From a virus, in IMG/VR virus record IMGVR_UViG_3300028920_000065, positions 1-64,000 of that record: a stretch of DNA of 64,000 bases, one strand, 5' to 3'. Below are positions 1 through 64,000 of the stretch, one piece after another (within the stretch, counting starts at the first letter, position 1; each line of letters opens with the position of its first letter). Position numbers and translations under genes: made by a program. The notes beneath the pieces were generated by a model. It ran no database searches and was not told the DNA's origin. It worked only from the letters and a program-made list of their open reading frames with translations.

Positions 1-163
1 CTGAATTTCCAATAGCAAGTTCACCTTTCTTTTGGAAATAGCTGATGATAAATGAATGAGAATCTGGATTCTCTCCAGATTCTCTAACTTCTTTTCTTTG
101 GTCAGGGTTTAAATAAAAGAATTTACCCTGACCGTTGCTTACAAAACTAAAAAATTGACACAT
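1..163 (-). CDS. Phage protein with MCQFFSF N-terminus (partial)
   Basis: The reading frame starts at an ATG at 163-161 behind a strong AAAGGAGG site and runs off the left edge, so only the first 54 residues are visible. It opens MCQFFSFVSNGQGKFFYLN and continues with a charged stretch and a DSHSFI segment. From memory, phage proteins opening MC(Q/E/K)FFSF followed by a DSHS-x-I segment form a common uncharacterised family, sometimes carrying C-terminal repeats. That match is recall, not a search. Function unknown. It is last in a leftward run with the four genes to its right. Confidence 0.7.
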   Translation of the reverse strand, partial: MCQFFSFVSNGQGKFFYLNPDQRKEVRESGENPDSHSFIISYFQKKGELAIGNS

Positions 164-181
164 AAATTTTCCTCCTTTATT

Positions 182-592
182 TCATTTATTTTTTAACTTC
201 TTTATATCATTTAAAGATTCCCATTTCTTATTTAAAAATTCATAATATTTCTTTTTTTCTTCTGGATTTTCTTTTTTCTCAACATATTCTTTTACAACTT
301 TTTCATTATGTATAATTTTTTCATGATAATGATGTTCTGATTTCTTTTCTTTTTCTTCATATTCATTGAGTGTTTCAATAAATTTTTCTGTAAGTTGAAT
401 CTGATAATCTTTTTCCTCTAATAATTCTTCCTGAGTGCAAACTTGATTTTCTAATTCAGAAATCTTTTGCTTCATATTTTGCCATTTATTATATACAAAA
501 AAAACTGCAATTGCAATACTAATTAAAACAATTACACTTGATATAGATTTCCAATATTTAAATATAAAACTTATTATCATACTAGGAATCAT
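182..592 (-). CDS. Membrane-anchored coiled-coil protein (spanin-like architecture)
   Basis: Protein of 136 aa. I chose the ATG at 592 because GGAG lies six bases upstream; an in-frame upstream ATG at 631 has no such site. After a short N-terminus comes one hydrophobic segment (about residues 7-30), then a long Lys/Glu-rich region with heptad character to the C-terminus. One membrane anchor plus a coiled coil is the layout of inner-membrane spanins (Rz-type), but no lipoprotein partner was recognised next to it, so that role is only a guess. It overlaps the end of the upstream gene by 11 bases, implying coupled translation. Confidence 0.65.
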   Translation of the reverse strand: MIPSMIISFIFKYWKSISSVIVLISIAIAVFFVYNKWQNMKQKISELENQVCTQEELLEEKDYQIQLTEKFIETLNEYEEKEKKSEHHYHEKIIHNEKVVKEYVEKKENPEEKKKYYEFLNKKWESLNDIKKLKNK

Positions 593-1190
593 TTTTTTCT
601 CCATTAATACGAATTTTGAATCTAGTCGCATGGCTCTTAAACCTCATTTCCATTTTATTTTTATTTTTATCATATATTACGGTTGAATTATTTTTTATTT
701 CTTCTTCTGAAAATTGATATAAATCAAATCTTGAAAAAAGAGATGATATAAATGTATTTACCATTGATGTTGCATAATATTTTTGAGACTGATCAATATT
801 TTGCTTGAGGACCTGATTCAAAAATAACTTTTTAACGAACATACGCCGGCTCTGACGAACAATTATATCCTTTTTAAGGTTTTCTATTGCTTCATCAAAA
901 TTATTTCTAAAATCATCTAAATTAATAGTATATTCTCCAATTTTCAAAACTGGATTTTCAAGAACTTTTTCTGGAAGATTTTTCAAATCTTCAATCATAA
1001 ATAAATATACCCTTTCTTTTTTTATATCATAAGATTTTGAAGTTTTCAAATTTTCAATTAATTCACGATAATCCATTACTAATCGATTCATATTAACCTT
1101 ACCAATTTTTTCTCCAATTAAATTCTTTTTAAATTGTTCTTCTGATTTTATTGGATTTTCTGGAAACATTTCTTTGCTCATTTCACTCAT
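582..1190 (-). CDS. Hypothetical protein, 202 aa
   Basis: Not recognised. The ATG at 1190 has GGAGTTACGA directly upstream, and the stop of the preceding gene overlaps it as ATGA. The protein is soluble, charged and predicted mostly helical, with a basic patch IIVRQSRRMFVKK near residue 110 and no Cys motif or membrane segment. It sits between two single-span membrane proteins in a tightly overlapping leftward operon. Confidence 0.75.
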   Translation of the reverse strand: MSEMSKEMFPENPIKSEEQFKKNLIGEKIGKVNMNRLVMDYRELIENLKTSKSYDIKKERVYLFMIEDLKNLPEKVLENPVLKIGEYTINLDDFRNNFDEAIENLKKDIIVRQSRRMFVKKLFLNQVLKQNIDQSQKYYATSMVNTFISSLFSRFDLYQFSEEEIKNNSTVIYDKNKNKMEMRFKSHATRFKIRINGEKNDS

Positions 1191-1450
1191 TCGTAACTCC
1201 TTAAAAATTCATAATCATCTTCTTTGCATTTAATTTCAGAAATATGTAAACATTTATCATGAATTTGTGATCTTTCAAAAATATCCCTTGTTTTATATTT
1301 AGATGCACATTTATTATAAACTGATATAAAACAATCCGAATTAATTTTCATATGTGCAATTGGTTCCTTATTATGTATTTCTGATTTAAAATATAAAATA
1401 GAAATAATTAAAAATAATGATATAAAAAATAAAAACTGTTGTATTTTCAT
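1187..1450 (-). CDS. Small membrane or exported protein, 87 aa
   Basis: An N-terminal hydrophobic helix (residues 5-21) is followed by a polar tail with four cysteines, as in an exported domain anchored by an uncleaved signal. There is no lipobox. ATGA overlaps link it to the genes on both sides (1447-1450 and 1187-1190). Product unknown; lysis or superinfection-exclusion roles are possible but unsupported. Confidence 0.7.
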   Translation of the reverse strand: MKIQQFLFFISLFLIISILYFKSEIHNKEPIAHMKINSDCFISVYNKCASKYKTRDIFERSQIHDKCLHISEIKCKEDDYEFLRSYE

Positions 1451-1809
1451 AATTCAATCTCCTCTGTTGATTCTTCAAATTCAATCAATTCAACAACTTT
1501 TTTAATAAACTTTTGCATTAAAATTGCACGTGACCTCGAAGTCACTTTAATATCTAAAATTGGACATGAAAGAGTTTTTCTTCCTTTCTTATCTTTTTTG
1601 ATTTCATGAACATCTTGACATAAACATAAAATCTTTTCTTTATCAGGAGATATAATATATGGTATATCTCCTACTTTTACATTTTTAATATATTTATCAA
1701 TTGTTTCGTGGTCAAGAATCATATTACCTTGACTTGATGCAATTTTAGCATCCTTAATTTTTCTTTTATACTCTCTTGATTCTCTTCTTTTTTCAGCTCT
1801 TTTTGACAT
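1447..1809 (-). CDS. Hypothetical basic protein, 120 aa
   Basis: Starts at an ATG behind AAGGGAGAATTTT and is the first gene after the promoter at 1831-1858. The first 25 residues are very rich in Lys and Arg (MSKRAEKRRESREYKRKIK), suggesting nucleic-acid contact. The remainder is mixed and carries a C-L-C-Q segment near residue 65. No family recognised. Confidence 0.7.
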   Translation of the reverse strand: MSKRAEKRRESREYKRKIKDAKIASSQGNMILDHETIDKYIKNVKVGDIPYIISPDKEKILCLCQDVHEIKKDKKGRKTLSCPILDIKVTSRSRAILMQKFIKKVVELIEFEESTEEIEL

Positions 1810-1830
1810 AAAATTCTCCCTTAAACATTA

Positions 1831-1858
1831 ATATACTAATTTTTTTAGAAAAGTCAAA
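1831..1858 (-). promoter_or_regulatory. Early-type promoter
   Basis: On the minus strand TTGACT and TATATT are separated by 16 bases that include the A-tract shared by the other promoters of this class. It points at the gene starting at 1809. Confidence 0.65.
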
Positions 1859-1864
1859 TTAAAT

Positions 1865-2086
1865 TTATACTGCAAATATAGAAGTGTCGTTTTCTTCATT
1901 TATACTTTCATCTTTTTCTTCACATTCAATTTCTTCTTCTTCATCAAGATCATCTTCATTTATTTTAAATGTTTTACGAATTCTAAATTCCTCTTTTTTT
2001 CCTTTATTCCATTGATTTAAAGGAGAATAAAATCCAACAACTCTTGAATAAACTACCATCTTTTCATTACATCGTCTTTTAGCCAT
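1865..2086 (-). CDS. Stand-alone glycyl-radical-domain-like protein (NrdD C-terminus-like)
   Basis: A 73-aa protein behind an AGAGGT ribosome site. Residues 10-40 read VVYSRVVGFYSPLNQWNKGK followed by KEEF. This resembles the C-terminal glycyl-radical segment of anaerobic ribonucleotide reductase NrdD (R-x-x-G-Y/F ... W-N-x-G-K-x-x-E-F), in which the Gly after SRVV would carry the radical. Only one Cys precedes it, so the zinc CxxC pairs of NrdD are absent, and there is no catalytic barrel. The tail (residues 45-73) is very acidic. Either a remnant of nrdD or a spare-part protein like YfiD/GrcA, which replaces a damaged radical domain. The resemblance is seen in the motif; the role is inference. 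Confidence 0.6.
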   Translation of the reverse strand: MAKRRCNEKMVVYSRVVGFYSPLNQWNKGKKEEFRIRKTFKINEDDLDEEEEIECEEKDESINEENDTSIFAV

Positions 2087-2115
2087 AAATACCTCTTTGT
2101 TTTCTGTTTTAAAAT

Positions 2116-3210
2116 TTACTTCAGAAAACTTTCACACAATTCTGGATTTTTCATTACCTGAACAGATTTTTCTGTTGTTGAAAGTAAAATAGTTGGCATA
2201 CCAGAAATACCACGCCCAAAATATCTATTTGAAAAGGCATCAAATTTTGTTTTAAATGTTCCTGTTTGGATAAACCAAGCTTCACCACCAAACTCTTTTC
2301 CTTGATCAGCAGCCGTTGAATACATTTGAGTGTATTGAAATGCAGGTGTATGTTTATGCGCTGTTACAACGACATCTCCAGGATAAAATTCTTTATACAA
2401 TCTTCTTTGTCCGTGATTTTCATTGTACATAGAATATCCTTTTCCAACATGACTCATTACAATAGAATAGGAAACAGTTGTCCCTCTTTTTTTATTTATA
2501 ATTTCTAAATTTAAAACTCCCATACCATCAAAATAAACAAAATCATCTCCAAACATATGTTGAACAATTGAAAATCCAGTATTTTGCTCATCCCTATTAT
2601 CATCATGATTGCCCCATGTCATAGCTAAAACTTTATTTTTTGCTTTAAATTCCTCAAGGATAGATGCTAAAAGTTGTGTTTGTTCTTTTGGTCCCATGAT
2701 TTGATCGAGAATGCAAGAAGCAGTTCTAAATTTAACAAAATTATCCCTATAATCACCAACACATAAAACATACATTCCATCAGTATTAGAAATATAATCA
2801 ATATTTCTTCCAAACGATGCATAATCAACTGAACTTGATCCCATATGCCAATCAGCAGAGGTTGCTATAGCAATATTATCTCTATCTGTTTCTATTTTTA
2901 TAGTTGCAAAAACTTGACCATTTGACATTCTATCAGTCAAATTTTGATGTTTTTGAAAATGATCAAACAATTCTTTCCAATGAACATTTTCAGATTCATT
3001 TTTATCTAAATATTCAATAATATCATTTTCTAGAATATTTTTTTCTTCTTTTAATCCCAAAAATTCTTCAACTCGTTTTAACCCTTTTTTTCTTTTCTGA
3101 AAAAATGAACTCGCTGAAATTCCATTTGAATTAAGAAAGTCTTGAATTGACATACCACTTGCAGTTGCAAGCGCCTTGACTTGTTGTTTCAAAGATTCAT
3201 AACTACTCAT
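2116..3210 (-). CDS. Calcineurin-like metallophosphoesterase with N-terminal HTH-like region
   Basis: 364 aa. The phosphoesterase metal-binding motifs appear in order: D-x-H as ADWHMGS (about residue 137), GDYRDN (about 168), GNHDD (about 215), and late histidines in MSHVGKG and TAHKHTP. About 120 residues precede them; the first 60 look like a helix-turn-helix arrangement (ASGMSIQDFLNSNGIS). The family hydrolyses phosphodiesters or phosphomonoesters with two metal ions, and phage members are often called SbcD-like nucleases. A true gp47/SbcD homolog lies elsewhere (19108-20121), so this is a separate enzyme. Its start overlaps the stop of the upstream gene. Confidence 0.85.
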   Translation of the reverse strand: MSSYESLKQQVKALATASGMSIQDFLNSNGISASSFFQKRKKGLKRVEEFLGLKEEKNILENDIIEYLDKNESENVHWKELFDHFQKHQNLTDRMSNGQVFATIKIETDRDNIAIATSADWHMGSSSVDYASFGRNIDYISNTDGMYVLCVGDYRDNFVKFRTASCILDQIMGPKEQTQLLASILEEFKAKNKVLAMTWGNHDDNRDEQNTGFSIVQHMFGDDFVYFDGMGVLNLEIINKKRGTTVSYSIVMSHVGKGYSMYNENHGQRRLYKEFYPGDVVVTAHKHTPAFQYTQMYSTAADQGKEFGGEAWFIQTGTFKTKFDAFSNRYFGRGISGMPTILLSTTEKSVQVMKNPELCESFLK

Positions 3211-3910
3211 AACTTTTAATTTCCTCTATAATTAACAATAAATCCTGTAAATTTTTATGATTTTCTTTTACATCATATACAATTTCTTCTTTAAAAAAAT
3301 CATGTTTTGTTTCATAGGATAAAAGAAATTTATCATCATATATTTCTGAAATTTCTATTTCCTTGTAAATAATATGATTTGAATCCCTTAAAATACCAGA
3401 ATAATAATAATCTTCATGAATTGGTTGAATAGTTTGACCATCAAATCGATCATTTAATAAAAAAGTACAATATTCTTTATAAAACATAATCAAAAATTTT
3501 CTAAGGATAATTTCAGTAATATCTAATTCAACATAATCTTCAAAAATATTATCTATTGTTTCAGCAATGACACGGGCAAGGATTCCTTCATGTTTTAATA
3601 ATCTTTTAGGAATTTCTATTATTCTAAAATTGGATTGTTTAATATAGATATGAATATCATTTTCATTTATAAAAAATGCTTTTGAATGATGCATTTTTGT
3701 TACATTACTTCCAAATCTTAACCATAAAGATCTTTTACTCCTTTCATCCTTTTTATCTTGTTCAAGTGCCTGACAATTAGCAATTGTATCGACACTACCA
3801 GACAAACGATCAATAGCATTTGCCATTTTATCTATTTTAGAAATTAATCTATCATCAATCAATGTTTTTTCTGGTAAAATCAATTTTTTTCGTTTAAAAA
3901 AATTAAACAT
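3203..3910 (-). CDS. Hypothetical protein, 235 aa
   Basis: Begins behind AAAGGAGAAAATT, immediately downstream of the DNA polymerase gene. No membrane segment or metal motif. It has a basic N-terminus (MFNFFKRKK) and a short predicted coiled coil at residues 20-50. The rest is mixed alpha/beta. A weak late-promoter-like AGTAAATAATTTTAAT lies between it and the polymerase stop codon. Function not recognised. Confidence 0.75.
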   Translation of the reverse strand: MFNFFKRKKLILPEKTLIDDRLISKIDKMANAIDRLSGSVDTIANCQALEQDKKDERSKRSLWLRFGSNVTKMHHSKAFFINENDIHIYIKQSNFRIIEIPKRLLKHEGILARVIAETIDNIFEDYVELDITEIILRKFLIMFYKEYCTFLLNDRFDGQTIQPIHEDYYYSGILRDSNHIIYKEIEISEIYDDKFLLSYETKHDFFKEEIVYDVKENHKNLQDLLLIIEEIKSYE

Positions 3911-3938
3911 AATTTTCTCCTTTCATTAAAATTATTTA

Positions 3939-6779
3939 CTAAAACAACTTAAAATCATATTGTTCATAAAGTTCATCTTTTCTATCAACAATATCTGCAT
4001 AATCTTCAAAGAATTTTCCTAATATTGTTTGATAATGTGCATCAATATCAACATATTCATCAAGGTCAAATTCTTTTGGTAAAAACTCTTTAATTGCAAT
4101 GGTATCTATAAAATATTTGTTATCTGATTTTAATTTTAAAATTTTTGCTTTATCTCCTCCTTGATGTGGTTGATAAATATCTTCAAGGTTTAATTTAGAT
4201 ATTAAATTATTAAAATGTATTGCTGCTTTAACTTGTTGAGGAGCTTTTTTTTTAAAAGTTGAAAGTGTTTCAGATTTATATTCATAATATTTCTTTATTC
4301 CATTAATTGTTTTTGGGATTGCAATTTCTTCAATTGGAATGTCATCAAAAATACTTTTTACTTTTTTAATATAATTTTTAATATCAAGTCCCCAAACAAG
4401 TCTTTTAATGTATTTTATCATATATGGTTTAAGTTGTGTTGGAGTATCTGATCTTACAGTTTGCATTCCCATTATCTTCATATCTGGATAACCATATCTA
4501 TCGCCTTCATTATCATAAACATAAATTGCATATCTCTTTTTTGCCTTCCAAAAAGCACCCTTTCCTATTATTTCCCGATCCATATTCATTGTATTTACAA
4601 ATCCACCAATCATATTATACATATTTTCATAAATTTCTTTGATTTTTGGAAAAAGATATTTTTTTTCAAATGAATCTAAGAAATCAACAATATCATAATC
4701 AGACATATTTTTTAGTTTTTCTTCTGGTAATTTTTGAACAATTGGAGTAACATCAAGATAAAAGGAATCTGTATCACCTGCGATAATATTATCATGATTT
4801 TCATCGAGTCCACAAATAGTATTAATATATTTGTTAACTCGTGTACCACAATACATATTTGCAACTTGTCCCATTGTAGTAATTGCCTCAGCCATATCTT
4901 TATCAAATAAAGGAAAAGATTTCACCTGCAATGCACCATAAAAAGAATTCAAAAGAATTTTTTCTGCAAGTTGTATATTATTTAAATTTCTTGATTTAAT
5001 TAAAAGTTCTTTTCTTTTTAAAGCATCTTTTTCATTTTTTGCAAGATTTCTGTATTTTCCTGATTCTGTTTTATGATTTTTTCTTTGTAAAAACAAAGAT
5101 GAAATTAAATTAGGAATAAATCCTTCCTTTTTAGCATCAAAAACAGTTCCAAATGGAGTTATTATTTTTTTCTGTTTTTTCCAAGGTTCAAAATCAAATG
5201 TACCAGTAATAAAATCATCTATAGCATTAATATTTTGCTTCTCATTATGTAAAATAGTTTCAGGACTCATATTACAAAAACGAATTAGGGAAGGATACAA
5301 TGATGTTAAATCTTCAGATAAAATCCATTCCTTTCTTCCAAATTGAGGTTCATAAACAACTGCACCAACAATACTTTCTCCTGTTTGACCTGAACCAGTT
5401 GAAGGAATAATTTTATTTTCATCCAATAAGCGATTAAAAAGATTTGCTGCCCATACAGCAGTAGTAGATGCAAATTTTTTTGGATTTGAACCTGAATAAT
5501 GAGCAATAGAAAACATCAAATCTATATAACCAAGATTTTTATCAATTGCTTCAAGACATTCAACATCCCCTATGTTGTATATACAATATTTTTTCTTATC
5601 ATTAAGCCACAATGTTCTTAAATCACCATCATAATTTATCTTTCCAATGCCAGCAACTGATTGGGAAACATCCTCTAATTTATATGAATCCCTTTTATTT
5701 TGTGTATATTTTTTATCAAGCTGAATATAATCCAATTGATTGATTCCAACAATATCCCAACTCTCTATTTTAGATCCATCTAATTTTTCAAGCTCCTTAT
5801 GTTTTAAATAATTAAATGGAGATATTTTTTTTGCTTCATTATTTCCAAGTAATTTTTTTGCTCTTCTGAGGAAATAAGGATCATCAAAATAATCAGAGTT
5901 CCATCCACATGTGACATCAAATTCATTTTGCCGTACAAATGATATAAAATGTGAAATTAATTCCTCTTCAAATTCAAAAGAATATATTTTCATTTCTTTT
6001 GCAATTCTAAAATATTCTTCAATATTAGACCATTGTTCTATTTTTTTATTAATTTTAACAATAAATTCCTTATCTTTTTCAATAAAAAATTCAATATGTT
6101 CTAGTTCTTCTGGATCACTAACAATTAATTTAATTTCATCTTTTCTTTTTTTATATTCTTCATATTGTTTTACTTTTTCATGGATCATTTTTCTAACTGC
6201 ATCAGCTTTATCTTTATATTTTTTTAAAAATACCTTTTTAGCATTCATTAAAGAATTTTCTACTTCAAAAAGAGTTTTAAATTGATTTAATTCAGGAAAT
6301 TTATATTTAAACCAATCAATTGATTCAAATTCATCTGTCAATGCCCATAAATGTATATTATTGCTCGATCTATTTAATCCAGAAATAGTAACAATAGGAT
6401 GTTCTGCTTCTTCTGCATGTGGAAATCCTTTTTCTGACCAAACCTCAATATCATAAAACAGAACTTTAATTTTATCTGAATCAAAGTTTTTTGCAAGATT
6501 ATCCTCTCTTATTTTTTCTACAATTGGAAGTTCACGACCTATATTACCGACAACTAAAGATCTTGGATATGTTCTAATTGCTTGATTAAATTCATTAAGA
6601 TTAATATTTACTACTTTATCAACATTTTCATTTTCTGGAAATGTTTTATATTCTGTTTCTTTGCTTGTTTTTAAGAAAAAATATGGCTGAAAATGATTAT
6701 CCCTTTCATAAACTTTAGTTCCATTTTCATATTTACTAACATATAAACTATTTCCTATCCTATCAATATATGTATACAT
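3939..6779 (-). CDS. 43: DNA polymerase, family B (T4 gp43-like)
   Basis: Replicative DNA polymerase with 3'-5' proofreading, 946 aa (T4 gp43 is 898). Exonuclease motifs: Exo I FYDIEVWS (D110, E112), Exo II GWNSDYFDDPY, Exo III YNIGDVECLE. Polymerase motifs: A DLTSLYPSLI (about 489), B KILLNSFYGAL (about 605), C GDTDSFY (about 666), and KKRYAIYVYD. The C-terminus ends QYDFKLF, a hydrophobic tail of the kind used to bind the sliding clamp. A charged helical insertion lies at about residues 165-250 between Exo I and Exo II. Driven by the promoter at 6803-6830; AAAAGGAGATCAA precedes the ATG. Clamp and loader large-subunit genes are far away at 42-44 kb on the other strand. Confidence 0.98.
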   Translation of the reverse strand: MYTYIDRIGNSLYVSKYENGTKVYERDNHFQPYFFLKTSKETEYKTFPENENVDKVVNINLNEFNQAIRTYPRSLVVGNIGRELPIVEKIREDNLAKNFDSDKIKVLFYDIEVWSEKGFPHAEEAEHPIVTISGLNRSSNNIHLWALTDEFESIDWFKYKFPELNQFKTLFEVENSLMNAKKVFLKKYKDKADAVRKMIHEKVKQYEEYKKRKDEIKLIVSDPEELEHIEFFIEKDKEFIVKINKKIEQWSNIEEYFRIAKEMKIYSFEFEEELISHFISFVRQNEFDVTCGWNSDYFDDPYFLRRAKKLLGNNEAKKISPFNYLKHKELEKLDGSKIESWDIVGINQLDYIQLDKKYTQNKRDSYKLEDVSQSVAGIGKINYDGDLRTLWLNDKKKYCIYNIGDVECLEAIDKNLGYIDLMFSIAHYSGSNPKKFASTTAVWAANLFNRLLDENKIIPSTGSGQTGESIVGAVVYEPQFGRKEWILSEDLTSLYPSLIRFCNMSPETILHNEKQNINAIDDFITGTFDFEPWKKQKKIITPFGTVFDAKKEGFIPNLISSLFLQRKNHKTESGKYRNLAKNEKDALKRKELLIKSRNLNNIQLAEKILLNSFYGALQVKSFPLFDKDMAEAITTMGQVANMYCGTRVNKYINTICGLDENHDNIIAGDTDSFYLDVTPIVQKLPEEKLKNMSDYDIVDFLDSFEKKYLFPKIKEIYENMYNMIGGFVNTMNMDREIIGKGAFWKAKKRYAIYVYDNEGDRYGYPDMKIMGMQTVRSDTPTQLKPYMIKYIKRLVWGLDIKNYIKKVKSIFDDIPIEEIAIPKTINGIKKYYEYKSETLSTFKKKAPQQVKAAIHFNNLISKLNLEDIYQPHQGGDKAKILKLKSDNKYFIDTIAIKEFLPKEFDLDEYVDIDAHYQTILGKFFEDYADIVDRKDELYEQYDFKLF

Positions 6780-6802
6780 TTGATCTCCTTTTACTTTCTT
6801 TT

Positions 6803-6830
6803 TTTATACAAGTTTTTTTAAGAAAGTAAA
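6803..6830 (-). promoter_or_regulatory. Early-type promoter for DNA polymerase
   Basis: Minus strand TTTACT, a 16-base spacer TTCTTAAAAAAACTTG, then TATAAA. This is a near-ideal member of the promoter class repeated through the window. Confidence 0.8.
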
Positions 6831-6833
6831 GTA

Positions 6834-7310
6834 TTAAAATAATTCAATTTTAGATTTTTTAATTTTTTTAACAGTTGGATCCTTAGATACTTTTTTGTTT
6901 TTTGGTTCTTTTCTTTCTGGAGTAACAAGTTCCTTTTTTTCTCTTATCTTCTCAGACTGTATTAATTTCTTTTTTCCCTTCCTTTCATAAACAATTTCAT
7001 GTTCATATACAACACGTTCGACTAATTTTAATTGACATTCATTTATAACAATATCATTGAATTTTTCAAATGCTTCAATCAATTCATCATTCATTTTTTT
7101 AAGTTTTGTAATTTTTGGTTCTGAAAGTAAATTATGAAATTGAGCTGCTTTAAAAAGGGCTTTAAAACTTGTCATATATCCTGTAATATTTTTCCAAGTA
7201 TATTTATTTTCTTTCTCATTATAATTCTTCCTTTCTATCCATGCATCTTTTTTAGAGACAACAATTCTGAAATTTTCAGTCAAATTAATTATTCTTTCGT
7301 CTTTACTCAT
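6834..7310 (-). CDS. Hypothetical protein, 158 aa
   Basis: I place the start at the ATG at 7310, with GAGG eight bases upstream; the upstream in-frame codons overlap the previous gene more deeply. The N-terminal half (residues 5-60) has the pattern of a small phage beta-rich fold: NFRIVVSKKDAWIERK, then NITGYMTSFKALFKA. This loosely recalls DUF5405-type phage proteins, but I am not sure. The last 50 residues are very Lys-rich. It follows the gp62-like gene with an 8-base overlap. Confidence 0.7.
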   Translation of the reverse strand: MSKDERIINLTENFRIVVSKKDAWIERKNYNEKENKYTWKNITGYMTSFKALFKAAQFHNLLSEPKITKLKKMNDELIEAFEKFNDIVINECQLKLVERVVYEHEIVYERKGKKKLIQSEKIREKKELVTPERKEPKNKKVSKDPTVKKIKKSKIELF

Positions 7311-7935
7311 TTTTTTTACCTCTTTTCTTTTCCTTGGGTTTATCATCATAATTAAAAAATTCTATAAATTCTTCATCTGTTCCACATTCTTCAAGAGTTT
7401 CCATAAAACTCATAGCACGTTCAATGGAACAATTAAAATAATCTGCAACCCTATATATAATTGGATCATCACTTGTAACTTTCGCTCCCAAATTAGTTAT
7501 AAAAAACTTCTTTTTCGGTGTAAGTTCTTCAATAAATTTATAAATTTTCATTGGAGATACTTTTCCTACCATCAAATTAACTTTAAAAGCAGCTTGAAAT
7601 AATTCTGGATGATATGAAATATATCTTACTAATGGATACACAAGGTTTTCAACTACGGACATCGAATAAACTTTTCTTTGAGGATCATTTTCGAGATTCA
7701 TTGATTCAAGTTTTTCCCTATTAAACAAAATTTTTTCAATATTCTCATATGACCGTCCATTTTTAGATTTTGTTATTCTCATTATAACATAAAAATAATT
7801 ATTATTTTCTAAAATTTCATTAAGGCATTTAAATTCAGTTAAAATGGTTATTAAATCAGTTAAAGTTGTTTTACGATGTTTTATTTCAAGTTCTTTTTTT
7901 TCTTCTACTTGCCCTAAAAATTCCATTATATCCAT
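7303..7935 (-). CDS. 62: Clamp loader small subunit, gp62-like
   Basis: 210 aa (T4 gp62 is 187). Residues 100-185 align by eye with T4 gp62. ISYHPELFQAAFKVNLMVGK corresponds to the T4 stretch with LSQFPE and AMNLIG. Then come a Y-x-F-I-x-x-x-x-P-x-K-K segment and PIIYRVADYFNCSIERAMSF, matching the IIKLLAKRYQV-x-x-x-x-AI region. In T4 one gp62 and four gp44 subunits open the gp45 clamp with ATP. It lies between primase and a gene next to the polymerase, a fitting context. The N-terminal 90 residues and the charged C-terminus are not diagnostic. AAAGGAGGATAAA precedes the ATG. Confidence 0.6.
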   Translation of the reverse strand: MDIMEFLGQVEEKKELEIKHRKTTLTDLITILTEFKCLNEILENNNYFYVIMRITKSKNGRSYENIEKILFNREKLESMNLENDPQRKVYSMSVVENLVYPLVRYISYHPELFQAAFKVNLMVGKVSPMKIYKFIEELTPKKKFFITNLGAKVTSDDPIIYRVADYFNCSIERAMSFMETLEECGTDEEFIEFFNYDDKPKEKKRGKKNE

Positions 7936-7936
7936 T

Positions 7937-9022
7937 TTATCCTCCTTTATAAATTAATTCTTCAATTTGTTGTTGTTTTCTTTCTGCCAATTTCAATTTA
8001 GCATTTATTCCAGAAAAAGTATTTTTTTTAATAAAATCAATTATATTAGAATCACTCCAATTATATTTTACCTTCAAATCATTAATATCTTTTGCTTTAA
8101 CATATGCATCCCAAAGGAAAACATATTTACCATCATCAATAACTTTAAGAATTGACCTATTAATTGAAGAATTAAGAAATTCATTATCAAACACATAAAT
8201 TGAATGGGATTTTTGTATTTCTTTTAAATAATTTAATTTTAAATTAGCTGAAATCATAGATAGTATTTGTGTATCACGATCAAACGTGAGCTTATCTAAC
8301 ATACCTTCTAAGACAATTATTGGAAGATTATGATTCACAGTATTCTCCCCAAAGAAAAATCGCTCAGAAGAAGATTGTGTTACCATATTGAGGTATCTAA
8401 AATAACCATCAGAATTTAACATACGCATTCCAAAACCAATAGCATTATTCTTTGAATTTAAAAAAGGAACTACAATTCCTTCAAAACAAACATTTTTTCT
8501 CCATTTTTCTTGATATTGTTTTGTTTTAAATATTTTATTGAATATATTATAAGGATTGCCTACAAGGTAAAATATTTGATTCCAATGTCTTTCATGTATT
8601 TTTCTTTTCTTTAAATAAGTTGCTGGAATAGAATCTTTCTTTAAAGAAGATATTGGGTGCATCCAATAATAAAAATTTTTAATAGAATTTAATTCAATAA
8701 TAGGATTTTCAGTTTTTATGATTTCTATTTTTTCGTTTTTCTTTATTGATATTAAATTTTTTCTAAATTGTTCTTGTATAAACTCTTTCCATAAATTATA
8801 ATCAAGAGTTTTTATAAATTCAGAAAAAGAATTATTTTCACCGGCTATACAATTTCTTCTATGGCAATAAAAGAAAGGTTTTTCCGTATCAAGACCAAGA
8901 ATATATGCTGATCTTTTATTTGGTTTAGATTTTGAATCCCCACAAAAGGGACATCTAAAAGATGCTTTATTTGAACTTATTTTTAATTTTCTGAGTAATA
9001 ATCTCTGTAAATATGTTCGCAT
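7937..9022 (-). CDS. 61: DNA primase, T4 gp61-like
   Basis: Synthesises RNA primers for lagging-strand replication with the replicative helicase. 361 aa, near the length of T4 gp61 (342). N-terminal zinc-binding module: FRCPFCGDS (C24, C27) with FYCHRRNC (C53, C58). A Toprim-like core follows: IVLEGMLDKL (about residue 236) and IYVFDNEFLN (about 275), the latter equivalent to VWVLDNEP in T4. The C-terminal KDINDL segment also matches T4 (KDVNDM). Start ATG with AAGGATTTGA upstream, served by the promoter at 9056-9083. Confidence 0.93.
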   Translation of the reverse strand: MRTYLQRLLLRKLKISSNKASFRCPFCGDSKSKPNKRSAYILGLDTEKPFFYCHRRNCIAGENNSFSEFIKTLDYNLWKEFIQEQFRKNLISIKKNEKIEIIKTENPIIELNSIKNFYYWMHPISSLKKDSIPATYLKKRKIHERHWNQIFYLVGNPYNIFNKIFKTKQYQEKWRKNVCFEGIVVPFLNSKNNAIGFGMRMLNSDGYFRYLNMVTQSSSERFFFGENTVNHNLPIIVLEGMLDKLTFDRDTQILSMISANLKLNYLKEIQKSHSIYVFDNEFLNSSINRSILKVIDDGKYVFLWDAYVKAKDINDLKVKYNWSDSNIIDFIKKNTFSGINAKLKLAERKQQQIEELIYKGG

Positions 9023-9055
9023 TCAAATCCTTTTTTACAAATACAATCATTTATT

Positions 9056-9083
9056 TTTATATACGTTTTTTTGAGAATGTAAA
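9056..9083 (-). promoter_or_regulatory. Early-type promoter for primase
   Basis: Minus strand TTTACA, a 16-base spacer TTCTCAAAAAAACGTA, then TATAAA. Confidence 0.75.
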
Positions 9084-9090
9084 GAGAAAT

Positions 9091-9369
9091 TTAATAAAGA
9101 TTCCACGGAATAACTTTCCATGGCTTTTTTTCATAAAAAATTATTGCAGATTCTTGATTTATATTTGATTCTTCATCTTTAGATATTGCATATTCAATAT
9201 TAATAATATCTATATCCAACTCTGTTTCAAGAAAAATATTAATTACATCTTGTAAAGAAAGTTCCTCTTCATAAAATTCATTTTCATCAGCACCATCTGG
9301 AAATTGAGAATAAATATATCCTTCATCATTTCTAAAAACTTTAGTTGGTTTTAATACTATTATTTCCAC
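9091..9369 (-). CDS. Hypothetical acidic protein, 92 aa
   Basis: GTG start at 9369, chosen because AAGGAG lies six bases upstream and no in-frame ATG is suitably placed. Predicted beta strand, acidic helix (EEELSLQDVINIFLETELD), beta strand. No recognised family. Confidence 0.65.
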   Translation of the reverse strand: MEIIVLKPTKVFRNDEGYIYSQFPDGADENEFYEEELSLQDVINIFLETELDIDIINIEYAISKDEESNINQESAIIFYEKKPWKVIPWNLY

Positions 9370-9393
9370 AATAAACTCCTTATTTTAATTTTA

Positions 9394-9765
9394 CTAAGCA
9401 TTAAGACCATCAAGAAAACCTAAAAATGTTATTTTAAATAAAATATGAGAAAGCCATTCAATCTCGCCAATCTCTTTTATTTCATTTTCATTAACATTCA
9501 TTCCAAACCAATACTTCCAAGGAATATAATCAAGCTGATAATGTTCATCATTTATTTTAGATTTTCCACACACATGAAGAATTTTTTCATCACCATCAGA
9601 TATAAATGAAACTTCAATGGCATAATAACATTTTTCAGGTTTAATTTCCCTAAGTTTTTTCCATACTTTTAAAAATAATTCTTTATCATTATTAGGATAA
9701 TTTTTTTCTAGTTTCGACCATACATTTTCAAAATCATTTCTCCAAATTAAAACATCTAAATTCAT
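9394..9765 (-). CDS. DUF6557-like protein, 123 aa
   Basis: The layout F-x-x-V-W-x-x-L at the N-terminus, a central block of beta strands, YIPWKYWFGM (about residue 77), and a C-terminal SHILFKITFLGF (about 107) resembles bacterial and phage proteins I remember as DUF6557. That family has no known function. The assignment is from memory of the pattern and should be searched. Start ATG with GAGGAG just upstream; it follows the gp55-like gene. Confidence 0.6.
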   Translation of the reverse strand: MNLDVLIWRNDFENVWSKLEKNYPNNDKELFLKVWKKLREIKPEKCYYAIEVSFISDGDEKILHVCGKSKINDEHYQLDYIPWKYWFGMNVNENEIKEIGEIEWLSHILFKITFLGFLDGLNA

Positions 9766-9776
9766 AGACTCCTCAT

Positions 9777-10391
9777 TTATTCATAATCAACAACATCACC
9801 ATAATGAAATTGAGCTGATGGGCAATCCCATATGTTAATACAATTATATTGAAACTGATCTTTTAAAAATTCTAAAGATTCCCATTTTGTATTGACATAT
9901 TTATATTCCTTTTTAAGATACATATAATAAAAATTTTTAATCTGTTGGGTCCAAAATGCAAATACATTATCATATTTTTCATGGTTAAATCTTGCAAAAT
10001 ATTCTATTCCATAATTTTTATTTTTTTTATCTTTTCCAATAGACAATGATGCAACCAATGATTCAGAAAGCAAATCACATTTTACATCATCTGGATATTT
10101 TCTGAAATGTGTATGTTTTAATAATTTTTCTGCTATTTTAACATAATTAATCATTAAAATTTTTCTTAATTTAAGTCTTTCATTAGATAATTCATCATTT
10201 TCCTTATCCTTTAAACACAATTCTTTATATTTAACAATTAAATCAAAAAGTTCTTTCTTATCAACAAAATCCCTTTTTTCTTTTTTATCCCGTCTCTTTT
10301 TTAAAGTATCTCTGTGGATAATTGGCACTTCTGATTTCTTCTCCTTCCTAAGAACATTTAATCCTAAAAATTTTAATAATTCATAACTCAT
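9777..10391 (-). CDS. 55: Late-transcription sigma factor, gp55-like
   Basis: 204 aa (T4 gp55 is 185). Residues 75-160 carry the gp55 region-2 pattern: helix KIAEKLLKHTHFRKYPDDVK, then DLLSESLVASL, then N-H-E-K-Y-D-N-V-F-A-F-W-T-Q-Q-I-K-N and YLKKEYKYV. Gp55 steers host RNA polymerase to late promoters and needs gp33 and the gp45 clamp; a gp45 gene and a gp33 candidate are both in this window, as are many late-type boxes. The C-terminal clamp-binding peptide of T4 gp55 is not obvious. No good ribosome site; a late-like TAAATAATTATGA overlaps the start region. Confidence 0.75.
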   Translation of the reverse strand: MSYELLKFLGLNVLRKEKKSEVPIIHRDTLKKRRDKKEKRDFVDKKELFDLIVKYKELCLKDKENDELSNERLKLRKILMINYVKIAEKLLKHTHFRKYPDDVKCDLLSESLVASLSIGKDKKNKNYGIEYFARFNHEKYDNVFAFWTQQIKNFYYMYLKKEYKYVNTKWESLEFLKDQFQYNCINIWDCPSAQFHYGDVVDYE

Positions 10392-10393
10392 AA

Positions 10394-10663
10394 TTATTTA
10401 CTCAAGACGGTTTTTAAAATTTCAATTTGATTTCTATCTAATTTTGAAATAACTTCATATAATTCACTTCCTGTCATTCTATTTAATTTATTTGATATAT
10501 AATTATTAAAATTTATATCATCGAGATCTATTTCAATTTCTTCATCTATTTCATATAAAATATCAATATAAGCCTCCTCAGAAAAAACTTCCAGTTTTAA
10601 ATCTAATATTAAATAATTTTCATCACATTTAATTTGATTGATTTCTTTCAAATAATGATTCAT
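10394..10663 (-). CDS. Hypothetical acidic protein, 89 aa
   Basis: I use the ATG at 10663, which has AAGGAG upstream; an in-frame TTG five codons earlier overlaps that site. Residues 25-55 are strongly acidic (EIDEEIEIDLDD). The C-terminal third is a likely helix pair. Lies between RNase H and the gp55-like gene. Not recognised. Confidence 0.65.
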   Translation of the reverse strand: MNHYLKEINQIKCDENYLILDLKLEVFSEEAYIDILYEIDEEIEIDLDDINFNNYISNKLNRMTGSELYEVISKLDRNQIEILKTVLSK

Positions 10664-10674
10664 TTTTTTCTCCT

Positions 10675-11613
10675 TCAAAAATTAGTAAATTTTTCCATTA
10701 ATATCTGTAGTTCATATTTCATACACCATTTTTCAAAAAGACTTTTATTTAAACTTCTTTTTTGATGTGATCTATATTGATCCATTACATCCTCAGATAA
10801 TTGTTTTGGAATATTATTAAGGTCTATCAATCTCATATTCCGTTTAAAATTCATTTCTTGCTCTTGATAAAGTTTTTTAAAATTATATTCATTTTTTTCT
10901 TCATCATCAGTAAAATAATTTTTTAAAATAGTTTTTGGTCCAAAAGCTTTTTGTTTCTTGGTTGGGTTGACAAAAACATCATCATCAGACATAATATTTG
11001 GAATTCCATCTCCAGAATCTCCATAAAGAATATGAAATTTTCTATATCTTTTTGAATCTTCTTTGGTCAATAATTTCCATTCAGTAAAAATATCTTTTTT
11101 GGTTGAATGTTGATAAATTTTTTCTGAAGTTATATATTTTTTCTTAAAAGGATTATATAAAAAAACTCTATTTCCAACAAGCTGTAAAAAATCATGATCC
11201 CTGGATATTATTACCAACGTATCATCAATATGTTTAAATTTTGAAATAGTTGCAATTATATCATCACCTTCACAATATTTTCTTTGAAGAAAACAAAAAG
11301 GAAATATTTCTTCAAGTTCATTTATCAATTTATTAGAAAATTCAATTAAATCTATCATAGCAGGATCTTTTTTTCTATTTACCTTATAATAAGGAAAAAC
11401 TTTTTTCCTCCAAGAACCACCTTCAAGAGCAATAATTGTATCTGCAAAATTACTATCATTCTCTTTAGAGTAATATAATATCTTTTCTATAATATCTGAT
11501 CTAACATTATTTTCAACAACATCAATCCCAAATCCTTCATTTAAGCAAGATTTATAAAATTTATGCCAGGACATATGAAAAATATTCATGAAATCAATTA
11601 TTATACTATTCAT
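10675..11613 (-). CDS. rnh: RNase H / 5'-3' exonuclease (T4 Rnh-like)
   Basis: FEN-1-type flap nuclease of 312 aa (T4 RNase H is 305), which removes RNA primers from Okazaki fragments. Metal-ligand acidic motifs are visible: IIIDFMNIFH (D7), the W-R-K-K-x-F-P-x-Y-K-x-N-R motif (about residue 70), CEGDDIIATI (about 115), ISRDHDFLQLV (about 138) and ILYGDSGDGIPNI (about 195), whose GD-x-x-DG signature marks the H3TH DNA-binding segment. Start ATG with ATAGGAGTAAAA; driven by the promoter at 11642-11669. It overlaps the next gene's ribosome site. Confidence 0.93.
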   Translation of the reverse strand: MNSIIIDFMNIFHMSWHKFYKSCLNEGFGIDVVENNVRSDIIEKILYYSKENDSNFADTIIALEGGSWRKKVFPYYKVNRKKDPAMIDLIEFSNKLINELEEIFPFCFLQRKYCEGDDIIATISKFKHIDDTLVIISRDHDFLQLVGNRVFLYNPFKKKYITSEKIYQHSTKKDIFTEWKLLTKEDSKRYRKFHILYGDSGDGIPNIMSDDDVFVNPTKKQKAFGPKTILKNYFTDDEEKNEYNFKKLYQEQEMNFKRNMRLIDLNNIPKQLSEDVMDQYRSHQKRSLNKSLFEKWCMKYELQILMEKFTNF

Positions 11614-11641
11614 TTTTACTCCTATAATATTTCTACTTTAT

Positions 11642-11669
11642 TTTCTACACGATTTTTTAAGAAAGTAAA
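11642..11669 (-). promoter_or_regulatory. Early-type promoter for RNase H
   Basis: Minus strand TTTACT, 16-base spacer TTCTTAAAAAATCGTG, then TAGAAA (weaker -10 box). It directly abuts intergenic repeat copy B. Confidence 0.7.
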
Positions 11670-11680
11670 GTCTTTTAAGA

Positions 11681-11760
11681 AATATTTTTTAGTATCCTTG
11701 TCTTAGTATTAAAAAGTCCTAAAAATCGCTATAAATTGAAATATAAAAGGCTCAGAACAA
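11681..11760 (+). repeat. Intergenic ~80-nt element, copy B
   Basis: Plus-strand reading includes TAGTATTAAAAAG, AAAAATCGCTATAAATTGAA and GGCTCAGAACAA. It shares these blocks in the same order with copies A (53258-53340) and C (30204-30275) on the plus strand and D (44935-45015) on the minus strand. The ends can pair imperfectly (TTGTCTTAG with CTCAGAACAA). The stop codon of the gp27-like gene lies inside its right arm. Lies between two minus-strand genes, next to an early promoter. Confidence 0.65.
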
Positions 11761-12861
11761 ACTTTTGGACATATCCTTTCTCACTAAAGTTAGTAACATT
11801 GAATAATTAAAATTAACATCAATTTTATGTACTATTTCATAAAGAAGATAAAAACCAGAATATTTACTAATATTCTTTTGATCATTTTGACCAAGAAAAT
11901 ATTTTAATTGTATTAAATCGCCTATTTGTAAATCAGATGAGGCAATTTGCATTTGAGCCTGAATAGCATCAGTTAACATATAATCTTCAATAAATTTTGA
12001 ACTCTTTAATGTCAAAACATTTCTTTTAGAAGAAACAAAATCAAATTTTGGATTTGTAACATTTAAGGAAATATCATTAAGATTATATTTTTCTTCAAAA
12101 AGATCAATATCATAATGAATATATCCATTTATTCCATCTTCATAAAAATCTTTTCTCATCATTGGTTCAATCTTTGATATTCCACGAATTGAATTTCTAT
12201 TTCCATCACCTTCAGTTATTATAGATACATTTGAAAGTTTTTTAACATATTGTTGTGCAAATAAAGATTCAATATTATAAATTAAATAATTATTACCTCT
12301 TTGAAAAATAAATTTAGGATCATCAGAAAGATATTCTATTTCTTCTATTGTTTCTATAATATCATAACTATTTGCAATGTAGGAATATGTATCAGTATCA
12401 TTTAAAACTTTATTTTCAGTTATTATATTATAATTAGAAAAAAGAGTTTCTAACATATAGGAATTTGTTTTATTTTCAAAAGATTTTTTATATGTTTCTG
12501 CTTCAAGAAAATTAGCAAAATCCTCATGAATAAATTCAAGTTTATATTTATAAATTTCATTCGTTTTTGTTTCAGAAATATTTGGTATGGCTGTTATAAT
12601 AAAAGTGAAATCTCTAATAGTTGTTTCTTCTCCAGTATCCCAAACAATATGAAGTTTTTCTTTTCCTATAAATGGAAAATTTTCTCTATAATTAAATTGT
12701 TCTTCAATTGTCAATTCTCCATAAAGCCAAATAGATCCAATAGATTCAATTATTTCAATTTCCCGGAAAAGATTTTGAATATTCAAATATTTATTTTCAT
12801 AATTGATCAATTCAATTTTTCTTAATCTAAGATTTCCTTGTTGATTTTCAACTGTTGTCAT
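11752..12861 (-). CDS. 27: Baseplate hub protein, gp27-like
   Basis: 369 aa (T4 gp27 is 391). The N-terminal pattern around GSIWLYGELTIEEQ and FPFIGKEKLHIVW (residues 40-75) and the C-terminal LQIGDLIQLKYF ... SGFYLLYEIVH (about 310-345) match the hub/tail-tube-like folds of T4-type gp27 proteins: binding to an extended partner, then IGD-x-I-x-L and SG-x-Y-LL. Gp27 trimers form the cup under the tail tube. The gp48/54-like gene lies immediately upstream, consistent with a baseplate pair. The assignment is by pattern, not search. ATG with AAGGAACCCT. Confidence 0.6.
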   Translation of the reverse strand: MTTVENQQGNLRLRKIELINYENKYLNIQNLFREIEIIESIGSIWLYGELTIEEQFNYRENFPFIGKEKLHIVWDTGEETTIRDFTFIITAIPNISETKTNEIYKYKLEFIHEDFANFLEAETYKKSFENKTNSYMLETLFSNYNIITENKVLNDTDTYSYIANSYDIIETIEEIEYLSDDPKFIFQRGNNYLIYNIESLFAQQYVKKLSNVSIITEGDGNRNSIRGISKIEPMMRKDFYEDGINGYIHYDIDLFEEKYNLNDISLNVTNPKFDFVSSKRNVLTLKSSKFIEDYMLTDAIQAQMQIASSDLQIGDLIQLKYFLGQNDQKNISKYSGFYLLYEIVHKIDVNFNYSMLLTLVRKDMSKSLF

Positions 12862-12869
12862 AGGGTTCC

Positions 12870-13853
12870 TTATTTAGAAAAAAGTTTTTTCTGTTTTTCA
12901 CGATTATTTTTTTGTTTTTCTAATTCTTTTTCTGTTGGTGTTCTTGTACTTTCATCAACACCAAAATTAAAATTTGGTTTTAAATAAAGGTCTTTTTTCT
13001 TGTTTCCATTAACACCTATATAATCAAGCTCATTGAATGAAATAGAAAGATTGAGAAATGGTAAACCAGATTCCATAGCTTTAAAATTTCCATCATTACC
13101 ACCAAATTGCGTTGTTATATTTGATATTCCACATCTCCTGTAAACAAGATATTTTTTATAGCTAGGAAATGATGAAAATTCAACCCTCCAATTAATTGGA
13201 GGAGTAATAACATAATCTCCATAAGCTCCAACTGATGTAATACGAAATACAGAAACTATTTGTGCCAATATTTCTTCCTCTTCTCTATTTCTTGGTTTCA
13301 TGAATTCCCATGCAAGGTCAAAATTTCTTCTTGCGTGACCTGCATAAGCAAGTTTATCATGAGGATTATCAATACCACCACCAAATGCTCCTGATTTCAT
13401 TGCAAAAACAACTTCTTGAGGTAAAATGGTCGATGCTATTCCAGAAAGTGCCTTATATCCTTTCCATTTTATATATTCACCCAAACCACCACCAAGATTC
13501 ATTCCTTCAACCGATTGCCACTGACCTACTATTGTATCTGCGGTTGGTCTTATAGGAAGAATGATTGCATCTATTCCTTTTAATTTTATTTCTTTTATTT
13601 TTGTTTTGCCTCCTGCTTCTTCTTCATCTAATTTTGCAACAGTATCATCTTTTAATTGCTCAGAAATTCCTGGAATAATAACTTTCGTTCCAATAGGATA
13701 AAGTGCTATAAAAGAAACATAAGGAGTTTTTTCTTTAGCAAGCAATTCCTTACTTGCATTTATCATTTCTCTTAATTTAGTAGGAAAAACTAAAATTTTA
13801 TCGTTTAATTTTAATTCTAATATTTTCTTTTCTAATTCTTCTAATTTATCCAT
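12870..13853 (-). CDS. Baseplate tail-tube cap/initiator, gp48/gp54-like
   Basis: 327 aa. The central block GHARRNFDLAWEFMKPRNREEEEIL (about residues 175-200), then QIVSVFR, a P-P-x-x-W-x-V-E-F strand, GISNITTQFGG, and a final LPFLNLSISFNEL are the hallmark order of T4-type gp48/gp54 and related tube-end proteins. Those proteins cap the hub and start tail-tube polymerisation. I cannot tell gp48 from gp54 by eye. Gly-rich linkers occur at about 115-130 and 155-160. A charged Lys/Glu tail ends the protein. It overlaps nothing but is spaced eight bases from the gp27-like gene. Confidence 0.7.
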   Translation of the reverse strand: MDKLEELEKKILELKLNDKILVFPTKLREMINASKELLAKEKTPYVSFIALYPIGTKVIIPGISEQLKDDTVAKLDEEEAGGKTKIKEIKLKGIDAIILPIRPTADTIVGQWQSVEGMNLGGGLGEYIKWKGYKALSGIASTILPQEVVFAMKSGAFGGGIDNPHDKLAYAGHARRNFDLAWEFMKPRNREEEEILAQIVSVFRITSVGAYGDYVITPPINWRVEFSSFPSYKKYLVYRRCGISNITTQFGGNDGNFKAMESGLPFLNLSISFNELDYIGVNGNKKKDLYLKPNFNFGVDESTRTPTEKELEKQKNNREKQKKLFSK

Positions 13854-14309
13854 TTAATCACCATTTATTTCTCTTAAAATATCATTTATTCTTTTAATAT
13901 CTATTTTCCTTTCAATGATATAATTATCTTTTTCTTCTCTTTTTAATTTATATATTTTAATACTTTCATCACAATCAATATCCTGACCGTAGGAATAATA
14001 CATTTCATCTGGATTTAATATTTCTATTAATCCCCATCTTTCTAAAAGATTCGCAATTTCATTTCTTCTTTCAAGATCTCCTTTTACCCATTCAGGAAAT
14101 TTTCCATCAATAAAAAATCCTTCCTTATAATGTATTAGAAACCATCTTGAAAAAACTTTTATTATATGACATGTTTGATATAATATTTTATTTTTATGAT
14201 TTCCAATTCCAAGTCTTGACAGTGTTTCTGAAATAATTTTAATTTTGTGCTTTGGTTTAATTTCAATTAGATTGGTTGTATCTAGTTGACAATTCATAAC
14301 ATCATTCAT
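13854..14309 (-). CDS. regA: Translational repressor RegA
   Basis: 151 aa (T4 RegA is 122). The core is unmistakable: ETLSRLGIGNHKNKILYQTC-HII (about residues 27-50) against T4 ETLTRMGIANNKDKVLYQSC-HIL, then HYKEGFFIDG, and RRNEIANLLERWGLIEIL against T4 RRDSIAWLLEDWGLIEI. RegA binds ribosome-binding sites of many early phage mRNAs to block translation. In T4 it lies beside the polymerase/clamp genes; here it leads the baseplate gene pair under a late-type promoter (14326-14345). ATG with AGAGGATGTT. Confidence 0.93.
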   Translation of the reverse strand: MNDVMNCQLDTTNLIEIKPKHKIKIISETLSRLGIGNHKNKILYQTCHIIKVFSRWFLIHYKEGFFIDGKFPEWVKGDLERRNEIANLLERWGLIEILNPDEMYYSYGQDIDCDESIKIYKLKREEKDNYIIERKIDIKRINDILREINGD

Positions 14310-14325
14310 AACATCCTCTTTTTTT

Positions 14326-14345
14326 ATTCAATATTATTTATTATA
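14326..14345 (-). promoter_or_regulatory. Late-type promoter upstream of regA and baseplate genes
   Basis: Minus strand TATAATAAATAATATTGAAT matches the late consensus ATAAATAATTNTGAAT seen before virion genes. Confidence 0.7.
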
Positions 14346-14386
14346 GATAAAAAGAGAATTATTCGTATAATGTTTTTGCTATAGGC

Positions 14387-15295
14387 TTATTTAGAAGCCC
14401 AAACAATAAATCCCTGACCCCATTCCTCCGAACATTGCCATCCTTCACCACAATTATTTAAATAAAATTTTTGTATCTTAACAACAATTTTTTCTAGTAT
14501 CTCAGGTAATCCAGTAAATGGATATATTTCAGAATAAGAAATGAGTGGAATTGGAAATATTCCAAAAGATCCTTTTTCTTTCCAATCAAAAGCATCCATT
14601 AATATTTTATATAAATCAGAATCATAATCACTCCTGAAAAGTTTTTTTGAATCTGGTTTAAATTCTATATTTGAATCAATTATTTTTTTAAACAATGATA
14701 AAAAGAAATTCAGTGGTTTAAACACACTCTGAACACTAACTTTTTTTGGAACAACATAATTAATAAAATGACCACCATTTTTTAAAATTCTATATTGCTC
14801 AGAAATTAACTTTGAAATATCATCAGCATTTTCAAAATGTTCAAGCAATCCAACATTAAAACTAGAATCAAATGTATTATCTTCAAAAGGAAGATTCATT
14901 CCATCACCAACTACAAAATTTCCTTTAAATCCAAGTGAATTAAAATTTTCTTTGGCTACTTCTATGGCATTTTCTGATTGATCCAATAATGTACAATTCC
15001 ACCCATGATATGCATGATATAAAGAAAGATTTCCTCTTCCACAACCAATTTCAATGCATTTTCCTTGTTTTTTGTTATAAAATAATTTATCAAATAGATC
15101 ATAGTGTTTTTGAAAAACTAATTGCATTTGTGTTTCTGGTTCTCCAGTTGTAAAATAATTATGCTTCTTTTCTTTTCTATCTTTCCAGTCTAGGTTGAAA
15201 TATTCCTTTGATCCATCTTTCATATTATTCTCCGTTTTATGAATAGAATCAGAATCTTTATATTTTCGATAAATACACGATCTAAAATTATACAT
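14387..15295 (-). CDS. SAM-dependent methyltransferase (class I)
   Basis: 302 aa. The SAM-binding motif I is CIEIGCGRGNLS (about residues 78-89), followed by the acidic ribose-binding strand end TLLDQSE, motif II VVGDGMNLPFEDNTFD, and motif III-like LLEHF. This is a Methyltransf_11-type small-molecule methylase. The substrate is unknown. Its neighbourhood of nonulosonate genes (neuC, neuB) suggests modification of a sugar or glycan, but that is inference. The ribosome site AAGGAGACAT lies 13 bases from the ATG, an unusually long spacing, with a two-codon ATG-AAA-TAA between them. Confidence 0.85.
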   Translation of the reverse strand: MYNFRSCIYRKYKDSDSIHKTENNMKDGSKEYFNLDWKDRKEKKHNYFTTGEPETQMQLVFQKHYDLFDKLFYNKKQGKCIEIGCGRGNLSLYHAYHGWNCTLLDQSENAIEVAKENFNSLGFKGNFVVGDGMNLPFEDNTFDSSFNVGLLEHFENADDISKLISEQYRILKNGGHFINYVVPKKVSVQSVFKPLNFFLSLFKKIIDSNIEFKPDSKKLFRSDYDSDLYKILMDAFDWKEKGSFGIFPIPLISYSEIYPFTGLPEILEKIVVKIQKFYLNNCGEGWQCSEEWGQGFIVWASK

Positions 15296-15328
15296 TATTT
15301 CATATGTCTCCTTATAATTGATAATATT

Positions 15329-15445
15329 TTATACATCATCATCATCATCTATTTCATTTAATTCATCAACAATTTGGCAGTTTTCATATTCATCAAAAAT
15401 TGTTTTTAGAGCACCATCTAATTTTGATCCCTTAAATTCTTTCAT
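15329..15445 (-). CDS. Small acidic peptide, 38 aa
   Basis: Open frame from the ATG at 15445 encoding a peptide that begins MKEFKGSKLDGALKTIF and ends in a run of five aspartates plus Val. The ribosome site is weak (AGAG, about 12 bases upstream). It fills an otherwise empty gap in a compact operon. Not recognised. Confidence 0.4.
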   Translation of the reverse strand: MKEFKGSKLDGALKTIFDEYENCQIVDELNEIDDDDDV

Positions 15446-15467
15446 TATTAATACTAATCTCTTATAA

Positions 15468-15632
15468 TTATTCTTCTTCTTTTTTATTACATTTTTTATC
15501 TAAAACACTAAATCCTATCATAACTGTAAAGAATAATAATATTTCCCCTGGTGTAATTAGATCAACATTATTTGCCGCAGAAACTAGTATAAGAGCAAAA
15601 AGAGCTATATTAGGTAATAACATCCTTTTCAT
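15468..15632 (-). CDS. Small two-helix membrane protein, 54 aa
   Basis: ATG at 15632 overlaps the TGA stop of the upstream gene as ATGA, so translation is probably coupled. Two hydrophobic segments (residues 4-20 and 28-43) are joined by a short polar loop, followed by a Lys/Glu tail. Phage proteins of this shape include holin-like and envelope-modulating factors, but nothing here specifies which. Confidence 0.55.
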   Translation of the reverse strand: MKRMLLPNIALFALILVSAANNVDLITPGEILLFFTVMIGFSVLDKKCNKKEEE

Positions 15633-15868
15633 AATAAACATTCCAAATCTTTTAAAATTTCTTCAGCTAATCTATATCTATTTTCTATATAATTATCAGT
15701 TTCAAAACTATTTTCTTTAAAACCTTTTTTATATTTTTTATTTTCATAATTAATTATAATTGATCCTATACCTTTCATATCAAGATCAATTAAAACATTC
15801 TTATCTTTTAGCTTATCTTTTAAAATTTCCATTACTTTATAAGCTTCATAAATATTTTTTAAAATCAT
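15629..15868 (-). CDS. Hypothetical protein, 79 aa
   Basis: ATG at 15868 with AGGGAGAATTGT upstream. Predicted helix, beta hairpin, helix. No known motif. First gene after the promoter at 15892-15919. Confidence 0.65.
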   Translation of the reverse strand: MILKNIYEAYKVMEILKDKLKDKNVLIDLDMKGIGSIIINYENKKYKKGFKENSFETDNYIENRYRLAEEILKDLECLL

Positions 15869-15891
15869 ACAATTCTCCCTTAAAAAATTAT

Positions 15892-15919
15892 ATTATACTT
15901 AAAAATTCAAAAAACACAA
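15892..15919 (-). promoter_or_regulatory. Probable early-type promoter
   Basis: Minus strand TTGTGT, a 16-base spacer, TATAAT. The -35 box is poor but spacer length and the perfect -10 agree with the class. Confidence 0.5.
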
Positions 15920-15939
15920 GGTATTATTTTAAAAAAGTT

Positions 15940-16728
15940 TTATTCGTCTATTTCTATTTTACTATTATAGAACATGTACCATCTTCCATCATTTAATTCT
16001 GTATATTTTACTCTAATTGCTGATTTACTAATATCAACTATTTCTCCATAATCCCATCCACAATTATTTTCACATATAACTTTCATTCCAATTTTATATT
16101 TAGATTCCATTAATTCTGGATTATTATGAATATTACCTATGACCTTTCCATTATTATTGATTATTAGATCCCTTAAGTCATAATATTCTTCATTTAATCC
16201 ATCTCCATAAAAACTACATTCATCAAATTTAACCAAAACATTTTCTTTTCGATATAATGTATCTCCATCATAAAAATCATCAAACGACATAATATCATTT
16301 TCATATACTTCAATTCCATTTATCATCACTCCTTGCTCTATTTCTGATTTTCTTTCTAATATTCTTTCCAATCTAAATTGTAAATCATCAAATACAAAAT
16401 AGAAAAAACTATCACCTTCCCATATTCTAAAGTAATAATCTTTACCTCCTAAATTGACACTATTACCGCATTTATCTGTAGGTTCTTTAAAATCCTTCTC
16501 AAATGCATCTATAAATGTTTGTGCCAACTGATGAACTCCCTCTCCTTTCGGACACAATGAAACATCCTGCTCGTACATTTCGTAACATCTAAGATTTTTA
16601 GTGGAATTTATTCTTGAAAAAGGACAAAAATCACAATTCACAATTTCTGACTTAATTAACTTCCTGCATACTTCTATATGCTCCTTAGTTATATTTTTAA
16701 AATTCTCTCTCTTCCTTTCATCTTTCAT
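15940..16728 (-). CDS. YopX-family protein with N-terminal Cys cluster
   Basis: 262 aa. Residues 135-205 match the YopX phage domain pattern: GIEVYENDIM ... a beta strand NVLVKFDEC ... and the closing GKVIGNIHNNPELM. The family is frequent in phages of low-GC bacteria and has no firmly established role. The N-terminal 70 residues contain C-x2-C (CDFCPF), then two further Cys (RCYEMY, LCPKGEG), a plausible zinc or iron-sulfur site. The C-terminal segment adds an SH3-like block, KIGMKVICENNCGWDYG. It ends just before the next promoter and follows neuC by four bases. Confidence 0.75.
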   Translation of the reverse strand: MKDERKRENFKNITKEHIEVCRKLIKSEIVNCDFCPFSRINSTKNLRCYEMYEQDVSLCPKGEGVHQLAQTFIDAFEKDFKEPTDKCGNSVNLGGKDYYFRIWEGDSFFYFVFDDLQFRLERILERKSEIEQGVMINGIEVYENDIMSFDDFYDGDTLYRKENVLVKFDECSFYGDGLNEEYYDLRDLIINNNGKVIGNIHNNPELMESKYKIGMKVICENNCGWDYGEIVDISKSAIRVKYTELNDGRWYMFYNSKIEIDE

Positions 16729-16732
16729 TCAG

Positions 16733-17911
16733 TTACTCCATAAAAGTTTTTTGTAAATTTACACTTTCAATTTTTGCCAGAACATGAGCAATTTTTTTAC
16801 CTGCATTTCCAATTCCAAAAGTGTCATTTGATATGCCTAGTTTATTTCTCATATGAGTTTCAACTAAATCAACAATCATATCTGAATTATAATCACTCCA
16901 CAGGACATTACCACATCTCTCACGCATTCTTTGCCTATTTCCAATATCAACTACAGGAACACCAAGAAAACTTCCTTCACGGATGCCTGATGAACTATTA
17001 CCAACCAGACATTTGCAATTATTAATCAATCTGGCATAATCCTCAGGAGAAATATTTTTAACGAACTGAATCTTGTCATTACTTTTATGTGTTTCCCTGA
17101 ATATCCTAATTCTCTTTGATATATCATCAGTACCTGCATCAATATTTGGCCATAACATGAAAGTCTGCATATTAAGTTTCTCAACAGCTTTCAGTGTCTC
17201 TTCAATCTGCTTTCCGGCATCCATATATTCTGTTGTTACCGGATGTTGCATAACGACAATGTATGGCTTATTTGGATCAAGAATTGCTCCTGCACCTCCT
17301 GCTCTTTTGAAAATATCTGCATCTAATGATAAATCAATATCAACAAGTAAGTCCATTGCAGGACACCCAACATTAAAAACCATATCAGGATCTTCCCCCA
17401 TTGTAATAACGCGTTGTTTCGACTTTTCTGTTGCAGGGAAGTGAATATGTGCTAATTTTGTAATTGCATGGCGAACACTTTCATCAATTGATCCTGTAAG
17501 TTCACCACCTTGAGTATGAGCAAGTGGAATATTCATATATGTTGAAGCAATGGCGGTAGAAATAGTTTCAAAACGATCAGCAATTGTTAAAACAATATCA
17601 GGTTTGAGCATATTAAATATAGTAGGAAGCTCCATGAGTCCTATACCGGTCGATTTAGCCATAGTTAATGGTGAACTACCTTCAAGTATAAAATTCACCG
17701 TAGAATCGATTTTAAACCCATCAGATTCGATTATTTTTCTAACATTACCATAACGCTCAAGAAGAGCAGATGCACCAACAATGAGTTGTAGTTCGAGCTT
17801 GGGATGTTCTTGAATAGCTCTCATTGCTGATTTGATTCTAGCATAATTTGCACGAGATGCGACTACTACACATATCTTTCTTACTTCTGGAAATTTAATT
17901 ATTGATGTCAT
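16733..17911 (-). CDS. neuC: UDP-N-acetylglucosamine 2-epimerase, NeuC-type
   Basis: 392 aa. Hydrolysing UDP-GlcNAc 2-epimerases produce ManNAc (or a related N-acetyl sugar) and UDP, the first step toward sialic or legionaminic acids. Family features in order: N-terminal CVVVASRANYARIKSAM, LKPDIVLTIADRFE (about 107), the HTQGGE-x-T-G-S-I-D-E-S-x-R-H motif (about 138-152), VMQHPVTTE, LVGNSSSGIREG (about 305-316) and GVPVVDIGNRQRMRE. I take the second of two ATGs because GGAG spacing is better. G+C is visibly higher than in neighbouring replication genes, suggesting recent transfer from a bacterium. Confidence 0.93.
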   Translation of the reverse strand: MTSIIKFPEVRKICVVVASRANYARIKSAMRAIQEHPKLELQLIVGASALLERYGNVRKIIESDGFKIDSTVNFILEGSSPLTMAKSTGIGLMELPTIFNMLKPDIVLTIADRFETISTAIASTYMNIPLAHTQGGELTGSIDESVRHAITKLAHIHFPATEKSKQRVITMGEDPDMVFNVGCPAMDLLVDIDLSLDADIFKRAGGAGAILDPNKPYIVVMQHPVTTEYMDAGKQIEETLKAVEKLNMQTFMLWPNIDAGTDDISKRIRIFRETHKSNDKIQFVKNISPEDYARLINNCKCLVGNSSSGIREGSFLGVPVVDIGNRQRMRERCGNVLWSDYNSDMIVDLVETHMRNKLGISNDTFGIGNAGKKIAHVLAKIESVNLQKTFME

Positions 17912-17963
17912 CATTTACTCCATATCTTATATTTTCTATTTTCTCCACTTTTTGTACATTGCA

Positions 17964-18263
17964 TCATTTAGCTTCTCTCTGTTTTCTAATTTTTTCTTGT
18001 TTTTTACATTTCTTCACTGCCGATCTCCACACAAAAAACGCTCTTATGAATGGAATGATAGGAAAGAATACAAAAAATCCAATCACACTCAACATAAGAA
18101 ATAATGCCTCGGCTATCTCTGTTGCAAAAGATAAAAAATATTTAATCTCTATCCAATATCCTTCAAAATTCCAGAGTGTTCTCCAATATCCCAATTTGGC
18201 TTTGTTACTTGGACAATTTCTGATCTTGTCACCATCATATATTAGATCTTTATTTTTCATCAT
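17964..18263 (-). CDS. Membrane protein between neuC and neuB, 99 aa
   Basis: AGGAGAAGA precedes two adjacent ATGs. Residues 42-75 form one long or two short hydrophobic helices (FATEIAEALFLMLSVIGFFV...), followed by a strongly basic tail (KKCKKQEKIRKQREAK) that would lie in the cytoplasm. Its place between two sugar-synthesis genes suggests an envelope-related role, but there is no family match I recognise. Confidence 0.65.
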   Translation of the reverse strand: MMKNKDLIYDGDKIRNCPSNKAKLGYWRTLWNFEGYWIEIKYFLSFATEIAEALFLMLSVIGFFVFFPIIPFIRAFFVWRSAVKKCKKQEKIRKQREAK

Positions 18264-18293
18264 TCTTCTCCTGTAATTTTAAAGCATTTCATG

Positions 18294-19118
18294 CTAGATC
18301 CTGAATCTGTTATCTCCCCATCTTCCAACATATTTTTTCTTCACTTTCAATTCTTCTTCAGAAACAACTCTGGTTCCAGTACCATTCACCACTTCAACGA
18401 AATCCCTGTACTCACACAATTCTCGCAATTCCATAGGATCAATAGAAACTTTAACATCAGGTGTGGTCATTGTTTTATCTAGGATGAAATGTTTTTCAAT
18501 CATTGAAATATTCTTACATAGAGCGACTTTAGCAACTTCAATTCCAAGGGAATGATCAGAGAAACCAATTTCATGATTCCACAATCCTTGCTCAAAATTC
18601 ATATTATCAATCATAAATAAATTTGAATTTTTTGGTTTAGTTGGATATTCAGAAATACAATGCATGATGGTATGCTTAACATCAAAATCTTCTAGGTTAT
18701 TTAATAGATTAACTATATCTTCACTATCCATCATACCAGTGGATACTATAATATGTTCAAAATTTTCAGATAATTCCTCAAGCATTCCATAACTTTCATT
18801 ATCTGTACTAGCAACTTTGATATATTCCATTCCAAGTGTTGAAAGAAATGGAATCAATCTTCTATCAAAACATGTTGTTAAAAACTCGACATTATTTTCT
18901 TTACAGCATTCAATTAGGTCAATATGATCATTCTCAGATAGTTCTGTCTTCTTGTACCAATGTATGTCCCAACCATCGCCAACAAGATGATCTGCTTTGA
19001 AACTTTGAAACTTAACGAAATCAGCACCACAACTTGCAGCAGTTTTAATCATTTCCTTTGCTATCTCCATATCTCCACAATGATTAGTACTACATTCAGC
19101 AATTATTTTAGTTCTCAT
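18294..19118 (-). CDS. neuB: N-acetylneuraminate synthase-family enzyme, NeuB-like, without SAF domain
   Basis: 274 aa from the ATG at 19118, which has GGGAGAAATCAT upstream. Condenses phosphoenolpyruvate with an N-acetyl-mannosamine-type sugar. TIM-barrel motifs: IIAECSTNHCGDMEIAKEMI (residues 5-24), GADFVKFQSF (31-40), IVSTGMMDSEDI (about 129), MHCISEYP (about 155), GFSDHSLGIEVA (about 188) and IEKHFILDKT (about 208). Ordinary NeuB/PseI proteins are about 340-350 aa with a C-terminal SAF (antifreeze-like) domain that closes over the active site; this protein stops just after the barrel. Its first 11 bases overlap the end of gp47, so it is likely translated with recombination genes. Confidence 0.9.
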   Translation of the reverse strand: MRTKIIAECSTNHCGDMEIAKEMIKTAASCGADFVKFQSFKADHLVGDGWDIHWYKKTELSENDHIDLIECCKENNVEFLTTCFDRRLIPFLSTLGMEYIKVASTDNESYGMLEELSENFEHIIVSTGMMDSEDIVNLLNNLEDFDVKHTIMHCISEYPTKPKNSNLFMIDNMNFEQGLWNHEIGFSDHSLGIEVAKVALCKNISMIEKHFILDKTMTTPDVKVSIDPMELRELCEYRDFVEVVNGTGTRVVSEEELKVKKKYVGRWGDNRFRI

Positions 19119-20121
19119 ATGATTTCTCCCAATATTTTTTAAACATTTCTTCAAATTCCTTTTTAAAATCATCATCATCATGATCAAGCTTACACAAAAA
19201 TTCATGATTTAATTCTTCATTAGTTAATATATCAGTATCAACTAATTCTTCACACTGATTTATTATATCATTTTTATATGTCAATGTCAACTTCACAGGA
19301 GAATATTCTCCTAATTTTGTTTCAACCTTTACCCAAAATTCTTCATTACTAGAATTTATAAACACATCTGATATTGTATTATGGCATTTTTTTAACAATA
19401 AAAAATCTTTTTCATCATTAATAATTATTTTTTCATAATACCGTTCTTTCATTTCAAAAGATTCAATTTTATTTGTTTCTGTATTAAGTAAATGGCAATA
19501 TTTTTTTTCAAGTTCTCCTCTATTTTTTTGATATAAGGAACCACAATAAAAAATATTATCTTTTTGCTGAGACATATGATAATGACCCGAAATAATTTTT
19601 TTATATTTCCAATAATCAGTTTTAAAGAGAGAATCTTTTTTTGAAATAGCTTGTCCATGTCTAAATCCAGAAAAATCAAAATGTCCAAAAAGATAATTTT
19701 TTTCGTTATTATGTTTGGATATTTGTTTAGATATTCTAGGAGCATTCAATTCATTTATCCAAGGACAAAAAATTAAATTATCCTTAACATAAACATCATC
19801 AATAATTAATTTTCCTCCTTCAAACATAACTGGAAGAGAGGTTATTTTATTCGTATTTGTATAATAACAATCATGATTTCCAGCAATGACAATATATTCA
19901 CACATTTGAGATATTTCTTTATGAATTTTTTTAAATGTATCTATTATCATAAAATCACCAGCTAATCTTTTATCATATGTATCTCCACAGTTTACAACAA
20001 GATCAACATCCCTTTTTTTAATAATTTCCTTTACATATTCCAATCCTTTTTTCTGATAATTAATAAAAGATTCAGATGAATTTGTTCCATGATGTAAATC
20101 TGAAATAATTAAAATTTTCAT
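19108..20121 (-). CDS. 47: Recombination nuclease subunit gp47 (SbcD/Mre11-like)
   Basis: 337 aa (T4 gp47 is 339). Mre11-type phosphoesterase motifs: ISDLHHG (residues 6-12), VVNCGDTYDKR (about 45), IVIAGNHDCYY (about 84), FGHFDFSG (about 140) and IISGHYHMSQ (about 173). With gp46 it resects DNA ends for recombination-dependent replication and host DNA breakdown. I choose the ATG at 20121 because AGGAGGATCA lies directly before it; an upstream in-frame start overlaps the previous gene. Overlaps neuB. In T4, 46 and 47 are adjacent; here about seven genes separate them. Confidence 0.93.
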   Translation of the reverse strand: MKILIISDLHHGTNSSESFINYQKKGLEYVKEIIKKRDVDLVVNCGDTYDKRLAGDFMIIDTFKKIHKEISQMCEYIVIAGNHDCYYTNTNKITSLPVMFEGGKLIIDDVYVKDNLIFCPWINELNAPRISKQISKHNNEKNYLFGHFDFSGFRHGQAISKKDSLFKTDYWKYKKIISGHYHMSQQKDNIFYCGSLYQKNRGELEKKYCHLLNTETNKIESFEMKERYYEKIIINDEKDFLLLKKCHNTISDVFINSSNEEFWVKVETKLGEYSPVKLTLTYKNDIINQCEELVDTDILTNEELNHEFLCKLDHDDDDFKKEFEEMFKKYWEKSYEN

Positions 20122-20129
20122 TGATCCTC

Positions 20130-20558
20130 CTAATTCCATCTTTTTTTATTTGTATTATTTGTAATATTCCATTCTTCAACCTTCACAAATCCATTTGTTG
20201 CCCTTTGGATCTTTTTAGCATTTTTTTCTGAAATTGTCAAAAAACATCTGGATCTATAATTAGTCAATGTCCCAAAGGCAATTTTAGATTTAATAGCGAG
20301 TTGTCTATAAGTTATTTTATTTTTAATCATATACCATTGTAATTTTTCAATGGCAGTATTTAATTCAATAATTGGTTCTTCAAGTCCATAATAAGATAAA
20401 ATTTTTTCTTCATCTTCATCTGTTATTTTATATCGTTTAAATGCAGAAGATAAATAATATTCTCCAAAACCAAGAATTCTAGAAAAATTATTTAAGGAAT
20501 AACATTCTTTCCAGCATTTAAATTTTACAAATCTTCTTAAACTAGTTCTTATTTTCAT
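20130..20558 (-). CDS. Helix-turn-helix DNA-binding protein, 142 aa
   Basis: Two HTH-like segments can be read: FSRILGFGEYYLSSAFKRYK (residues 24-43) and the clearer ITYRQLAIKSKIAFGTLTNY (about 81-100), the latter with the Q-L-A ... T-L-x-N-Y layout of Cro/CI-type helices, followed by a basic SEKNAKKIQRA helix. Likely a transcriptional regulator or DNA-binding adaptor. ATG with GGAGATTTA. Directly upstream of gp47. Confidence 0.65.
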   Translation of the reverse strand: MKIRTSLRRFVKFKCWKECYSLNNFSRILGFGEYYLSSAFKRYKITDEDEEKILSYYGLEEPIIELNTAIEKLQWYMIKNKITYRQLAIKSKIAFGTLTNYRSRCFLTISEKNAKKIQRATNGFVKVEEWNITNNTNKKRWN

Positions 20559-20601
20559 TAAATCTCCATATCATAAACAATCTTTCCATTTTTTCATCAT
20601 C

Positions 20602-20856
20602 TTATGCCTCCATAATATTTTTTATTAATAATGTAACAGCATCAATAGTTTCATTAAGAATTTCATTTTTCTCATCAAGTTGAATTGCATTTTCTTGTAA
20701 ATTCTTAGCAACAGTAAACAAAAATGTTAAAATATCATTATTATTTTCAAATTTATCACAATATTCTAAAATATTTCTAAATTCAATATTATTAGAATAT
20801 TGTGATAAATTTACATTTTTTCCTGATGATAAATTCCAATTAGAAGTTTTTAACAT
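20602..20856 (-). CDS. Hypothetical protein, 84 aa
   Basis: ATG with AGGGGTAAATT. The second half is a long amphipathic helix (NLQENAIQLDEKNEILNETI) suited to oligomerisation. No motif recognised. Follows the Dda-like helicase closely. Confidence 0.65.
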   Translation of the reverse strand: MLKTSNWNLSSGKNVNLSQYSNNIEFRNILEYCDKFENNNDILTFLFTVAKNLQENAIQLDEKNEILNETIDAVTLLIKNIMEA

Positions 20857-20865
20857 AATTTACCC

Positions 20866-21966
20866 CTATACTTTCAAAATTAATTTACTTTTTGCTCTTG
20901 TAATGGCAGTGTATAGCCATTTTCTTTTTTGTAAATTTGTTGAACCAATTGGTTCAACAATAACAACACAGTTTTCATATTCTGATCCTTGAGATGCATG
21001 TGTTGTAATGCAATAACCAAGGTCAAATTTATCATATTTTTTTAATCCCTTCAATTCTTTTCCAGTCTCCCAAAAATGACTATCAAATTTACATTCAAAT
21101 TTATTATAAGTTATTTCTGGATAAAAATCAAGTCCAGAATATCTTACAACAGTATTTCCAGCCATTCCTATTAATCCATTTGTTAAATATAATTCACCAA
21201 CATTAGTAAAAACATATTTTTCCCAATTATTTTTCTTGCAAATTAATTTTTCTCCTTTTATTGGAAAATCTTTTTCTTTTCCTAATCTCATTAATGTATT
21301 ATATTTCCTTCTTGTTTTATTATATCCACAAATAACTTGATTTGCATTTTTAAATGTTTTTAAAGGAAGTTTATCTACAATCCAAACATTATTTCCATAT
21401 CTACCAATATTTAATTTAGTTCCATTAAAAATAGCTTCTGATAATTCAATAATTGAACTTTCTTTTGCTTGTCTAAGTGGTTCATTCAATCTAATATCTG
21501 GATTTTCTAAAAGGAAATTATTACCTTCTATGGGATCAAGCTGATTGTGATCTCCAATAAAAATAATTGGAATATTAAAAAATAATAAATCATCTATTAA
21601 TTCCTCATTTAACATAGAGCATTCATCAACAATAAAAAGTTTAAAAGATCGTAAATCTGATCTCATTTTCAATATTTTTTCAAAATTTCCTCTTTTATCT
21701 TCTCTAAAATTATAAATTTTTGAATGTATTGTTGAGGAATTTGGATGTCCTTTGGCAGCTAAAACCTGTGCAGCTTTTCCAGTATATGCCATAAAAGAAA
21801 CAACTGATTCACTAATACCAATTTCCTCTATGATATATTTAACCAACGTGCTTTTTCCACTTCCAGCACATCCAGAAAGAACAAAATATTTTTGCTCGTT
21901 CTTCTTATACCATTTTTTTATCTTTTTTAAAACTGATTTTTGAGTTTCAGTTAATATTATTTTCAT
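20866..21966 (-). CDS. dda: Dda-like DNA helicase (SF1)
   Basis: 366 aa from the ATG at 21966 (T4 Dda is 439). Superfamily 1B motifs: I SGCAGSGKST (residues 31-40), Ia/Ib STIHSKIYNF, II FIVDECSMLNEE (about 110), III IFIGDHNQLDPIEG, V-like CITTHASQGSEYENC (about 316), and VI YTAITRAKSKLI at the C-terminus. Dda moves 5'-3', displacing proteins and helping origin-dependent replication start. The upstream promoter (22006-22034) is of the host sigma70 type rather than the phage early type, fitting an immediate-early helicase. Confidence 0.92.
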   Translation of the reverse strand: MKIILTETQKSVLKKIKKWYKKNEQKYFVLSGCAGSGKSTLVKYIIEEIGISESVVSFMAYTGKAAQVLAAKGHPNSSTIHSKIYNFREDKRGNFEKILKMRSDLRSFKLFIVDECSMLNEELIDDLLFFNIPIIFIGDHNQLDPIEGNNFLLENPDIRLNEPLRQAKESSIIELSEAIFNGTKLNIGRYGNNVWIVDKLPLKTFKNANQVICGYNKTRRKYNTLMRLGKEKDFPIKGEKLICKKNNWEKYVFTNVGELYLTNGLIGMAGNTVVRYSGLDFYPEITYNKFECKFDSHFWETGKELKGLKKYDKFDLGYCITTHASQGSEYENCVVIVEPIGSTNLQKRKWLYTAITRAKSKLILKV

Positions 21967-22005
21967 AAACAATCTTCCATCTTATCAAAGTGTATTTTAA
22001 CTCTA

Positions 22006-22034
22006 AATATATCATAATAAAATAGATTTGTCAA
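22006..22034 (-). promoter_or_regulatory. Sigma70-type promoter for dda
   Basis: Minus strand TTGACA, 17-base spacer, TATATT. The spacer lacks the TTCTTAAAAAAA block of the early class, so this looks like a plain host-type promoter. Confidence 0.75.
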
Positions 22035-22083
22035 CACTTTTTTAAAAGATTTTAAAATTACTGTTTTTGATTTAAAATAAAAT

Positions 22084-22422
22084 TTAGATTTCTTCTGAAT
22101 CATCTAAAGATGTATCTGCCATATCATAATTTTCTGTTTTTCGAAAAAATTCATATTCCATTGTTAAGCGGGTTTTAATATCATCAATAATATCTGCTGT
22201 TTCTAATTCCTCATATGAAAGAACTGAATCTTCCTTTAAAAAAAATTTTTTTCTTTCACCATTAGGTTTTACTGAAAAAGTTACTGACCTAAATGGTTGG
22301 CAGATACAAACAATCCCACGGGGTGTTTTAACATCTACTATTCTACACACATCCTTAAATTTTTTTCCATCATATTCTCCAATAAAATCAATGTGCGTTT
22401 TTGTTATTCCAATAACAATCAT
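22084..22422 (-). CDS. Hypothetical protein, 112 aa
   Basis: Start ATG behind CAGGAGGAATATTT. The N-terminal half looks like a beta-rich barrel (IGITKTHIDFIGEYDGKKF ... VKTPRGIVCICQPF); the C-terminal half is acidic and helical. Not recognised. Confidence 0.7.
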   Translation of the reverse strand: MIVIGITKTHIDFIGEYDGKKFKDVCRIVDVKTPRGIVCICQPFRSVTFSVKPNGERKKFFLKEDSVLSYEELETADIIDDIKTRLTMEYEFFRKTENYDMADTSLDDSEEI

Positions 22423-22910
22423 AAATATTCCTCCTGTCCTTTTAAAAGTTCTTCTTTAATTTTTACTAATTTCTTAATATCATTTTGGTCTTTTTTAATT
22501 ATTTTTTTTGCAATTTCTCTTGCAGTTGAATTTTCAGTAAATTTAAAAAAATATGTGAATTCATCCCTATTAGATTCCTTCAAAAAACTCTTGAAAGCAA
22601 GAAAAGCTGCTTCAATAAAATTTGTAGATTTAAGAAACATTAACCATAAAACAAATGAATTTGGAGAAATAAATTTTCCATCTTTATTTTTTATAAGATT
22701 TAATTCTGGATTTTTATTCTTGGAATTCCATCTAATCCAAGAACCATATTCATCAATGATAGAAAAATATAATAAATTTTCCTTTGTCCATCTTTTACAA
22801 GATTTAAGATATTTTTTTCTAGATGTTTTAAACAAAATCAATTTTTCTTGATATATTCTTCTTTGATTTTTTAACATTTTTTCAAATTGATCCTCTGAAT
22901 ATATTCTCAT
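22419..22910 (-). CDS. Hypothetical protein, 163 aa
   Basis: The ATG at 22910 is chosen because GGAG stands before it and it overlaps the upstream stop as ATGA. Basic N-terminus, aromatic-rich middle (YGSWIRWNSKN), helical C-terminus rich in Lys. Overlaps the next gene by four bases. Not recognised. Confidence 0.7.
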   Translation of the reverse strand: MRIYSEDQFEKMLKNQRRIYQEKLILFKTSRKKYLKSCKRWTKENLLYFSIIDEYGSWIRWNSKNKNPELNLIKNKDGKFISPNSFVLWLMFLKSTNFIEAAFLAFKSFLKESNRDEFTYFFKFTENSTAREIAKKIIKKDQNDIKKLVKIKEELLKGQEEYL

Positions 22911-23092
22911 TTTATTCTCCATAATAATAAAAAAACTATTATAATAAATTCAATTGAACTTATTATTTTATATAAATCAATTTTTTCCCTCAATAAATAA
23001 TTTTCAAGCATTTGACTTTCAATAATTTTAAAAGTTTTAGAATCAAGTTTTTTCTTCAAAGTATCAATTGTTATCTTTGTTTTTTTAATCAT
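22907..23092 (-). CDS. Tail-anchored small membrane protein, 61 aa
   Basis: A charged helix of about 42 residues is followed by a C-terminal hydrophobic span (SIEFIIIVFLLLW) and RIK, giving a tail-anchored topology. ATG behind TGAGGAGTT; ATGA overlaps on both sides. Role unknown. Confidence 0.65.
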   Translation of the reverse strand: MIKKTKITIDTLKKKLDSKTFKIIESQMLENYLLREKIDLYKIISSIEFIIIVFLLLWRIK

Positions 23093-23580
23093 AACTCCTC
23101 AATTATTCCACCATTATTAATAATCCAATTGTTTATGATATTACATAAATCAGATTTTTCTGGTGTAATAAAAGTCAAAATCTTTTTGGCAATGAATCCT
23201 AATTCTGTATCAATATCAATTGTTCTATCAGAAAACGAATATATTTTTTCATTTTTAATATCATAAAACATAAAAATATCCCTATCATTTTTATTTATTC
23301 TCTTTAAGGCATTATCAATATTTAATTCTAATAAATTTTCAAGAAATATTTTGAAATCAATTATAAATTTTACATCTTTATTAATATCTGTATTAATAAA
23401 AAAATCATAAATTATTATTTTATGATTTCTTTCATTTTTTTTCAAATTTTCAAAAAATGTTGCATTTCTATGTATTTTCCTAAATTTAATCAAAACACAA
23501 TCTTGATTTTTTGTTTTTCTTTCAATTTTAATTTTAGAAAAATTAAAGAATTTTTCTGCAAGTTTTTTTAAACGGCTCAT
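23089..23580 (-). CDS. Hypothetical protein, 163 aa
   Basis: Starts directly after the gp46 stop codon, with AGAGGTAAATTAA spanning that stop. Strongly basic N-terminal 60 residues, then an alpha/beta region. No motif recognised. Coupling to gp46 suggests a replication or recombination accessory, but only context says so. Confidence 0.7.
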   Translation of the reverse strand: MSRLKKLAEKFFNFSKIKIERKTKNQDCVLIKFRKIHRNATFFENLKKNERNHKIIIYDFFINTDINKDVKFIIDFKIFLENLLELNIDNALKRINKNDRDIFMFYDIKNEKIYSFSDRTIDIDTELGFIAKKILTFITPEKSDLCNIINNWIINNGGIIEEL

Positions 23581-26001
23581 TTAATTTACCTCTGTTATTG
23601 TATAATTACTAAATCCTAATTTTTTTTCCACTTCTATCAAAGTATCAGCAATTTCTATGATAGGTTCCCTATGTGAAATAATATTAACATAAGGAATATT
23701 TTCTTTTAAGGATGTCATGACATCTTTCAAAGCTTCTGGATCAAGATTGCTATCAAAAACTTCATCAAGAAATATTAAAGGAAAAATAATTCCATTTTTC
23801 TTTTTATATAATTCAATAAAAGTAAAAATATTTGCAAGATTAATTTGCTTTGATTCTCCATTAGAAAGATCCCAATAATCAATATCATTTCCTCTTTGAA
23901 TAACATTTGCATCAAGACCTTTAGAATCAGAAAAAATGAGAGAAAAAGGAGATCTAAGTTTTTCAAGATATTTTTTTGAAAATAAATTCAATATATCAAG
24001 ATATTTTTTAATAATATATTTTTTAATTCCTTTATCGGAAACAACATAAATCATTTTTTCAACAAGTTTTTTTTGCTTCTCTATTTGTTTTATTTTTTCC
24101 TTTGTTTCCTTTTGATATTCAAGATTCAATTCAAGTGCTTTTCTATTAATTTTTCTTTCTTTTATTCTTTTTAAAATATTTTTTTCTGTTTCTATTTCAG
24201 AAACAATCTTTCTAATTTCCTCATTCTTATTATTATTATATAAAATTTTTTCATTTATTTCTTCAATAGTTTTAGAATCAATATCAATTTTTTCTTTTAA
24301 TTCATTTCGTTTTGTTTTTAAATCAGCATATAATTCTAAATCAACTTCAACTTCTTTCATAGCTTGGAACTGGGATATTTTACTTGCAATTTCATTTTGT
24401 AAATTATATTGTTCCTCTTTTTCTTTTTTCTCTTTTTTTAAATTATCTTCTTTTCTAGAAAATTCTGCAATATTCAATTCAATCTCTTTATACCTTTCAC
24501 TAAAATCAACATCATTAAAATCTATTTCAGAAAGAAATGTTTCTTCACTTTTAATTTTTTCTTTTAATTTATCAATTTTATTAGTTAATTCTTTTAATTC
24601 TTTTAATTTATCAATTTCAATTTGTTTGGTTTGCTGAAGTTGTTTTAAAGCAAATAGTATTTTTTTCTTTTTAGATTGTAAAATATTTATTTCTTCAAAA
24701 AGTTCTAAAATACGATCATTTTTAAATTCGTCTGTTAAAATACTTTTACATTCATTACAAATATCATTTGTTTTATAATATTCTATTTGTTTTTCATAAT
24801 CTTCTATATTAATCTTAGCCGCATGTATTTTTCCAGATGTAATATTTATATCAATTTTTTCTATTTTATCCTCTGTATTTAATATTTGAGTTTCAATATC
24901 TGGATATTTTATTTGATTTAATTTATCTAATTCATTTTTTAGCCCTTCAATTATTTTCTTTTTTTCTAAATATTTTTGATTGTCGGCTTTTATCTTTTCT
25001 TCACCACTTTTTATATTTTTATAATTTCCTTTTAATTGCATCAATTGTATAAAAACATTTTGAATTTTTTCAGATAATTCTGATAATTCCTCGTATTTAA
25101 CTTTTTTCCCAACATTTAACTGAAGATTTTCAATTTCTTTTCTAAGTTTTTCCGTTTGCTGTTTATTATCTTTATTTCTCCGAATAGTATTTTCAATTGT
25201 TGAAATTTGAGTTTCAACTTTTATTAAATCCTCTTTAAACTCTTTATATATTTTTTGTAGTTTATTATATTCAATCTCATTTATATTTTTTAAAGTTTTT
25301 TCAATTTCTTTCTTTTCATTCACCAAATCATTTATTTTAGTGGAAAGATTTTTAATTTCTTCTTTCTTTTCATTTTCCTGCTCTTCAATGATTGCTCTAT
25401 TAGATTGTTCTTGTGTTCTAATGCTTTCATATTTTCCTTCTAAAGAAGATAACTTCATTGTGAGTATATTAAGTTCAGCCTTTGTCATATCTTTCATTTT
25501 ATCATATCTTTCAAGTTCAAAAAGCCTCATTATAAAATCTTTTCTTTCTGTTGATTTCAATTCCATAAAAGGAGTATAAAATCTTTCAGATAAAAAATTA
25601 ATATGATTGAGAACTTTTTTATCAATATTAAAAAGATTTTCTATAATTTCATTTAAACCATTCTTTCCAGTAAATGCTAATTCCTCTCCATTTTTCTTAA
25701 TATATTCTTTATCTGGTTTAAATTTTCGACATAATTCATATTTATCATCATTTACAGAAAAAAACAATTTTAACATTACATTCTTTTTATTTTTTCTATT
25801 AGGTATATTTTTAATTGATTTTTTAGAATAAGTTTTTCCAAATAATAAAACATGAATTGCATCAAGAATTGTTGATTTACCAGAGCCAATATGTCCCCTA
25901 TAAACATAAATTTTTTCAGGTTCAATTTTTATTTCAACACCTTTTTTTCCAATAGAAAGAAAATTCTTAACAATAAGTTTTTCTAATTTTACATTAGTCA
26001 C
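23581..26001 (-). CDS. 46: Recombination ATPase subunit gp46 (SbcC/Rad50-like)
   Basis: 806 aa from a GTG at 26001 (T4 gp46 is 560). AAAGGAG stands nine bases before it; the longer open frame to 26040 begins inside the promoter -10 box and cannot be the start. Walker A GHIGSGKST (about 37-45) at the N-terminus, two long coiled-coil arms, a central C-x2-C zinc-hook candidate in ICNECKSIL (about 415), ABC signature-like WDLSNGESKQ and Walker B PLIFLDEVFDSNLDP near the C-terminus. Partners gp47 to resect DNA ends. The coiled coils are longer than in T4. Confidence 0.93.
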   Translation of the reverse strand: MTNVKLEKLIVKNFLSIGKKGVEIKIEPEKIYVYRGHIGSGKSTILDAIHVLLFGKTYSKKSIKNIPNRKNKKNVMLKLFFSVNDDKYELCRKFKPDKEYIKKNGEELAFTGKNGLNEIIENLFNIDKKVLNHINFLSERFYTPFMELKSTERKDFIMRLFELERYDKMKDMTKAELNILTMKLSSLEGKYESIRTQEQSNRAIIEEQENEKKEEIKNLSTKINDLVNEKKEIEKTLKNINEIEYNKLQKIYKEFKEDLIKVETQISTIENTIRRNKDNKQQTEKLRKEIENLQLNVGKKVKYEELSELSEKIQNVFIQLMQLKGNYKNIKSGEEKIKADNQKYLEKKKIIEGLKNELDKLNQIKYPDIETQILNTEDKIEKIDINITSGKIHAAKINIEDYEKQIEYYKTNDICNECKSILTDEFKNDRILELFEEINILQSKKKKILFALKQLQQTKQIEIDKLKELKELTNKIDKLKEKIKSEETFLSEIDFNDVDFSERYKEIELNIAEFSRKEDNLKKEKKEKEEQYNLQNEIASKISQFQAMKEVEVDLELYADLKTKRNELKEKIDIDSKTIEEINEKILYNNNKNEEIRKIVSEIETEKNILKRIKERKINRKALELNLEYQKETKEKIKQIEKQKKLVEKMIYVVSDKGIKKYIIKKYLDILNLFSKKYLEKLRSPFSLIFSDSKGLDANVIQRGNDIDYWDLSNGESKQINLANIFTFIELYKKKNGIIFPLIFLDEVFDSNLDPEALKDVMTSLKENIPYVNIISHREPIIEIADTLIEVEKKLGFSNYTITEVN

Positions 26002-26031
26002 AATATTAATCTCCTTTATATAACTAATAAT

Positions 26032-26059
26032 TTTATACACGTTTTTTTAAGAATGTAAA
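26032..26059 (-). promoter_or_regulatory. Early-type promoter for gp46 operon
   Basis: Minus strand TTTACA, 16-base spacer TTCTTAAAAAAACGTG, TATAAA: an ideal copy. It follows the groEL terminator, so gp46 starts a new transcription unit. Confidence 0.8.
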
Positions 26060-26067
26060 GAGTAAAA

Positions 26068-26100
26068 TTAAAAAAAGTGCTGATATTTCTACCAGCACTT
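26068..26100 (-). terminator. Rho-independent terminator after groEL
   Basis: Minus strand AAGTGCTG, ten-base loop, CAGCACTT, then a run of T (26075-26100 hairpin). It lies 29 bases past the groEL stop. Confidence 0.85.
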
Positions 26101-26128
26101 AACACATGGGGACGAGAAATGGATAAAA

Positions 26129-27724
26129 TTACATCATGCCATTATTCATAGGCATTACATTTTCTTCTTCATCATAAATTACTGCTGTTTCCATAGTCAA
26201 AACAATTCCAGCCAAAGAAACAGCATTCAAAAAAGCCGCCTTTGTAACCTTTGCTGGATCTATAATTCCAGCCTCATACATATTATCAACATAATCCATG
26301 GATATTACATCAAAACCATATCCAATTTTTTCAAGATTATTTATTACAACATCAACACGTCCACCGGCATTTGCAACAATTTGTTTCATTGGAGAAAGAA
26401 TTGCTTCTTTTATAATAGTTTCACCAATATTTTCAGCATTTAATTTTGTTGAAATTTTTGCAAGACAAGTTCCACCACCTTCAACAATTCCATCTAAAAG
26501 TGCTGCTTTTGTTGCATTTAAGGAATCTTCTACTCTATCTTTCTTTTCTTTCAATTCTATTTCTGTCATTGCTCCAATATAAAGAACACCAATTCCACCA
26601 GATAATCTACCAAGCCTTTTTTGAAGTCTTTCTTTTTCATGATCAGATGTAGTTTCTTTCATTGTTTTTTTAACAAGATCAATTCTCTTGCTAACATTTG
26701 ATTTCAATCCAAGTCCACCAACAAGAGTTGTTTGATCTTTTGTGACAATAACTTTTCTAACACCACCAAGATGATTTGTTCCAATTTTTTCAAGTGAAAT
26801 TCCTTCATTTTTACCACAAACAGTTGCTCCTGTATATGCAGCAATGTCTTGAAGGATATTTATCTTTTCTTGACCAATTTCTGGTGACTTTGTTGCACAA
26901 AATCTTATTTTACCTTGAAGTTTATTTTGAATTATAAAATGGAGAACAGAATCTTCAATTTCATTTGCTATCATGAAAACTGATTTATTAGTCTTATTTG
27001 CACTTGTCAAAACAGGAATGAGTGCTTCTGGTGAATTTACTGTACCATTATAAATTAAAACTATAGCATCCTCAAGAATTGCTTCATTTCTTTCAATATT
27101 GGTGACAAGATATTGAGATATCCATCCCTTATCATATCCCATTCCCTCTTCAACTTTAGCAAATGTATTTGTATCAGGAGAATTTTCAATTGTAATTACT
27201 CCATCATCCCCTACCTTTTTAAGAGCATCAGATATAAGGCTTGCAATTTCTTCATCTCCATTGGCAGAAATTTTTGCAATCTGATAAATTTCTTCATCTG
27301 TTGTTATTTCTTTTTTTGATTTTTCAATTTCTTCAACAACAACTTTAGCAATTTTATCCATTTCTCTTTTTATTTGCATTGGATCATGACCTGCGGCAAG
27401 ATATTTCATTCCTTCTTTAATCATTGCTTGAACAAGAACAGTTGCAGTTGTAGTTCCATCACCTGCTTCATAATTTGTCTGATTTGCTGCTTCCTTAAGA
27501 AGCATCGAACCAGATTTCATTGCTGAATCTCTAAAATTAATTGATTTGGCAACAGTAACTCCATCCTTTGTAACATTTGGAAGTCCAAATTCTCTTTGTA
27601 TCAATGCGGTCCTACCTCTTGCGCCAAGTGTTACCTTAACAGCATCAGCGGTTTTATTGAGCCCTTCAAGAATTTTTTCTCTTGCTTCATTTCCAAAAAT
27701 TACATCATTTGTTTTATCATACAT
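26129..27724 (-). CDS. groEL: Phage chaperonin GroEL (Hsp60)
   Basis: 531 aa, close to full bacterial length (548). Diagnostic stretches: VKVTLGARGRTALI (residues 29-42), TKDGVTVAKSI, YEAGDGTTTATVL with the ATP-hydrolysis loop, KISANGDEEIA, RLGRLSGGIGVLYIGA (about 370), DRVEDSLNATKAALLDGI carrying the conserved catalytic Asp region, and EGGGTC. The C-terminus is EENVMPMNNGMM rather than the usual GGM repeats. It folds proteins in a chamber capped by GroES; the next gene upstream encodes that cap. Phage GroELs are known in a few large phages. Flanked by a terminator and co-transcribed with groES and the UvsY-like gene. Confidence 0.97.
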   Translation of the reverse strand: MYDKTNDVIFGNEAREKILEGLNKTADAVKVTLGARGRTALIQREFGLPNVTKDGVTVAKSINFRDSAMKSGSMLLKEAANQTNYEAGDGTTTATVLVQAMIKEGMKYLAAGHDPMQIKREMDKIAKVVVEEIEKSKKEITTDEEIYQIAKISANGDEEIASLISDALKKVGDDGVITIENSPDTNTFAKVEEGMGYDKGWISQYLVTNIERNEAILEDAIVLIYNGTVNSPEALIPVLTSANKTNKSVFMIANEIEDSVLHFIIQNKLQGKIRFCATKSPEIGQEKINILQDIAAYTGATVCGKNEGISLEKIGTNHLGGVRKVIVTKDQTTLVGGLGLKSNVSKRIDLVKKTMKETTSDHEKERLQKRLGRLSGGIGVLYIGAMTEIELKEKKDRVEDSLNATKAALLDGIVEGGGTCLAKISTKLNAENIGETIIKEAILSPMKQIVANAGGRVDVVINNLEKIGYGFDVISMDYVDNMYEAGIIDPAKVTKAAFLNAVSLAGIVLTMETAVIYDEEENVMPMNNGMM

Positions 27725-27725
27725 T

Positions 27726-27995
27726 TTAAATTACCTCCTTCACAATTATTTTTTTAATTTCTATCGCATAAATTTCATCTAATTCATCTAATTTAATGGC
27801 ATATTCTTTTTTAAAATACACAATATCTCCTTTTTTTAATTCTTCATCAATATTATTCAATACTTCAGCTTTGACTAAGCCAGCATTCAATTTTTTCTTT
27901 TCTGGCATAATAAATTCATTATTGTCTTTTTCTTTTTTGTTTACATTATCAATAATATTAACGATAATATAACCATTTAAACCTTCATACTTCAT
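27726..27995 (-). CDS. groES: Co-chaperonin GroES / gp31-like
   Basis: 89 aa. Start at the ATG at 27995, with GGGAG six bases upstream. Barrel strands read GYIIVNIIDN (residues 7-16), then a mobile-loop-like charged segment, LNAGLVKAEVL, and LKKGDIVYFKKEYAIKL (about 57-73), which matches the GroES/gp31 K-x-G-D-x-V-x-F motif. In T4, gp31 replaces GroES to enlarge the chamber for gp23. Here it sits one base from groEL, so the phage carries the whole machine. The sequence is divergent; adjacency supports the call. Confidence 0.85.
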   Translation of the reverse strand: MKYEGLNGYIIVNIIDNVNKKEKDNNEFIMPEKKKLNAGLVKAEVLNNIDEELKKGDIVYFKKEYAIKLDELDEIYAIEIKKIIVKEVI

Positions 27996-27996
27996 T

Positions 27997-28404
27997 TTAA
28001 GCTCCCATTCTAAATTTTTCATACTGAATTATGTTACTGATATTTTGTTGTAAATCTTTCAAGTATTTTATTAATCTTTCACAATTATCCAACTTATTCT
28101 TTAGTTTATTTATAGAATCGTTTAAATCCATCAATTCTTTCTCAGAATTTTTAATATAAAAATCACGTTCTGATTTACTCGTAAAAGCTGAAAAAATATC
28201 CTCCTCGGATTCATCTTTATAAAAATCATATCTTTCCTTCAATTTTTCATTATATTTTCTTTGTAAAATAATACACGATTCCATTATACCATCAGTCATT
28301 CCAATAATTTTTGAATAAATTGATGGAATTTTTTTGGATACTTTTGTAATATCATTCCTTTGTAAATCCGTTTCTTCATATATTTTTGTAATAAATTCCT
28401 TCAT
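27997..28404 (-). CDS. uvsY: Recombination mediator, UvsY-like
   Basis: 135 aa from the ATG at 28404 (AAGGAGGTTGAGATA upstream); T4 UvsY is 137. By-eye alignment: ERYDFYKDES against T4 ARLDYYSGRG in the middle, then SERDFYIKNSEKELMDL and a C-terminal helix ending IIQYEKFRMGA against T4 IQDMRAFEAGK. UvsY loads the UvsX recombinase onto gp32-coated ssDNA as a hexamer. Lengths and the end signature agree; identity is low. First gene of the groESL operon under the early promoter at 28437-28464. Confidence 0.65.
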   Translation of the reverse strand: MKEFITKIYEETDLQRNDITKVSKKIPSIYSKIIGMTDGIMESCIILQRKYNEKLKERYDFYKDESEEDIFSAFTSKSERDFYIKNSEKELMDLNDSINKLKNKLDNCERLIKYLKDLQQNISNIIQYEKFRMGA

Positions 28405-28436
28405 TATCTCAACCTCCTTATTCAAGTTTCTATTAC

Positions 28437-28464
28437 TTTATACAAATTTTTTTAAGAATGTAAA
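28437..28464 (-). promoter_or_regulatory. Early-type promoter for uvsY-groES-groEL
   Basis: Minus strand TTTACA, 16-base spacer TTCTTAAAAAAATTTG, TATAAA. Divergent from the late box at 28481. Confidence 0.8.
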
Positions 28465-28480
28465 GAATAAAATTAAAAAA

Positions 28481-28497
28481 AATAAATAATATTGAAT
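28481..28497 (+). promoter_or_regulatory. Late-type promoter
   Basis: AATAAATAATATTGAAT on the plus strand, 22 bases before the virion-protein ATG at 28519. Confidence 0.75.
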
Positions 28498-28518
28498 ATA
28501 TTATAGGAGTTTTCAAAC

Positions 28519-29880
28519 ATGCCATCATTCAATACATCAATTTATGGAATATGTGGAAGAAGAAGAGTTGCAAACCCAGAACTAAAAATATTAGTACTAA
28601 CAAACAGTACAGATAGTATGCGACCACGACCAGAAAGTCAAATCATTTCAGACAGCAACAATATTTATTTTGTTTGTACGGATGAGGCAACAAAAAGTTT
28701 TATAATAAAATCTAATTTTGATTTTTCTGTAATAACTGAAAAAGAACTAGATTTAGGAGGCACTACAAAAAGAACTTTAGAATCACCAGCTTGGGCAAAA
28801 ACAGATAAAAGTGAAATAATTATAGGTGGTGATGAAAACACTAACAATGCTGGTGGTTATCCAGCAGCAGATTACAATAAAGAAATTACACGAATTACAG
28901 CATCTACATTATCAGCAGTTTCAACATACCCTACTGGTCATAATCCAGCTGTTAGGACATCAGGTACATATAATAACTCCACAATATATAATCAATTATT
29001 AAATAGTTCTGGTGATTTAATAATGGTCGGAAAAGGATATGCCCAAGGTAATAATTATTCGAGACATAATTCAAGTTTCGTTGAGCAAAGCTACAAATTT
29101 ATTGATTATCCATATATTATTTCCGGTAGTGACATCACAGGCGATATTTTGTATATTGCTGGTCAACAGTACGTAACCAGAATAGATACGAGTACAGATA
29201 CGATAGACGCAGCTTACGATTTTGTTAATGGCGCAATTACTTTTTATCTTAGACGTGTTATTTACGGATCAGATGGCGCCGTGTATGTCGCTGGTTATTA
29301 TATATCAGGCGCAAGCGCAGCAAAAGGATGGATAGCAAAGCTATCGTCCGATCTAACGACAAAAACCTGGGAAAAAGATTTCAATATTACAGCGTCAAAT
29401 TCAGATACTAGATTTTTTGGTATTTGTGAGCATCAAGGGAAACTGTATGTGACTGGAAAATATACAGACCTGAGCAGCAATACATATGGTTTTGTGGCAC
29501 GTGTAAATATGTCAACTGGGAATTTCGAACAGTGCATTGGAATAACCGAAGTAACGAACTCATATATATTTAATAATATTATTGAATCCATTAATAATAA
29601 TCTTTATGTTGGCGGATATTCCCGCCCCTATAACGCTGCAAGAAACGAGCCAACAGTAATAGGATTATTTAACCAGACAGATTTAACATGGTTAAACGGA
29701 AAGTCAACCTCAGGTAACGAATACTCATTTGCAACTGAGGCTTTTACTCAGTCCGCACCAGGATCTACTTATGCCGCCAGTGGTGCAACAATATCAAATC
29801 CCTCGACTGGAACTTCTACAAAACAAGGTAAGGATCTTGGAAATTCAGGAACATTAACAGATACAGTTTATACGGAGTAA
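28519..29880 (+). CDS. Probable virion propeller-like protein (tail fibre or decoration)
   Basis: 453 aa, rich in Ser/Thr/Gly/Tyr with regular repeats of the type D-I-L-Y-I-A-G, G-A-V-Y-V-A-G-Y and G-K-L-Y-V-T-G-K about every 45-50 residues (about 155-370). That is the spacing of a beta-propeller (kelch/SBBP-like). The stretch around residues 200-370 is clearly less A+T-rich than the rest of the window. A late-type promoter precedes it. A second protein of this composition lies at 61756-63381 among tail genes, so a receptor-binding or fibre role is likely but inferred. ATG with AGGAGTTTTCAAAC. Confidence 0.7.
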   Translation: MPSFNTSIYGICGRRRVANPELKILVLTNSTDSMRPRPESQIISDSNNIYFVCTDEATKSFIIKSNFDFSVITEKELDLGGTTKRTLESPAWAKTDKSEIIIGGDENTNNAGGYPAADYNKEITRITASTLSAVSTYPTGHNPAVRTSGTYNNSTIYNQLLNSSGDLIMVGKGYAQGNNYSRHNSSFVEQSYKFIDYPYIISGSDITGDILYIAGQQYVTRIDTSTDTIDAAYDFVNGAITFYLRRVIYGSDGAVYVAGYYISGASAAKGWIAKLSSDLTTKTWEKDFNITASNSDTRFFGICEHQGKLYVTGKYTDLSSNTYGFVARVNMSTGNFEQCIGITEVTNSYIFNNIIESINNNLYVGGYSRPYNAARNEPTVIGLFNQTDLTWLNGKSTSGNEYSFATEAFTQSAPGSTYAASGATISNPSTGTSTKQGKDLGNSGTLTDTVYTE

Positions 29881-29882
29881 TT

Positions 29883-30185
29883 ATGAAAATTAAGGATCAG
29901 GAAAAGGAAAAGGAAAAACATAATTATCCTAAGGATCAAGAATTTGATAATTTTAACAGCAAAAATGTTGGTAACAAAAACAACGACTTGTTTAAAAACA
30001 AAGATGTTGATTTTGAATGTCCGGAATGCGGAAACACAAAATTAAAATTTATAGCCTTAATCCCTGCTGATACTCGACATGACTATTATATCGCAAAGCT
30101 AAAATGTAATAAATGTAAAAAAGAATTTATTGCTACGATTACAGAAACAGAAACAGATGAAAAAGATGAAGAAATGAAAAAATAA
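29883..30185 (+). CDS. Zinc-ribbon protein, 100 aa
   Basis: Two CxxC knuckles, CPECGNTKLKF (residues 45-48 onward) and CNKCKKEF (about 79), frame a beta ribbon. The flanks are Lys/Glu-rich and probably disordered. It follows the propeller-like protein by two bases and shares its transcript. Nucleic-acid or protein binding is the usual role of such ribbons. Confidence 0.7.
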   Translation: MKIKDQEKEKEKHNYPKDQEFDNFNSKNVGNKNNDLFKNKDVDFECPECGNTKLKFIALIPADTRHDYYIAKLKCNKCKKEFIATITETETDEKDEEMKK

Positions 30186-30203
30186 TTTGTTTGTTTAGAG
30201 AAT

Positions 30204-30275
30204 CGAAAATTATTTACCTATATCTTACTATCAAAAAACTATAAAAATTGCTCAGAGAACCTCATATTTGCTAAA
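30204..30275 (+). repeat. Intergenic ~80-nt element, copy C
   Basis: Plus strand contains CGAAAATTATTTACCTATAT, CTTACTATCAAAAAA and AAAAATTGCTCAGAG, matching copies A and D block for block. It fills the gap between convergent genes ending at 30185 and 30280. Confidence 0.6.
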
Positions 30276-30279
30276 AAGA

Positions 30280-30969
30280 CTATCCAAATAACCATTCAGG
30301 TTCTTCAGAATACTTATTTTCTACCTCTTCATATACTTGTTCAATAATTTGTTCACCTTCCTCTTTTATTTCTTGCCAATTTATTGCCCTACCACCAAGT
30401 ATTTCTGATGAAAATTTATTCAAATTTCTACCCCATTGTATAAGTGTATGACCAAGAACAAGTTTTTGGAATGTATGATTTTCATAAATTAATTCTGGAT
30501 TGTCATATGTTTCATTTACAAATACATCAAGATAAATTTTTGTTTGATCTTCTAAATTTTTTAGACTGAAAACATTAGTTGTTGGATTATAATTAAAATC
30601 AAAATAAAATCCTGTAGATATTTGAAGTTGAGAAAAATAAGCATTTGAATAACTGTAAGATATAAGATCATCTGCAAAACTAACTTCTCTTTCATATACA
30701 TATTTTCTTCTTGAAATTGGAAATCCAATAGATTCTGGATAATAACCTACTACATATAATATATTTGAATCCAATGTATATTCATAAGTATTTGCTGTAA
30801 GAGATAATTCATATATATCTGGTCTAGTTCCATCATCATGATTTTCTGCAAACCATTTTAATGCTCTTGGAACAATAATACTTTGAAATTGTGTTTCTGA
30901 TACATTTATTCTTCTGTATTCTGAACCAGCCTCTTGAAAGATTAGTGTTTGTAATGCTGAAATATTCAT
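30280..30969 (-). CDS. 13: Neck (head completion) protein, gp13-like
   Basis: 229 aa from the ATG at 30969 with AAGGAG upstream (T4 gp13 is 309). The C-terminal 60 residues follow the T4 gp13 pattern: HTFQKLVLGHTLIQWGRNLN, then a GG-x-x-I helix (ILGGRAINWQEIKEEGEQII) and a closing E-E ... P-x-W-L-F-G, against T4 MMLPGGVTIDGQRLIEEA and PPFGILVG. In the N-terminal half, LSLTANTYEYTL and NILYVVGYYP are the beta strands typical of these adaptors. Gp13 and gp14 seal the packed head; the gp14 homolog is 10 kb away on the other strand. A late-type promoter precedes it. Confidence 0.65.
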   Translation of the reverse strand: MNISALQTLIFQEAGSEYRRINVSETQFQSIIVPRALKWFAENHDDGTRPDIYELSLTANTYEYTLDSNILYVVGYYPESIGFPISRRKYVYEREVSFADDLISYSYSNAYFSQLQISTGFYFDFNYNPTTNVFSLKNLEDQTKIYLDVFVNETYDNPELIYENHTFQKLVLGHTLIQWGRNLNKFSSEILGGRAINWQEIKEEGEQIIEQVYEEVENKYSEEPEWLFG

Positions 30970-31283
30970 ATCATTTTCTCCTTGTAATATTATCAATATT
31001 ATTTATTTAATGAAGGAGAAAAACTTGTTTTTCGACTGAATGGACTGAATGCTAATAATATATGATTCTATAAAAAAATCAAAATGCACACTTCTCCTTT
31101 TTACTTATCTTTTTTGAATATATATTTTTTTATATATTTTTTAAGATTCTTTTCAATTTTTTTTCTTTTTTTTTGATTAATTTTTTAATTGAAATTTAAT
31201 CGACATAGTATTATCTTAATCAAAATTCTAAAACATAAATGAAATAAGTTTCTACAAGAGAAATTAGATAAAAAATTGAAAAA
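30970..31283. other. Intergenic stretch, 314 bp
   Basis: Holds the minus-strand late box for the gp13-like gene (30991-31010) and a tandem GACTGAATG pair at 31034-31051. The rest is T-rich sequence at 31110-31190 with no open frame, hairpin terminator or promoter that I can support. Confidence 0.6.
30991..31010 (-). promoter_or_regulatory. Late-type promoter for gp13-like gene
   Basis: Minus strand TTAAATAAATAATATTGATA, about 22 bases before the chosen ATG. Confidence 0.7.
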
Positions 31284-33443
31284 TTATCTAATATTCCCGA
31301 GTCCTTTTTTCAAAGAAGTAACAAATTTATTTTCTTTACTTCTTGTTTTGAATTTAGTTAGATCATATATTTCTTCAGCAACTTCTTTTTTGGATTCAAT
31401 TTCACAGACTATTTCATCCAATAATTCATAATTCTCTTTTTCTAAATCTGTAGATACATCAAAATCATCAAGAATTGATATTAGAATTTTATTATCCATT
31501 TTACAACAAATTTCATCTTCCAAATCTTTTATTCCTGTAATTGGTTCGTATTGATTAATTCTAATAAATCTTATCAATTCTTCTCTACTTAAAAATTCTT
31601 TTTTTCTTAGTGTTTCTTTCATAAAATCTTTGATATTTGTTTTTCTTCTTTCTCTATCTCTTTTTGCTTCTTCTAAAATTCTTTTTGTTGTCCTAATTCC
31701 TTCTATTTCTTCTTTTAATTGTTTTAACATTTGTTTTTGATGATTTGACATTTTTTCATACTTAAATATCTTTTGTTTTTCTTTTTCAAAATCAACATTT
31801 TCATCTTTTAAACATGTTTCTTTTAATTTTAATTTTCTTGTTGTAAAAAGAATTGGATTCATTTCTCTTTTTTTATCAAATTCTGATTCTATGATGTCTA
31901 CATACTTAAAAACTAAATCACTATCTAGAAAAATGTAACGATTGAAATCTTCACGAAAAATGGGAGATCTGAATGCCTGGTCAGTTCCTAAAATTTCAAG
32001 AAGTTTTCTACTAAATAATTTTACATTTTCAGTTTGTGGAAGAATTGACAATCTTTTTAAAATAGATCTTTTCATATCCTTCCAACAATAAACCGTTTGA
32101 TGTTTTTCCATCATTGATTTATAGAGTTTTTGAGTTTTTTCTGTGAATTCACCAAATGTTGCTGAATTACATATGTCTAAAACAATCTCAGACTGGGCAA
32201 GCCGATCAAGAGTCACGGAATCGTGTGATTTATGGTTGCTGTACTTGAGATTATCATTATCTATATATTCTAGTGTTTTCTCTACACATTCCCTTTTTAT
32301 TTTATTTTTTTCTTTCTTTTGTTCTTTGATGTATTTATTTGTTTTTGTTTCCTGAATTCCTGTTGCATAAATATTTTGAAAATGTGATGTCTTTTGATTT
32401 ACAAAATCTTTTTTAGTTTTATAAATTTCTCTTTTATTATTAATACAGGAATTAATCATATCTGATTTAAGATTTTCAGGAAATGTTTCATAAAAATGAT
32501 TTTCTGTAAAATTGCTACTGTTTAAATCATGATATGTATTTTTGAAAACTTTACTCAATCCATTTTCACCAAAAAATGATTGTAATTTATCATCTACAGA
32601 GGAATTGAATTCAGTAAAATATTCAGGTGTTATAAAATTTTTATTTGTATAGATGAACATTCGTAAATAAAACATCATCCACCAATCAATTTTCACGTTA
32701 TGATCATTAAGAAATTTTTTACAAATTTTAACATCATGAATTTGATTTCCTCGAATAATAGAATTTTTTGTTTTTGTTAAAAATTGTTTATGAAGTTCAT
32801 AACCATTTTTTTCAAACCAAGATGCCCTATCTGAATATGTTCTTATTTGAATTCCTAGTTTTTTTGCTGCTTTTTTAGCATCATATTTACTCATGCCAAA
32901 CATGATTTCAAGTTGTTTATACGTAAAACAAATTCTTTCTGATGCTATAGCAAAAAGGGATAATAATATCATTGGAATAAAATCCCAATCACATAATTTA
33001 ATATTTTTTTGATCGAATGGTATTTCTATAAAAGGTGGAAGGGAGTAGGATAATTTTGACCATTTTATTCCACTTCTACCATTATATTGATAGTATTCTG
33101 TTCCATTTTCTTCCATCTTATTGAATAAATGAATATTTGATTGGTGAATAGAATTATATGGTTGAACAAGAATATCCAGATGGTTTTCTAATTTTTTTAA
33201 TCTTTTTTTATGATTTGTTTTTTTGAAATCATAATCATGACCATATATTAATTTATAGAAATTGATTGATGTAAGTTTTGCATATCTTTTTTGATCACGT
33301 CCTTTATAGTTTGGATTTATGATCGATGATACAACAAATATTTTCCAAAGGAGTTTTTTGCTAATGTTATTTTCATTTTTAACATTAGTTGCACGTTTGA
33401 AAAACATTGCTTCTGCTAATGGTCTGATTGATGTTAGACGCAT
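31284..33443 (-). CDS. Unrecognised 719-aa protein
   Basis: No family recognised. The N-terminal 330 residues are a mixed alpha/beta region with aromatic patches (IKWSKLSYSLPPFIEIPF, KIDWWMMFYLRMFIYTN) and an HTH-like segment FTYKQLEIMFGMSKYDAKKA (about 173-192). The C-terminal 250 residues are highly charged and helical with coiled-coil stretches (KQMLKQLKEEIEGIRTTKRI). No signal peptide, Walker or nuclease motif. The HTH and size could suit a replication initiator or transcription factor, but that is a guess. It stands alone on the minus strand between convergent and divergent plus genes, with an early-type and a late-type promoter upstream. Confidence 0.8.
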   Translation of the reverse strand: MRLTSIRPLAEAMFFKRATNVKNENNISKKLLWKIFVVSSIINPNYKGRDQKRYAKLTSINFYKLIYGHDYDFKKTNHKKRLKKLENHLDILVQPYNSIHQSNIHLFNKMEENGTEYYQYNGRSGIKWSKLSYSLPPFIEIPFDQKNIKLCDWDFIPMILLSLFAIASERICFTYKQLEIMFGMSKYDAKKAAKKLGIQIRTYSDRASWFEKNGYELHKQFLTKTKNSIIRGNQIHDVKICKKFLNDHNVKIDWWMMFYLRMFIYTNKNFITPEYFTEFNSSVDDKLQSFFGENGLSKVFKNTYHDLNSSNFTENHFYETFPENLKSDMINSCINNKREIYKTKKDFVNQKTSHFQNIYATGIQETKTNKYIKEQKKEKNKIKRECVEKTLEYIDNDNLKYSNHKSHDSVTLDRLAQSEIVLDICNSATFGEFTEKTQKLYKSMMEKHQTVYCWKDMKRSILKRLSILPQTENVKLFSRKLLEILGTDQAFRSPIFREDFNRYIFLDSDLVFKYVDIIESEFDKKREMNPILFTTRKLKLKETCLKDENVDFEKEKQKIFKYEKMSNHQKQMLKQLKEEIEGIRTTKRILEEAKRDRERRKTNIKDFMKETLRKKEFLSREELIRFIRINQYEPITGIKDLEDEICCKMDNKILISILDDFDVSTDLEKENYELLDEIVCEIESKKEVAEEIYDLTKFKTRSKENKFVTSLKKGLGNIR

Positions 33444-33473
33444 TATTCTCCCTAAAAAATAATTCTATTAGAT

Positions 33474-33499
33474 TTTATACATTCTTTTGAGAAAGTCAA
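33474..33499 (-). promoter_or_regulatory. Early-type promoter variant (14-base spacer)
   Basis: Minus strand TTGACT, 14-base spacer TTCTCAAAAGAATG, TATAAA. It keeps the class boxes but is two bases shorter than every other copy. Confidence 0.55.
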
Positions 33500-33523
33500 G
33501 AGTTTTTTCTCCAAAAATCTTTT

Positions 33524-33542
33524 TCACAATATTATTTATAAC
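33524..33542 (-). promoter_or_regulatory. Late-type promoter upstream of the 719-aa gene
   Basis: Minus strand TTATAAATAATATTGTG. Lies 80-100 bases before the ATG at 33443, behind the early-type promoter, so the gene may be read both early and late. Confidence 0.55.
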
Positions 33543-33611
33543 ATGAAAATTTTCTTATTTATTTTATCAACAGAATATCGCATTAATTGGTTTACTCTTC
33601 TTCCTCTTCTT

Positions 33612-33641
33612 TTGAAAGTTTTTTAGTATTTTCATTATAAT
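33612..33641 (+). promoter_or_regulatory. Possible sigma70-type promoter
   Basis: TTGAAA, 18-base spacer, TATAAT, ending 12 bases before the ATG at 33654. Confidence 0.45.
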
Positions 33642-33653
33642 GTTTTAAAGGAA

Positions 33654-33911
33654 ATGTTCAATCAAGAATCTGTTCTTTTTAAATATCCTGATTCAGATGG
33701 AGACGCTGTTTTGATTTATGCATCAAGAGAAGAGAGAATTGGTTCTAATGTTGGATATGATAAGATCTCATTTGTATATAGTAAAATTAGAAAAGGATCA
33801 CATCAAGGAAAATCATTTGTCATAGAATGTGTTTGCGAACCAAGTAATCATATTTCTGCTATGGGATTTCAATCACAAGGAATTTTTTTTAAAAAACTAT
33901 TGACTTTTTAA
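33654..33911 (+). CDS. Hypothetical protein, 85 aa
   Basis: The only ATG in the frame has AAAGGAA almost touching it, so initiation may be poor. Mixed beta-rich sequence with a C-V-C pair (IECVCEPSNH) near residue 63. The 3' end overlaps the early-type promoter of the next gene. Not recognised. Confidence 0.5.
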   Translation: MFNQESVLFKYPDSDGDAVLIYASREERIGSNVGYDKISFVYSKIRKGSHQGKSFVIECVCEPSNHISAMGFQSQGIFFKKLLTF

Positions 33912-33927
33912 AAAAATCTTGTATAAA
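33900..33927 (+). promoter_or_regulatory. Early-type promoter
   Basis: TTGACT, 16-base spacer TTTTAAAAAAATCTTG, TATAAA. Heads the run of genes from the HAD phosphatase to queD. Confidence 0.75.
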
Positions 33928-33955
33928 ATTATTATGAACGATTTTGGAGAAAATT

Positions 33956-34384
33956 ATGTTATATTTTGATATAGATGGAGTAATAAGAAATTTACAAAAA
34001 TCATTAAAAATTGATTTAGAAAATTGGAATGATTTTAATGAATTTCATTATGATAAAATAAAAAATGATCCAAAAAGGCATCTTGAAAATGCTCCATATT
34101 ATGAAAATATGAGAAAGATCATAAATTCTTATGATCAAAAATATTTTATTACATGCTCTTCTGAAAGATTTAAAGATTATACAGAAAATTTTCTTAAACG
34201 TATATTTAATAATTTTTTAGTTATATATGTTGAAAATCCAGAAAGCAAATTATCCTATCTTGGAAGTGATGATTATCTAGTTGATGATTATCCTTTTTAT
34301 AGAGATAAGAGAGTTATTTTAGTTGAAAGAAAATATAATAAAGATTATGTCAAAAATTATGAAATAGTTTGGAGATTAAATTAA
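33956..34384 (+). CDS. HAD-superfamily phosphatase (5'-nucleotidase-like)
   Basis: 142 aa from an ATG with GGAGAAAATT upstream. Motif I FDIDGVIRNL (D4, D6) carries the nucleophile and acid/base aspartates. ITCSSER (about 63) fits motif II, KLSYLG supplies the Lys of motif III, and the paired acidic motif IV is DDYLVDDYPFY (about 107). This layout resembles small deoxyribonucleotidases of the NT5C type. Placed before a DNA methyltransferase and with a dNMP kinase downstream, a role in nucleotide-pool adjustment is plausible. Confidence 0.75.
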   Translation: MLYFDIDGVIRNLQKSLKIDLENWNDFNEFHYDKIKNDPKRHLENAPYYENMRKIINSYDQKYFITCSSERFKDYTENFLKRIFNNFLVIYVENPESKLSYLGSDDYLVDDYPFYRDKRVILVERKYNKDYVKNYEIVWRLN

Positions 34385-34395
34385 AAGGAGTTTAT

Positions 34396-35331
34396 ATGGT
34401 AAAATGTATTGACCAGAAAATTTTTAAAAATGCTGCTGTTTATTGTGGAGATTCGATAGAACTTATTAAAAAAATTCCAAATAATTCAGTTGATTATTCT
34501 ATTTTTTCACCACCATTTCCCGAATTGTATTCATATTCAAATCTAATTAATGATATGGGAAATTCAAAAAATTATGATGAATTTTTTGAACATTTTGATT
34601 ATTTGATAAAAGATTTGAATAGAATAATAAAACCTGGAAGACTTGTTTCCATGCATTGTATGGATATTCCTGCAATGAAATCAAGAGATGGATATATTGG
34701 CTTGAAAGATTTTTCTGGAGATTTAATAAGACATTTTCAAGATGCTGGTTTTATTTATCATTCAAGGACAACAATATGGAAAGATCCATTGATTGAAGCT
34801 GTTCGTACACGGGCAATTGGATTGGCTTATAAACAATTAAAAAAAGATTCATCTATTTGTAGGACTGGAATTCCTGATTATATTATTACGATGAGAAAAA
34901 AAGGAAATAATCCCGAGCCAATTGAAAATAAAGATGGACTTGGAAAATTTATTGGAGAAGAGGATAAGGAACCTACTTCAAAAAATTTAAAATATAATCA
35001 TCATGTTTGGCAAAAATATGCTTCTCCTGTTTGGATGGATATTAGACAAATGAGAACATTAAATTATAGAGCTGCTAAAGATGAAAATGATACTAAACAT
35101 GTATGTCCTCTACAATTAGATGCTATTGAAAGGTGTTTAAGTTTATGGACTAATGAGAATGATATTGTTTTTACTCCTTTTATGGGAGTTGGATCTGAGG
35201 TATATTCTGCTTTGGAAATGAATAGAAGAGCAATAGGAATAGAATTGAAGAAAAGTTATTTTGATCAAGCAATAAAAAATATTTCAAGATTTACAATTGA
35301 AGAAGGTAATAATAATTTTAAATTATTTTGA
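34396..35331 (+). CDS. DNA methyltransferase (N4-cytosine/N6-adenine, beta-type order)
   Basis: 311 aa from the ATG at 34396 with AAGGAGTTTAT. Catalytic motif IV is SPPF (FSPPFPELYSYSN, about residue 33) at the N-terminus. SAM-binding motif I, VFTPFMGVGSEVYSALE with GIEL (about 256-285), is at the C-terminus, the permuted order of beta-class MTases. SPP(Y/F) is most usual in m4C enzymes, DPPY in m6A, so m4C is a fair first guess. No restriction nuclease is beside it. It is directly followed by an SNF2-type helicase, a pairing reminiscent of phage DarB-like antirestriction proteins, where both domains are fused. Confidence 0.88.
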   Translation: MVKCIDQKIFKNAAVYCGDSIELIKKIPNNSVDYSIFSPPFPELYSYSNLINDMGNSKNYDEFFEHFDYLIKDLNRIIKPGRLVSMHCMDIPAMKSRDGYIGLKDFSGDLIRHFQDAGFIYHSRTTIWKDPLIEAVRTRAIGLAYKQLKKDSSICRTGIPDYIITMRKKGNNPEPIENKDGLGKFIGEEDKEPTSKNLKYNHHVWQKYASPVWMDIRQMRTLNYRAAKDENDTKHVCPLQLDAIERCLSLWTNENDIVFTPFMGVGSEVYSALEMNRRAIGIELKKSYFDQAIKNISRFTIEEGNNNFKLF

Positions 35332-35337
35332 GGTAAT

Positions 35338-36735
35338 ATGTCATATAAAGAATTTTTGGATACAAAAGTATTAAAACATAAAGAGTATGGGTTTAAAATT
35401 GAAAGAAACGAAATAAATGATATTTGTTTTGAATATCAGAAGGATATTATTAAATGGTCCTTATTGAAAGGAAAATGTGCTGTATTTGCTGATACTGGTT
35501 TAGGAAAAACTATTATACAAATAGAAATTGCAAGAATTATACATCAAACAACTGGAAAAAATATTATAATACTTGCACCACTAGCTGTTTCAGAGCAAAC
35601 AATATTAGAAGGTAAAGAAAAACTTGGAATTAATATTAATAATTTAAGAAATGGATTTAGACCTGGAATCAATATTACTAATTATGAGCAAATACATAAT
35701 ATAAATGATAAAGATTATGATTGTGTTATTCTTGATGAAAGTTCAATATTGAAAAATTTTTCAGGGAAAATGAGAAATAAAATTATTGATAAATTTGAAA
35801 ATTATGATTTCAAATTTTGTTTTTCAGCAACCCCAGCACCAAATGATTTCATGGAATTGGGATCACATTCTGAATTTTTAAATATATTAAAAAGTGATGT
35901 TATGTTAAGTATGTTTTTTACAAATGATTTGGGTGATTTTGGAAAATGGGTTTTAAGGGGACATGGAAAGGAAGCATTCTGGAAATGGATATCATCTTGG
36001 GCATGTATTTTAAAACATCCTGAAAATCTTGGTTATTATGATGATAGATTTAATTTGCCAAAATTACATATTCATGAGCATATTGTTGATTTGAGTGAAT
36101 CAGAAATGAATTTGATTAAAGTAGGATTATTAAAAATAGATTCTAAAAAAACTTTAACTGAAAGAAGAAATGCACGTAAAAATAGTATTGAATTGAGAAC
36201 TGATTATACTTCAGAAAAAGTTAATTCTTCTGATGATTATTGTTTAATTTGGTGTGGTCTTAATGAAGAATCTTCACAACTTAGTAAAAAAATTATAGAT
36301 GCTTATGAAATAAATGGATCACATTCTACTGAATATAAGGCTGAAACAATGCTAAAATTTTCTAATGGTGAAATTAGATGTATTGTGACAAAACCTTCCA
36401 TAGCTGGATTTGGTATGAATTGGCAACATTGTAATGAAATGTATTTTGTTGGACTTGATGATTCTTTTGAAAAATATTATCAGGCAATAAGAAGATGTTG
36501 GAGATTTGGACAAAAAAGAGATGTCAATGTTCATATTATAATTTCTAAAGAAGAAGGAACAGTTTTAAAAAATATTAAAAGGAAAGAAAAACAGGCACAA
36601 GAAATGGCAAGAAAAATGATTAAATATAGTTCCCAATATGTAAAGGAAAGTATATTCAAACTAAATTTTTATGATGAATTTTATAATCCAACAAAAGATG
36701 TTAAAATACCTGATTTTTTAAAGGAGATAAAATGA
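35338..36735 (+). CDS. SNF2-type DNA helicase/translocase
   Basis: 465 aa. Motif I VFADTGLGKTIIQ (about residues 49-61), Ia IILAPLAVSEQ, II VILDESSILKN (DESS variant, about 131), III FSATPAPNDFMELG (about 162), V GFGMNWQHCNEMYFVGLDD, VI YYQAIRRCWRFGQKRDV (about 381). The Q-x-I-x-R-x-W-R-x-G-Q motif is characteristic of SNF2-like proteins. It is compact, without accessory domains. It starts six bases after the methyltransferase, and its last codons overlap the kinase start. Together with the MTase it could act on incoming or replicating phage DNA. Confidence 0.88.
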   Translation: MSYKEFLDTKVLKHKEYGFKIERNEINDICFEYQKDIIKWSLLKGKCAVFADTGLGKTIIQIEIARIIHQTTGKNIIILAPLAVSEQTILEGKEKLGININNLRNGFRPGINITNYEQIHNINDKDYDCVILDESSILKNFSGKMRNKIIDKFENYDFKFCFSATPAPNDFMELGSHSEFLNILKSDVMLSMFFTNDLGDFGKWVLRGHGKEAFWKWISSWACILKHPENLGYYDDRFNLPKLHIHEHIVDLSESEMNLIKVGLLKIDSKKTLTERRNARKNSIELRTDYTSEKVNSSDDYCLIWCGLNEESSQLSKKIIDAYEINGSHSTEYKAETMLKFSNGEIRCIVTKPSIAGFGMNWQHCNEMYFVGLDDSFEKYYQAIRRCWRFGQKRDVNVHIIISKEEGTVLKNIKRKEKQAQEMARKMIKYSSQYVKESIFKLNFYDEFYNPTKDVKIPDFLKEIK

Positions 36736-37283
36736 AAATATATGCATTTATTGGAGTAGTGGGCTCAGGAAAAGATTTTTATACTAATCAAAAAATAACA
36801 GAATTAACTAAACTTGGTTATAGATGTAAACATATGAATTTTGCTGATACTGTACGCAATGAGATTTGGCATATATTTGGGTTTAAACCTAAAGATGATG
36901 CTGAGTATGATCTTTTTAAAAAAACGTCCATAGAAGTTAATTTGAATCGTCACAATAATCCAATTATAACCGGAAGAGAATTTATGGAGAGATTTGGAAC
37001 TGATTTTGTTAGAAAATACGATAAAGAATTTTGGATTAAAGCATGGGCAAAAAAAGTAAAAGAAATAGAAAATGATTATGATGTTATTTTAATATCAGAT
37101 TGTAGATATGATAATGAAGTAAAATATCTTTTAGAAAATTTTAATGCTACTTTTATGTATTGTAATTATATTTCTGATAGATATGAAATTAGAGAAACAA
37201 AACCAGAAAAATTTGCACAAAGATTTCTTAATTTAGATGATAAAACAGATATAACACAAAAATTGAAGGAGATTTTAATATGA
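36732..37283 (+). CDS. 1: Deoxynucleoside monophosphate kinase (T4 gp1-like)
   Basis: 183 aa. P-loop AFIGVVGSGKDFYTNQ (residues 4-19), then GREFMERFGTDFVRKYDKEFWIKAW (about 77-101), which is the signature of phage dNMP kinases, and VILISDCRYDNEV (about 117), the Walker-B/lid region. T4 gp1 phosphorylates dTMP, dGMP and the modified hydroxymethyl-dCMP. Overlaps the helicase stop and the queD start (ATGA). Confidence 0.85.
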   Translation: MKIYAFIGVVGSGKDFYTNQKITELTKLGYRCKHMNFADTVRNEIWHIFGFKPKDDAEYDLFKKTSIEVNLNRHNNPIITGREFMERFGTDFVRKYDKEFWIKAWAKKVKEIENDYDVILISDCRYDNEVKYLLENFNATFMYCNYISDRYEIRETKPEKFAQRFLNLDDKTDITQKLKEILI

Positions 37284-37669
37284 TTATTTGGAAAGAATTT
37301 ACTTTTGATGCCGCTCATCAATTAAAAAATACAAATGATTGTGATTATGGTAAATGTTCAAATGTTCATGGACATACATATAAATTACAAGTAGGAGTTG
37401 AGGGATTTATTGATAGTAATACACATATGATTATGAATTTTGTCGATCTTAAAAAAATAGTAAATGAAGAAATTATTGATAAATTAGATCACACATTTTT
37501 AAATGAAAGTATGCTAGATTTTAATTTAGATTCTAATCATACAACATGTGAAAGAATGATTATGGTATTTAAAATAATTCTTGAAAAAACTATTTTAAAA
37601 TTATATCCAAATGTCCATAAAATTAGAATCAAATTATGGGAAACACCAACGTCTTATTGTGAAATATAA
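37280..37669 (+). CDS. queD: 6-carboxy-5,6,7,8-tetrahydropterin synthase, QueD
   Basis: 129 aa, full length for the family. Zinc-binding and catalytic residues are all present: FDAAHQL (His15), CSNVHGHTY (catalytic Cys with H-G-H, about 27-34), KLDHTFLNE (Asp-His, about 73) and CERM, ending WETPTSYCEI. QueD makes the second intermediate of the preQ0 / 7-deazaguanine pathway used by some phages to modify their DNA. The next two pathway genes, queE and queC, are broken just downstream, and no folE or transglycosylase (DpdA) is in this window. Confidence 0.93.
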   Translation: MIIWKEFTFDAAHQLKNTNDCDYGKCSNVHGHTYKLQVGVEGFIDSNTHMIMNFVDLKKIVNEEIIDKLDHTFLNESMLDFNLDSNHTTCERMIMVFKIILEKTILKLYPNVHKIRIKLWETPTSYCEI

Positions 37670-37701
37670 ATAAAATTAATGAATGTTTATAAGGAGAAGT
37701 T

Positions 37702-37851
37702 ATGAGAATATCATCAATATTTAAATCTATTCAGGGTGAAGGACCTAATTGTGGAAGAAATACATTATTTATTCGAGTTTTTACAGATAGATGTTTTCCA
37801 AATTATAAAAGATGTATCACATGCATTGGCTCAAAAGATTGGAGCTGACCA
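37702..37851 (+). pseudogene. queE: queE N-terminal remnant (7-carboxy-7-deazaguanine synthase)
   Basis: ATG at 37702 with AAGGAGAAGTT. The first residues [19 protein letters not shown] then TLFIRV are the conserved QueE N-terminus. The frame degenerates after the FIR strand and ends at TGA 37849-37851, long before the roughly 200-residue normal length. The radical-SAM CxxxCxxC site is not intact as expected. Downstream sequence in another frame is QueC, so a deletion has joined queE to queC out of frame. Confidence 0.8.
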
Positions 37852-38170
37852 TTTAGTGACTGGAGTTTGTGAAACAGATTATTCTGGATACCCAGATTGT
37901 AGACATGAATTCATATCTTCAATTCAAAAAACTACGAATCTTGGATCAGAACAGAATATCACAATACATACTCCTCTTATGCTTTTAAATAAAGCAGAAA
38001 CTTTTAATTTAGCGGAACACGAGGGAATATTGGATATTATTATTAATAATTCTCATACTTGTTATAATGGTTCATCTAAATCCAATGAATGGGGTTATGG
38101 ATGTGGAGAGTGTCCATCTTGCAAATTAAGAGAGAAAGGATATATAGAATATAAAGAAAGATATAAATAA
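37796..38170 (+). pseudogene. queC: queC C-terminal remnant (7-cyano-7-deazaguanine synthase)
   Basis: The frame running to 38170 is recognisable from about 37800: [20 protein letters not shown], then [41 protein letters not shown], and the zinc site [17 protein letters not shown]. These are the conserved second half of QueC. The N-terminal P-loop half (LSGG-x-DS) is missing. A GTG at 37736 opens the frame but its first 20 codons are queE sequence read out of frame. Unlikely to be active. Confidence 0.85.
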
Positions 38171-38204
38171 TAATGATAACAACAAAAAAGAGGTTATTAT
38201 TATT

Positions 38205-38477
38205 ATGAGCAAAAAAGTCGATGAACAAATGACAACAGGAGATGTTCAAACATATGAACTTCCATTGGCGGGAGATATGATGTATAGAAATAGTCCTTGT
38301 TTTAAGATTTCAAAAAAAGAACTACGAAACATGATACACAAAAATATTCTTCCAGAAAGAGTTGAAAAATTTTTAGGTTCAAACTCTGGCGATGTATATG
38401 TTAAGCATGAAAATGGTATTGTTTTTAATGCAAGAAAATTTAAATCTATAAAGGAGAAAAAGAATGGCAAGAGGTAG
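38205..38477 (+). CDS. Hypothetical protein, 90 aa
   Basis: ATG behind AGAGGTTATTATTATT. The sequence looks like a compact alpha/beta protein with a basic tail (KSIKEKKNGKR). Its end overlaps the next gene's start by 14 bases. Not recognised. Confidence 0.65.
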   Translation: MSKKVDEQMTTGDVQTYELPLAGDMMYRNSPCFKISKKELRNMIHKNILPERVEKFLGSNSGDVYVKHENGIVFNARKFKSIKEKKNGKR

Positions 38478-38940
38478 AAAAAGTAAAAAAGCAAAAGAAG
38501 CTGAAGAACTTAAAAAGATTGAAGCTGAAGAACTTAAAGAGGATAAAGAAAAAGAAGAAGAAATAATTGAAGAACTTAAAGAGGATAAAGAAAAAGAAGA
38601 AGAAATAATTGAAGAACTTAAAGAAGAAGAAGAGAAACTGGAAAAATCTGAACCTGAAATAATTGAAGAAGATAAAAATGAGATTGAATTTGGTCGTGTT
38701 GGTGATCGGATTTCTAAAGAAGATAGAAAAATAGTTCAAGAAAATCTTCCTAAAAAGAAAAAAGAAGAATCAAAAGGTGATAAGAAAAGATATTCCTTTA
38801 TTCTTCATACTCCAAACGGTTCAAAAGTTCCTATCAAATTTCCTGGTGGTAAAGTTATATTTATCAAAAAAGGACAGGTTGTTGAATTATCTAATGATGA
38901 ATATAAAAGATATATTCAGTGGTTTAAACCTGTTAAATAA
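38464..38940 (+). CDS. Acidic repeat protein, 158 aa
   Basis: Residues 10-65 are almost pure Glu/Lys and contain two exact copies of the 14-residue unit EELKEDKEKEEEII plus a partial third, encoded by a 42-bp tandem repeat (38527-38610). The C-terminal 55 residues form a small beta-rich domain (YSFILHTPNGSKVPIKFPGG ... VVELSNDEYKRY). This looks like a structural or DNA-mimic type domain carried on a charged helix. Function unknown. ATG with AAGGAGAAAAAGA. Confidence 0.7.
   Translation: MARGRKSKKAKEAEELKKIEAEELKEDKEKEEEIIEELKEDKEKEEEIIEELKEEEEKLEKSEPEIIEEDKNEIEFGRVGDRISKEDRKIVQENLPKKKKEESKGDKKRYSFILHTPNGSKVPIKFPGGKVIFIKKGQVVELSNDEYKRYIQWFKPVK
38527..38610 (+). repeat. 42-bp tandem repeat, two full copies
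   Basis: Units 38527-38568 and 38569-38610 appear identical; a third copy starts at 38611 and decays. In frame within the acidic repeat protein. Confidence 0.85.
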
Positions 38941-38960
38941 TAATATATGGATGAAAGATT

Positions 38961-40475
38961 TTGGATCAAAAAGTTTATTTTGGAAAATATAATTCAACAT
39001 TTGTCAAGTTTCAAACATACAATAGTAATGCTGTTTCAGAAATAAAAAATTTCTTAACATATAAAACATCAGATTTTCATAAAAAATATAAAAAGATAGA
39101 TAAAAAATGCTTGATTAAAAACAATTGTTTTATTCCAATTGGACTAGTTGAAGGTGTTATAGAATTTATACAATCACGTGGTTATGAAATTGTTTGTGAT
39201 CCTAGAATATTTGAAAAAAATAATATACAAAAAGAAGATGTTGAAGCACTTATAAAAAAATTAGAATTAAAACATGTTCCACATTATTATCAAATTGATG
39301 CTGTTTATAAAGTATTGAGAAATAAAAGACAACTTCTTTTAAGTCCAACATCATCTGGAAAATCTTTAATTGCAACAATTCTTGTTATGATTTATACATT
39401 ATTAAAGAAAGATAAATTAAAACAGGTTCTTTTTGTTGTTCCATCAAAAAATTTAGTTGATCAAATGTATTATGATATGATAAATTATTTTTCTAATAAT
39501 GATTCTGTTGATGTATCAAAATTAGTACAAAGAATACATGGAGAAATACCACATAATAAAAGAGATCTTTCAAGACCTATTGTTTTAACAACCTGGCAAT
39601 CTGAAAAAAGAACATCTTTTGATTTTCAAAATGAATTTGGTTCAAATTTTTTACAGAATGTTGGAATGTTAGTATATGATGAGGCTCATCTTTCTAAATC
39701 AAAAATATCACATTACATTTGTAATTCGTGTTATAACGCTGATTATAGAATTGGAATGACAGGAACATTATTTGATGAAGATGATGATGCTGGATTTTTG
39801 AACAATCAAATAATTAAGGGAATGTTTGGAGAAATTTTCCAAACAATTTCAACACGGGAAATGATTGATTGTGGATTTGCTGCTGATATTGAAATTAATC
39901 ATCTTTTATTTAATTTTGGACAATATGATAAATTAGAATATCGGGAAGAACTTGAGGAGATTTATTTAAATCAAAATTACTTTAATTATATAGTAAATTT
40001 TATTGGAAAAATAGATAATTTTAATGCTATATGTTTATATAAATCTTTGAAATATGGTGATATGATTAAAAAGGAATTACAGAGAAAATTTCCAAATAAA
40101 ATTGTTTATATGATTAATGGTTCTGTTTCTGCAAAAGATAGAAATGATATTAGAACTTTAATGGAAAACAATAAAAATGTTATATTACTCGGAACATATC
40201 AAACTATTTCAACAGGATTTTCTGTTAAGCATATGAAATATTGTATTTTTGTTGAATCAATGAAATCTAAAATAAAATGTTTACAATCTCTTGGAAGATT
40301 ATTAAGAAAGCATAAAGATATTGAGAAAACTATTCTTTATGATTTTGTTCCAATATTTAGATATAAACATAAAAAAGGATATATGAGGAAACATTTTGAA
40401 AGTCGTATAAAATATTTTGATAAAGAAAATCATAATTATAATATTATGCAGGTTAAAGATTACGAATGGAAATAA
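38961..40475 (+). CDS. uvsW: DNA/RNA helicase UvsW-like
   Basis: 504 aa, matching T4 UvsW (503). TTG start: the opening MDQKVYFGKY aligns with T4 MDIKVHFHDF, and no in-frame ATG lies nearby, so similarity decides the start. N-terminal substrate-binding region ends PIGLVEG; then LLLSPTSSGKSLIA (motif I, about 130), FVVPSKNLVDQM, LTTWQSEK, VYDEAHLSKSK (DEAH, about 235), GMTGTLFD, TISTGFSVKHM and SLGRLLRKHKD (motif VI, about 442). UvsW unwinds branched DNA and R-loops, ending origin-dependent replication late in infection. Confidence 0.93.
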   Translation: MDQKVYFGKYNSTFVKFQTYNSNAVSEIKNFLTYKTSDFHKKYKKIDKKCLIKNNCFIPIGLVEGVIEFIQSRGYEIVCDPRIFEKNNIQKEDVEALIKKLELKHVPHYYQIDAVYKVLRNKRQLLLSPTSSGKSLIATILVMIYTLLKKDKLKQVLFVVPSKNLVDQMYYDMINYFSNNDSVDVSKLVQRIHGEIPHNKRDLSRPIVLTTWQSEKRTSFDFQNEFGSNFLQNVGMLVYDEAHLSKSKISHYICNSCYNADYRIGMTGTLFDEDDDAGFLNNQIIKGMFGEIFQTISTREMIDCGFAADIEINHLLFNFGQYDKLEYREELEEIYLNQNYFNYIVNFIGKIDNFNAICLYKSLKYGDMIKKELQRKFPNKIVYMINGSVSAKDRNDIRTLMENNKNVILLGTYQTISTGFSVKHMKYCIFVESMKSKIKCLQSLGRLLRKHKDIEKTILYDFVPIFRYKHKKGYMRKHFESRIKYFDKENHNYNIMQVKDYEWK

Positions 40476-40487
40476 ATAATTCTGAAT
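40471..40487 (+). promoter_or_regulatory. Late-type promoter for gp14
   Basis: AATAAATAATTCTGAAT, 22 bases before the gp14 ATG; the following GAATTTATTGGAGAG leader is repeated before gp6 (56601). Confidence 0.8.
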
Positions 40488-40508
40488 GAATTTATTGGAG
40501 AGAATTTA

Positions 40509-41123
40509 ATGGCTGATTATAATTTAAATGAACTTTATGATACTGAAACAACAGAATTAACAAGTGATTTAGTTGATGAATTATGTCAGGAATATGGAAT
40601 TCCCTGTTATTATCTAAAGAAAACAAATGTTAATCTTGATAGAGTTTTTGGTTCAGATGATTTACAAAAATATGAAAGTGCTACAAATATACTTCTTCTT
40701 CCTGAAAATCCAAGTTTTTTTGGTGGATCTGGAGATATTTTTGGGAAATTTGGTATCGAAGGATTTGATAGCATGACAATGTTTATTGAAATTAATAGGT
40801 TTCAAACTGAAATATCGAAAACAACTCCTGAAACAGATGATATTTTATATATTCCAGTGTTTAATTCATGGTATCAAGTTACGTTTGATGATGATGAAGG
40901 TGATGATAATAGTGATGCTCTATTTTATGCAAATGGTGAATTATCTGCTTTTAAAATTAATTTAATGAAATATGAATATAGTCATGAAGATATTACAGCA
41001 ACCGCAGTTGCTTCATATTTACCTGATTATGAAAATCAAACAAATGATGATAATGATGTTATTGATAGTGTTGAGCAAGAGGATATGGTAATTGATGATT
41101 TTGATGATATTTTTGAAGATTAA
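40509..41123 (+). CDS. 14: Neck protein gp14-like
   Basis: 204 aa (T4 gp14 is 256). Matches by eye: CYYLKKTNVNLDRVFGSD against T4 CYYVPREYVSPDLIFGED (about residues 36-53), then SFFGGSGDIFGKFGIEGFDS and MFIEINRFQTEI against T4 [22 protein letters not shown], and DILYIPVFNSWYQVTF against T4 DLIYFPMDNSLFEINW. Gp14 joins gp13 in the head-tail connector. The C-terminus is very acidic (DDFDDIFED). Late promoter with a long shared leader. Confidence 0.85.
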   Translation: MADYNLNELYDTETTELTSDLVDELCQEYGIPCYYLKKTNVNLDRVFGSDDLQKYESATNILLLPENPSFFGGSGDIFGKFGIEGFDSMTMFIEINRFQTEISKTTPETDDILYIPVFNSWYQVTFDDDEGDDNSDALFYANGELSAFKINLMKYEYSHEDITATAVASYLPDYENQTNDDNDVIDSVEQEDMVIDDFDDIFED

Positions 41124-41136
41124 TTTAAAAAAATTC

Positions 41137-41164
41137 TTTACATTCTTAAAAAAACTTGTATAAA
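41137..41164 (+). promoter_or_regulatory. Early-type promoter (type copy)
   Basis: TTTACA, 16-base spacer TTCTTAAAAAAACTTG, TATAAA: an ideal example of the class. Heads the gp33-like, gp32, gp45, gp44 run. Confidence 0.85.
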
Positions 41165-41195
41165 ATAATTAGTTGATTGATTAATAGAGGAAATT

Positions 41196-41516
41196 ATGAA
41201 GGATTTAGAATATTTTTTGGATTTAGCTTATAAATTAAAAATAATTGATAAAAAACCAGATGGGTTTAATTTAAGGGAAGAAAAAGATAATCTAAATACT
41301 ATTTCTATTAATGATTTACATGATTTATTAGTAATAAGAGGAAAAGAAATAGGATACCAGCGGGCATTGAATGAATTTGAAAAAAAAGGATATTTAGAAA
41401 AAATAAAATTAGAGAAATTAAGAGGAACAATTTTTGCAGGATTATTAGAGGATGAATTAAAGGAAAAAAATTATTTTAAAAAAGGAAAAAAAGAAGATGA
41501 AACGGATTTATTTTAG
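41196..41516 (+). CDS. Late-transcription coactivator, gp33-like (tentative)
   Basis: 106 aa (T4 gp33 is 112). The segment EIGYQRALNEFEKKGYLEKI ... GTIFAGLLEDELKEKN parallels T4 gp33 MSYLEATTAFLEENSIPET ... GIIEKIQSEAIDEN. The protein ends in acidic-hydrophobic DETDLF, as clamp-binding tails do (T4 gp33 ends LDFLL). In T4, gene 33 also lies close to 32. Gp33 bridges RNA polymerase and the gp45 clamp for late transcription. Identity is low, so treat as a candidate. ATG with AGAGGAAATT. Confidence 0.5.
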   Translation: MKDLEYFLDLAYKLKIIDKKPDGFNLREEKDNLNTISINDLHDLLVIRGKEIGYQRALNEFEKKGYLEKIKLEKLRGTIFAGLLEDELKEKNYFKKGKKEDETDLF

Positions 41517-41534
41517 GAAAATTAGGAGGAAATG

Positions 41535-42563
41535 ATGTCATTAATGAATCTTAATGATTTACTCAATGGTGATGCAGCTAAAGCCGCATTTGAGGAAACA
41601 CAAAAACAGGTTGGCAGACCTAGTTTTAATTATGCTACTGATGAAACAATTTATAAACCAAAACATAAAGATGGAAAAGAAAATGTTTGTGTGGTTTATT
41701 TATTGCCAAATCCACATATTTCAAAAATTCAAATTGGAGAAAAGGAATATGAAAAAAGATTTAATATTGTAACTGAATGGTTTCACCGTTTTCAGGAAGG
41801 AAATGTTGATATTAATGAAGTTGACCCAATGATATTATATCAGGTCGACGCACAATATAGAGAATGTCCAATTTGCTCAAAAGTGTATGAAATGTTTCCA
41901 TATTCAAAAACTGAAACCGAATCAAACAAAAAAATGAGAGGAGAAAGAAAAAGGAAACGATACACTTGGGTCAATGTTTATGTAGAAAAAGATTCTTTCT
42001 TTCCAGAAAATGAAGGCAAAGTTTTAAAGTTAAGATTAAATTTTGAGTTGTTGGATATTGTTGAAACTGCTATGGCAGGAAAAAAGCTTGGAGAAAGTGA
42101 AGAGTATGTTACTAAACCATACAATCCGTTTGATTATTCCAATGGATTGAAAAATAAAAAATTGATTTTAACATGTAAACCAGCTTCTTTTAATGATAAA
42201 TATACATCTTATTCAGGATCATCTTTTTCGGCTGATGAATTTGAATTTCTTGATGGAGATATTGAAAGATTCAAAGAAGTTGTTACACAGTGTCATGATT
42301 TATGGAAAGAAATGATTGAACCTAAGGTTACATTGCTAAAAACAAAAGAGCAGTTAGATGCAAGGGTAAAATCAATTTATGGTGAAGGATCCCTTCCAGA
42401 AACACAAAAGGAGGAAGTAACAAACGATATTCCAATACTTGATGAATCAAAAGAAACAGAAAAGAAAGAAGATGAAGTCTCACTAGAAAAAGAAAAAAAA
42501 GATCAAGTTTCAAATGATATAAATTTTAATGAAGAAATCGATTGGGATGCTTTTACTAATTAA
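41535..42563 (+). CDS. 32: Single-stranded DNA-binding protein gp32-like
   Basis: 342 aa from the second of two ATGs (GGAGG spacing); T4 gp32 is 301. The OB-fold core contains VCVVYLLPNP and the zinc site candidate: WFHRF (His, about 83) with YRECPICSKVYE (Cys pair, about 112). YTWVNVYVEKD ... PENEGKVLKLRL (about 140-170) matches T4 YWANILVVKD ... PENEGKVFKYRF. KLILTCKPASFNDKY matches FVLKVKQVSGFSNYD. The acidic C-terminal tail ends EEIDWDAFTN, the protein-docking element of phage SSBs. Confidence 0.93.
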   Translation: MSLMNLNDLLNGDAAKAAFEETQKQVGRPSFNYATDETIYKPKHKDGKENVCVVYLLPNPHISKIQIGEKEYEKRFNIVTEWFHRFQEGNVDINEVDPMILYQVDAQYRECPICSKVYEMFPYSKTETESNKKMRGERKRKRYTWVNVYVEKDSFFPENEGKVLKLRLNFELLDIVETAMAGKKLGESEEYVTKPYNPFDYSNGLKNKKLILTCKPASFNDKYTSYSGSSFSADEFEFLDGDIERFKEVVTQCHDLWKEMIEPKVTLLKTKEQLDARVKSIYGEGSLPETQKEEVTNDIPILDESKETEKKEDEVSLEKEKKDQVSNDINFNEEIDWDAFTN

Positions 42564-42574
42564 GGAGAATTATA

Positions 42575-43333
42575 ATGACAGAAAAGAAAAATATTTTAGA
42601 TCATTCTATCTTTTCAAAAATATCAAATATAACAAAATGCCTTTGGGTTAATAGGGATAGAATAGTTGCAACTGGAAAAGTACTTGATCCACCAAAAAAC
42701 GTTATTTTGAGATATAAACCAGAAAATGGCATCTTTAATTTTGAGTTTGGAATTTCTGGATTATCTGATTTTATATCTGCAATATCAGCGTTTAAAAAAA
42801 TTACTCTTGATTACCAGGAGCCAATTTTAAAAATTAAATCTGAAGATTCAAACTCTATGCTAACATATAGGACAACAAAAAAAGAAATTTTACAAGAAAA
42901 AGTTATTGAATCAACTAATCTTGGTGAAAAATTAATGGAACAATCTAAAAAATTGATCGATAATAATAAACATTGTTCATTTACTATAACTGACGATATG
43001 ATGACTAGAATTATAAAAATGGGTCGTCATATTTCATCAGGAACATCTGCAAAAATAAATTTTAGAAAAGTTGCTTCTGATGACGTTGTTTTAATTACAA
43101 TTCAGCATAAGGATTCTATAATAGAATTTTCTTCCAGTATAGAAATTGAAAATCCTGGATCAATAATTGAATTTGATCATGAATTTAATGTGGATTGTTT
43201 GTTGCCTGGAGAATGGAAATTAAATGTTTTCAATTCAACTATTGAACATGCTGGTAATCAGATTCCAACAATTTGGACTTATATGTCTAACAATGAAGAT
43301 ATGGAAATGATTATAACACATGATAACAAATAA
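42575..43333 (+). CDS. 45: Sliding clamp gp45-like
   Basis: 252 aa (T4 gp45 is 228). Weak but consistent similarity: GISGLSDFISAISAFKKITLDYQ (about residues 52-75) against T4 YDLNGFLGILSLVNDDAEIS, and a closing LLPGEWKLNVFN against T4 MQPGNYKLLLWA. Gene order (32-like, this gene, a small gene, 44-like) supports the clamp call. Trimeric gp45 tethers polymerase and also activates late transcription with gp33 and gp55. Followed by an unusual GC-rich hairpin at 43338-43356. Confidence 0.8.
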   Translation: MTEKKNILDHSIFSKISNITKCLWVNRDRIVATGKVLDPPKNVILRYKPENGIFNFEFGISGLSDFISAISAFKKITLDYQEPILKIKSEDSNSMLTYRTTKKEILQEKVIESTNLGEKLMEQSKKLIDNNKHCSFTITDDMMTRIIKMGRHISSGTSAKINFRKVASDDVVLITIQHKDSIIEFSSSIEIENPGSIIEFDHEFNVDCLLPGEWKLNVFNSTIEHAGNQIPTIWTYMSNNEDMEMIITHDNK

Positions 43334-43337
43334 TTTT

Positions 43338-43356
43338 GGAGGACCTTGTGTCCTCC
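43338..43356 (+). other. Perfect 7-bp hairpin after gp45
   Basis: GGAGGAC, loop CTTGT, GTCCTCC. No T-run follows, so it is not a standard terminator. The left arm contains an SD-like GGAGG that the hairpin would hide; the next gene has its own free GGAGG at about 43370. Could be an RNA-processing, pause or translational-control site. Confidence 0.7.
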
Positions 43357-43378
43357 TATTGAATGTTTTGGAGGAAAT

Positions 43379-43702
43379 ATGATATATTTTAAAAGCCAAT
43401 TTACGGAGAAACAATATAAAGGAAAGATAGAAATAGATATAGAAAGAAATTCAGATATAATATTTAGAACAGACCCTAAAAGAACAATTTATTTTGCTGA
43501 AAATGGTGAAAAATTTGAAATTAAATACAATAAATGGCAAAGTACTCAACTATCTTTTTATTTAAATGAACTTGTTATTGGTGGTGATGGAAAAACTAAA
43601 ATTGAAGTTGAAGTTGAAGGAGTTGATTCTAAAGAAAAAGCTGATAATTTTAGGCGAGCTATTATGAAGTTTAATAAAGAACATGAGGAGATTTTAATAT
43701 GA
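43379..43702 (+). CDS. Hypothetical protein, 107 aa
   Basis: The ATG at 43379 follows GGAGGAAAT; the upstream GTG-initiated frame runs through the hairpin and is unlikely. Beta-rich sequence (GKIEIDIERNSDIIFRTD ... KIEVEVEGVDSKEKADN). It overlaps the gp44 start by four bases, so it is tied to the clamp-loader genes, but I recognise no family. The gp62-like subunit is elsewhere (7303-7935). Confidence 0.7.
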   Translation: MIYFKSQFTEKQYKGKIEIDIERNSDIIFRTDPKRTIYFAENGEKFEIKYNKWQSTQLSFYLNELVIGGDGKTKIEVEVEGVDSKEKADNFRRAIMKFNKEHEEILI

Positions 43703-44631
43703 ATATTAAAACATACCTCATTGAAGAAAAATATAATCCCGATGATTTAGAAACTATTATTCTTCCAGAGAGATTAAAATCTTTATTGAATGGTATAAAA
43801 GAAAGTGGTAATATTACAAGTTATTTGTTTTCAGGACCAGGAGGAACTGGAAAAACAACTTCTGCTGTTGCCTTGTGTAAAGTACTTGGACTTGATTATG
43901 AAATATGGCCCTGTTCAATTAACAATAAGGTTGATTATGTTAATGAGGTTATAGCACGTAAAGCTGAAAATGGTTCGTTATATGGTGATTATAAGGTTAT
44001 TATTGGAGATGAAGCGGATAGACTTTATCTTGATGCACAGCAAGCATTAAGAAATATTATGAGTGGGAATCTTAATCATTGTAGATGGATTCTCACTGCT
44101 AATTTTCCAGAAAAAATTATTGATCCTCTTAAGACGGGCAGAACTCCTTTGATTGATTTTTCTTATTCTGAAGAGGAGAAAAAAGAAGTTGTTCCTATTT
44201 TATTTAAAAGATTAGTTGAAATTTGTGATTCAGAAGGAATAAAAATTGATAATAAAAATTCATTTGCAAAATTTGTTTTTGAAAATATTCCAAATATAAG
44301 ATTTATATTAAAATCAATACAAATGATTGCTGTACAAAATGCAGGTAAAATTCCTGAAAATATTACAATTAAAAGGGAACAGCTAACATTAGAATATTTC
44401 AAGACAATTTTAAATTCTGATTATAAAGAACTAACGAGATTTGTCAATAAGACTCCACAAACTGTAATTATGCGTTTTATTGATGATAATCTTGATGAAT
44501 TAGTGAAGGATCCAGAAAAACAATTATTAATTATGCAATATGCAGCTAATTTCCAAGGATTAGAAAAAGGAGTTGAAAGTATTTATACAAAAGCATTTTT
44601 ATTAAATTTAAAAAAGATAATTGGAGGTTAA
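43699..44631 (+). CDS. 44: Clamp loader ATPase subunit gp44-like
   Basis: 310 aa (T4 gp44 is 319). AAA+ motifs: Walker A FSGPGGTGKTTSA (residues 44-56), Walker B VIIGDEADRL (about 95-104), sensor 1 WILTANF (about 133) and a conserved R-x-P-L-I-D-F turn. Four gp44 and one gp62 load the gp45 clamp. The ATG overlaps the previous stop as ATGA. Confidence 0.95.
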   Translation: MNIKTYLIEEKYNPDDLETIILPERLKSLLNGIKESGNITSYLFSGPGGTGKTTSAVALCKVLGLDYEIWPCSINNKVDYVNEVIARKAENGSLYGDYKVIIGDEADRLYLDAQQALRNIMSGNLNHCRWILTANFPEKIIDPLKTGRTPLIDFSYSEEEKKEVVPILFKRLVEICDSEGIKIDNKNSFAKFVFENIPNIRFILKSIQMIAVQNAGKIPENITIKREQLTLEYFKTILNSDYKELTRFVNKTPQTVIMRFIDDNLDELVKDPEKQLLIMQYAANFQGLEKGVESIYTKAFLLNLKKIIGG

Positions 44632-44632
44632 T

Positions 44633-44929
44633 TTGAATCAAGCAATAGGGAAAAGAAAATGTCAAAGATGTGGTCATAATGTTTCTATAGATAAATGTTT
44701 TGAAAGAAAGATTGATAATAGTTTTAATGAGGTTCTTTGTGATAGATGTGTTGAGTCATTAAAAGAATATGGAATTTTATTTGAATTTGGAGGTGGTGGA
44801 ATTTTTTCTTATCAAGTTGAAGGAATTATAAGAAAAATTCTTGAGCATGAGAAAACAATAGATATTAAAAAATCTCGTATTAAAGATTTGAAGTTTATTT
44901 TAAAAAGAATTGGAATAGATTATGATTAA
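44633..44929 (+). CDS. Zinc-finger protein, 98 aa
   Basis: TTG start at 44633, taken because TTGGAGGTTAAT stands before it; another in-frame TTG four codons upstream overlaps that site. C-x2-C (CQRCGH) and C-x2-C (CDRCVE) about 28 residues apart form a zinc ribbon, followed by a helical C-terminus. Similar small ribbons occur among T4-like accessory genes. Function unknown. Confidence 0.7.
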   Translation: MNQAIGKRKCQRCGHNVSIDKCFERKIDNSFNEVLCDRCVESLKEYGILFEFGGGGIFSYQVEGIIRKILEHEKTIDIKKSRIKDLKFILKRIGIDYD

Positions 44930-44934
44930 TAAAA

Positions 44935-45015
44935 TCATTCTCAGGCTTTTGTATTTAACTTATGAGCAATTTTTTCATAAAATGAATAGTAGAGTATAGG
45001 TAATGTTTTTTTAAC
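44935..45015 (-). repeat. Intergenic ~80-nt element, copy D
   Basis: Minus strand reads TTACCTATACTCTACTATT, AAAAAATTGCTCATAAGTTA and AAAAGCCTGAGAATG, in the same order as copies A-C. It is the only copy on the minus strand and occupies the gap before the small Gly-rich gene. Confidence 0.65.
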
Positions 45016-45033
45016 GTTTAAGAGGAGAAAAAA

Positions 45034-45153
45034 ATGAAAGTAAATGAAAAAAAGATGAGAAACAGAGATGGAACAGGACCGGCCGGAAAAGGTCCAAAAA
45101 CTGGTAGAGGTCAAGGTGGATGTAAAAAGGGCGGAAAAAAGAAAGGAAATTAA
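45034..45153 (+). CDS. Small Gly/Lys-rich peptide, DUF5320-like motif, 39 aa
   Basis: ATG behind AGAGGAGAAAAAA. The peptide contains RDGTGPAGKGPKTGRGQGGC (about residues 11-30). This recalls the G-D-G-T-G-P-x-G-x-G-P-x-T-G-R-G-x-G-x-C signature I remember as DUF5320, followed by a Lys/Gly tail. In bacteria that motif occurs in small proteins near metal- or nitrogenase-related genes; its job is not established. Its stop overlaps the stop of the convergent gene at 45150-45153. A short-peptide gene easily missed by annotation. Confidence 0.65.
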   Translation: MKVNEKKMRNRDGTGPAGKGPKTGRGQGGCKKGGKKKGN

Positions 45154-45341
45154 TTTAAGATTTTGTTTATTTCATCAATTCTTTGAATTAATCGATTTCT
45201 TTCTTTTTTAAGTGATTCTTTATCAATATTTTCTGATATAATTTCAACCTCATATTTACATTTTCCTAATAATCTCTTTGGAACATCAAATATTTTTATA
45301 TAAGCATCATTGTTTTGAACTTCAATGATTGTTTTCCACAT
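45150..45341 (-). CDS. Hypothetical protein, 63 aa, antisense within head region
   Basis: The only minus-strand gene between 33.6 and 64 kb. The N-terminal half is beta-like (KTIIEVQNNDAYIKIFDVPK), the C-terminal half a Lys/Glu helix (KESLKKERNRLIQRIDEI) suggesting a dimeric DNA- or RNA-polymerase-binding protein. No good ribosome site of its own; its ATG lies inside the 17-codon leader frame at 45322-45375, so it may be translationally coupled. Driven by a perfect sigma70 promoter. Confidence 0.65.
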   Translation of the reverse strand: MWKTIIEVQNNDAYIKIFDVPKRLLGKCKYEVEIISENIDKESLKKERNRLIQRIDEINKILN

Positions 45342-45375
45342 AAAGTTTATTTTGAATTTTTTTAATGCTAATCAT
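45322..45375 (-). CDS. Possible 17-aa leader peptide
   Basis: ATG at 45375 preceded by GGAGGCAATC, the best ribosome site in the transcript. It encodes MISIKKIQNKLYVENNH and stops inside the start of the 63-aa gene in another frame. Could couple or regulate translation of that gene, or mark an old frameshift. Confidence 0.4.
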   Translation of the reverse strand: MISIKKIQNKLYVENNH

Positions 45376-45410
45376 GATTGCCTCCAATAAAATAAATTTA
45401 CACCCTATAT

Positions 45411-45439
45411 ATTATAGTATTTTTTGACAATTTTGTCAA
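45411..45439 (-). promoter_or_regulatory. Perfect consensus sigma70 promoter with palindrome
   Basis: Minus strand TTGACA, 17-base spacer, TATAAT. The -35 box is half of a 16-bp inverted repeat TTGACAA-TT-TTGTCAA (45424-45439), a possible operator. The plus-strand late box of gp4 starts right beside it. Confidence 0.85.
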
Positions 45440-45450
45440 GATAAATAATT
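45440..45450 (+). promoter_or_regulatory. Late-type promoter for gp4
   Basis: GATAAATAATT. By T4 late-promoter geometry the transcript would begin at about the A of the gp4 ATG (45453), predicting a leaderless mRNA. Confidence 0.6.
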
Positions 45451-45452
45451 TT

Positions 45453-45986
45453 ATGAAGAAAAAAAAATATCAACAAGGAAAAATAATTCTTCTTTCAGAA
45501 GAACTTAAGAAAAAATATAAAGGCAACGTCAATAATATTATTTTTAGATCAGGATGGGAACGGGATTTCTTTTTTGTTTTAATGAAAAATAAAAATATTT
45601 ATTCTGTTTCTTCTGAAGAAACAGTTATTCCATATATAAAACCAACAGATGGAAAGGTCCATAGATATTTTATGGATTTTGCTTTTGAATATATTTCAAG
45701 AAAAGGAAAAAAGAGAAAAGCATTGGTTGAAGTTAAACCATTTAAGCAAACACAAAGACCAAAGAAAACAATAATAACAAAAAGACACAAAAAACCAAAA
45801 GAATATTATGAAAGGAAATATTTAAGGGATATTTTGACATATGAGATAAATATTGCTAAGTGGAAAGCAGCACAGGAATATGCCATTAAAAACGGATACT
45901 CTTTTTATATTCTAACAGAAAACCCAAAAGCAAATAAAAGATATAAAATGTGGAAATATGAGGAAATAATAAAATCAGAATATTAA
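45453..45986 (+). CDS. 4: Head completion protein gp4-like
   Basis: 177 aa (T4 gp4 is 150). IIFRSGWERDFFFVL (about residues 29-43) matches T4 ITYRSNWEKFFFEWL. SEETVIPYIKPTDGKVHRYFMD matches T4 SETAVIPYFCN ... RRYFMD, then LVEVKPFKQTQ against FIEIKPKKETQ, and IAKWKAAQEYAIKNGYSFYI against TDKWKAAQSLAEKRGIKFRI, ending LTE. Gp4 is needed to finish DNA-filled heads; the fold (E ... D ... E-x-K) is nuclease-like. The N-terminus matches T4 in length, supporting this ATG, yet no ribosome site precedes it. Confidence 0.93.
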   Translation: MKKKKYQQGKIILLSEELKKKYKGNVNNIIFRSGWERDFFFVLMKNKNIYSVSSEETVIPYIKPTDGKVHRYFMDFAFEYISRKGKKRKALVEVKPFKQTQRPKKTIITKRHKKPKEYYERKYLRDILTYEINIAKWKAAQEYAIKNGYSFYILTENPKANKRYKMWKYEEIIKSEY

Positions 45987-46000
45987 TTAAAATGTGTTTT

Positions 46001-46017
46001 AATAAATAATTTTGAAT
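46001..46017 (+). promoter_or_regulatory. Late-type promoter
   Basis: AATAAATAATTTTGAAT before the gene at 46035. Confidence 0.8.
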
Positions 46018-46034
46018 GATTATATAGGTGAAAA

Positions 46035-46700
46035 ATGGTTGATAACATCAATGAAGCAAGTATTAAAAAAGGTGTTAGATGGTTTCTTGATAAAATAAAG
46101 AAGTCTGTTTCTAAAAGAAAAGAAGATAAACATCCCAAAGATATTGAAACTTCAAAAGAAGCAAAAGCAAATCTTCATAATTTTAATTTATACACTACTT
46201 TATATCCGATGCCAAAAACAAAAGATGAGCTTCCATTTTATGATGCAATGCCTTTATTTTTTCCACTTCAGGTTGTAAAAGGAAGTGATGGAGCACTTTT
46301 ACATTCTTTAAATTTACATTATTTACCTCCAAATCTTAGATTAAAATTTCTTAAAGAAATAGAAATTCTTGTTAGAAAAGATGCAGAAATGAAAGGATAT
46401 GAACCAGATGAACTTTCAACTTATCCAAAAGGCAATTTAACTCGTTCAGTTGGTAGATATGTTGCAAAAGTTTATCAGTATGGTGGTGGTTCTGCTGGTG
46501 CTATGATTAGAGCAGCCTATAGGTCATATTTTTTTTCTAGAATGCGCGGGAAATTAAAATATATTCCTGTAACAGAATGGGAAAAAGCTGGACGACTTAT
46601 ATTACCAGTATGGAGAAAAGCTGGACCAGCTGAAGTATATAAAGAAGTTAGAAATACATATAACAAATATAAAAACAATTATAGGTCATCAATTTATTAA
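46035..46700 (+). CDS. Putative structural protein, 221 aa (baseplate or neck)
   Basis: The middle block DELPFYDAMPLFFPLQVV, then LLHSLNLHYLPPNLRLKFLK (about residues 66-110), recurs in T4-like phage virion proteins as Y-D-x-x-P-L ... G-L-N-x-H-Y-L-P-x-x-x-R. The precise family name escapes me. Basic N-terminus (KKSVSKRKEDK) and C-terminus. In T4 the gene after 4 is 53 (baseplate wedge), but the sequence does not obviously match gp53. Late promoter; ATG with AGGTGAAAA. Confidence 0.6.
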   Translation: MVDNINEASIKKGVRWFLDKIKKSVSKRKEDKHPKDIETSKEAKANLHNFNLYTTLYPMPKTKDELPFYDAMPLFFPLQVVKGSDGALLHSLNLHYLPPNLRLKFLKEIEILVRKDAEMKGYEPDELSTYPKGNLTRSVGRYVAKVYQYGGGSAGAMIRAAYRSYFFSRMRGKLKYIPVTEWEKAGRLILPVWRKAGPAEVYKEVRNTYNKYKNNYRSSIY

Positions 46701-46718
46701 TAATAAATAATTTTGAAT
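46701..46718 (+). promoter_or_regulatory. Late-type promoter for portal
   Basis: TAATAAATAATTTTGAAT, 18 bases before the portal ATG. Confidence 0.8.
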
Positions 46719-46735
46719 TATAAGAGGAAAAAAAT

Positions 46736-48154
46736 ATGGCAGTGCTAATAAGTGAAGCATCGAAAATAATAAAAGCATTAGATAAAGATAATTTTAATCA
46801 AATAACTGTTGATAAAGAACAATTATCAAACCAATTTTTTTCAGTGGCAAAATATGGAAAATCAAGTAATCCTGAAAAAATGGAGATGTTAAAAACTTTA
46901 ATTAAAAAATGGAGACAATATTCTAAATTTCCAAAAGTAGCAAGTTCTATTATGAATATAAAATCTGAAGCTGTTGTTGCTGGAGATCGTGATGTTGTCA
47001 TGTTAGATAGTTCTGATTTAGATTCATTTAATTTAAGAGAGTCAGAAATTAATAAATTAAAAGAAGTTTTACCAGAAAGATTTTCAAGAATATTAAAAAA
47101 AGTTAGATTTAATCAATTTGGTTCCAAATATTTTGAGAATTGGTATGTTGACGGTAGATTATATGTTTATATAGAAACAGATGAAGATGGTATTAAAGAT
47201 TATCGTTTTCTTGATCCTTTAAAACTGACTCTTGTAAAAAAAGAAAAGAAATTAATTTATGAATATGATACTGAAAACAATGGAGAGGAAAAAAAATTAG
47301 AAATTCCATATAATAAAGTATATTTTATTTCTTCTGGTCTTGAAAATGAAAATGGAATTGTTATTTCTTATTTAAATAAGGCAATTCGTCCAATAAATCT
47401 TTTAATGATGATGGAAAATTCTTTAGTAATTCAAAGATTTGTAAGGGCACCAGAAAGATGGGTATTTAAGCTTGATGTTTCTGGAATGAATAAAAAACGT
47501 GCAAAACAATATATGGAAAATATGAGATCAAAATATAGGGCACGATTTACAATAGATGCAATTACAGGAGAATTATCTGGAAATAATATGACTCTTGCAA
47601 TGCAAGAAAATTTATATATTCCAAAAACTAATTCTCAGAATGGTGGTCATGATATTGATACAATAGGTGGCACTCAAAATCTTGGGGATATAGATGATAT
47701 TTTATTTTGGGATAGAAAAGTTGATGAAGCACTTCATACACCAAAAACAGAAGGTGGTGAGGAATCAATTGTTTCTTTCGGATCAAGAATAGAAGAAATT
47801 TCCAGGGCAGAATATAAATTTTTTAGATTTATTAAAATGTTGAGATCTTATTTTAATCAATTATTTAATATATTGTTAAAAGTTGATGTACTTGCTGCCG
47901 GAATTACAAAAGAATCAGTTTGGGAAGAAATTGAAGATGATTTAATTTTTGTTTATAAAAATGATTCAATTTATGAGGAAAATAAAGAAAGAAATAAATT
48001 AGAAAATAAATTTGAATTTTTACAAAATTATGAGCAATTACTTCTTAAATATTATGGTGAAACATATATTAGAAAACGAATTTTAAAGCAAACAGATGAG
48101 GAAATAAAAGTTTCTGAAAAAGAAAAACCAAAAGAAACTGAGGAGGAATATTAA
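46736..48154 (+). CDS. 20: Portal protein gp20-like
   Basis: 472 aa (T4 gp20 is 524). RWVFKLDVSGMNKKRAKQYM (about residues 241-260) matches the T4 portal R-x-D-V-S-G-M-P-x-x-x-A-E-x-Y-M; SKYRARFTIDAITGEL follows, then YIPKTNSQNGGHDIDTIGG with QNLGDIDDI (about 320), and FWDRKVDEALHTPKT. Twelve copies form the ring at the capsid vertex through which DNA is packaged. The C-terminus is a charged Lys/Glu tail. ATGs overlap: its last base is the first of the next start. Confidence 0.95.
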   Translation: MAVLISEASKIIKALDKDNFNQITVDKEQLSNQFFSVAKYGKSSNPEKMEMLKTLIKKWRQYSKFPKVASSIMNIKSEAVVAGDRDVVMLDSSDLDSFNLRESEINKLKEVLPERFSRILKKVRFNQFGSKYFENWYVDGRLYVYIETDEDGIKDYRFLDPLKLTLVKKEKKLIYEYDTENNGEEKKLEIPYNKVYFISSGLENENGIVISYLNKAIRPINLLMMMENSLVIQRFVRAPERWVFKLDVSGMNKKRAKQYMENMRSKYRARFTIDAITGELSGNNMTLAMQENLYIPKTNSQNGGHDIDTIGGTQNLGDIDDILFWDRKVDEALHTPKTEGGEESIVSFGSRIEEISRAEYKFFRFIKMLRSYFNQLFNILLKVDVLAAGITKESVWEEIEDDLIFVYKNDSIYEENKERNKLENKFEFLQNYEQLLLKYYGETYIRKRILKQTDEEIKVSEKEKPKETEEEY

Positions 48155-48477
48155 TGAAACTTGTATTTAAAAACAATAAATTTAATTTATATGAAGATAA
48201 AGAATATGAAGAAATAAAAGAAGGTATTGGTGATGCTGTTCTTGGTGCTCTACTTGGATTTTCCGCTGGAAAAATTAAAAATAAAGTAGATTTTTCTAAA
48301 TATAACCTTTATATGGGCGACAATGTAACAACTATAAAAGTTGATGCAATGAGACAAAAGAGAAAATATAAAGGAATATTAACATTTAGAGGAAATAAAC
48401 CATATGTAACTATAACATCTGGACCTACAAATGTGGGGGAACTCGTTCCTTGGACACCCGAATGGATAAAAGATTAA
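48154..48477 (+). CDS. Probable prohead core protein (gp67/gp68 position), 107 aa
   Basis: Lies between portal and prohead protease, where T4 has the small core genes 67 and 68. The sequence itself is not convincingly similar: charged N-terminus, a Gly-rich turn (GIGDAVLGALLGFSAGK, residues 25-41), then a beta-rich half (GILTFRGNKPYVTITSGP). Late expression from the upstream promoter. Confidence 0.55.
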   Translation: MKLVFKNNKFNLYEDKEYEEIKEGIGDAVLGALLGFSAGKIKNKVDFSKYNLYMGDNVTTIKVDAMRQKRKYKGILTFRGNKPYVTITSGPTNVGELVPWTPEWIKD

Positions 48478-48491
48478 TAAATAATTCTGAT
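48474..48491 (+). promoter_or_regulatory. Late-type promoter for prohead protease
   Basis: TTAATAAATAATTCTGAT, overlapping the previous stop. Confidence 0.75.
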
Positions 48492-48517
48492 AAGAATAAT
48501 TATTTGGTGGTAAAATT

Positions 48518-49201
48518 ATGCAAAATATAATTGAATATGTAGAAGATTTTAGAAATTTTTCAGAAGTTATAACTGAAGAAATAAATGGAAATCAACAATT
48601 ATTTTTAGAAGGAATATTTGCTCAATTTGAAGTTTTTAATGCAAATAATAGATGGTATCAACTCAGAGAAGGTGAAGCGGTTGTTAATGATTTTAATATG
48701 AATAGAATTCCAAGAAGGGATAAAATATTTGGTGAACTTGATCATTCAACAGAATCATCTCCACAATTCCATAGAATGGCTCTTATTTTTGAAACTCCTT
48801 TGAGAATAGATAATAATAATTTAATTGCAAGGGCAAGGGTACTTGATAATACATTATATGGGCAAACTTTACGAGTTGTATTAGAAGAAAAATTAAAATT
48901 TGGTGCATCAACTAAAGGTGTAGGAAATCTTTCTAATACAAGAAAAGTTGGAAAAAGAGGTAAACTTGTTTCTAATTGGCAATTAAAAAATGTTGGAGAT
49001 ATTGTTGTGGATCAATCTGCTCCAAATGCTGTACCAATGGTAATAATGGAAATGATTATGTCTGGTGATAAGAGAATGGAAAAAATATTCGGAACAGAAA
49101 TTGTTTATAATACACAAAACGACATTTTAATAACTAAAAAATCTGATTTAGATGAGAAAACTTTAAAAATTTGGAATAAATTAATGAATATTAATATATA
49201 A
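48518..49201 (+). CDS. 21: Prohead protease gp21-like
   Basis: 227 aa (T4 gp21 is 212). Herpesvirus-assemblin-like serine protease: KIFGELDHSTES provides the catalytic His (about residue 75) and LKFGASTKGVGN the Ser (about 131), in the order and spacing of the U9/S80 phage prohead proteases. It cleaves scaffold and capsid precursors, then itself. Conserved LIARARVLD strand in between. Start ATG with TGGTGGTAAAATT. Confidence 0.9.
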   Translation: MQNIIEYVEDFRNFSEVITEEINGNQQLFLEGIFAQFEVFNANNRWYQLREGEAVVNDFNMNRIPRRDKIFGELDHSTESSPQFHRMALIFETPLRIDNNNLIARARVLDNTLYGQTLRVVLEEKLKFGASTKGVGNLSNTRKVGKRGKLVSNWQLKNVGDIVVDQSAPNAVPMVIMEMIMSGDKRMEKIFGTEIVYNTQNDILITKKSDLDEKTLKIWNKLMNINI

Positions 49202-49212
49202 ATAATAATGAA
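49196..49212 (+). promoter_or_regulatory. Late-type promoter for scaffold and capsid
   Basis: TATAAATAATAATGAAA, the nearest copy to the classical TATAAATA box. Confidence 0.75.
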
Positions 49213-49230
49213 AAGAATAGGAGATTTAAA

Positions 49231-50529
49231 ATGTTAATCCGAGAAATTCTCGAAAAACATGATTTAAAACCTGAGCAAATTAAAAAATTTGTTGATGTTC
49301 TTGAATCTGTTTCAAAAACAAAAGAAACAAAAGAATTGGAAGAATTCTTTGCAGATAATTTTTCTTTATTGGATGAAAAAGAATTTAATTCTTTTTATGA
49401 AACTGTTAAAGAAGAGTGTTTGAATGATTCTTTCTCCTTAGTTGAAAAGGAAGATATTCTTTCCGCTAAAATAATAATTCTTGAAGAAAAATTAGAAGAA
49501 ATTAATAAGAAATTGGAGGAAGGTATGAAAAAGAAATATATGGAACAAGCATGTCCATATTGCGGAGAACAGAAAATGTATGCTGATGATGGTGATTATA
49601 TCTGTGAAGCATGCAAAAAGAAATCAGTAATGAAAGAAGGTAAATTAATGAAAATTGAATCTAAAAAAGATGTTAAAGAATCAGTTGAATTTAAAAAAGG
49701 ATTAGAGGATCATGAAAAAGGTGAATATGATAACAATTTAATCCTTGAATCTGAAGATTATAGAGAAGGCATCAAAGAAGCAAAAAGACTTAAAGAAGCG
49801 GCTGAAAAATCTCCAGTCACAGTTTCAGAATTTCGTGAAATGATTACAAATCTTTCTGAATCAATTAAATCTATTTCTGAAAAAATTGATTCTCTTGAAG
49901 AAAAAATTGAAAAAACTGAAGAAGCTGAAACAGAAGAAACAAATGAAAAAGAAGATATAAATCTTGATTCTATAAATGAAGCAATTGAAAAAATTTATGA
50001 AGGAAATCTTTATGAATCTTTAAAAGAGAAAGGATTTAAAGAAATTTTTGAAGAAATTAATGAAAAAGCAAAAGAAGAATTAGAAGAAAAAGAATATAAA
50101 GCTTTGATTCTTTCCCTTGTTGAAGAAGCAAGAGAAAATGGTGAAGAAATTGATATTTTAGAATTTGTTGATGAAGAGAAAGGAGAAGATTCTAAATCAG
50201 AAGAAGTTGATGAGGAGAAAGGAGAAGATTCTAAATCAGAAGAAGTTGATGAGGAGAAAGGAGAAGATTCTAAATCAGAAGAAGTTGATGAAGAGAAAAT
50301 TGCAATTGAAGAAAAGTGTAATGATATTATTGAAAATGCAATTTCTGAACTTGTTGAAACTGATAAAGCAAAAATTAAAGAACTTGCCGAAACAATTGAA
50401 TTTGAGACTTTAGAAGAATTAGAAGAATCATTAAAAAATTTAATTGAAAATCTCGACAATAATAAAAAAGAGGAAAAGCCCACTCCTCTTAATAGATATG
50501 AAAAACTTTATGGTATAAGAAGAAAATAA
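49231..50529 (+). CDS. 22: Prohead scaffold protein gp22-like with embedded zinc ribbon
   Basis: 432 aa (T4 gp22 is 269). Position between protease and capsid, extreme Glu/Lys content and long helices identify the assembly core, which is digested by gp21. Unusual: residues 103-132 carry CPYCGEQKMYADDGDYICE followed by ACKKK, two CxxC knuckles forming a zinc ribbon inside a scaffold. Residues 313-351 are three tandem copies of VDEEKGEDSKSEE encoded by a 39-bp repeat. ATG with AGGAGATTTAAA. Confidence 0.85.
   Translation: MLIREILEKHDLKPEQIKKFVDVLESVSKTKETKELEEFFADNFSLLDEKEFNSFYETVKEECLNDSFSLVEKEDILSAKIIILEEKLEEINKKLEEGMKKKYMEQACPYCGEQKMYADDGDYICEACKKKSVMKEGKLMKIESKKDVKESVEFKKGLEDHEKGEYDNNLILESEDYREGIKEAKRLKEAAEKSPVTVSEFREMITNLSESIKSISEKIDSLEEKIEKTEEAETEETNEKEDINLDSINEAIEKIYEGNLYESLKEKGFKEIFEEINEKAKEELEEKEYKALILSLVEEARENGEEIDILEFVDEEKGEDSKSEEVDEEKGEDSKSEEVDEEKGEDSKSEEVDEEKIAIEEKCNDIIENAISELVETDKAKIKELAETIEFETLEELEESLKNLIENLDNNKKEEKPTPLNRYEKLYGIRRK
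50167..50283 (+). repeat. 39-bp tandem repeat, three copies
   Basis: Units at 50167-50205, 50206-50244 and 50245-50283, differing at one base, plus a partial fourth. In frame in the scaffold gene. Confidence 0.9.
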
Positions 50530-50542
50530 TTAGGAGAGAATT

Positions 50543-51946
50543 ATGACAGAAAAAAACATTCCTCTTCATGAAATGGCATCCGAGGATCGTATAGATTCCG
50601 TTAGGAGCATTCTTGAAGAACACAAAGTTCCAGAAAAAAACTGGAAACTGACATCTTTTTTAATGGGTGTTGGAATTGAAGAAGCAGAGAAAAATGGTGT
50701 AAATCTTGATGAAGCAGCAGGAAATGTAACAAGTGATGTTGAAGTTATTGCAAAAATGATGCAACCAATGATTACTCGTGGATTTGGACAGACAGCAGCA
50801 GCAGAAATATGCGGTGTATGGCCTATGAAATCTGACCAAGGTAAAATTGCTTACATGACTAATCATTTCACAAATGATCAAGCAAATCCTGTAAAAAGTA
50901 GCGATGGTCAAGTTTTAACACTTGCAGATTCTTCAGCATTTACAGCAGGAGCAACAATTTCTAATAGTACTGCAAGTGCTATTGGTACTGTTCGCTATGT
51001 ACAAAGTGAAGCACACACAATTTTTGTTGAACTAAGTTCTGGTTCTTTTGGTGTAGGTGACAGTGTTGATGATGCTAGTCCTTATGTTGCTGAGGAATCA
51101 ACTGTTTCAGTGAAATATACAACAGAAATTGCACAAAATGTTTTTTCCAGTTATAGTGAATTTGCTACTATTCTTGCTGGTGAAAATGCTTCAACAACTA
51201 TAAAAGAAGTTGAGCTTGAAGTTAATTTAAAAAGTGTTGAAGCTGAAAATCATAAACTTAGAACTCGCTATAGCAGAGAATTTGAAGCACGGATGAGAGA
51301 TTATTATGGTCTTGATGCTGATGGTCTTACTGATTCAGTTATGGCTATGGCTTTTAAACAAGAACTTAATAGACGAATATTCCAAGAAGTACTTGATGCT
51401 TCAACTTCTGGTGGAACTTCAACATGGGATTATAATGTCGATTCAGATGGTAGATGGGAAGAAGAAAAAATTAAAACTCTCATGACAAAATTAAATTTTG
51501 AATCTGCTGATATTCTTCAAGCAAATTTCATGGAAGCTGGTAATTACATTGTTATGGATCCAATCACTTTCAGTTTTTGTAAATCTTATGGTTATATAGA
51601 TATGAGTATGCTTGAAGGTAACATGGCTCAGCCTATGAAATACCCCTTTGTTGGTATTCTTAATGGTCTTTTTAGAGTTTATGTTAATCCTTGGTTAAGA
51701 TCTAGAACTCTTTCAATTGGTATGAAGGATTTCTCAGGTGATCCTGCTGCTGAAACTAGAGCTGGAATATTTTTCAATCCTTATCTTGCAATGGATATTA
51801 CTAAAACAATCCAAGATGCAAACGGTCAACCTGTTAAATTTGCTTGGAGTATGTATGGTTTTACTGCTCATCCTTTAGCTGCAACAAGTGGAACAAATGA
51901 TTTCTTTAGACGTGTAAACGTTTCTAATCTTCCTAATCATGCTTAA
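50543..51946 (+). CDS. 23: Major capsid protein gp23-like
   Basis: 467 aa (T4 gp23 is 521). Recognisable blocks: QPMITRGFGQTAAAEICGVW (about residues 73-92), YTTEIAQNV, EVNLKSVEAENHKLRTRYS (about 227-245), QEVLDAS, ADILQANFMEAGNYIVMDP (about 322), FRVYVNPWLRSRTLSIGMKD (about 374), and GIFFNPYLAMD. HK97 fold. An inserted beta-rich module at residues 131-182 (FTAGATISN ... GTVRY ... FGVGDSV) resembles segments of baseplate proteins downstream. Folding probably uses the phage GroEL/GroES. Followed by a strong terminator. Confidence 0.96.
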   Translation: MTEKNIPLHEMASEDRIDSVRSILEEHKVPEKNWKLTSFLMGVGIEEAEKNGVNLDEAAGNVTSDVEVIAKMMQPMITRGFGQTAAAEICGVWPMKSDQGKIAYMTNHFTNDQANPVKSSDGQVLTLADSSAFTAGATISNSTASAIGTVRYVQSEAHTIFVELSSGSFGVGDSVDDASPYVAEESTVSVKYTTEIAQNVFSSYSEFATILAGENASTTIKEVELEVNLKSVEAENHKLRTRYSREFEARMRDYYGLDADGLTDSVMAMAFKQELNRRIFQEVLDASTSGGTSTWDYNVDSDGRWEEEKIKTLMTKLNFESADILQANFMEAGNYIVMDPITFSFCKSYGYIDMSMLEGNMAQPMKYPFVGILNGLFRVYVNPWLRSRTLSIGMKDFSGDPAAETRAGIFFNPYLAMDITKTIQDANGQPVKFAWSMYGFTAHPLAATSGTNDFFRRVNVSNLPNHA

Positions 51947-51968
51947 TAATAAATCTTTTTAAACTCCT

Positions 51969-51998
51969 GGTCCCTTTTCGAAGGGACCTTTTTTTTTT
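51969..51998 (+). terminator. Rho-independent terminator after capsid gene
   Basis: GGTCCCTT, UUCG-type loop, AAGGGACC, then ten T. Perfect 8-bp stem; the strongest terminator in the window. Confidence 0.95.
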
Positions 51999-52025
51999 GA
52001 CTTTCTTAAAAAAATATATATAATA
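51998..52025 (+). promoter_or_regulatory. Early-type promoter
   Basis: TTGACT, 16-base spacer TTCTTAAAAAAATATA, TATAAT. It begins where the terminator T-run ends. Confidence 0.8.
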
Positions 52026-52048
52026 GAATAAATGTAATTGGGTTTAAA

Positions 52049-52219
52049 TTGAAAGAAGGAATTTTAGAGAATAGAATAAAGTATCAAAAACATAAACTAA
52101 AAAACATTTTAGAAAATTTTGATAAAGAATTGACTGAAATTGAAAATATGAAAAATCATGGGTTTGATAGAATTTTTGATGCTGGAAATAAAAAATTTAT
52201 TTTGGAGAGAGGAAAATGA
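52049..52219 (+). CDS. Small helical protein upstream of RNA ligase, 56 aa
   Basis: TTG start, no ATG until codon 34; ends TGA overlapping the ligase ATG (ATGA). Charged helical sequence (LENRIKYQKHKLKNILENF). The tight coupling and the promoter upstream support a real gene; the weak start lowers confidence. Confidence 0.5.
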   Translation: MKEGILENRIKYQKHKLKNILENFDKELTEIENMKNHGFDRIFDAGNKKFILERGK

Positions 52220-53238
52220 AGTATAAAAAATATAATAGTATTAAAAATATTTATGATGAATTATATATTGAAAAAATAAAAAATTTAAAATCTTCCCAAT
52301 CAGTATCTTGGGTTGTAACAGAAAAAATTCATGGATCTAATTTTGCCTTTATAACGAATGGAAAAAATGTTGTTTGCCAAACAAGAAAACATATTCTTAA
52401 AGAAAATGAAAAATTTTATAATTGGCAACTTGTCAGAGATGAAAACAAACAAAATATTTTAAATATGTTTAATTTGATAAGTGATAGGTTTTCTGATCCA
52501 TTAGATGAAGTTTATGTTTTTGGTGAATTGTTTGGTGGTCATTATCAGCATAAAGACGTAATCCAATCAAATACATCAATAAGATTACAAAAAGGAATAT
52601 CATATCATCCAGAAAATAAATTCATGGCATTTGATATTTTTATTCGTTTAAAAAATTTGAAAACGAGATGGTTGAATTATAAAGAATTTATTATCATTAC
52701 ATTATCAAGCAATATTATGACTGTTCCGGCTTTATTTATGGGAACATTAGAAGAATGTTTAGATTATCCAAATGCAATACACACTAAAGTTCCTCTTTAT
52801 TTTAATTTGCCTGAAATTGAAGATAATATAGCTGAAGGAATTGTTATAAAACCTTATTTTCCAATTTTTTTAGGAAAAAGTAGAATCATTTTAAAAAATA
52901 AAAATAATAAATTTAAAGAAAAAGTAAAAAAGAAAAAAAATAAAATAATACAAAATGAATTTTCTGAAATTCAATTGAAATATATAAATGAATATAATTT
53001 ATATTTGAGCAAAGAAAGATTTATAAATGCTGCTAGTAAAATTGGTGAACCAGATTTTGAAAAGTTTTCTCAATTTTCCAAAGAAATTTTTTTAGATGCT
53101 TTAAAAGATTTTTTAGAGGATAATCAATCTAATATCATATTAGAAATACCTAATAAAAATGAAAGAAAAAGAGTTATGAAGCAATTAAAAAAATTAGTTG
53201 ATTATTTTGTAAGAGATTATATCATGGGAAAAATTTAA
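52216..53238 (+). CDS. rnlB: RNA ligase 2 (T4 Rnl2/RnlB-like)
   Basis: 340 aa (T4 Rnl2 is 334). Nucleotidyltransferase motif I VTEKIHGSNFAF (nucleophile Lys, about residue 37) matches T4 AREKIHGTNFSL. Motif III YVFGELFGG (about 98), IIIa FMAFDIFI (about 138), IV EGIVIKP (about 213) and V RIILKNKNNKF (about 226) are in order. C-terminal helical domain contains SKIGEPDFEKF against T4 SKIGEIGPKDF. Joins nicked dsRNA, used in repair of host tRNA or phage RNA. Confidence 0.95.
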   Translation: MKYKKYNSIKNIYDELYIEKIKNLKSSQSVSWVVTEKIHGSNFAFITNGKNVVCQTRKHILKENEKFYNWQLVRDENKQNILNMFNLISDRFSDPLDEVYVFGELFGGHYQHKDVIQSNTSIRLQKGISYHPENKFMAFDIFIRLKNLKTRWLNYKEFIIITLSSNIMTVPALFMGTLEECLDYPNAIHTKVPLYFNLPEIEDNIAEGIVIKPYFPIFLGKSRIILKNKNNKFKEKVKKKKNKIIQNEFSEIQLKYINEYNLYLSKERFINAASKIGEPDFEKFSQFSKEIFLDALKDFLEDNQSNIILEIPNKNERKRVMKQLKKLVDYFVRDYIMGKI

Positions 53239-53257
53239 AATAATACTTTCTAACGAA

Positions 53258-53340
53258 CGAAAAATAATTATCTATACTCTGCTATTAAAAAGAACAGAAA
53301 ATCGCTATAAATTAAAATATGAAACTCTCAGAGTATATTT
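53258..53340 (+). repeat. Intergenic ~80-nt element, copy A
   Basis: Best-structured copy. TATACTCTG (53273-53281) pairs perfectly with CAGAGTATA (53329-53337), enclosing GCTATTAAAAAG and AAAATCGCTATAAATT, both shared with copy B. Lies after the RNA ligase gene. Confidence 0.7.
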
Positions 53341-53479
53341 TAAGTAGTTTGTATGGTAGTTTATATGTTTATCAAAGCAAATTGATCATTATATCATAAA
53401 ATTTATTTTATGTCAATATTTTTAATAAAAAATTTCTTTAATAAAAATAAAGCTTTATAAATTTATTTAAAAATATCAA

Positions 53480-53507
53480 TAGACATTCATAAAACATTTT
53501 ATATAAT
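53480..53507 (+). promoter_or_regulatory. Early-type promoter for the lipoprotein protease
   Basis: TAGACA, 16-base spacer TTCATAAAACATTTTA, TATAAT. Confidence 0.65.
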
Positions 53508-53559
53508 TACAATATTCCACTATGTGGACAGAATGATATATTATTAAAGGAGAAAAAAA

Positions 53560-54201
53560 ATGAAGAAATTAATTATTTTAATAATTTTCTTACTCTTTTC
53601 TTGTGCAACTCAATCTAAAAGGTCTTTGTTTCCAGCAAACACTCTTGCTAAAACAAAATCTGTTGTTATTGTTTGGGTCACAAAAATAGGGAAAGAAGGG
53701 GATAAATTAGTTCAGTTAAATGCCATGGGAACTGGTTTTGTAATTGCTCCCAAACATATTATGACAAATTATCATGTTGTTGATGGAAGTATTTTGACAA
53801 CAACAGAAAATTATAATGGGGATAAGATATATTCAACAGTTGTTTATGCAAATCCAGAAACAGATATAGCAATTTTAAAAATGGAAACTGACCCAGAAGG
53901 TTTAGAACCATTGGAAGTTGATACAGGAAGCAAAGTTGGTGATCAAATTCTGATCATTGGTCATCCTAGCCACGATTATTTTTTAAATGTAAGTGGAATC
54001 GTTTCAGCAATTAAATATCAAGGTGAGGTTTTAGAAATTCACACTGATGCAATGATTTATTATGGTTCAAGTGGATCTCCTATGATTAATACGGAAGGAA
54101 AAGTGATTGGAATTTCTGGAGGATTTTATTCTCAGAATAGAATTGGTATTGGTATTCATGCAAAACATATTATTGAAGCCATGAAAGCAATCGATTTATA
54201 A
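53560..54201 (+). CDS. Lipoprotein trypsin-like serine protease
   Basis: 213 aa. Signal peptide MKKLIILIIFLLFSC ends in a lipobox (Leu-Phe-Ser-Cys15), so the mature protein should be lipid-anchored at the cell envelope. Chymotrypsin/HtrA-like domain with the full triad: NYHVVDG (His72), ETDIAIL (Asp102), GSSGSP (Ser171). Oxyanion and barrel strands (GTGFVIAPKHIMTN, VGDQILIIGHPS) fit the DegP/V8 type; there is no PDZ domain. Rare in phages; it may alter host surface proteins, quality control or superinfection. Own early-type promoter; ATG with AAGGAGAAAAAAA. Confidence 0.9.
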   Translation: MKKLIILIIFLLFSCATQSKRSLFPANTLAKTKSVVIVWVTKIGKEGDKLVQLNAMGTGFVIAPKHIMTNYHVVDGSILTTTENYNGDKIYSTVVYANPETDIAILKMETDPEGLEPLEVDTGSKVGDQILIIGHPSHDYFLNVSGIVSAIKYQGEVLEIHTDAMIYYGSSGSPMINTEGKVIGISGGFYSQNRIGIGIHAKHIIEAMKAIDL

Positions 54202-54240
54202 TATTTTCTTAACAAAAATTATCATTCATGTTGTAATAAT

Positions 54241-54256
54241 GATATAAATAATTTTG
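54241..54256 (+). promoter_or_regulatory. Late-type promoter
   Basis: GATATAAATAATTTTG, before the metallophosphoesterase gene. Confidence 0.65.
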
Positions 54257-54277
54257 TTATATTTATGGAGGAAATAG

Positions 54278-55012
54278 ATGACTATATTTCTTACTGGAGA
54301 TTTACATGGACAAATTGATATTCAAAAATTGTCCAGTGATAATTTTTCTGAAGGAAAAACTTTAACAAAAAATGATTTTCTTATAGTTTTAGGAGATTTT
54401 GGTTTAATATTTCATGAACCAAGTCACAAAAATTATAGATCAGAAAAACATTGGTTAAATTGGCTTGAAAAAAAGCCATGGACAACCCTTTTTGTAGATG
54501 GAAATCATGAAAATTTTGATATAATAGAAAAATTACCAGAAGTTGAAATGTTTGGATCTAAAGTTGGAAAAGTGAATAATAGCATATACCATCTTAAAAG
54601 AGGAAATATTTATACAATAGAAAATAAAACTTTTCTTGCTCTTGGTGGAGCTGCATCAGTTGATAAGAATTCAAGATTATTTGATGAGAAAATTTATAAA
54701 CAAAAATTATGGTGGGATCAAGAACTTTGGACAAAAAAAGAAGAAAATTATTGCCTTGATATATTGGATAAAAATAATTGGAAAGTTGATTATGTTATTT
54801 CACATACTGCCCCAGATAAAATAATAGAAGATATGTTTCGTGATCATTGGTCATTTTCTCAAAGATTTAATGATCCTACAGCAAGATTTTTTGATTATCT
54901 TTATAGCAAAGCAAATTTAATATTTAAAAAGTGGTATTTTGGTCATTTTCATAAAAATAGAGAATTGAAAAAGTTTAGATGTTTATATGGAGATATTGTT
55001 AGATTAAATTAA
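54278..55012 (+). CDS. Metallophosphoesterase, 244 aa
   Basis: Calcineurin-like fold: FLTGDLHGQI (residues 4-13), IVLGDFGLIF (about 42), VDGNHENFD (about 76), then VISHTAPD (about 170) and YFGHFHKNREL (about 226) complete the metal site. This form, with FLALGGAASVD in the middle, is common as a small phage/prophage phosphoesterase of unknown substrate. ATG with GGAGGAAATAG. Third phosphoesterase of the window, unlike gp47 or the 364-aa protein. Confidence 0.9.
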   Translation: MTIFLTGDLHGQIDIQKLSSDNFSEGKTLTKNDFLIVLGDFGLIFHEPSHKNYRSEKHWLNWLEKKPWTTLFVDGNHENFDIIEKLPEVEMFGSKVGKVNNSIYHLKRGNIYTIENKTFLALGGAASVDKNSRLFDEKIYKQKLWWDQELWTKKEENYCLDILDKNNWKVDYVISHTAPDKIIEDMFRDHWSFSQRFNDPTARFFDYLYSKANLIFKKWYFGHFHKNRELKKFRCLYGDIVRLN

Positions 55013-55023
55013 AGGACGATATG

Positions 55024-55488
55024 ATGGGATGCGATATTCATTCATTTGCAGAAGTAAGAAAAGATGGTAAGTGGCAGTATACTGGAAATGTTTTTCGAGA
55101 CGATGAAATGATGAGAAAATATTCAAAAAAATATAAAACAGATGAAGTTTTCCTGTATAGAAATTATGGTTTGTTTGGATTTTTAGCAGATGTGAGAAAT
55201 TATAGTTGTGTTGAATCATTTGAAGCAAAAGGATGGCCAACTGATAGTGAATATTTTGATGTGATTAACCCAAACCAAGACTGTGATTTTCATACATATT
55301 CATATCTTACTCTTGAGGAACTTCTTGATTTTGATTATTCAAAAGAATTTGAAGATCAAAGGAGTCGAGTGAAATCAGCAATATCTTATAAAGAATTTCT
55401 AGGAGAGTTTTATTTTCAAAGACTTGAAGAATTAAAGAAACTTGGAAATCCATCTGATGTTAGAGTTGTTTTTTGGTTTGATAATTAA
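55024..55488 (+). CDS. MGCDIH-family phage protein
   Basis: 154 aa from the ATG at 55024 (the ATG at 55021 is closer to AAAGGACG). Opens MGCDIHSFAEVRKDGKWQY and has RNYGLFGFLADVRNYS (about 47-62), features I know from a widespread uncharacterised phage protein family beginning MGCDIH. The conserved Cys-Asp-x-His near the start and a C-D-F-H block later hint at metal binding. Function unknown. Confidence 0.75.
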   Translation: MGCDIHSFAEVRKDGKWQYTGNVFRDDEMMRKYSKKYKTDEVFLYRNYGLFGFLADVRNYSCVESFEAKGWPTDSEYFDVINPNQDCDFHTYSYLTLEELLDFDYSKEFEDQRSRVKSAISYKEFLGEFYFQRLEELKKLGNPSDVRVVFWFDN

Positions 55489-55501
55489 ACGTAGGAGAAT
55501 T

Positions 55502-55552
55502 ATGAGGTTAATAATCGCTGGCGGTAGAGATTTTAGGGATTATGAATTATAA
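55502..55552 (+). pseudogene. DUF2493 (SLOG-type) remnant
   Basis: ATG behind TAGGAGAATT. Reads MRLIIAGGRDFRDYEL and stops. The M-x-x-I-I-A-G-G-R-D-F opening is the conserved nucleotide-binding start of DUF2493 proteins, which normally continue for over 100 residues with a VSGGA-x-GAD motif. Nothing of the rest is visible nearby. A truncated relic with its start signals intact; its stop overlaps the next gene's start region. Confidence 0.7.
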
Positions 55553-55832
55553 AGAATATCTTGATCTTATCGATAAAATATCAATTGAAGATTTCAAAGA
55601 AATGAGATTATTTGAAATATTAACTTTCAACATGGTAACTGAAATGATTAGATGGTATGTTACAAATCTAATAGAAAATACATCAGAAACATACTTGAAA
55701 AATCATGTACTAGAATATTCTTTTTCTTTAGAAAAACTTAGTGAAGTTAGGAAAATATTAAAGAAACATATTCTTAATGGAAATATTAAATGTTTAAGTG
55801 AAAGGGTTGAAGTATTAGAGGAGGATGAGTAA
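55542..55832 (+). CDS. Hypothetical helical protein, 96 aa
   Basis: ATG within the DUF2493 remnant, with TAGGGATT upstream. All-helical, one Trp-Tyr patch (EMIRWYVTNL). Spaced so that its start uses sequence left by the deletion. Not recognised. Confidence 0.6.
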   Translation: MNYKEYLDLIDKISIEDFKEMRLFEILTFNMVTEMIRWYVTNLIENTSETYLKNHVLEYSFSLEKLSEVRKILKKHILNGNIKCLSERVEVLEEDE

Positions 55833-56039
55833 ATGAATTGTAAAAAATGTAATTCAAAAGAGACAAATTATCAACAAGAATATATTCATAATAGAAATGC
55901 GGGAACAATAAGAGAAATGGCGTATATTCATTGTAAAGACTGCAATCATAGAGAATTTATTTATGATATTTTTAAAGATAAAGACGGAAAAATCTATGAT
56001 GGTCAAGAGATTGTAAAAAAAGGTTTATTGTCGAATTGA
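55833..56039 (+). CDS. Zinc-ribbon protein, 68 aa
   Basis: CKKCNSKE (residues 3-6) and CKDCNHRE (about 34-37) give two CxxC knuckles around a beta ribbon. Starts directly after the previous stop codon with GAGGAGGATGAG upstream. Role unknown. Confidence 0.7.
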   Translation: MNCKKCNSKETNYQQEYIHNRNAGTIREMAYIHCKDCNHREFIYDIFKDKDGKIYDGQEIVKKGLLSN

Positions 56040-56095
56040 AAAAAGGATTCTTTTTGATAACCTAAATTCTTTTTACTAAAATTCTATAATGAAGA

Positions 56096-56143
56096 CATTG
56101 AATATTATGACTGACAGATAGTATTGTTTGAATTTCAATGTTT
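56096..56143 (+). other. Long imperfect hairpin in gap before baseplate operon
   Basis: ACATTG followed by AATATTA on the left arm; TAGTATT then CAATGT on the right, with a ten-base bulge and an 11-base loop including CTGACAG. No T-run, so not an ordinary terminator; could be a structured RNA. The gap 56040-56204 also holds the late promoter. Confidence 0.45.
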
Positions 56144-56170
56144 CTTTCTTTTCCTGGTTTTGTCAAGCTA

Positions 56171-56188
56171 AAATAAATAATAATGAAT
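56171..56188 (+). promoter_or_regulatory. Late-type promoter for gp25-like gene
   Basis: AAATAAATAATAATGAAT. Confidence 0.7.
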
Positions 56189-56204
56189 ATAATAGAGGAA
56201 TAAA

Positions 56205-56591
56205 ATGACACTAAAAACTTTTGATCCAAATCTTAGAAAAATATCTAATAATTCAATCGCTGAAAAAACTGGTGTTGATGCATTTATATTAATGTTACAA
56301 GATGTTATTGAAACAGAAATAGCTGAATGTCCAGAGGATATTAATAGAGGTACAAATATTTCAACTGATTATTTAAATGGTTCGGTAAATATGCTAAATT
56401 CTATGATTCTTGAAAATATTGTTTACCTTGCTATAAAAAATAATATACCAGAAATAGAAATTTCTGAGGATCAAATTGAAATTGTCGCTGATTATGATAA
56501 TGAGGAATATCTTTTTTATATTAGTGTTTCTTCTGAAAATCAAACAGAAGAGGATCAAGTATTATCATTTTCTTTGAATATTAAAAGATAA
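56205..56591 (+). CDS. 25: Baseplate wedge protein gp25-like
   Basis: 128 aa (T4 gp25 is 132). The layout fits the gp25/lysozyme-like wedge family: a D-I-N-R-G-T-N segment (residues 44-51) where T4 has FDPEFGCDL, a helix LENIVYLAIKN, IPEIEISEDQIEIVADYD, then a final strand pair. The position immediately before gp6 supports the call, since gp25 and gp6 contact each other in the wedge. Similarity by eye is modest. ATG with AGAGGAATAAA. Confidence 0.6.
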   Translation: MTLKTFDPNLRKISNNSIAEKTGVDAFILMLQDVIETEIAECPEDINRGTNISTDYLNGSVNMLNSMILENIVYLAIKNNIPEIEISEDQIEIVADYDNEEYLFYISVSSENQTEEDQVLSFSLNIKR

Positions 56592-56600
56592 TCCATAAAT

Positions 56601-56617
56601 ATAAATAATTCTGAATG
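56601..56617 (+). promoter_or_regulatory. Late-type promoter for gp6
   Basis: ATAAATAATTCTGAAT with the same 20-base leader as gp14 (40471). Confidence 0.8.
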
Positions 56618-56637
56618 AATTTATTGGAGAGAATTTA

Positions 56638-58803
56638 ATGGCTGATAGAATATTAATTAATCAAGCGGATTTAGATTTAATTGAGCAGAATCTTATTACA
56701 TATCTTAATGCAGATGGTTCACCATTTAAGGGCTATAATTTTAAATCAGGTCCACTTGCTGGAATCATAAGAATTGCAAAATTTATTATAAGAAATCTTT
56801 CTTTTCAACTCAATAAAACTGTTCAAGAAATATTTCTTGATACTGCAACTCTTGATGAGGTCATTTATTCGTTAATAAAAAATTTTAATTTTATTCCAGG
56901 TTTGAATCGTCCAGCAAAAAAATATTTAAAAATGAAATTTGATTTAAAATCAGCAGGACTTGTTCCTTCATCATCTGATCATTTTAAAGTTTATTGGAAC
57001 ACAGCACAATATACAAGTTCATATAATTTTATTCCGACACTTAGAGATAAATGGCAGGAGGAGTATTATACAAATGCTTCTGCATCTGATTATGTTGATC
57101 AAAATATGTTTTATTATTACATGCAAAGAATAACAACCGAAACTGAAGATTATCTTGCTGCTATTATGCCAGTTTATCAGGCAGATTGGACGCATTCTGA
57201 ATGGACTTTTAATTCCGTTACTATGTCTCAAGAATTTGAATTGAAAGATGGATCCTCTAATTATTATGGAGATAAAGTTGTTGCTGAATCAATTAGAGTT
57301 TTTGTAAAGGAATTATCTGGAACATGGTATGAATACAAAAATATTAGATTAGGACTATTTGATTATGATACATTAAGGGCATTTAGGATTAATTATGATA
57401 CAGCAAAAGGATTAACAATAGAATTTAATATTGATCATCTTTCGCGTGAAATTCAAGATACTGAAACAGTAAGAATATTTTATGCAATTACTGAAGGTGA
57501 TGATATTAATGAGGTCACTGGTGATAATGTTTTTAATAACACAAAATTTAATGATTTACAAATTTATTCAGTTGATCCAACTGGAACAGCAACTTCTATT
57601 TTCGAGTCACTATCGAATGGTACATCTATTTCTCCATTGACAGCGTATGCAACTTATTTTTCATCTTTTCTTGTAGATGGTGAAGCAATGATTATGGATG
57701 ATGAAAGTACAAATACAACACACCTCGCATATTTTGATAATGGAGTAGGACCTCAAGATATTACATCAATTAAAAAATCAGCTCCACTTTTTTATGTTAC
57801 ACAAGGAAGGGCGGTTACTGAGGATGATTATAATTTTCTTTTAGATTCAAAATTTGTAGAATACAAGGATATTAAAGCATGGGGAGGTCAGCGGGAATTT
57901 TATGATATGACTGAATTAATAACTGATGAAATTGATTCTGCTTTAAGCTATGATCCAGCAACTTCAATATATTCTGGAACTTTTGATGATGTTTTTTCAG
58001 CTGTGACAAATATTTTATTGCAACAATATTCAAATGGAGCATTGACAGTAAATTCAGTTGATTATCAATCAATTCAAGATGGAAAATATCGTTCTGATAG
58101 AGGATTTGTTTATTATTCATTTTTTGATGATAATTTTCAATTTGTTTCAACATCTGAAAATAAATCTGAAATAGTTCAATATCTCGATCAATATAAAATA
58201 TTGACTATGTATTATAAATATCTTGATCCTGTTTTTGTTTTATTAAAACCAAGGGTTGTAATGACAATTAACAAAGGATATACAAAATCTTTTAATATTT
58301 ATGAAATGAAACAGAACATCTATAATTGGTTTAATTCTGATATTGCTTTTGATAGAAAGATTGATTTGAAAGAATTGAATTCTTACTTATTATCGTTTGA
58401 TGAAGTCGATGCCGTCGATTCAATAGGATTTACAGCAAAATTAAAGATTAAAACTCCTGATACAGTTGATGATTATGCTTATATTAGAGCATTTAATAAA
58501 TTTTCCGGTGAATTGAATAATAAACCAATAAAAGTTTTCAATGGAACTTCATTAGTTGAATTAGCGACAATTTCAACCAATGATGGAAATGTTAATATTA
58601 CTGTTGGTGGATCAAATATTTCCTATACTGATTCAGCAAATATTCAAAAAGGAATTGTAAGATTTCAACCATGGTCAGATTTATTAAATTATTCATATTT
58701 TTATATAGATGAAATATCATTTGCATCATTTAAACTGAGGAGTATTAGAGAATCAGTTCTTGGTGTTGAAAATGTCAATGATATATCTTTGGTTTTGGAG
58801 TAA
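56638..58803 (+). CDS. 6: Baseplate wedge protein gp6-like
   Basis: 721 aa (T4 gp6 is 660). APLFYVTQGRAVTEDDYNFL (about residues 381-400) is the hallmark of gp6/J-like proteins (T4-type Y-x-T-Q-x-R-A-V-T-x-x-D-Y). N-terminal N-Q-A-D-L-D-x-I ... AKFIIRNLSFQLNKTVQEIF is also typical. In the C-terminal region, KSFNIYEMKQNIYNWF and a late beta domain contact neighbouring wedges. Gp6 rings hold the baseplate together. Confidence 0.92.
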   Translation: MADRILINQADLDLIEQNLITYLNADGSPFKGYNFKSGPLAGIIRIAKFIIRNLSFQLNKTVQEIFLDTATLDEVIYSLIKNFNFIPGLNRPAKKYLKMKFDLKSAGLVPSSSDHFKVYWNTAQYTSSYNFIPTLRDKWQEEYYTNASASDYVDQNMFYYYMQRITTETEDYLAAIMPVYQADWTHSEWTFNSVTMSQEFELKDGSSNYYGDKVVAESIRVFVKELSGTWYEYKNIRLGLFDYDTLRAFRINYDTAKGLTIEFNIDHLSREIQDTETVRIFYAITEGDDINEVTGDNVFNNTKFNDLQIYSVDPTGTATSIFESLSNGTSISPLTAYATYFSSFLVDGEAMIMDDESTNTTHLAYFDNGVGPQDITSIKKSAPLFYVTQGRAVTEDDYNFLLDSKFVEYKDIKAWGGQREFYDMTELITDEIDSALSYDPATSIYSGTFDDVFSAVTNILLQQYSNGALTVNSVDYQSIQDGKYRSDRGFVYYSFFDDNFQFVSTSENKSEIVQYLDQYKILTMYYKYLDPVFVLLKPRVVMTINKGYTKSFNIYEMKQNIYNWFNSDIAFDRKIDLKELNSYLLSFDEVDAVDSIGFTAKLKIKTPDTVDDYAYIRAFNKFSGELNNKPIKVFNGTSLVELATISTNDGNVNITVGGSNISYTDSANIQKGIVRFQPWSDLLNYSYFYIDEISFASFKLRSIRESVLGVENVNDISLVLE

Positions 58804-58806
58804 TAA

Positions 58807-59928
58807 ATGACATATACTAAATCACTTAGACCATTTTTAAAATTGTTTCTTCCAAAATATATTCATAGGGAATATCCCAAATATGTTGAATTATGTGATA
58901 AAATATTACAATATTTGGAAGAAACAAATAATTTAAAATGGTATGTTGGTGATACTACAAATCAAAAATTAAATTCAATTTATCATAATATAGAAAATTT
59001 TGATAAACATTTTATTATAGATGATCTTCCTGTAGAAAATATTTCTGTTTTAAATGCTTACTTAAATGATTTTGCGAGTGATATAGATTATAGGAATACT
59101 GTTTTAGATTTTAATTCTGAAGATATGAGACAAATTGCAAAATATGCAAATGTAATTTATAATTTAAAGGATTCTTGGAAAGCATATAATTTTATATTTG
59201 CGTTAATTCATGCACCAATTATCAGTGGTGCAACAATATCACTTTCTTTTGATGCTTTTTATAAAGCCGATTCAACTTTTCTTGATGAAACACCTCCTGA
59301 TTATTTTTATAGGCTTGAAGTTGCAGATTCGACAAATATTAATTATGGAGATGTACTTGTAGGATCTTCTAGTTCCGCATCTGGTACAGTAAAATATATT
59401 GATTCTGATAATGATATAATTTATCTCGATAGGGTAGAAAATACTTTTTCAGCAGCTGAAACTTTAACTTTTAATGCAACTGCTATAACAACAATTTCAA
59501 CTATTTTAACAAGTGATTATTTAGATGATGATAAAATAATTTTGACAGAAATTCCTGTTTATTCTATTGAATCTAATGGAATAAATGGTTTACAACTGGA
59601 TAGGGCTGATGTAACAATTGATGATAAAGGTACTCATCCATTTGAATATCAAATAATTGGAAAAAATGATATTTTAAGTACTGGAACATTTGTTTCCGAT
59701 TTAAGAAAATCCATGCATCCTGCTGGTTTTGATGCTGATATTTTTTATGTTCTTGATGATATAGAAATTTTAAGTACAGAGGATAGCAAAATATTTCCAA
59801 AGCAAATTTTTACATTGGAATGCGTTTCAACTGGATATGATTTATTAAAGAATGATGGAATTAATATTATCACAAATGATAATTATCATATTATTGTCAC
59901 GGAAGAAGTATTTCCCACGGGATTATAA
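58807..59928 (+). CDS. Baseplate structural protein, 373 aa
   Basis: Starts three bases after gp6. N-terminal helical domain (YPKYVELCDKILQYLEE, NFDKHFIIDDLP, DSWKAYNFIFALIHAP; residues 20-140), then beta domains. The early part resembles baseplate wedge proteins placed after gp6 in marine T4-like phages, but I cannot give a gp number. Residues 177-225 (YGDVLVGSS ... SASGTVKYI ... TFSAAETLTF) carry the module also inserted in the capsid protein. Confidence 0.65.
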   Translation: MTYTKSLRPFLKLFLPKYIHREYPKYVELCDKILQYLEETNNLKWYVGDTTNQKLNSIYHNIENFDKHFIIDDLPVENISVLNAYLNDFASDIDYRNTVLDFNSEDMRQIAKYANVIYNLKDSWKAYNFIFALIHAPIISGATISLSFDAFYKADSTFLDETPPDYFYRLEVADSTNINYGDVLVGSSSSASGTVKYIDSDNDIIYLDRVENTFSAAETLTFNATAITTISTILTSDYLDDDKIILTEIPVYSIESNGINGLQLDRADVTIDDKGTHPFEYQIIGKNDILSTGTFVSDLRKSMHPAGFDADIFYVLDDIEILSTEDSKIFPKQIFTLECVSTGYDLLKNDGINIITNDNYHIIVTEEVFPTGL

Positions 59929-59941
59929 ATAATTATGAATT
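59920..59941 (+). promoter_or_regulatory. Late-type promoter
   Basis: TTATAAATAATTATGAAT (59923-59940), 18 bases before the ATG at 59959. Confidence 0.75.
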
Positions 59942-59958
59942 ATAAGAGGTAAAATAAT

Positions 59959-61140
59959 ATGTTGGTTTCTGGTGTAGGAGCATTAACAAGCAAGGGATTA
60001 GAGATTGCAGATTTTTGTAAATTAAATGATGTTTCCCTTGATTTCAAACATTTTTATGTAACAGATAATCTTTCTTTAACACTAACAAATTTAACTGATC
60101 CAACTCATTCTCCATATAATGATATAACAGATGAGGAATTTGTTTATAATCTAGAAAATGTTTCATCAACTGATTATTATAGAGGAAGTGTTTCAACTTC
60201 AGAAAGTTTAATTTCAAATGGTCAATCAGTAATTCCAATATTGATGTCAATTGTTTCTAATGATATAGAAGAAAATTTAGATATATATACAGTTTTTATT
60301 TCTGTAAAAGATCCCAATGGTGCAAAAATTACTGTTGCAGATGGTTCAACATTTCTAACAACCCCACAAACAATAACATTTGGTGCTCCTTTTTCTGGAA
60401 CAGCAACACTGGATTATATTGATGGAAATGATCTTTATATTTCAAACATACAAAGTTCTTTAGCTGTAAAATTAACTTATGATGAATTTATTGCAGAAAT
60501 TACAACTTCCCTTACAGTTACGGGTGGAACTGATGGTGCATCTAGTTTAACAAGTTCTGCTAATGTAGATGATGCAAATTATCTTTTTTATAAAGGATGT
60601 ATTCGATATGATGAAAGACTTGATATTACTGTTGCCAACGCAACTAATTTTTCAGCTGGAAGTACCCTTACAAATCCAACGGGGGCAGTTGCTTCGGTTA
60701 CAAATGTCGCAGGTAGTGTTTTAACTGTTAATAGAACAAATACAAGCATTTTTTCCAATGGAGAAAATGTTGATTATAATAGTCCATATTCAGCTCCAGA
60801 TACTACAATAACTGCAATACCAATAGTAAATACAACATCCAGTGTTGTAACAGCAGTAAAATACACAAGCGATGGATCAGATTTATTGTTAAGAATTAAT
60901 TTAAGGAGTACTTCTGGATTTCCACAAGATTTAACATTTTTAAATACTGCTGTAACTGAAATTGAAATTCATAATGCGGATACATCAGATACGCATCCTG
61001 ATATTAGGTTGCAAATGTTAGTAAATGCTAGTATTTATGGCTCTGATATAAGATATAATTATGATCAGATAGTTTCTTTAAAAAATCAAATAAATGCTAT
61101 CATAACGGCAAATGGATTATCTGGAGGACCGATTGTATAA
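59959..61140 (+). CDS. Tail/baseplate fibre-like protein, 393 aa
   Basis: Thr/Ser/Asn-rich beta protein. Contains at least one copy of the module G-x-x-L-T-N-x-T-G-A-V-A-S-V ... F-S-N-G-E-N-V (about residues 230-275) and a related segment at 138-165 (TFGAPFSGTATLDYI). Late promoter; flanked by baseplate genes and a homing endonuclease. Probably a fibre or fibre-connector. The end of the gene overlaps the endonuclease start. Confidence 0.65.
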   Translation: MLVSGVGALTSKGLEIADFCKLNDVSLDFKHFYVTDNLSLTLTNLTDPTHSPYNDITDEEFVYNLENVSSTDYYRGSVSTSESLISNGQSVIPILMSIVSNDIEENLDIYTVFISVKDPNGAKITVADGSTFLTTPQTITFGAPFSGTATLDYIDGNDLYISNIQSSLAVKLTYDEFIAEITTSLTVTGGTDGASSLTSSANVDDANYLFYKGCIRYDERLDITVANATNFSAGSTLTNPTGAVASVTNVAGSVLTVNRTNTSIFSNGENVDYNSPYSAPDTTITAIPIVNTTSSVVTAVKYTSDGSDLLLRINLRSTSGFPQDLTFLNTAVTEIEIHNADTSDTHPDIRLQMLVNASIYGSDIRYNYDQIVSLKNQINAIITANGLSGGPIV

Positions 61141-61744
61141 ATATCATTTTTTATATCAGACGACAAATTTAATCAATGGAAAAATTTATGTTGGAATTCA
61201 TTCAACAGATGATTTGGGTAGCGGAATTGCATTAATAAATGCAATAAAAAAATATGGAAAGGAAAATTTTGAACGGGAAATATTGGAATTTTCTAATACA
61301 AGAGATGAAATATTACAGAATGGAGAAAAGAATAGTTTTTATAGAAAGTCCCATACAGAAGAAACAAAGAAAAAAATTTCTGAAGCAAACTCTAGAAAAA
61401 AACGAACCGATGAATTTAAAAAAATAAAATCTGAGAAAATGAAAGAATATTGGTCAGAAAATGATTATCCACATAAGGGCAAGACATATGAGGAAGTTTA
61501 TGGTGTTGAAAAAGCGAAAGAACTAAAAGAAAAAAGAAAAAATACTTTTTCAAAAAATAGAAAGGATAGTTCAGGAGCGAATAATCCAAAAGCAAAATTA
61601 AATGATAATATGGTTATTATTATTCGTTTAATGAACAAATTTAATAAATATACAATAGATGAGATGTCTTTATTATTTGGTGTCACTAAAACCACAATAC
61701 GAGATATAATTAAAATAAAAACTTGGAAAAATATAACAATTTAA
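61133..61744 (+). CDS. GIY-YIG homing endonuclease (Seg-like)
   Basis: 203 aa from a TTG at 61133, with GGAGGACCGA upstream. N-terminal catalytic domain: YKYHFLYQTTNLINGKIYVG (GIY-YIG variant), then NAIKKYGKENFEREIL and a Glu-rich end. DNA-binding repeats of NUMOD type: HTEETKKKISEANSRKK and SGANNPKAKLN. The C-terminal HTH-like segment is MSLLFGVTKTTIRDI. A free-standing mobile gene between baseplate and fibre genes, as in other T4-like phages. It overlaps the upstream gene by eight bases. Confidence 0.88.
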   Translation: MYKYHFLYQTTNLINGKIYVGIHSTDDLGSGIALINAIKKYGKENFEREILEFSNTRDEILQNGEKNSFYRKSHTEETKKKISEANSRKKRTDEFKKIKSEKMKEYWSENDYPHKGKTYEEVYGVEKAKELKEKRKNTFSKNRKDSSGANNPKAKLNDNMVIIIRLMNKFNKYTIDEMSLLFGVTKTTIRDIIKIKTWKNITI

Positions 61745-61755
61745 AGGAGTTAGGA

Positions 61756-63381
61756 ATGATAAATTGGGCAAGTGCGATTCAGCAAATTATTGATGCGCAT
61801 GCGGATCTATTAGAAACCACTTCAGAATTACAAAAATGGGTAACTGGTAGTTCAGGAGGAACTGCTATTTCGTCCGTAACATTTGATTTTTCTGATGGAA
61901 CATCTAGTGTTGTTAACACAATACCAGAGATTGTTGCAAATGCTAGTGGTTCACAAACAATTACAGCAGGTGAAAATTTATCTACTGGCGATAGAGTAAA
62001 AATTTATAATGATGGTGGAACAGCAAAGGTTAAAAAATTGGTTGCATCATCTTTTGGATCAGCTTCACAGTATAATACAACATCAAGCAGTAATGCTATT
62101 GCATATGATTCTGATAATGGTGTTGGTGTTGTTTTTTATTGTGAATCCATTGCTGCTGGAGATGTCGAAGCAAAAATATTTTCTATTACTTCCTCAATTA
62201 CTTATGGTTCAGCACAAACTGTTAATACAACAACTGGAATACATACACAAACTGCTGTTTTTCATTGCTCAGGTGATACGACTGCAGGAACAATTTTATT
62301 TCTGTACATAGATTCTGGAGATGAATCAAAAATAAAATATAAAATTGGAACATCTGATGGAACAACAATAACAATGGGATCAGAAGGTGATGTTGGATCA
62401 TCTACAACTTCTGGAATTTCAACTTATGTTGCCAAATATGATTCAACAAATAATATGATTTTGATTTCAGCATGGGATAATTCGGGATTTGATTTAATTT
62501 TAAAATATGGAACTGTTGATGGTTCTACAAAATCTATATCGTGGGGAACGGATCAAACAATTTTAAATGATATAACAACGAGTGCGAGCATAACTGAAGG
62601 ATTTGCACTTGCTCTTGATGAAGCAACTGGAACTGCATATGTCGGATATTCGGATAGTTCAGACGATTTTTATATAAGACGTTACACAACATATAATGGC
62701 GTGATTTCAGCAAAAACTCCTACTCAGCTTTATGTACTTGGTTCTGACTATTCATTTAATACTCTTGATTTTCAATATGATTCTGCAAATGATCAACTAA
62801 TTCTTTTTACCGGTTGGAAATTTTCAACTGTTGGATCACTAATGACTTTTCATATTCGTTATGATACATCAACTGAATCGGCATTTGAACTCGCAAGAAA
62901 TACACTTGGAGCTTATGATACAGGATTATTTGATACCCGAAGAGGCGGAATTGACCTTGATAATAATAAAATATTTTATTATGCTGGAAACCTCTCAGCA
63001 GCTCCATTGTATGTATATGAATATGATTTAGATTTTACAATTGTTACGACTAATTCATTTCATGTCTACAATGAAATATTAATTCCTACTAAAAATTGTT
63101 CAATCGCAGTTGTTGATAATCTTGTATTTTTTAGTTTTAAAACTGATTTAGCATCTAAATATCTTGATGAACGGGAAAATTTTGCAGGAATAATTCAATC
63201 TAATGTTACTTCTGGTAATGATGCGACTGTTTCTATTCTTGCTGGTGGAATTTCAACCGCAAATTCTGGATTGACAATAGGACAAAAATATTATTTGCAA
63301 ACTGATACATCTATTGGAACAACAAAAAATAAATTTCCTGTTGGAATTGCACTTGACGCAGGAAATTTGCGTTTAATATAG
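61756..63381 (+). CDS. Tail fibre / adhesin-like propeller protein, 541 aa
   Basis: ATG with AAGGAGTTAGGA. N-terminal helix (WASAIQQIIDAHADLLETTS) may trimerise or attach to the baseplate; TITAGENLSTGDRVKIYNDG (about 85-105) is a hyaluronidase/fibre-type segment. The rest is a beta-propeller-like run with motifs such as AYDSDNGVGVVFY and KYDSTNNMILISA about every 50 residues. Two GENLSTGD- or GLTIGQKYYL-type motifs recall the DUF-rich collars of phage fibres. Likely receptor-binding or a shaft adaptor. Confidence 0.7.
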   Translation: MINWASAIQQIIDAHADLLETTSELQKWVTGSSGGTAISSVTFDFSDGTSSVVNTIPEIVANASGSQTITAGENLSTGDRVKIYNDGGTAKVKKLVASSFGSASQYNTTSSSNAIAYDSDNGVGVVFYCESIAAGDVEAKIFSITSSITYGSAQTVNTTTGIHTQTAVFHCSGDTTAGTILFLYIDSGDESKIKYKIGTSDGTTITMGSEGDVGSSTTSGISTYVAKYDSTNNMILISAWDNSGFDLILKYGTVDGSTKSISWGTDQTILNDITTSASITEGFALALDEATGTAYVGYSDSSDDFYIRRYTTYNGVISAKTPTQLYVLGSDYSFNTLDFQYDSANDQLILFTGWKFSTVGSLMTFHIRYDTSTESAFELARNTLGAYDTGLFDTRRGGIDLDNNKIFYYAGNLSAAPLYVYEYDLDFTIVTTNSFHVYNEILIPTKNCSIAVVDNLVFFSFKTDLASKYLDERENFAGIIQSNVTSGNDATVSILAGGISTANSGLTIGQKYYLQTDTSIGTTKNKFPVGIALDAGNLRLI

Positions 63382-63390
63382 GAGAATAAA

Positions 63391-64000
63391 ATGAGCACAA
63401 CCGATGGCGGAAAAAGAATACATGAAATTGCAAATGAAAAAACAATATTGGTTGGAGATGATGAATTTGTAATTGATGATTCTGAAAATACGGATGCTGA
63501 TGGAAATCAATTAACAAAAAAAGTAAAATATAAAAATATTCTTAAATTTAAGGATTATGATTCAATTCCAATTGAATGGCCCGAGGATGGATCTTCAGCA
63601 CCAGATGCAGCTGCACTTGTAACGGATGGAAATGGAAATTTACGATCAAGAACATTTGATTCAACAGCCGCAGAGACATTGGTTGTTCCATGGGAATGTC
63701 CTCCAAATTGCGTTTTAACTGCTGGTATAACATATCGAGTAAAATTTATTGTAACTGAAGCAACTGGTCCAAGTTCTGAAGGTGTTGTTTTTAAAATGTC
63801 AGGATATAGTTCTGGAAATGGCGATGCGATGAATGGAACCTTTGCAACTGCGATTGCAACTTCAAAAGCAACCGGTCTTACTGAATCACAATATGATCTT
63901 GTTTTTACTGAATGGTCAACCGCAAATCTTACAATAACAGATGAAGCTGTTGGTGAAACAATATTTTTTGAGTTTCAAAGGGATCCTACTGATTCTGATG
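63391..64000 (+). CDS. Tail fibre-like protein (partial at window end)
   Basis: ATG behind AGGAGAATAAA; open to the right edge, about 203 residues visible. KTILVGDDEFVIDDSENTDA (about residues 18-37) and a following K-x-V-K-Y-K-N-I strand are typical of phage fibre head-domain attachment regions (D-x-x-x-I-x-D). A beta-rich C-terminal part follows. The gene continues beyond the window. Confidence 0.7.
   Translation, partial: MSTTDGGKRIHEIANEKTILVGDDEFVIDDSENTDADGNQLTKKVKYKNILKFKDYDSIPIEWPEDGSSAPDAAALVTDGNGNLRSRTFDSTAAETLVVPWECPPNCVLTAGITYRVKFIVTEATGPSSEGVVFKMSGYSSGNGDAMNGTFATAIATSKATGLTESQYDLVFTEWSTANLTITDEAVGETIFFEFQRDPTDSD

Follow-up and report, generated by a model that had tools for sequence, protein, structure and literature searches.

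Our analysis indicates that three adjacent minus-strand genes of a T4-like phage, which encode a NeuB-like nonulosonate synthase, a small membrane-type protein and a NeuC-type epimerase, probably form a horizontally acquired and separately promoted block that is related to a phage-borne nonulosonic-acid cassette. The block lies in a stretch of 64,000 nucleotides, referred to here as the window, which covers positions 1-64000 of a linear virus record that comprises 76,921 bases and is itself a fragment. The window encodes homologues of gp20, gp23, gp32, the prohead protease, the translational regulator, UvsY and gp47, and its large terminase shares about 33% identity with gp17 of cyanophages. 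The original prediction of a nonulosonate-type NeuB-NeuC pair with a membrane protein between the two enzymes was borne out by matches to PF03102 and TIGR03568 and by a 99-residue protein at positions 17964-18263. All three genes are intact rather than disrupted.

The neuB gene (18294..19118, minus strand) runs from an ATG at 19118 to a stop at 18294, is preceded by GGGAG and encodes a protein of 274 residues that consists of a TIM barrel only (PF03102, E 1.3e-55). Its earlier designation as NeuB holds for the barrel domain, but the protein is a SAF-less variant that scores 214 bits against NCBIfam TIGR03569, under the equivalog cut-off of 399.65, with the profile match ending at position 274 of 329, because the C-terminal SAF domain is missing. 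An AlphaFold2 model likewise shows a confident barrel (pLDDT 92) and no C-terminal domain. The closest PDB entry in both sequence and fold is 6ncs (E 5.4e-24), a similarly short (285-290 aa) N-acetylneuraminic acid synthetase from Leptospira borgpetersenii, followed by meningococcal NeuB. Unlike the window protein, however, 6ncs is bacterial, and the two share only 28% identity; it was left out of the NeuB tree described below. The residues of the PEP and metal site are all kept in the window protein (E8, Q38, T82, F84, K101, Y158, S187, H189, E208 and H210, corresponding to E25, Q55, T110, F112, K129, Y186, S213, H215, E234 and H236 of the known NeuB; PMC6795526). At other positions, Asn184 is replaced by Ser and Glu134 by Asp, the Asn74 loop is deleted, and the SAF/AFP-like C-terminal domain is absent together with Arg314, which positions ManNAc in meningococcal NeuB (PMC6795526). 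Judging from these residues, the SAF-less NeuB has probably kept its chemistry, and its sugar acceptor is uncertain because the domain carrying Arg314 is missing.

NeuC, a hydrolysing UDP-sugar 2-epimerase of 393 residues (16733..17914, minus strand), matches TIGR03568 over its full length (positions 1-365 of 365; 392 bits, cut-off 236) and Pfam Epimerase_2 with an E-value of 1.4e-68. An alignment with five other NeuC proteins contains 44 identical columns, including the GG..G.DE..RH and GNSS motifs. Among the invariant residues are D113, R114, H133, G136, G137, D144, R148, H149, K153 and H224 as well as G305, N306, S307, S308 and E313. The protein encoded between the two enzymes (99 aa; 17964..18263, minus strand) has one hydrophobic stretch and belongs to no family, with no match in Pfam, NCBIfam or PHROG and no phmmer match among the relatives' loci tested.

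Base composition sets the three genes apart as a unit. NeuC had been described as less A+T-rich than its surroundings, which is correct (GC 35.3%, versus a mean of 26.7% for those genes in the window that encode 100 aa or more) but does not apply to NeuC alone. The GC content of neuB is 32.4%, and the GC3 z-scores are raised in neuB (3.0), in the gene for the membrane-type protein (4.4, although this gene is short) and in neuC (2.2), as compared to 0.05 for the methyltransferase gene discussed below, with neuB showing the highest GC3 value of all window genes in the size class from 100 aa upwards. The foreign composition thus spans all three genes, which fits their acquisition as one block.

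The upstream neighbour of neuB is the gene for gp47, an SbcD-like nuclease subunit (19108..20139, minus strand; PHROG 100, E 2.5e-48), whose TAA stop codon (19110-19108) overlaps the start of neuB by 11 bases, exactly as originally stated. The functional tie to gp47-dependent recombination that had been proposed on this basis was not borne out, since the overlap represents ordinary gene-junction anatomy. Within the 3' part of the gp47 gene, 144 bases upstream of neuB, there is a perfect sigma-70 promoter sequence (19262..19290, minus strand; TTGACA-17-TATAAT, 12/12 match, with TGA before the second hexamer). The window contains four such perfect sites, as opposed to 0.30 expected, and none of 100 shuffled sequences reached this number. 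The other three, also on the minus strand (44420-44447, 45411-45439 and 53388-53416), are situated amid plus-strand genes, and one of them precedes a lone minus-strand reading frame at 45150-45341. The T4-type late promoter TATAAATA is not in excess (16 found versus 17.8 expected). The promoter match before neuB suggests early expression by the host RNA polymerase, unlike the head-gene setting seen in relatives, so that the early timing assumed in the original prediction appears probable.

Related cassettes were largely invisible in the phage collection of 50,697 records that was searched by tblastn, as it yielded only two remote NeuB homologues (LR756508, 27.8% identity; MH319754, 29.1% identity), no phage NeuC and a single record with the GT42-like protein described below. 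A DNA search of this collection with the region produced no match. The sole NeuC match, a Moritella record that also matched NeuB, turned out to be of bacterial origin, a contig on which neuA, neuB and neuC form an ordinary locus. The NeuB gene of the huge phage LR756508.1 (7914-8813) lies amid four GT29 sialyltransferase genes (7247-7879, 9978-10661, 10642-11322 and 11319-12068; PF00777, E 1.6e-26 to 5.6e-32). Scans of virus contigs with single proteins (NeuB, NeuC or terminase) and with a first NeuC alignment gave no matches either, and cassette phages were reached only with alignments of closer relatives. In IMG/VR, a NeuB relative is encoded by 462 contigs; among the 80 that were kept, most NeuB proteins are short like that of the window, and many contigs have a NeuA-like gene nearby.

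The gene order NeuB-NeuC-NeuA recurs in 13 metagenomic phage contigs with a window-type NeuB. NeuA adjoins NeuC or sits within about 1.2 kb of it in the relatives, and all 23 virus loci with a NeuC of the window's clade also show a NeuA match, although some of these loci are near-copies. In at least six cases (L101, L103, L104, L112, L113 and L154), the cassette is found among head genes, between the terminase and the portal or their positional equivalents. The window differs in that its block stands beside gp47, away from the head genes. Additional genes in the 13 loci include a 2-hydroxyacid dehydrogenase (8/13) and a match to a methyltransferase profile (7/13). A further sugar-rich contig of a large phage (L114) combines a window-type NeuB with NeuA but has no NeuC of the window's clade.

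Phylogenetic analysis places the window NeuC in a clade with the phage cassettes and a set of bacterial proteins (support 100/99, branch 0.87), apart from the canonical NeuC proteins, with no resolution of its branching inside this clade. In the NeuB tree, the window protein groups with six cassette NeuB proteins (99/91), within a wider set of 11 rows that are all viral (96/94). This tree comprises 52 rows with limited bacterial sampling and no short bacterial NeuB, so that its virus-only character holds just for the rows used. Some phage cassettes pair the same NeuC clade with a different, bacterial-like NeuB, which identifies NeuC as the more constant partner.

The relatives encode a further protein that could complete the pathway. 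Members of a protein family that matches neither Pfam nor PHROG occur in 12 of the 13 cassette contigs, in eleven cases within the cassette locus and in that of L112 in another locus (L171) on the same contig; the exception, L127, has no such gene in its 17.8 kb. For a model of one member (pLDDT 79), the top 16 PDB matches are GT42 sialyltransferases, with CstI and CstII being closest. The similarity is modest (TM 0.34-0.52, rmsd 5-18; best sequence E 0.05), so that the GT42 likeness represents a fold lead rather than proof. A GT42-like gene is present in 52 virus loci that span 10 kb or more; in the stretch examined, 24 of these contain NeuA, NeuB or NeuC and 28 contain none of the three. The single record retrieved from the phage collection with one family member is the cultured Microcystis phage Mvi-Yong1342-1, in which the GT42-like gene stands directly before the terminase genes. 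In L113, it is located downstream of the capsid gene.

As originally noted, a class I SAM methyltransferase (14387..15295, minus strand; Methyltransf_11, E 1.1e-20) is encoded downstream of NeuC, with a YopX-like gene and small reading frames in between. Its inclusion in the sugar module is backed by one bacterial case, an Alsobacter locus in which a full-length homologue (39% identity; L096, 7209-8096) follows directly downstream of NANS-NeuC, the NeuC being of the same type as those of the phage cassettes. At an E-value of 1e-25, the methyltransferase family was detected in one of 385 genomes sampled from Alsobacter's class, namely that of Alsobacter, and in none of 396 genomes of the phylum of locus L093, the latter survey having had no positive control. 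Plasmids and phages gave no match to the methyltransferase. On the basis of the Alsobacter locus, the methyltransferase probably belongs to the sugar module.

Several other genes of the window were noted along the way. A GroEL-type chaperonin (26129-27724, minus strand; PF00118, E 1.2e-51) shows about 40-42% identity to the best-matching phage GroEL proteins. Beside minus-strand genes, there is a plus-strand gene for a 453-aa protein with a high GC content of 35.6% (28519-29880), whose product has no Pfam match and contains repeats that, by eye, recall a beta-propeller. An N6/N4 DNA methylase is encoded at 34369-35331 (plus strand; PF01555, E 2.6e-20). A QueD/PTPS gene (37280-37669) adjoins a queE-queC region (37693-38170, plus strand), in which a short frame that by eye recalls the N-terminal part of QueE continues into a QueC that covers only positions 102-209 of the PF06508 profile. 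The arrangement suggests either a deletion or a join made during assembly.

How might the block function? Acting on a UDP-HexNAc, NeuC would release the sugar in its free 2-epimeric form (ManNAc from UDP-GlcNAc, or an analogue), and the SAF-less NeuB would then condense this sugar with PEP to a nonulosonic-type acid. In the related phages, the product of the next gene, NeuA, would make the CMP-sugar, and its transfer would fall to the GT42-like protein, whose gene usually lies in the same region. As in the original reading of the window, neither NeuA nor a glycosyltransferase was found in the 76,921 bases of the record, with no match to PF02348 or the phage-NeuA profile, no GT1 or GT2 match above cut-off and no GT42-like protein; the Pfam scans took in most but not all reading frames, and these absences are not final because the record is a linear fragment. 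For the NeuA and transfer steps, the phage would depend either on genes in the part of its genome that is not sequenced or on enzymes of the host. The methyltransferase encoded nearby would probably methylate the sugar or glycan, and the sigma-70 promoter may allow the host RNA polymerase to transcribe the block early. Counting against this reading are the absence of NeuA and the GT42-like protein from 76.9 kb, while relatives keep NeuA near NeuC, the missing SAF domain, the different position, the lack of resolution for the window NeuC inside its clade and the 28 of 52 GT42-like loci without Neu genes in the stretch examined.

The purpose of the pathway is a matter of more tentative interpretation. 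One possible role is virion glycosylation, in which NeuA from the missing part of the genome would activate the sugar and a transferase would decorate capsid or tail proteins. This idea is consistent with the position of the relatives' cassette between terminase and portal, with the GT42-like genes near the capsid gene of L113 and the terminase genes of the Microcystis phage, and with the virion glycans reported for mycobacteriophages (Freeman 2023, cited in PMC12619734 and PMC11256854); however, the window block has an early-type promoter, is distant from the head genes and lacks a GT42-like partner in 76.9 kb. More broadly, and with similar caution, diverse uncultured phages may possess a self-contained SAF-less NeuB/NeuC/NeuA/GT42-like system, often with a methyltransferase, that builds a sialic-acid-like sugar and couples it to their own virion proteins, with the T4-like phage having an early-expressed derivative of it.

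Somewhat less probable is a remodelling of the host surface, in which free nonulosonate made early would join the NeuA and transferase pathway of the host and alter LPS, capsule or flagellin, thereby blocking superinfection. The promoter, the absence of NeuA and a transferase from 76.9 kb and the membrane-type protein in the block would agree with such a role, as would the many virus contigs in which NeuB occurs alongside NeuA and further sugar genes, and the interpretation of pelagimyophage glycosyltransferases as host-surface modifiers (PMC7029224). The nearest NeuB relatives, however, lie in head-gene regions with a NeuA of their own. The original proposal that the pair feeds the host pathway is therefore not supported as stated: the window NeuB groups with SAF-less phage proteins from NeuB-NeuC-NeuA cassettes, most of them accompanied by a GT42-like protein, which makes self-contained phage glycosylation at least as likely. 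It is rather unlikely that the product of the SAF-less synthase is some alpha-keto acid other than sialic, legionaminic or pseudaminic acid and serves another purpose. The missing SAF domain, the changes at Asn184, Glu134 and the Asn74 loop and a fold that also resembles KDO8P and DAHP synthases would be compatible with this possibility, but the relatives constantly pair the synthase with NeuC and a NeuA-like cytidylyltransferase. That the block is a decaying, functionless remnant, as its foreign composition and the lack of NeuA and a transferase in the fragment might suggest, is improbable given its intact frames, conserved catalytic residues, ribosome-binding sites and consensus promoter. 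DNA hypermodification as a target carries little weight, as there is no supporting gene near the NeuB/NeuC pair.

An acquired block related to the phage cassettes resembles bacterial sialic and legionaminic acid synthesis (NeuC-NeuB-NeuA; neu, sia and leg loci) in its NeuC, which scores above cut-off, and its NeuB barrel with PEP and metal residues. In contrast to these loci, it resides in a phage genome, has a NeuB that lacks the SAF domain and groups with virus sequences, and is found without NeuA in 76.9 kb. The capsid or tail proteins glycosylated in the mycobacteriophages Che8 and Rita (Freeman 2023, cited in PMC11256854 and PMC12619734) point to a possible target; the portions of these sources considered here name no nonulosonate pathway or GT42-like enzyme. 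In Acinetobacter phages, EpaA/EpaB and O-acetyltransferases similarly represent phage gene products acting on capsular nonulosonic acids, but, according to the sections consulted, they alter an existing host sugar, whereas the window phage encodes steps of synthesis (PMC12053666, PMC6586298). No description of a phage NeuB-NeuC-NeuA cassette was found in the literature, within partial coverage.

Phage genes for whole nonulosonic acids with a SAF-less synthase would constitute a distinct variant of sialic-acid chemistry. If this is true, phage-made sialylation would become testable, with the Microcystis phage Mvi-Yong1342-1 offering a place to study the GT42-like part. The finding bears on the surface changes that infecting phages bring about, and also on the glycans of virions, so far known from few phages.
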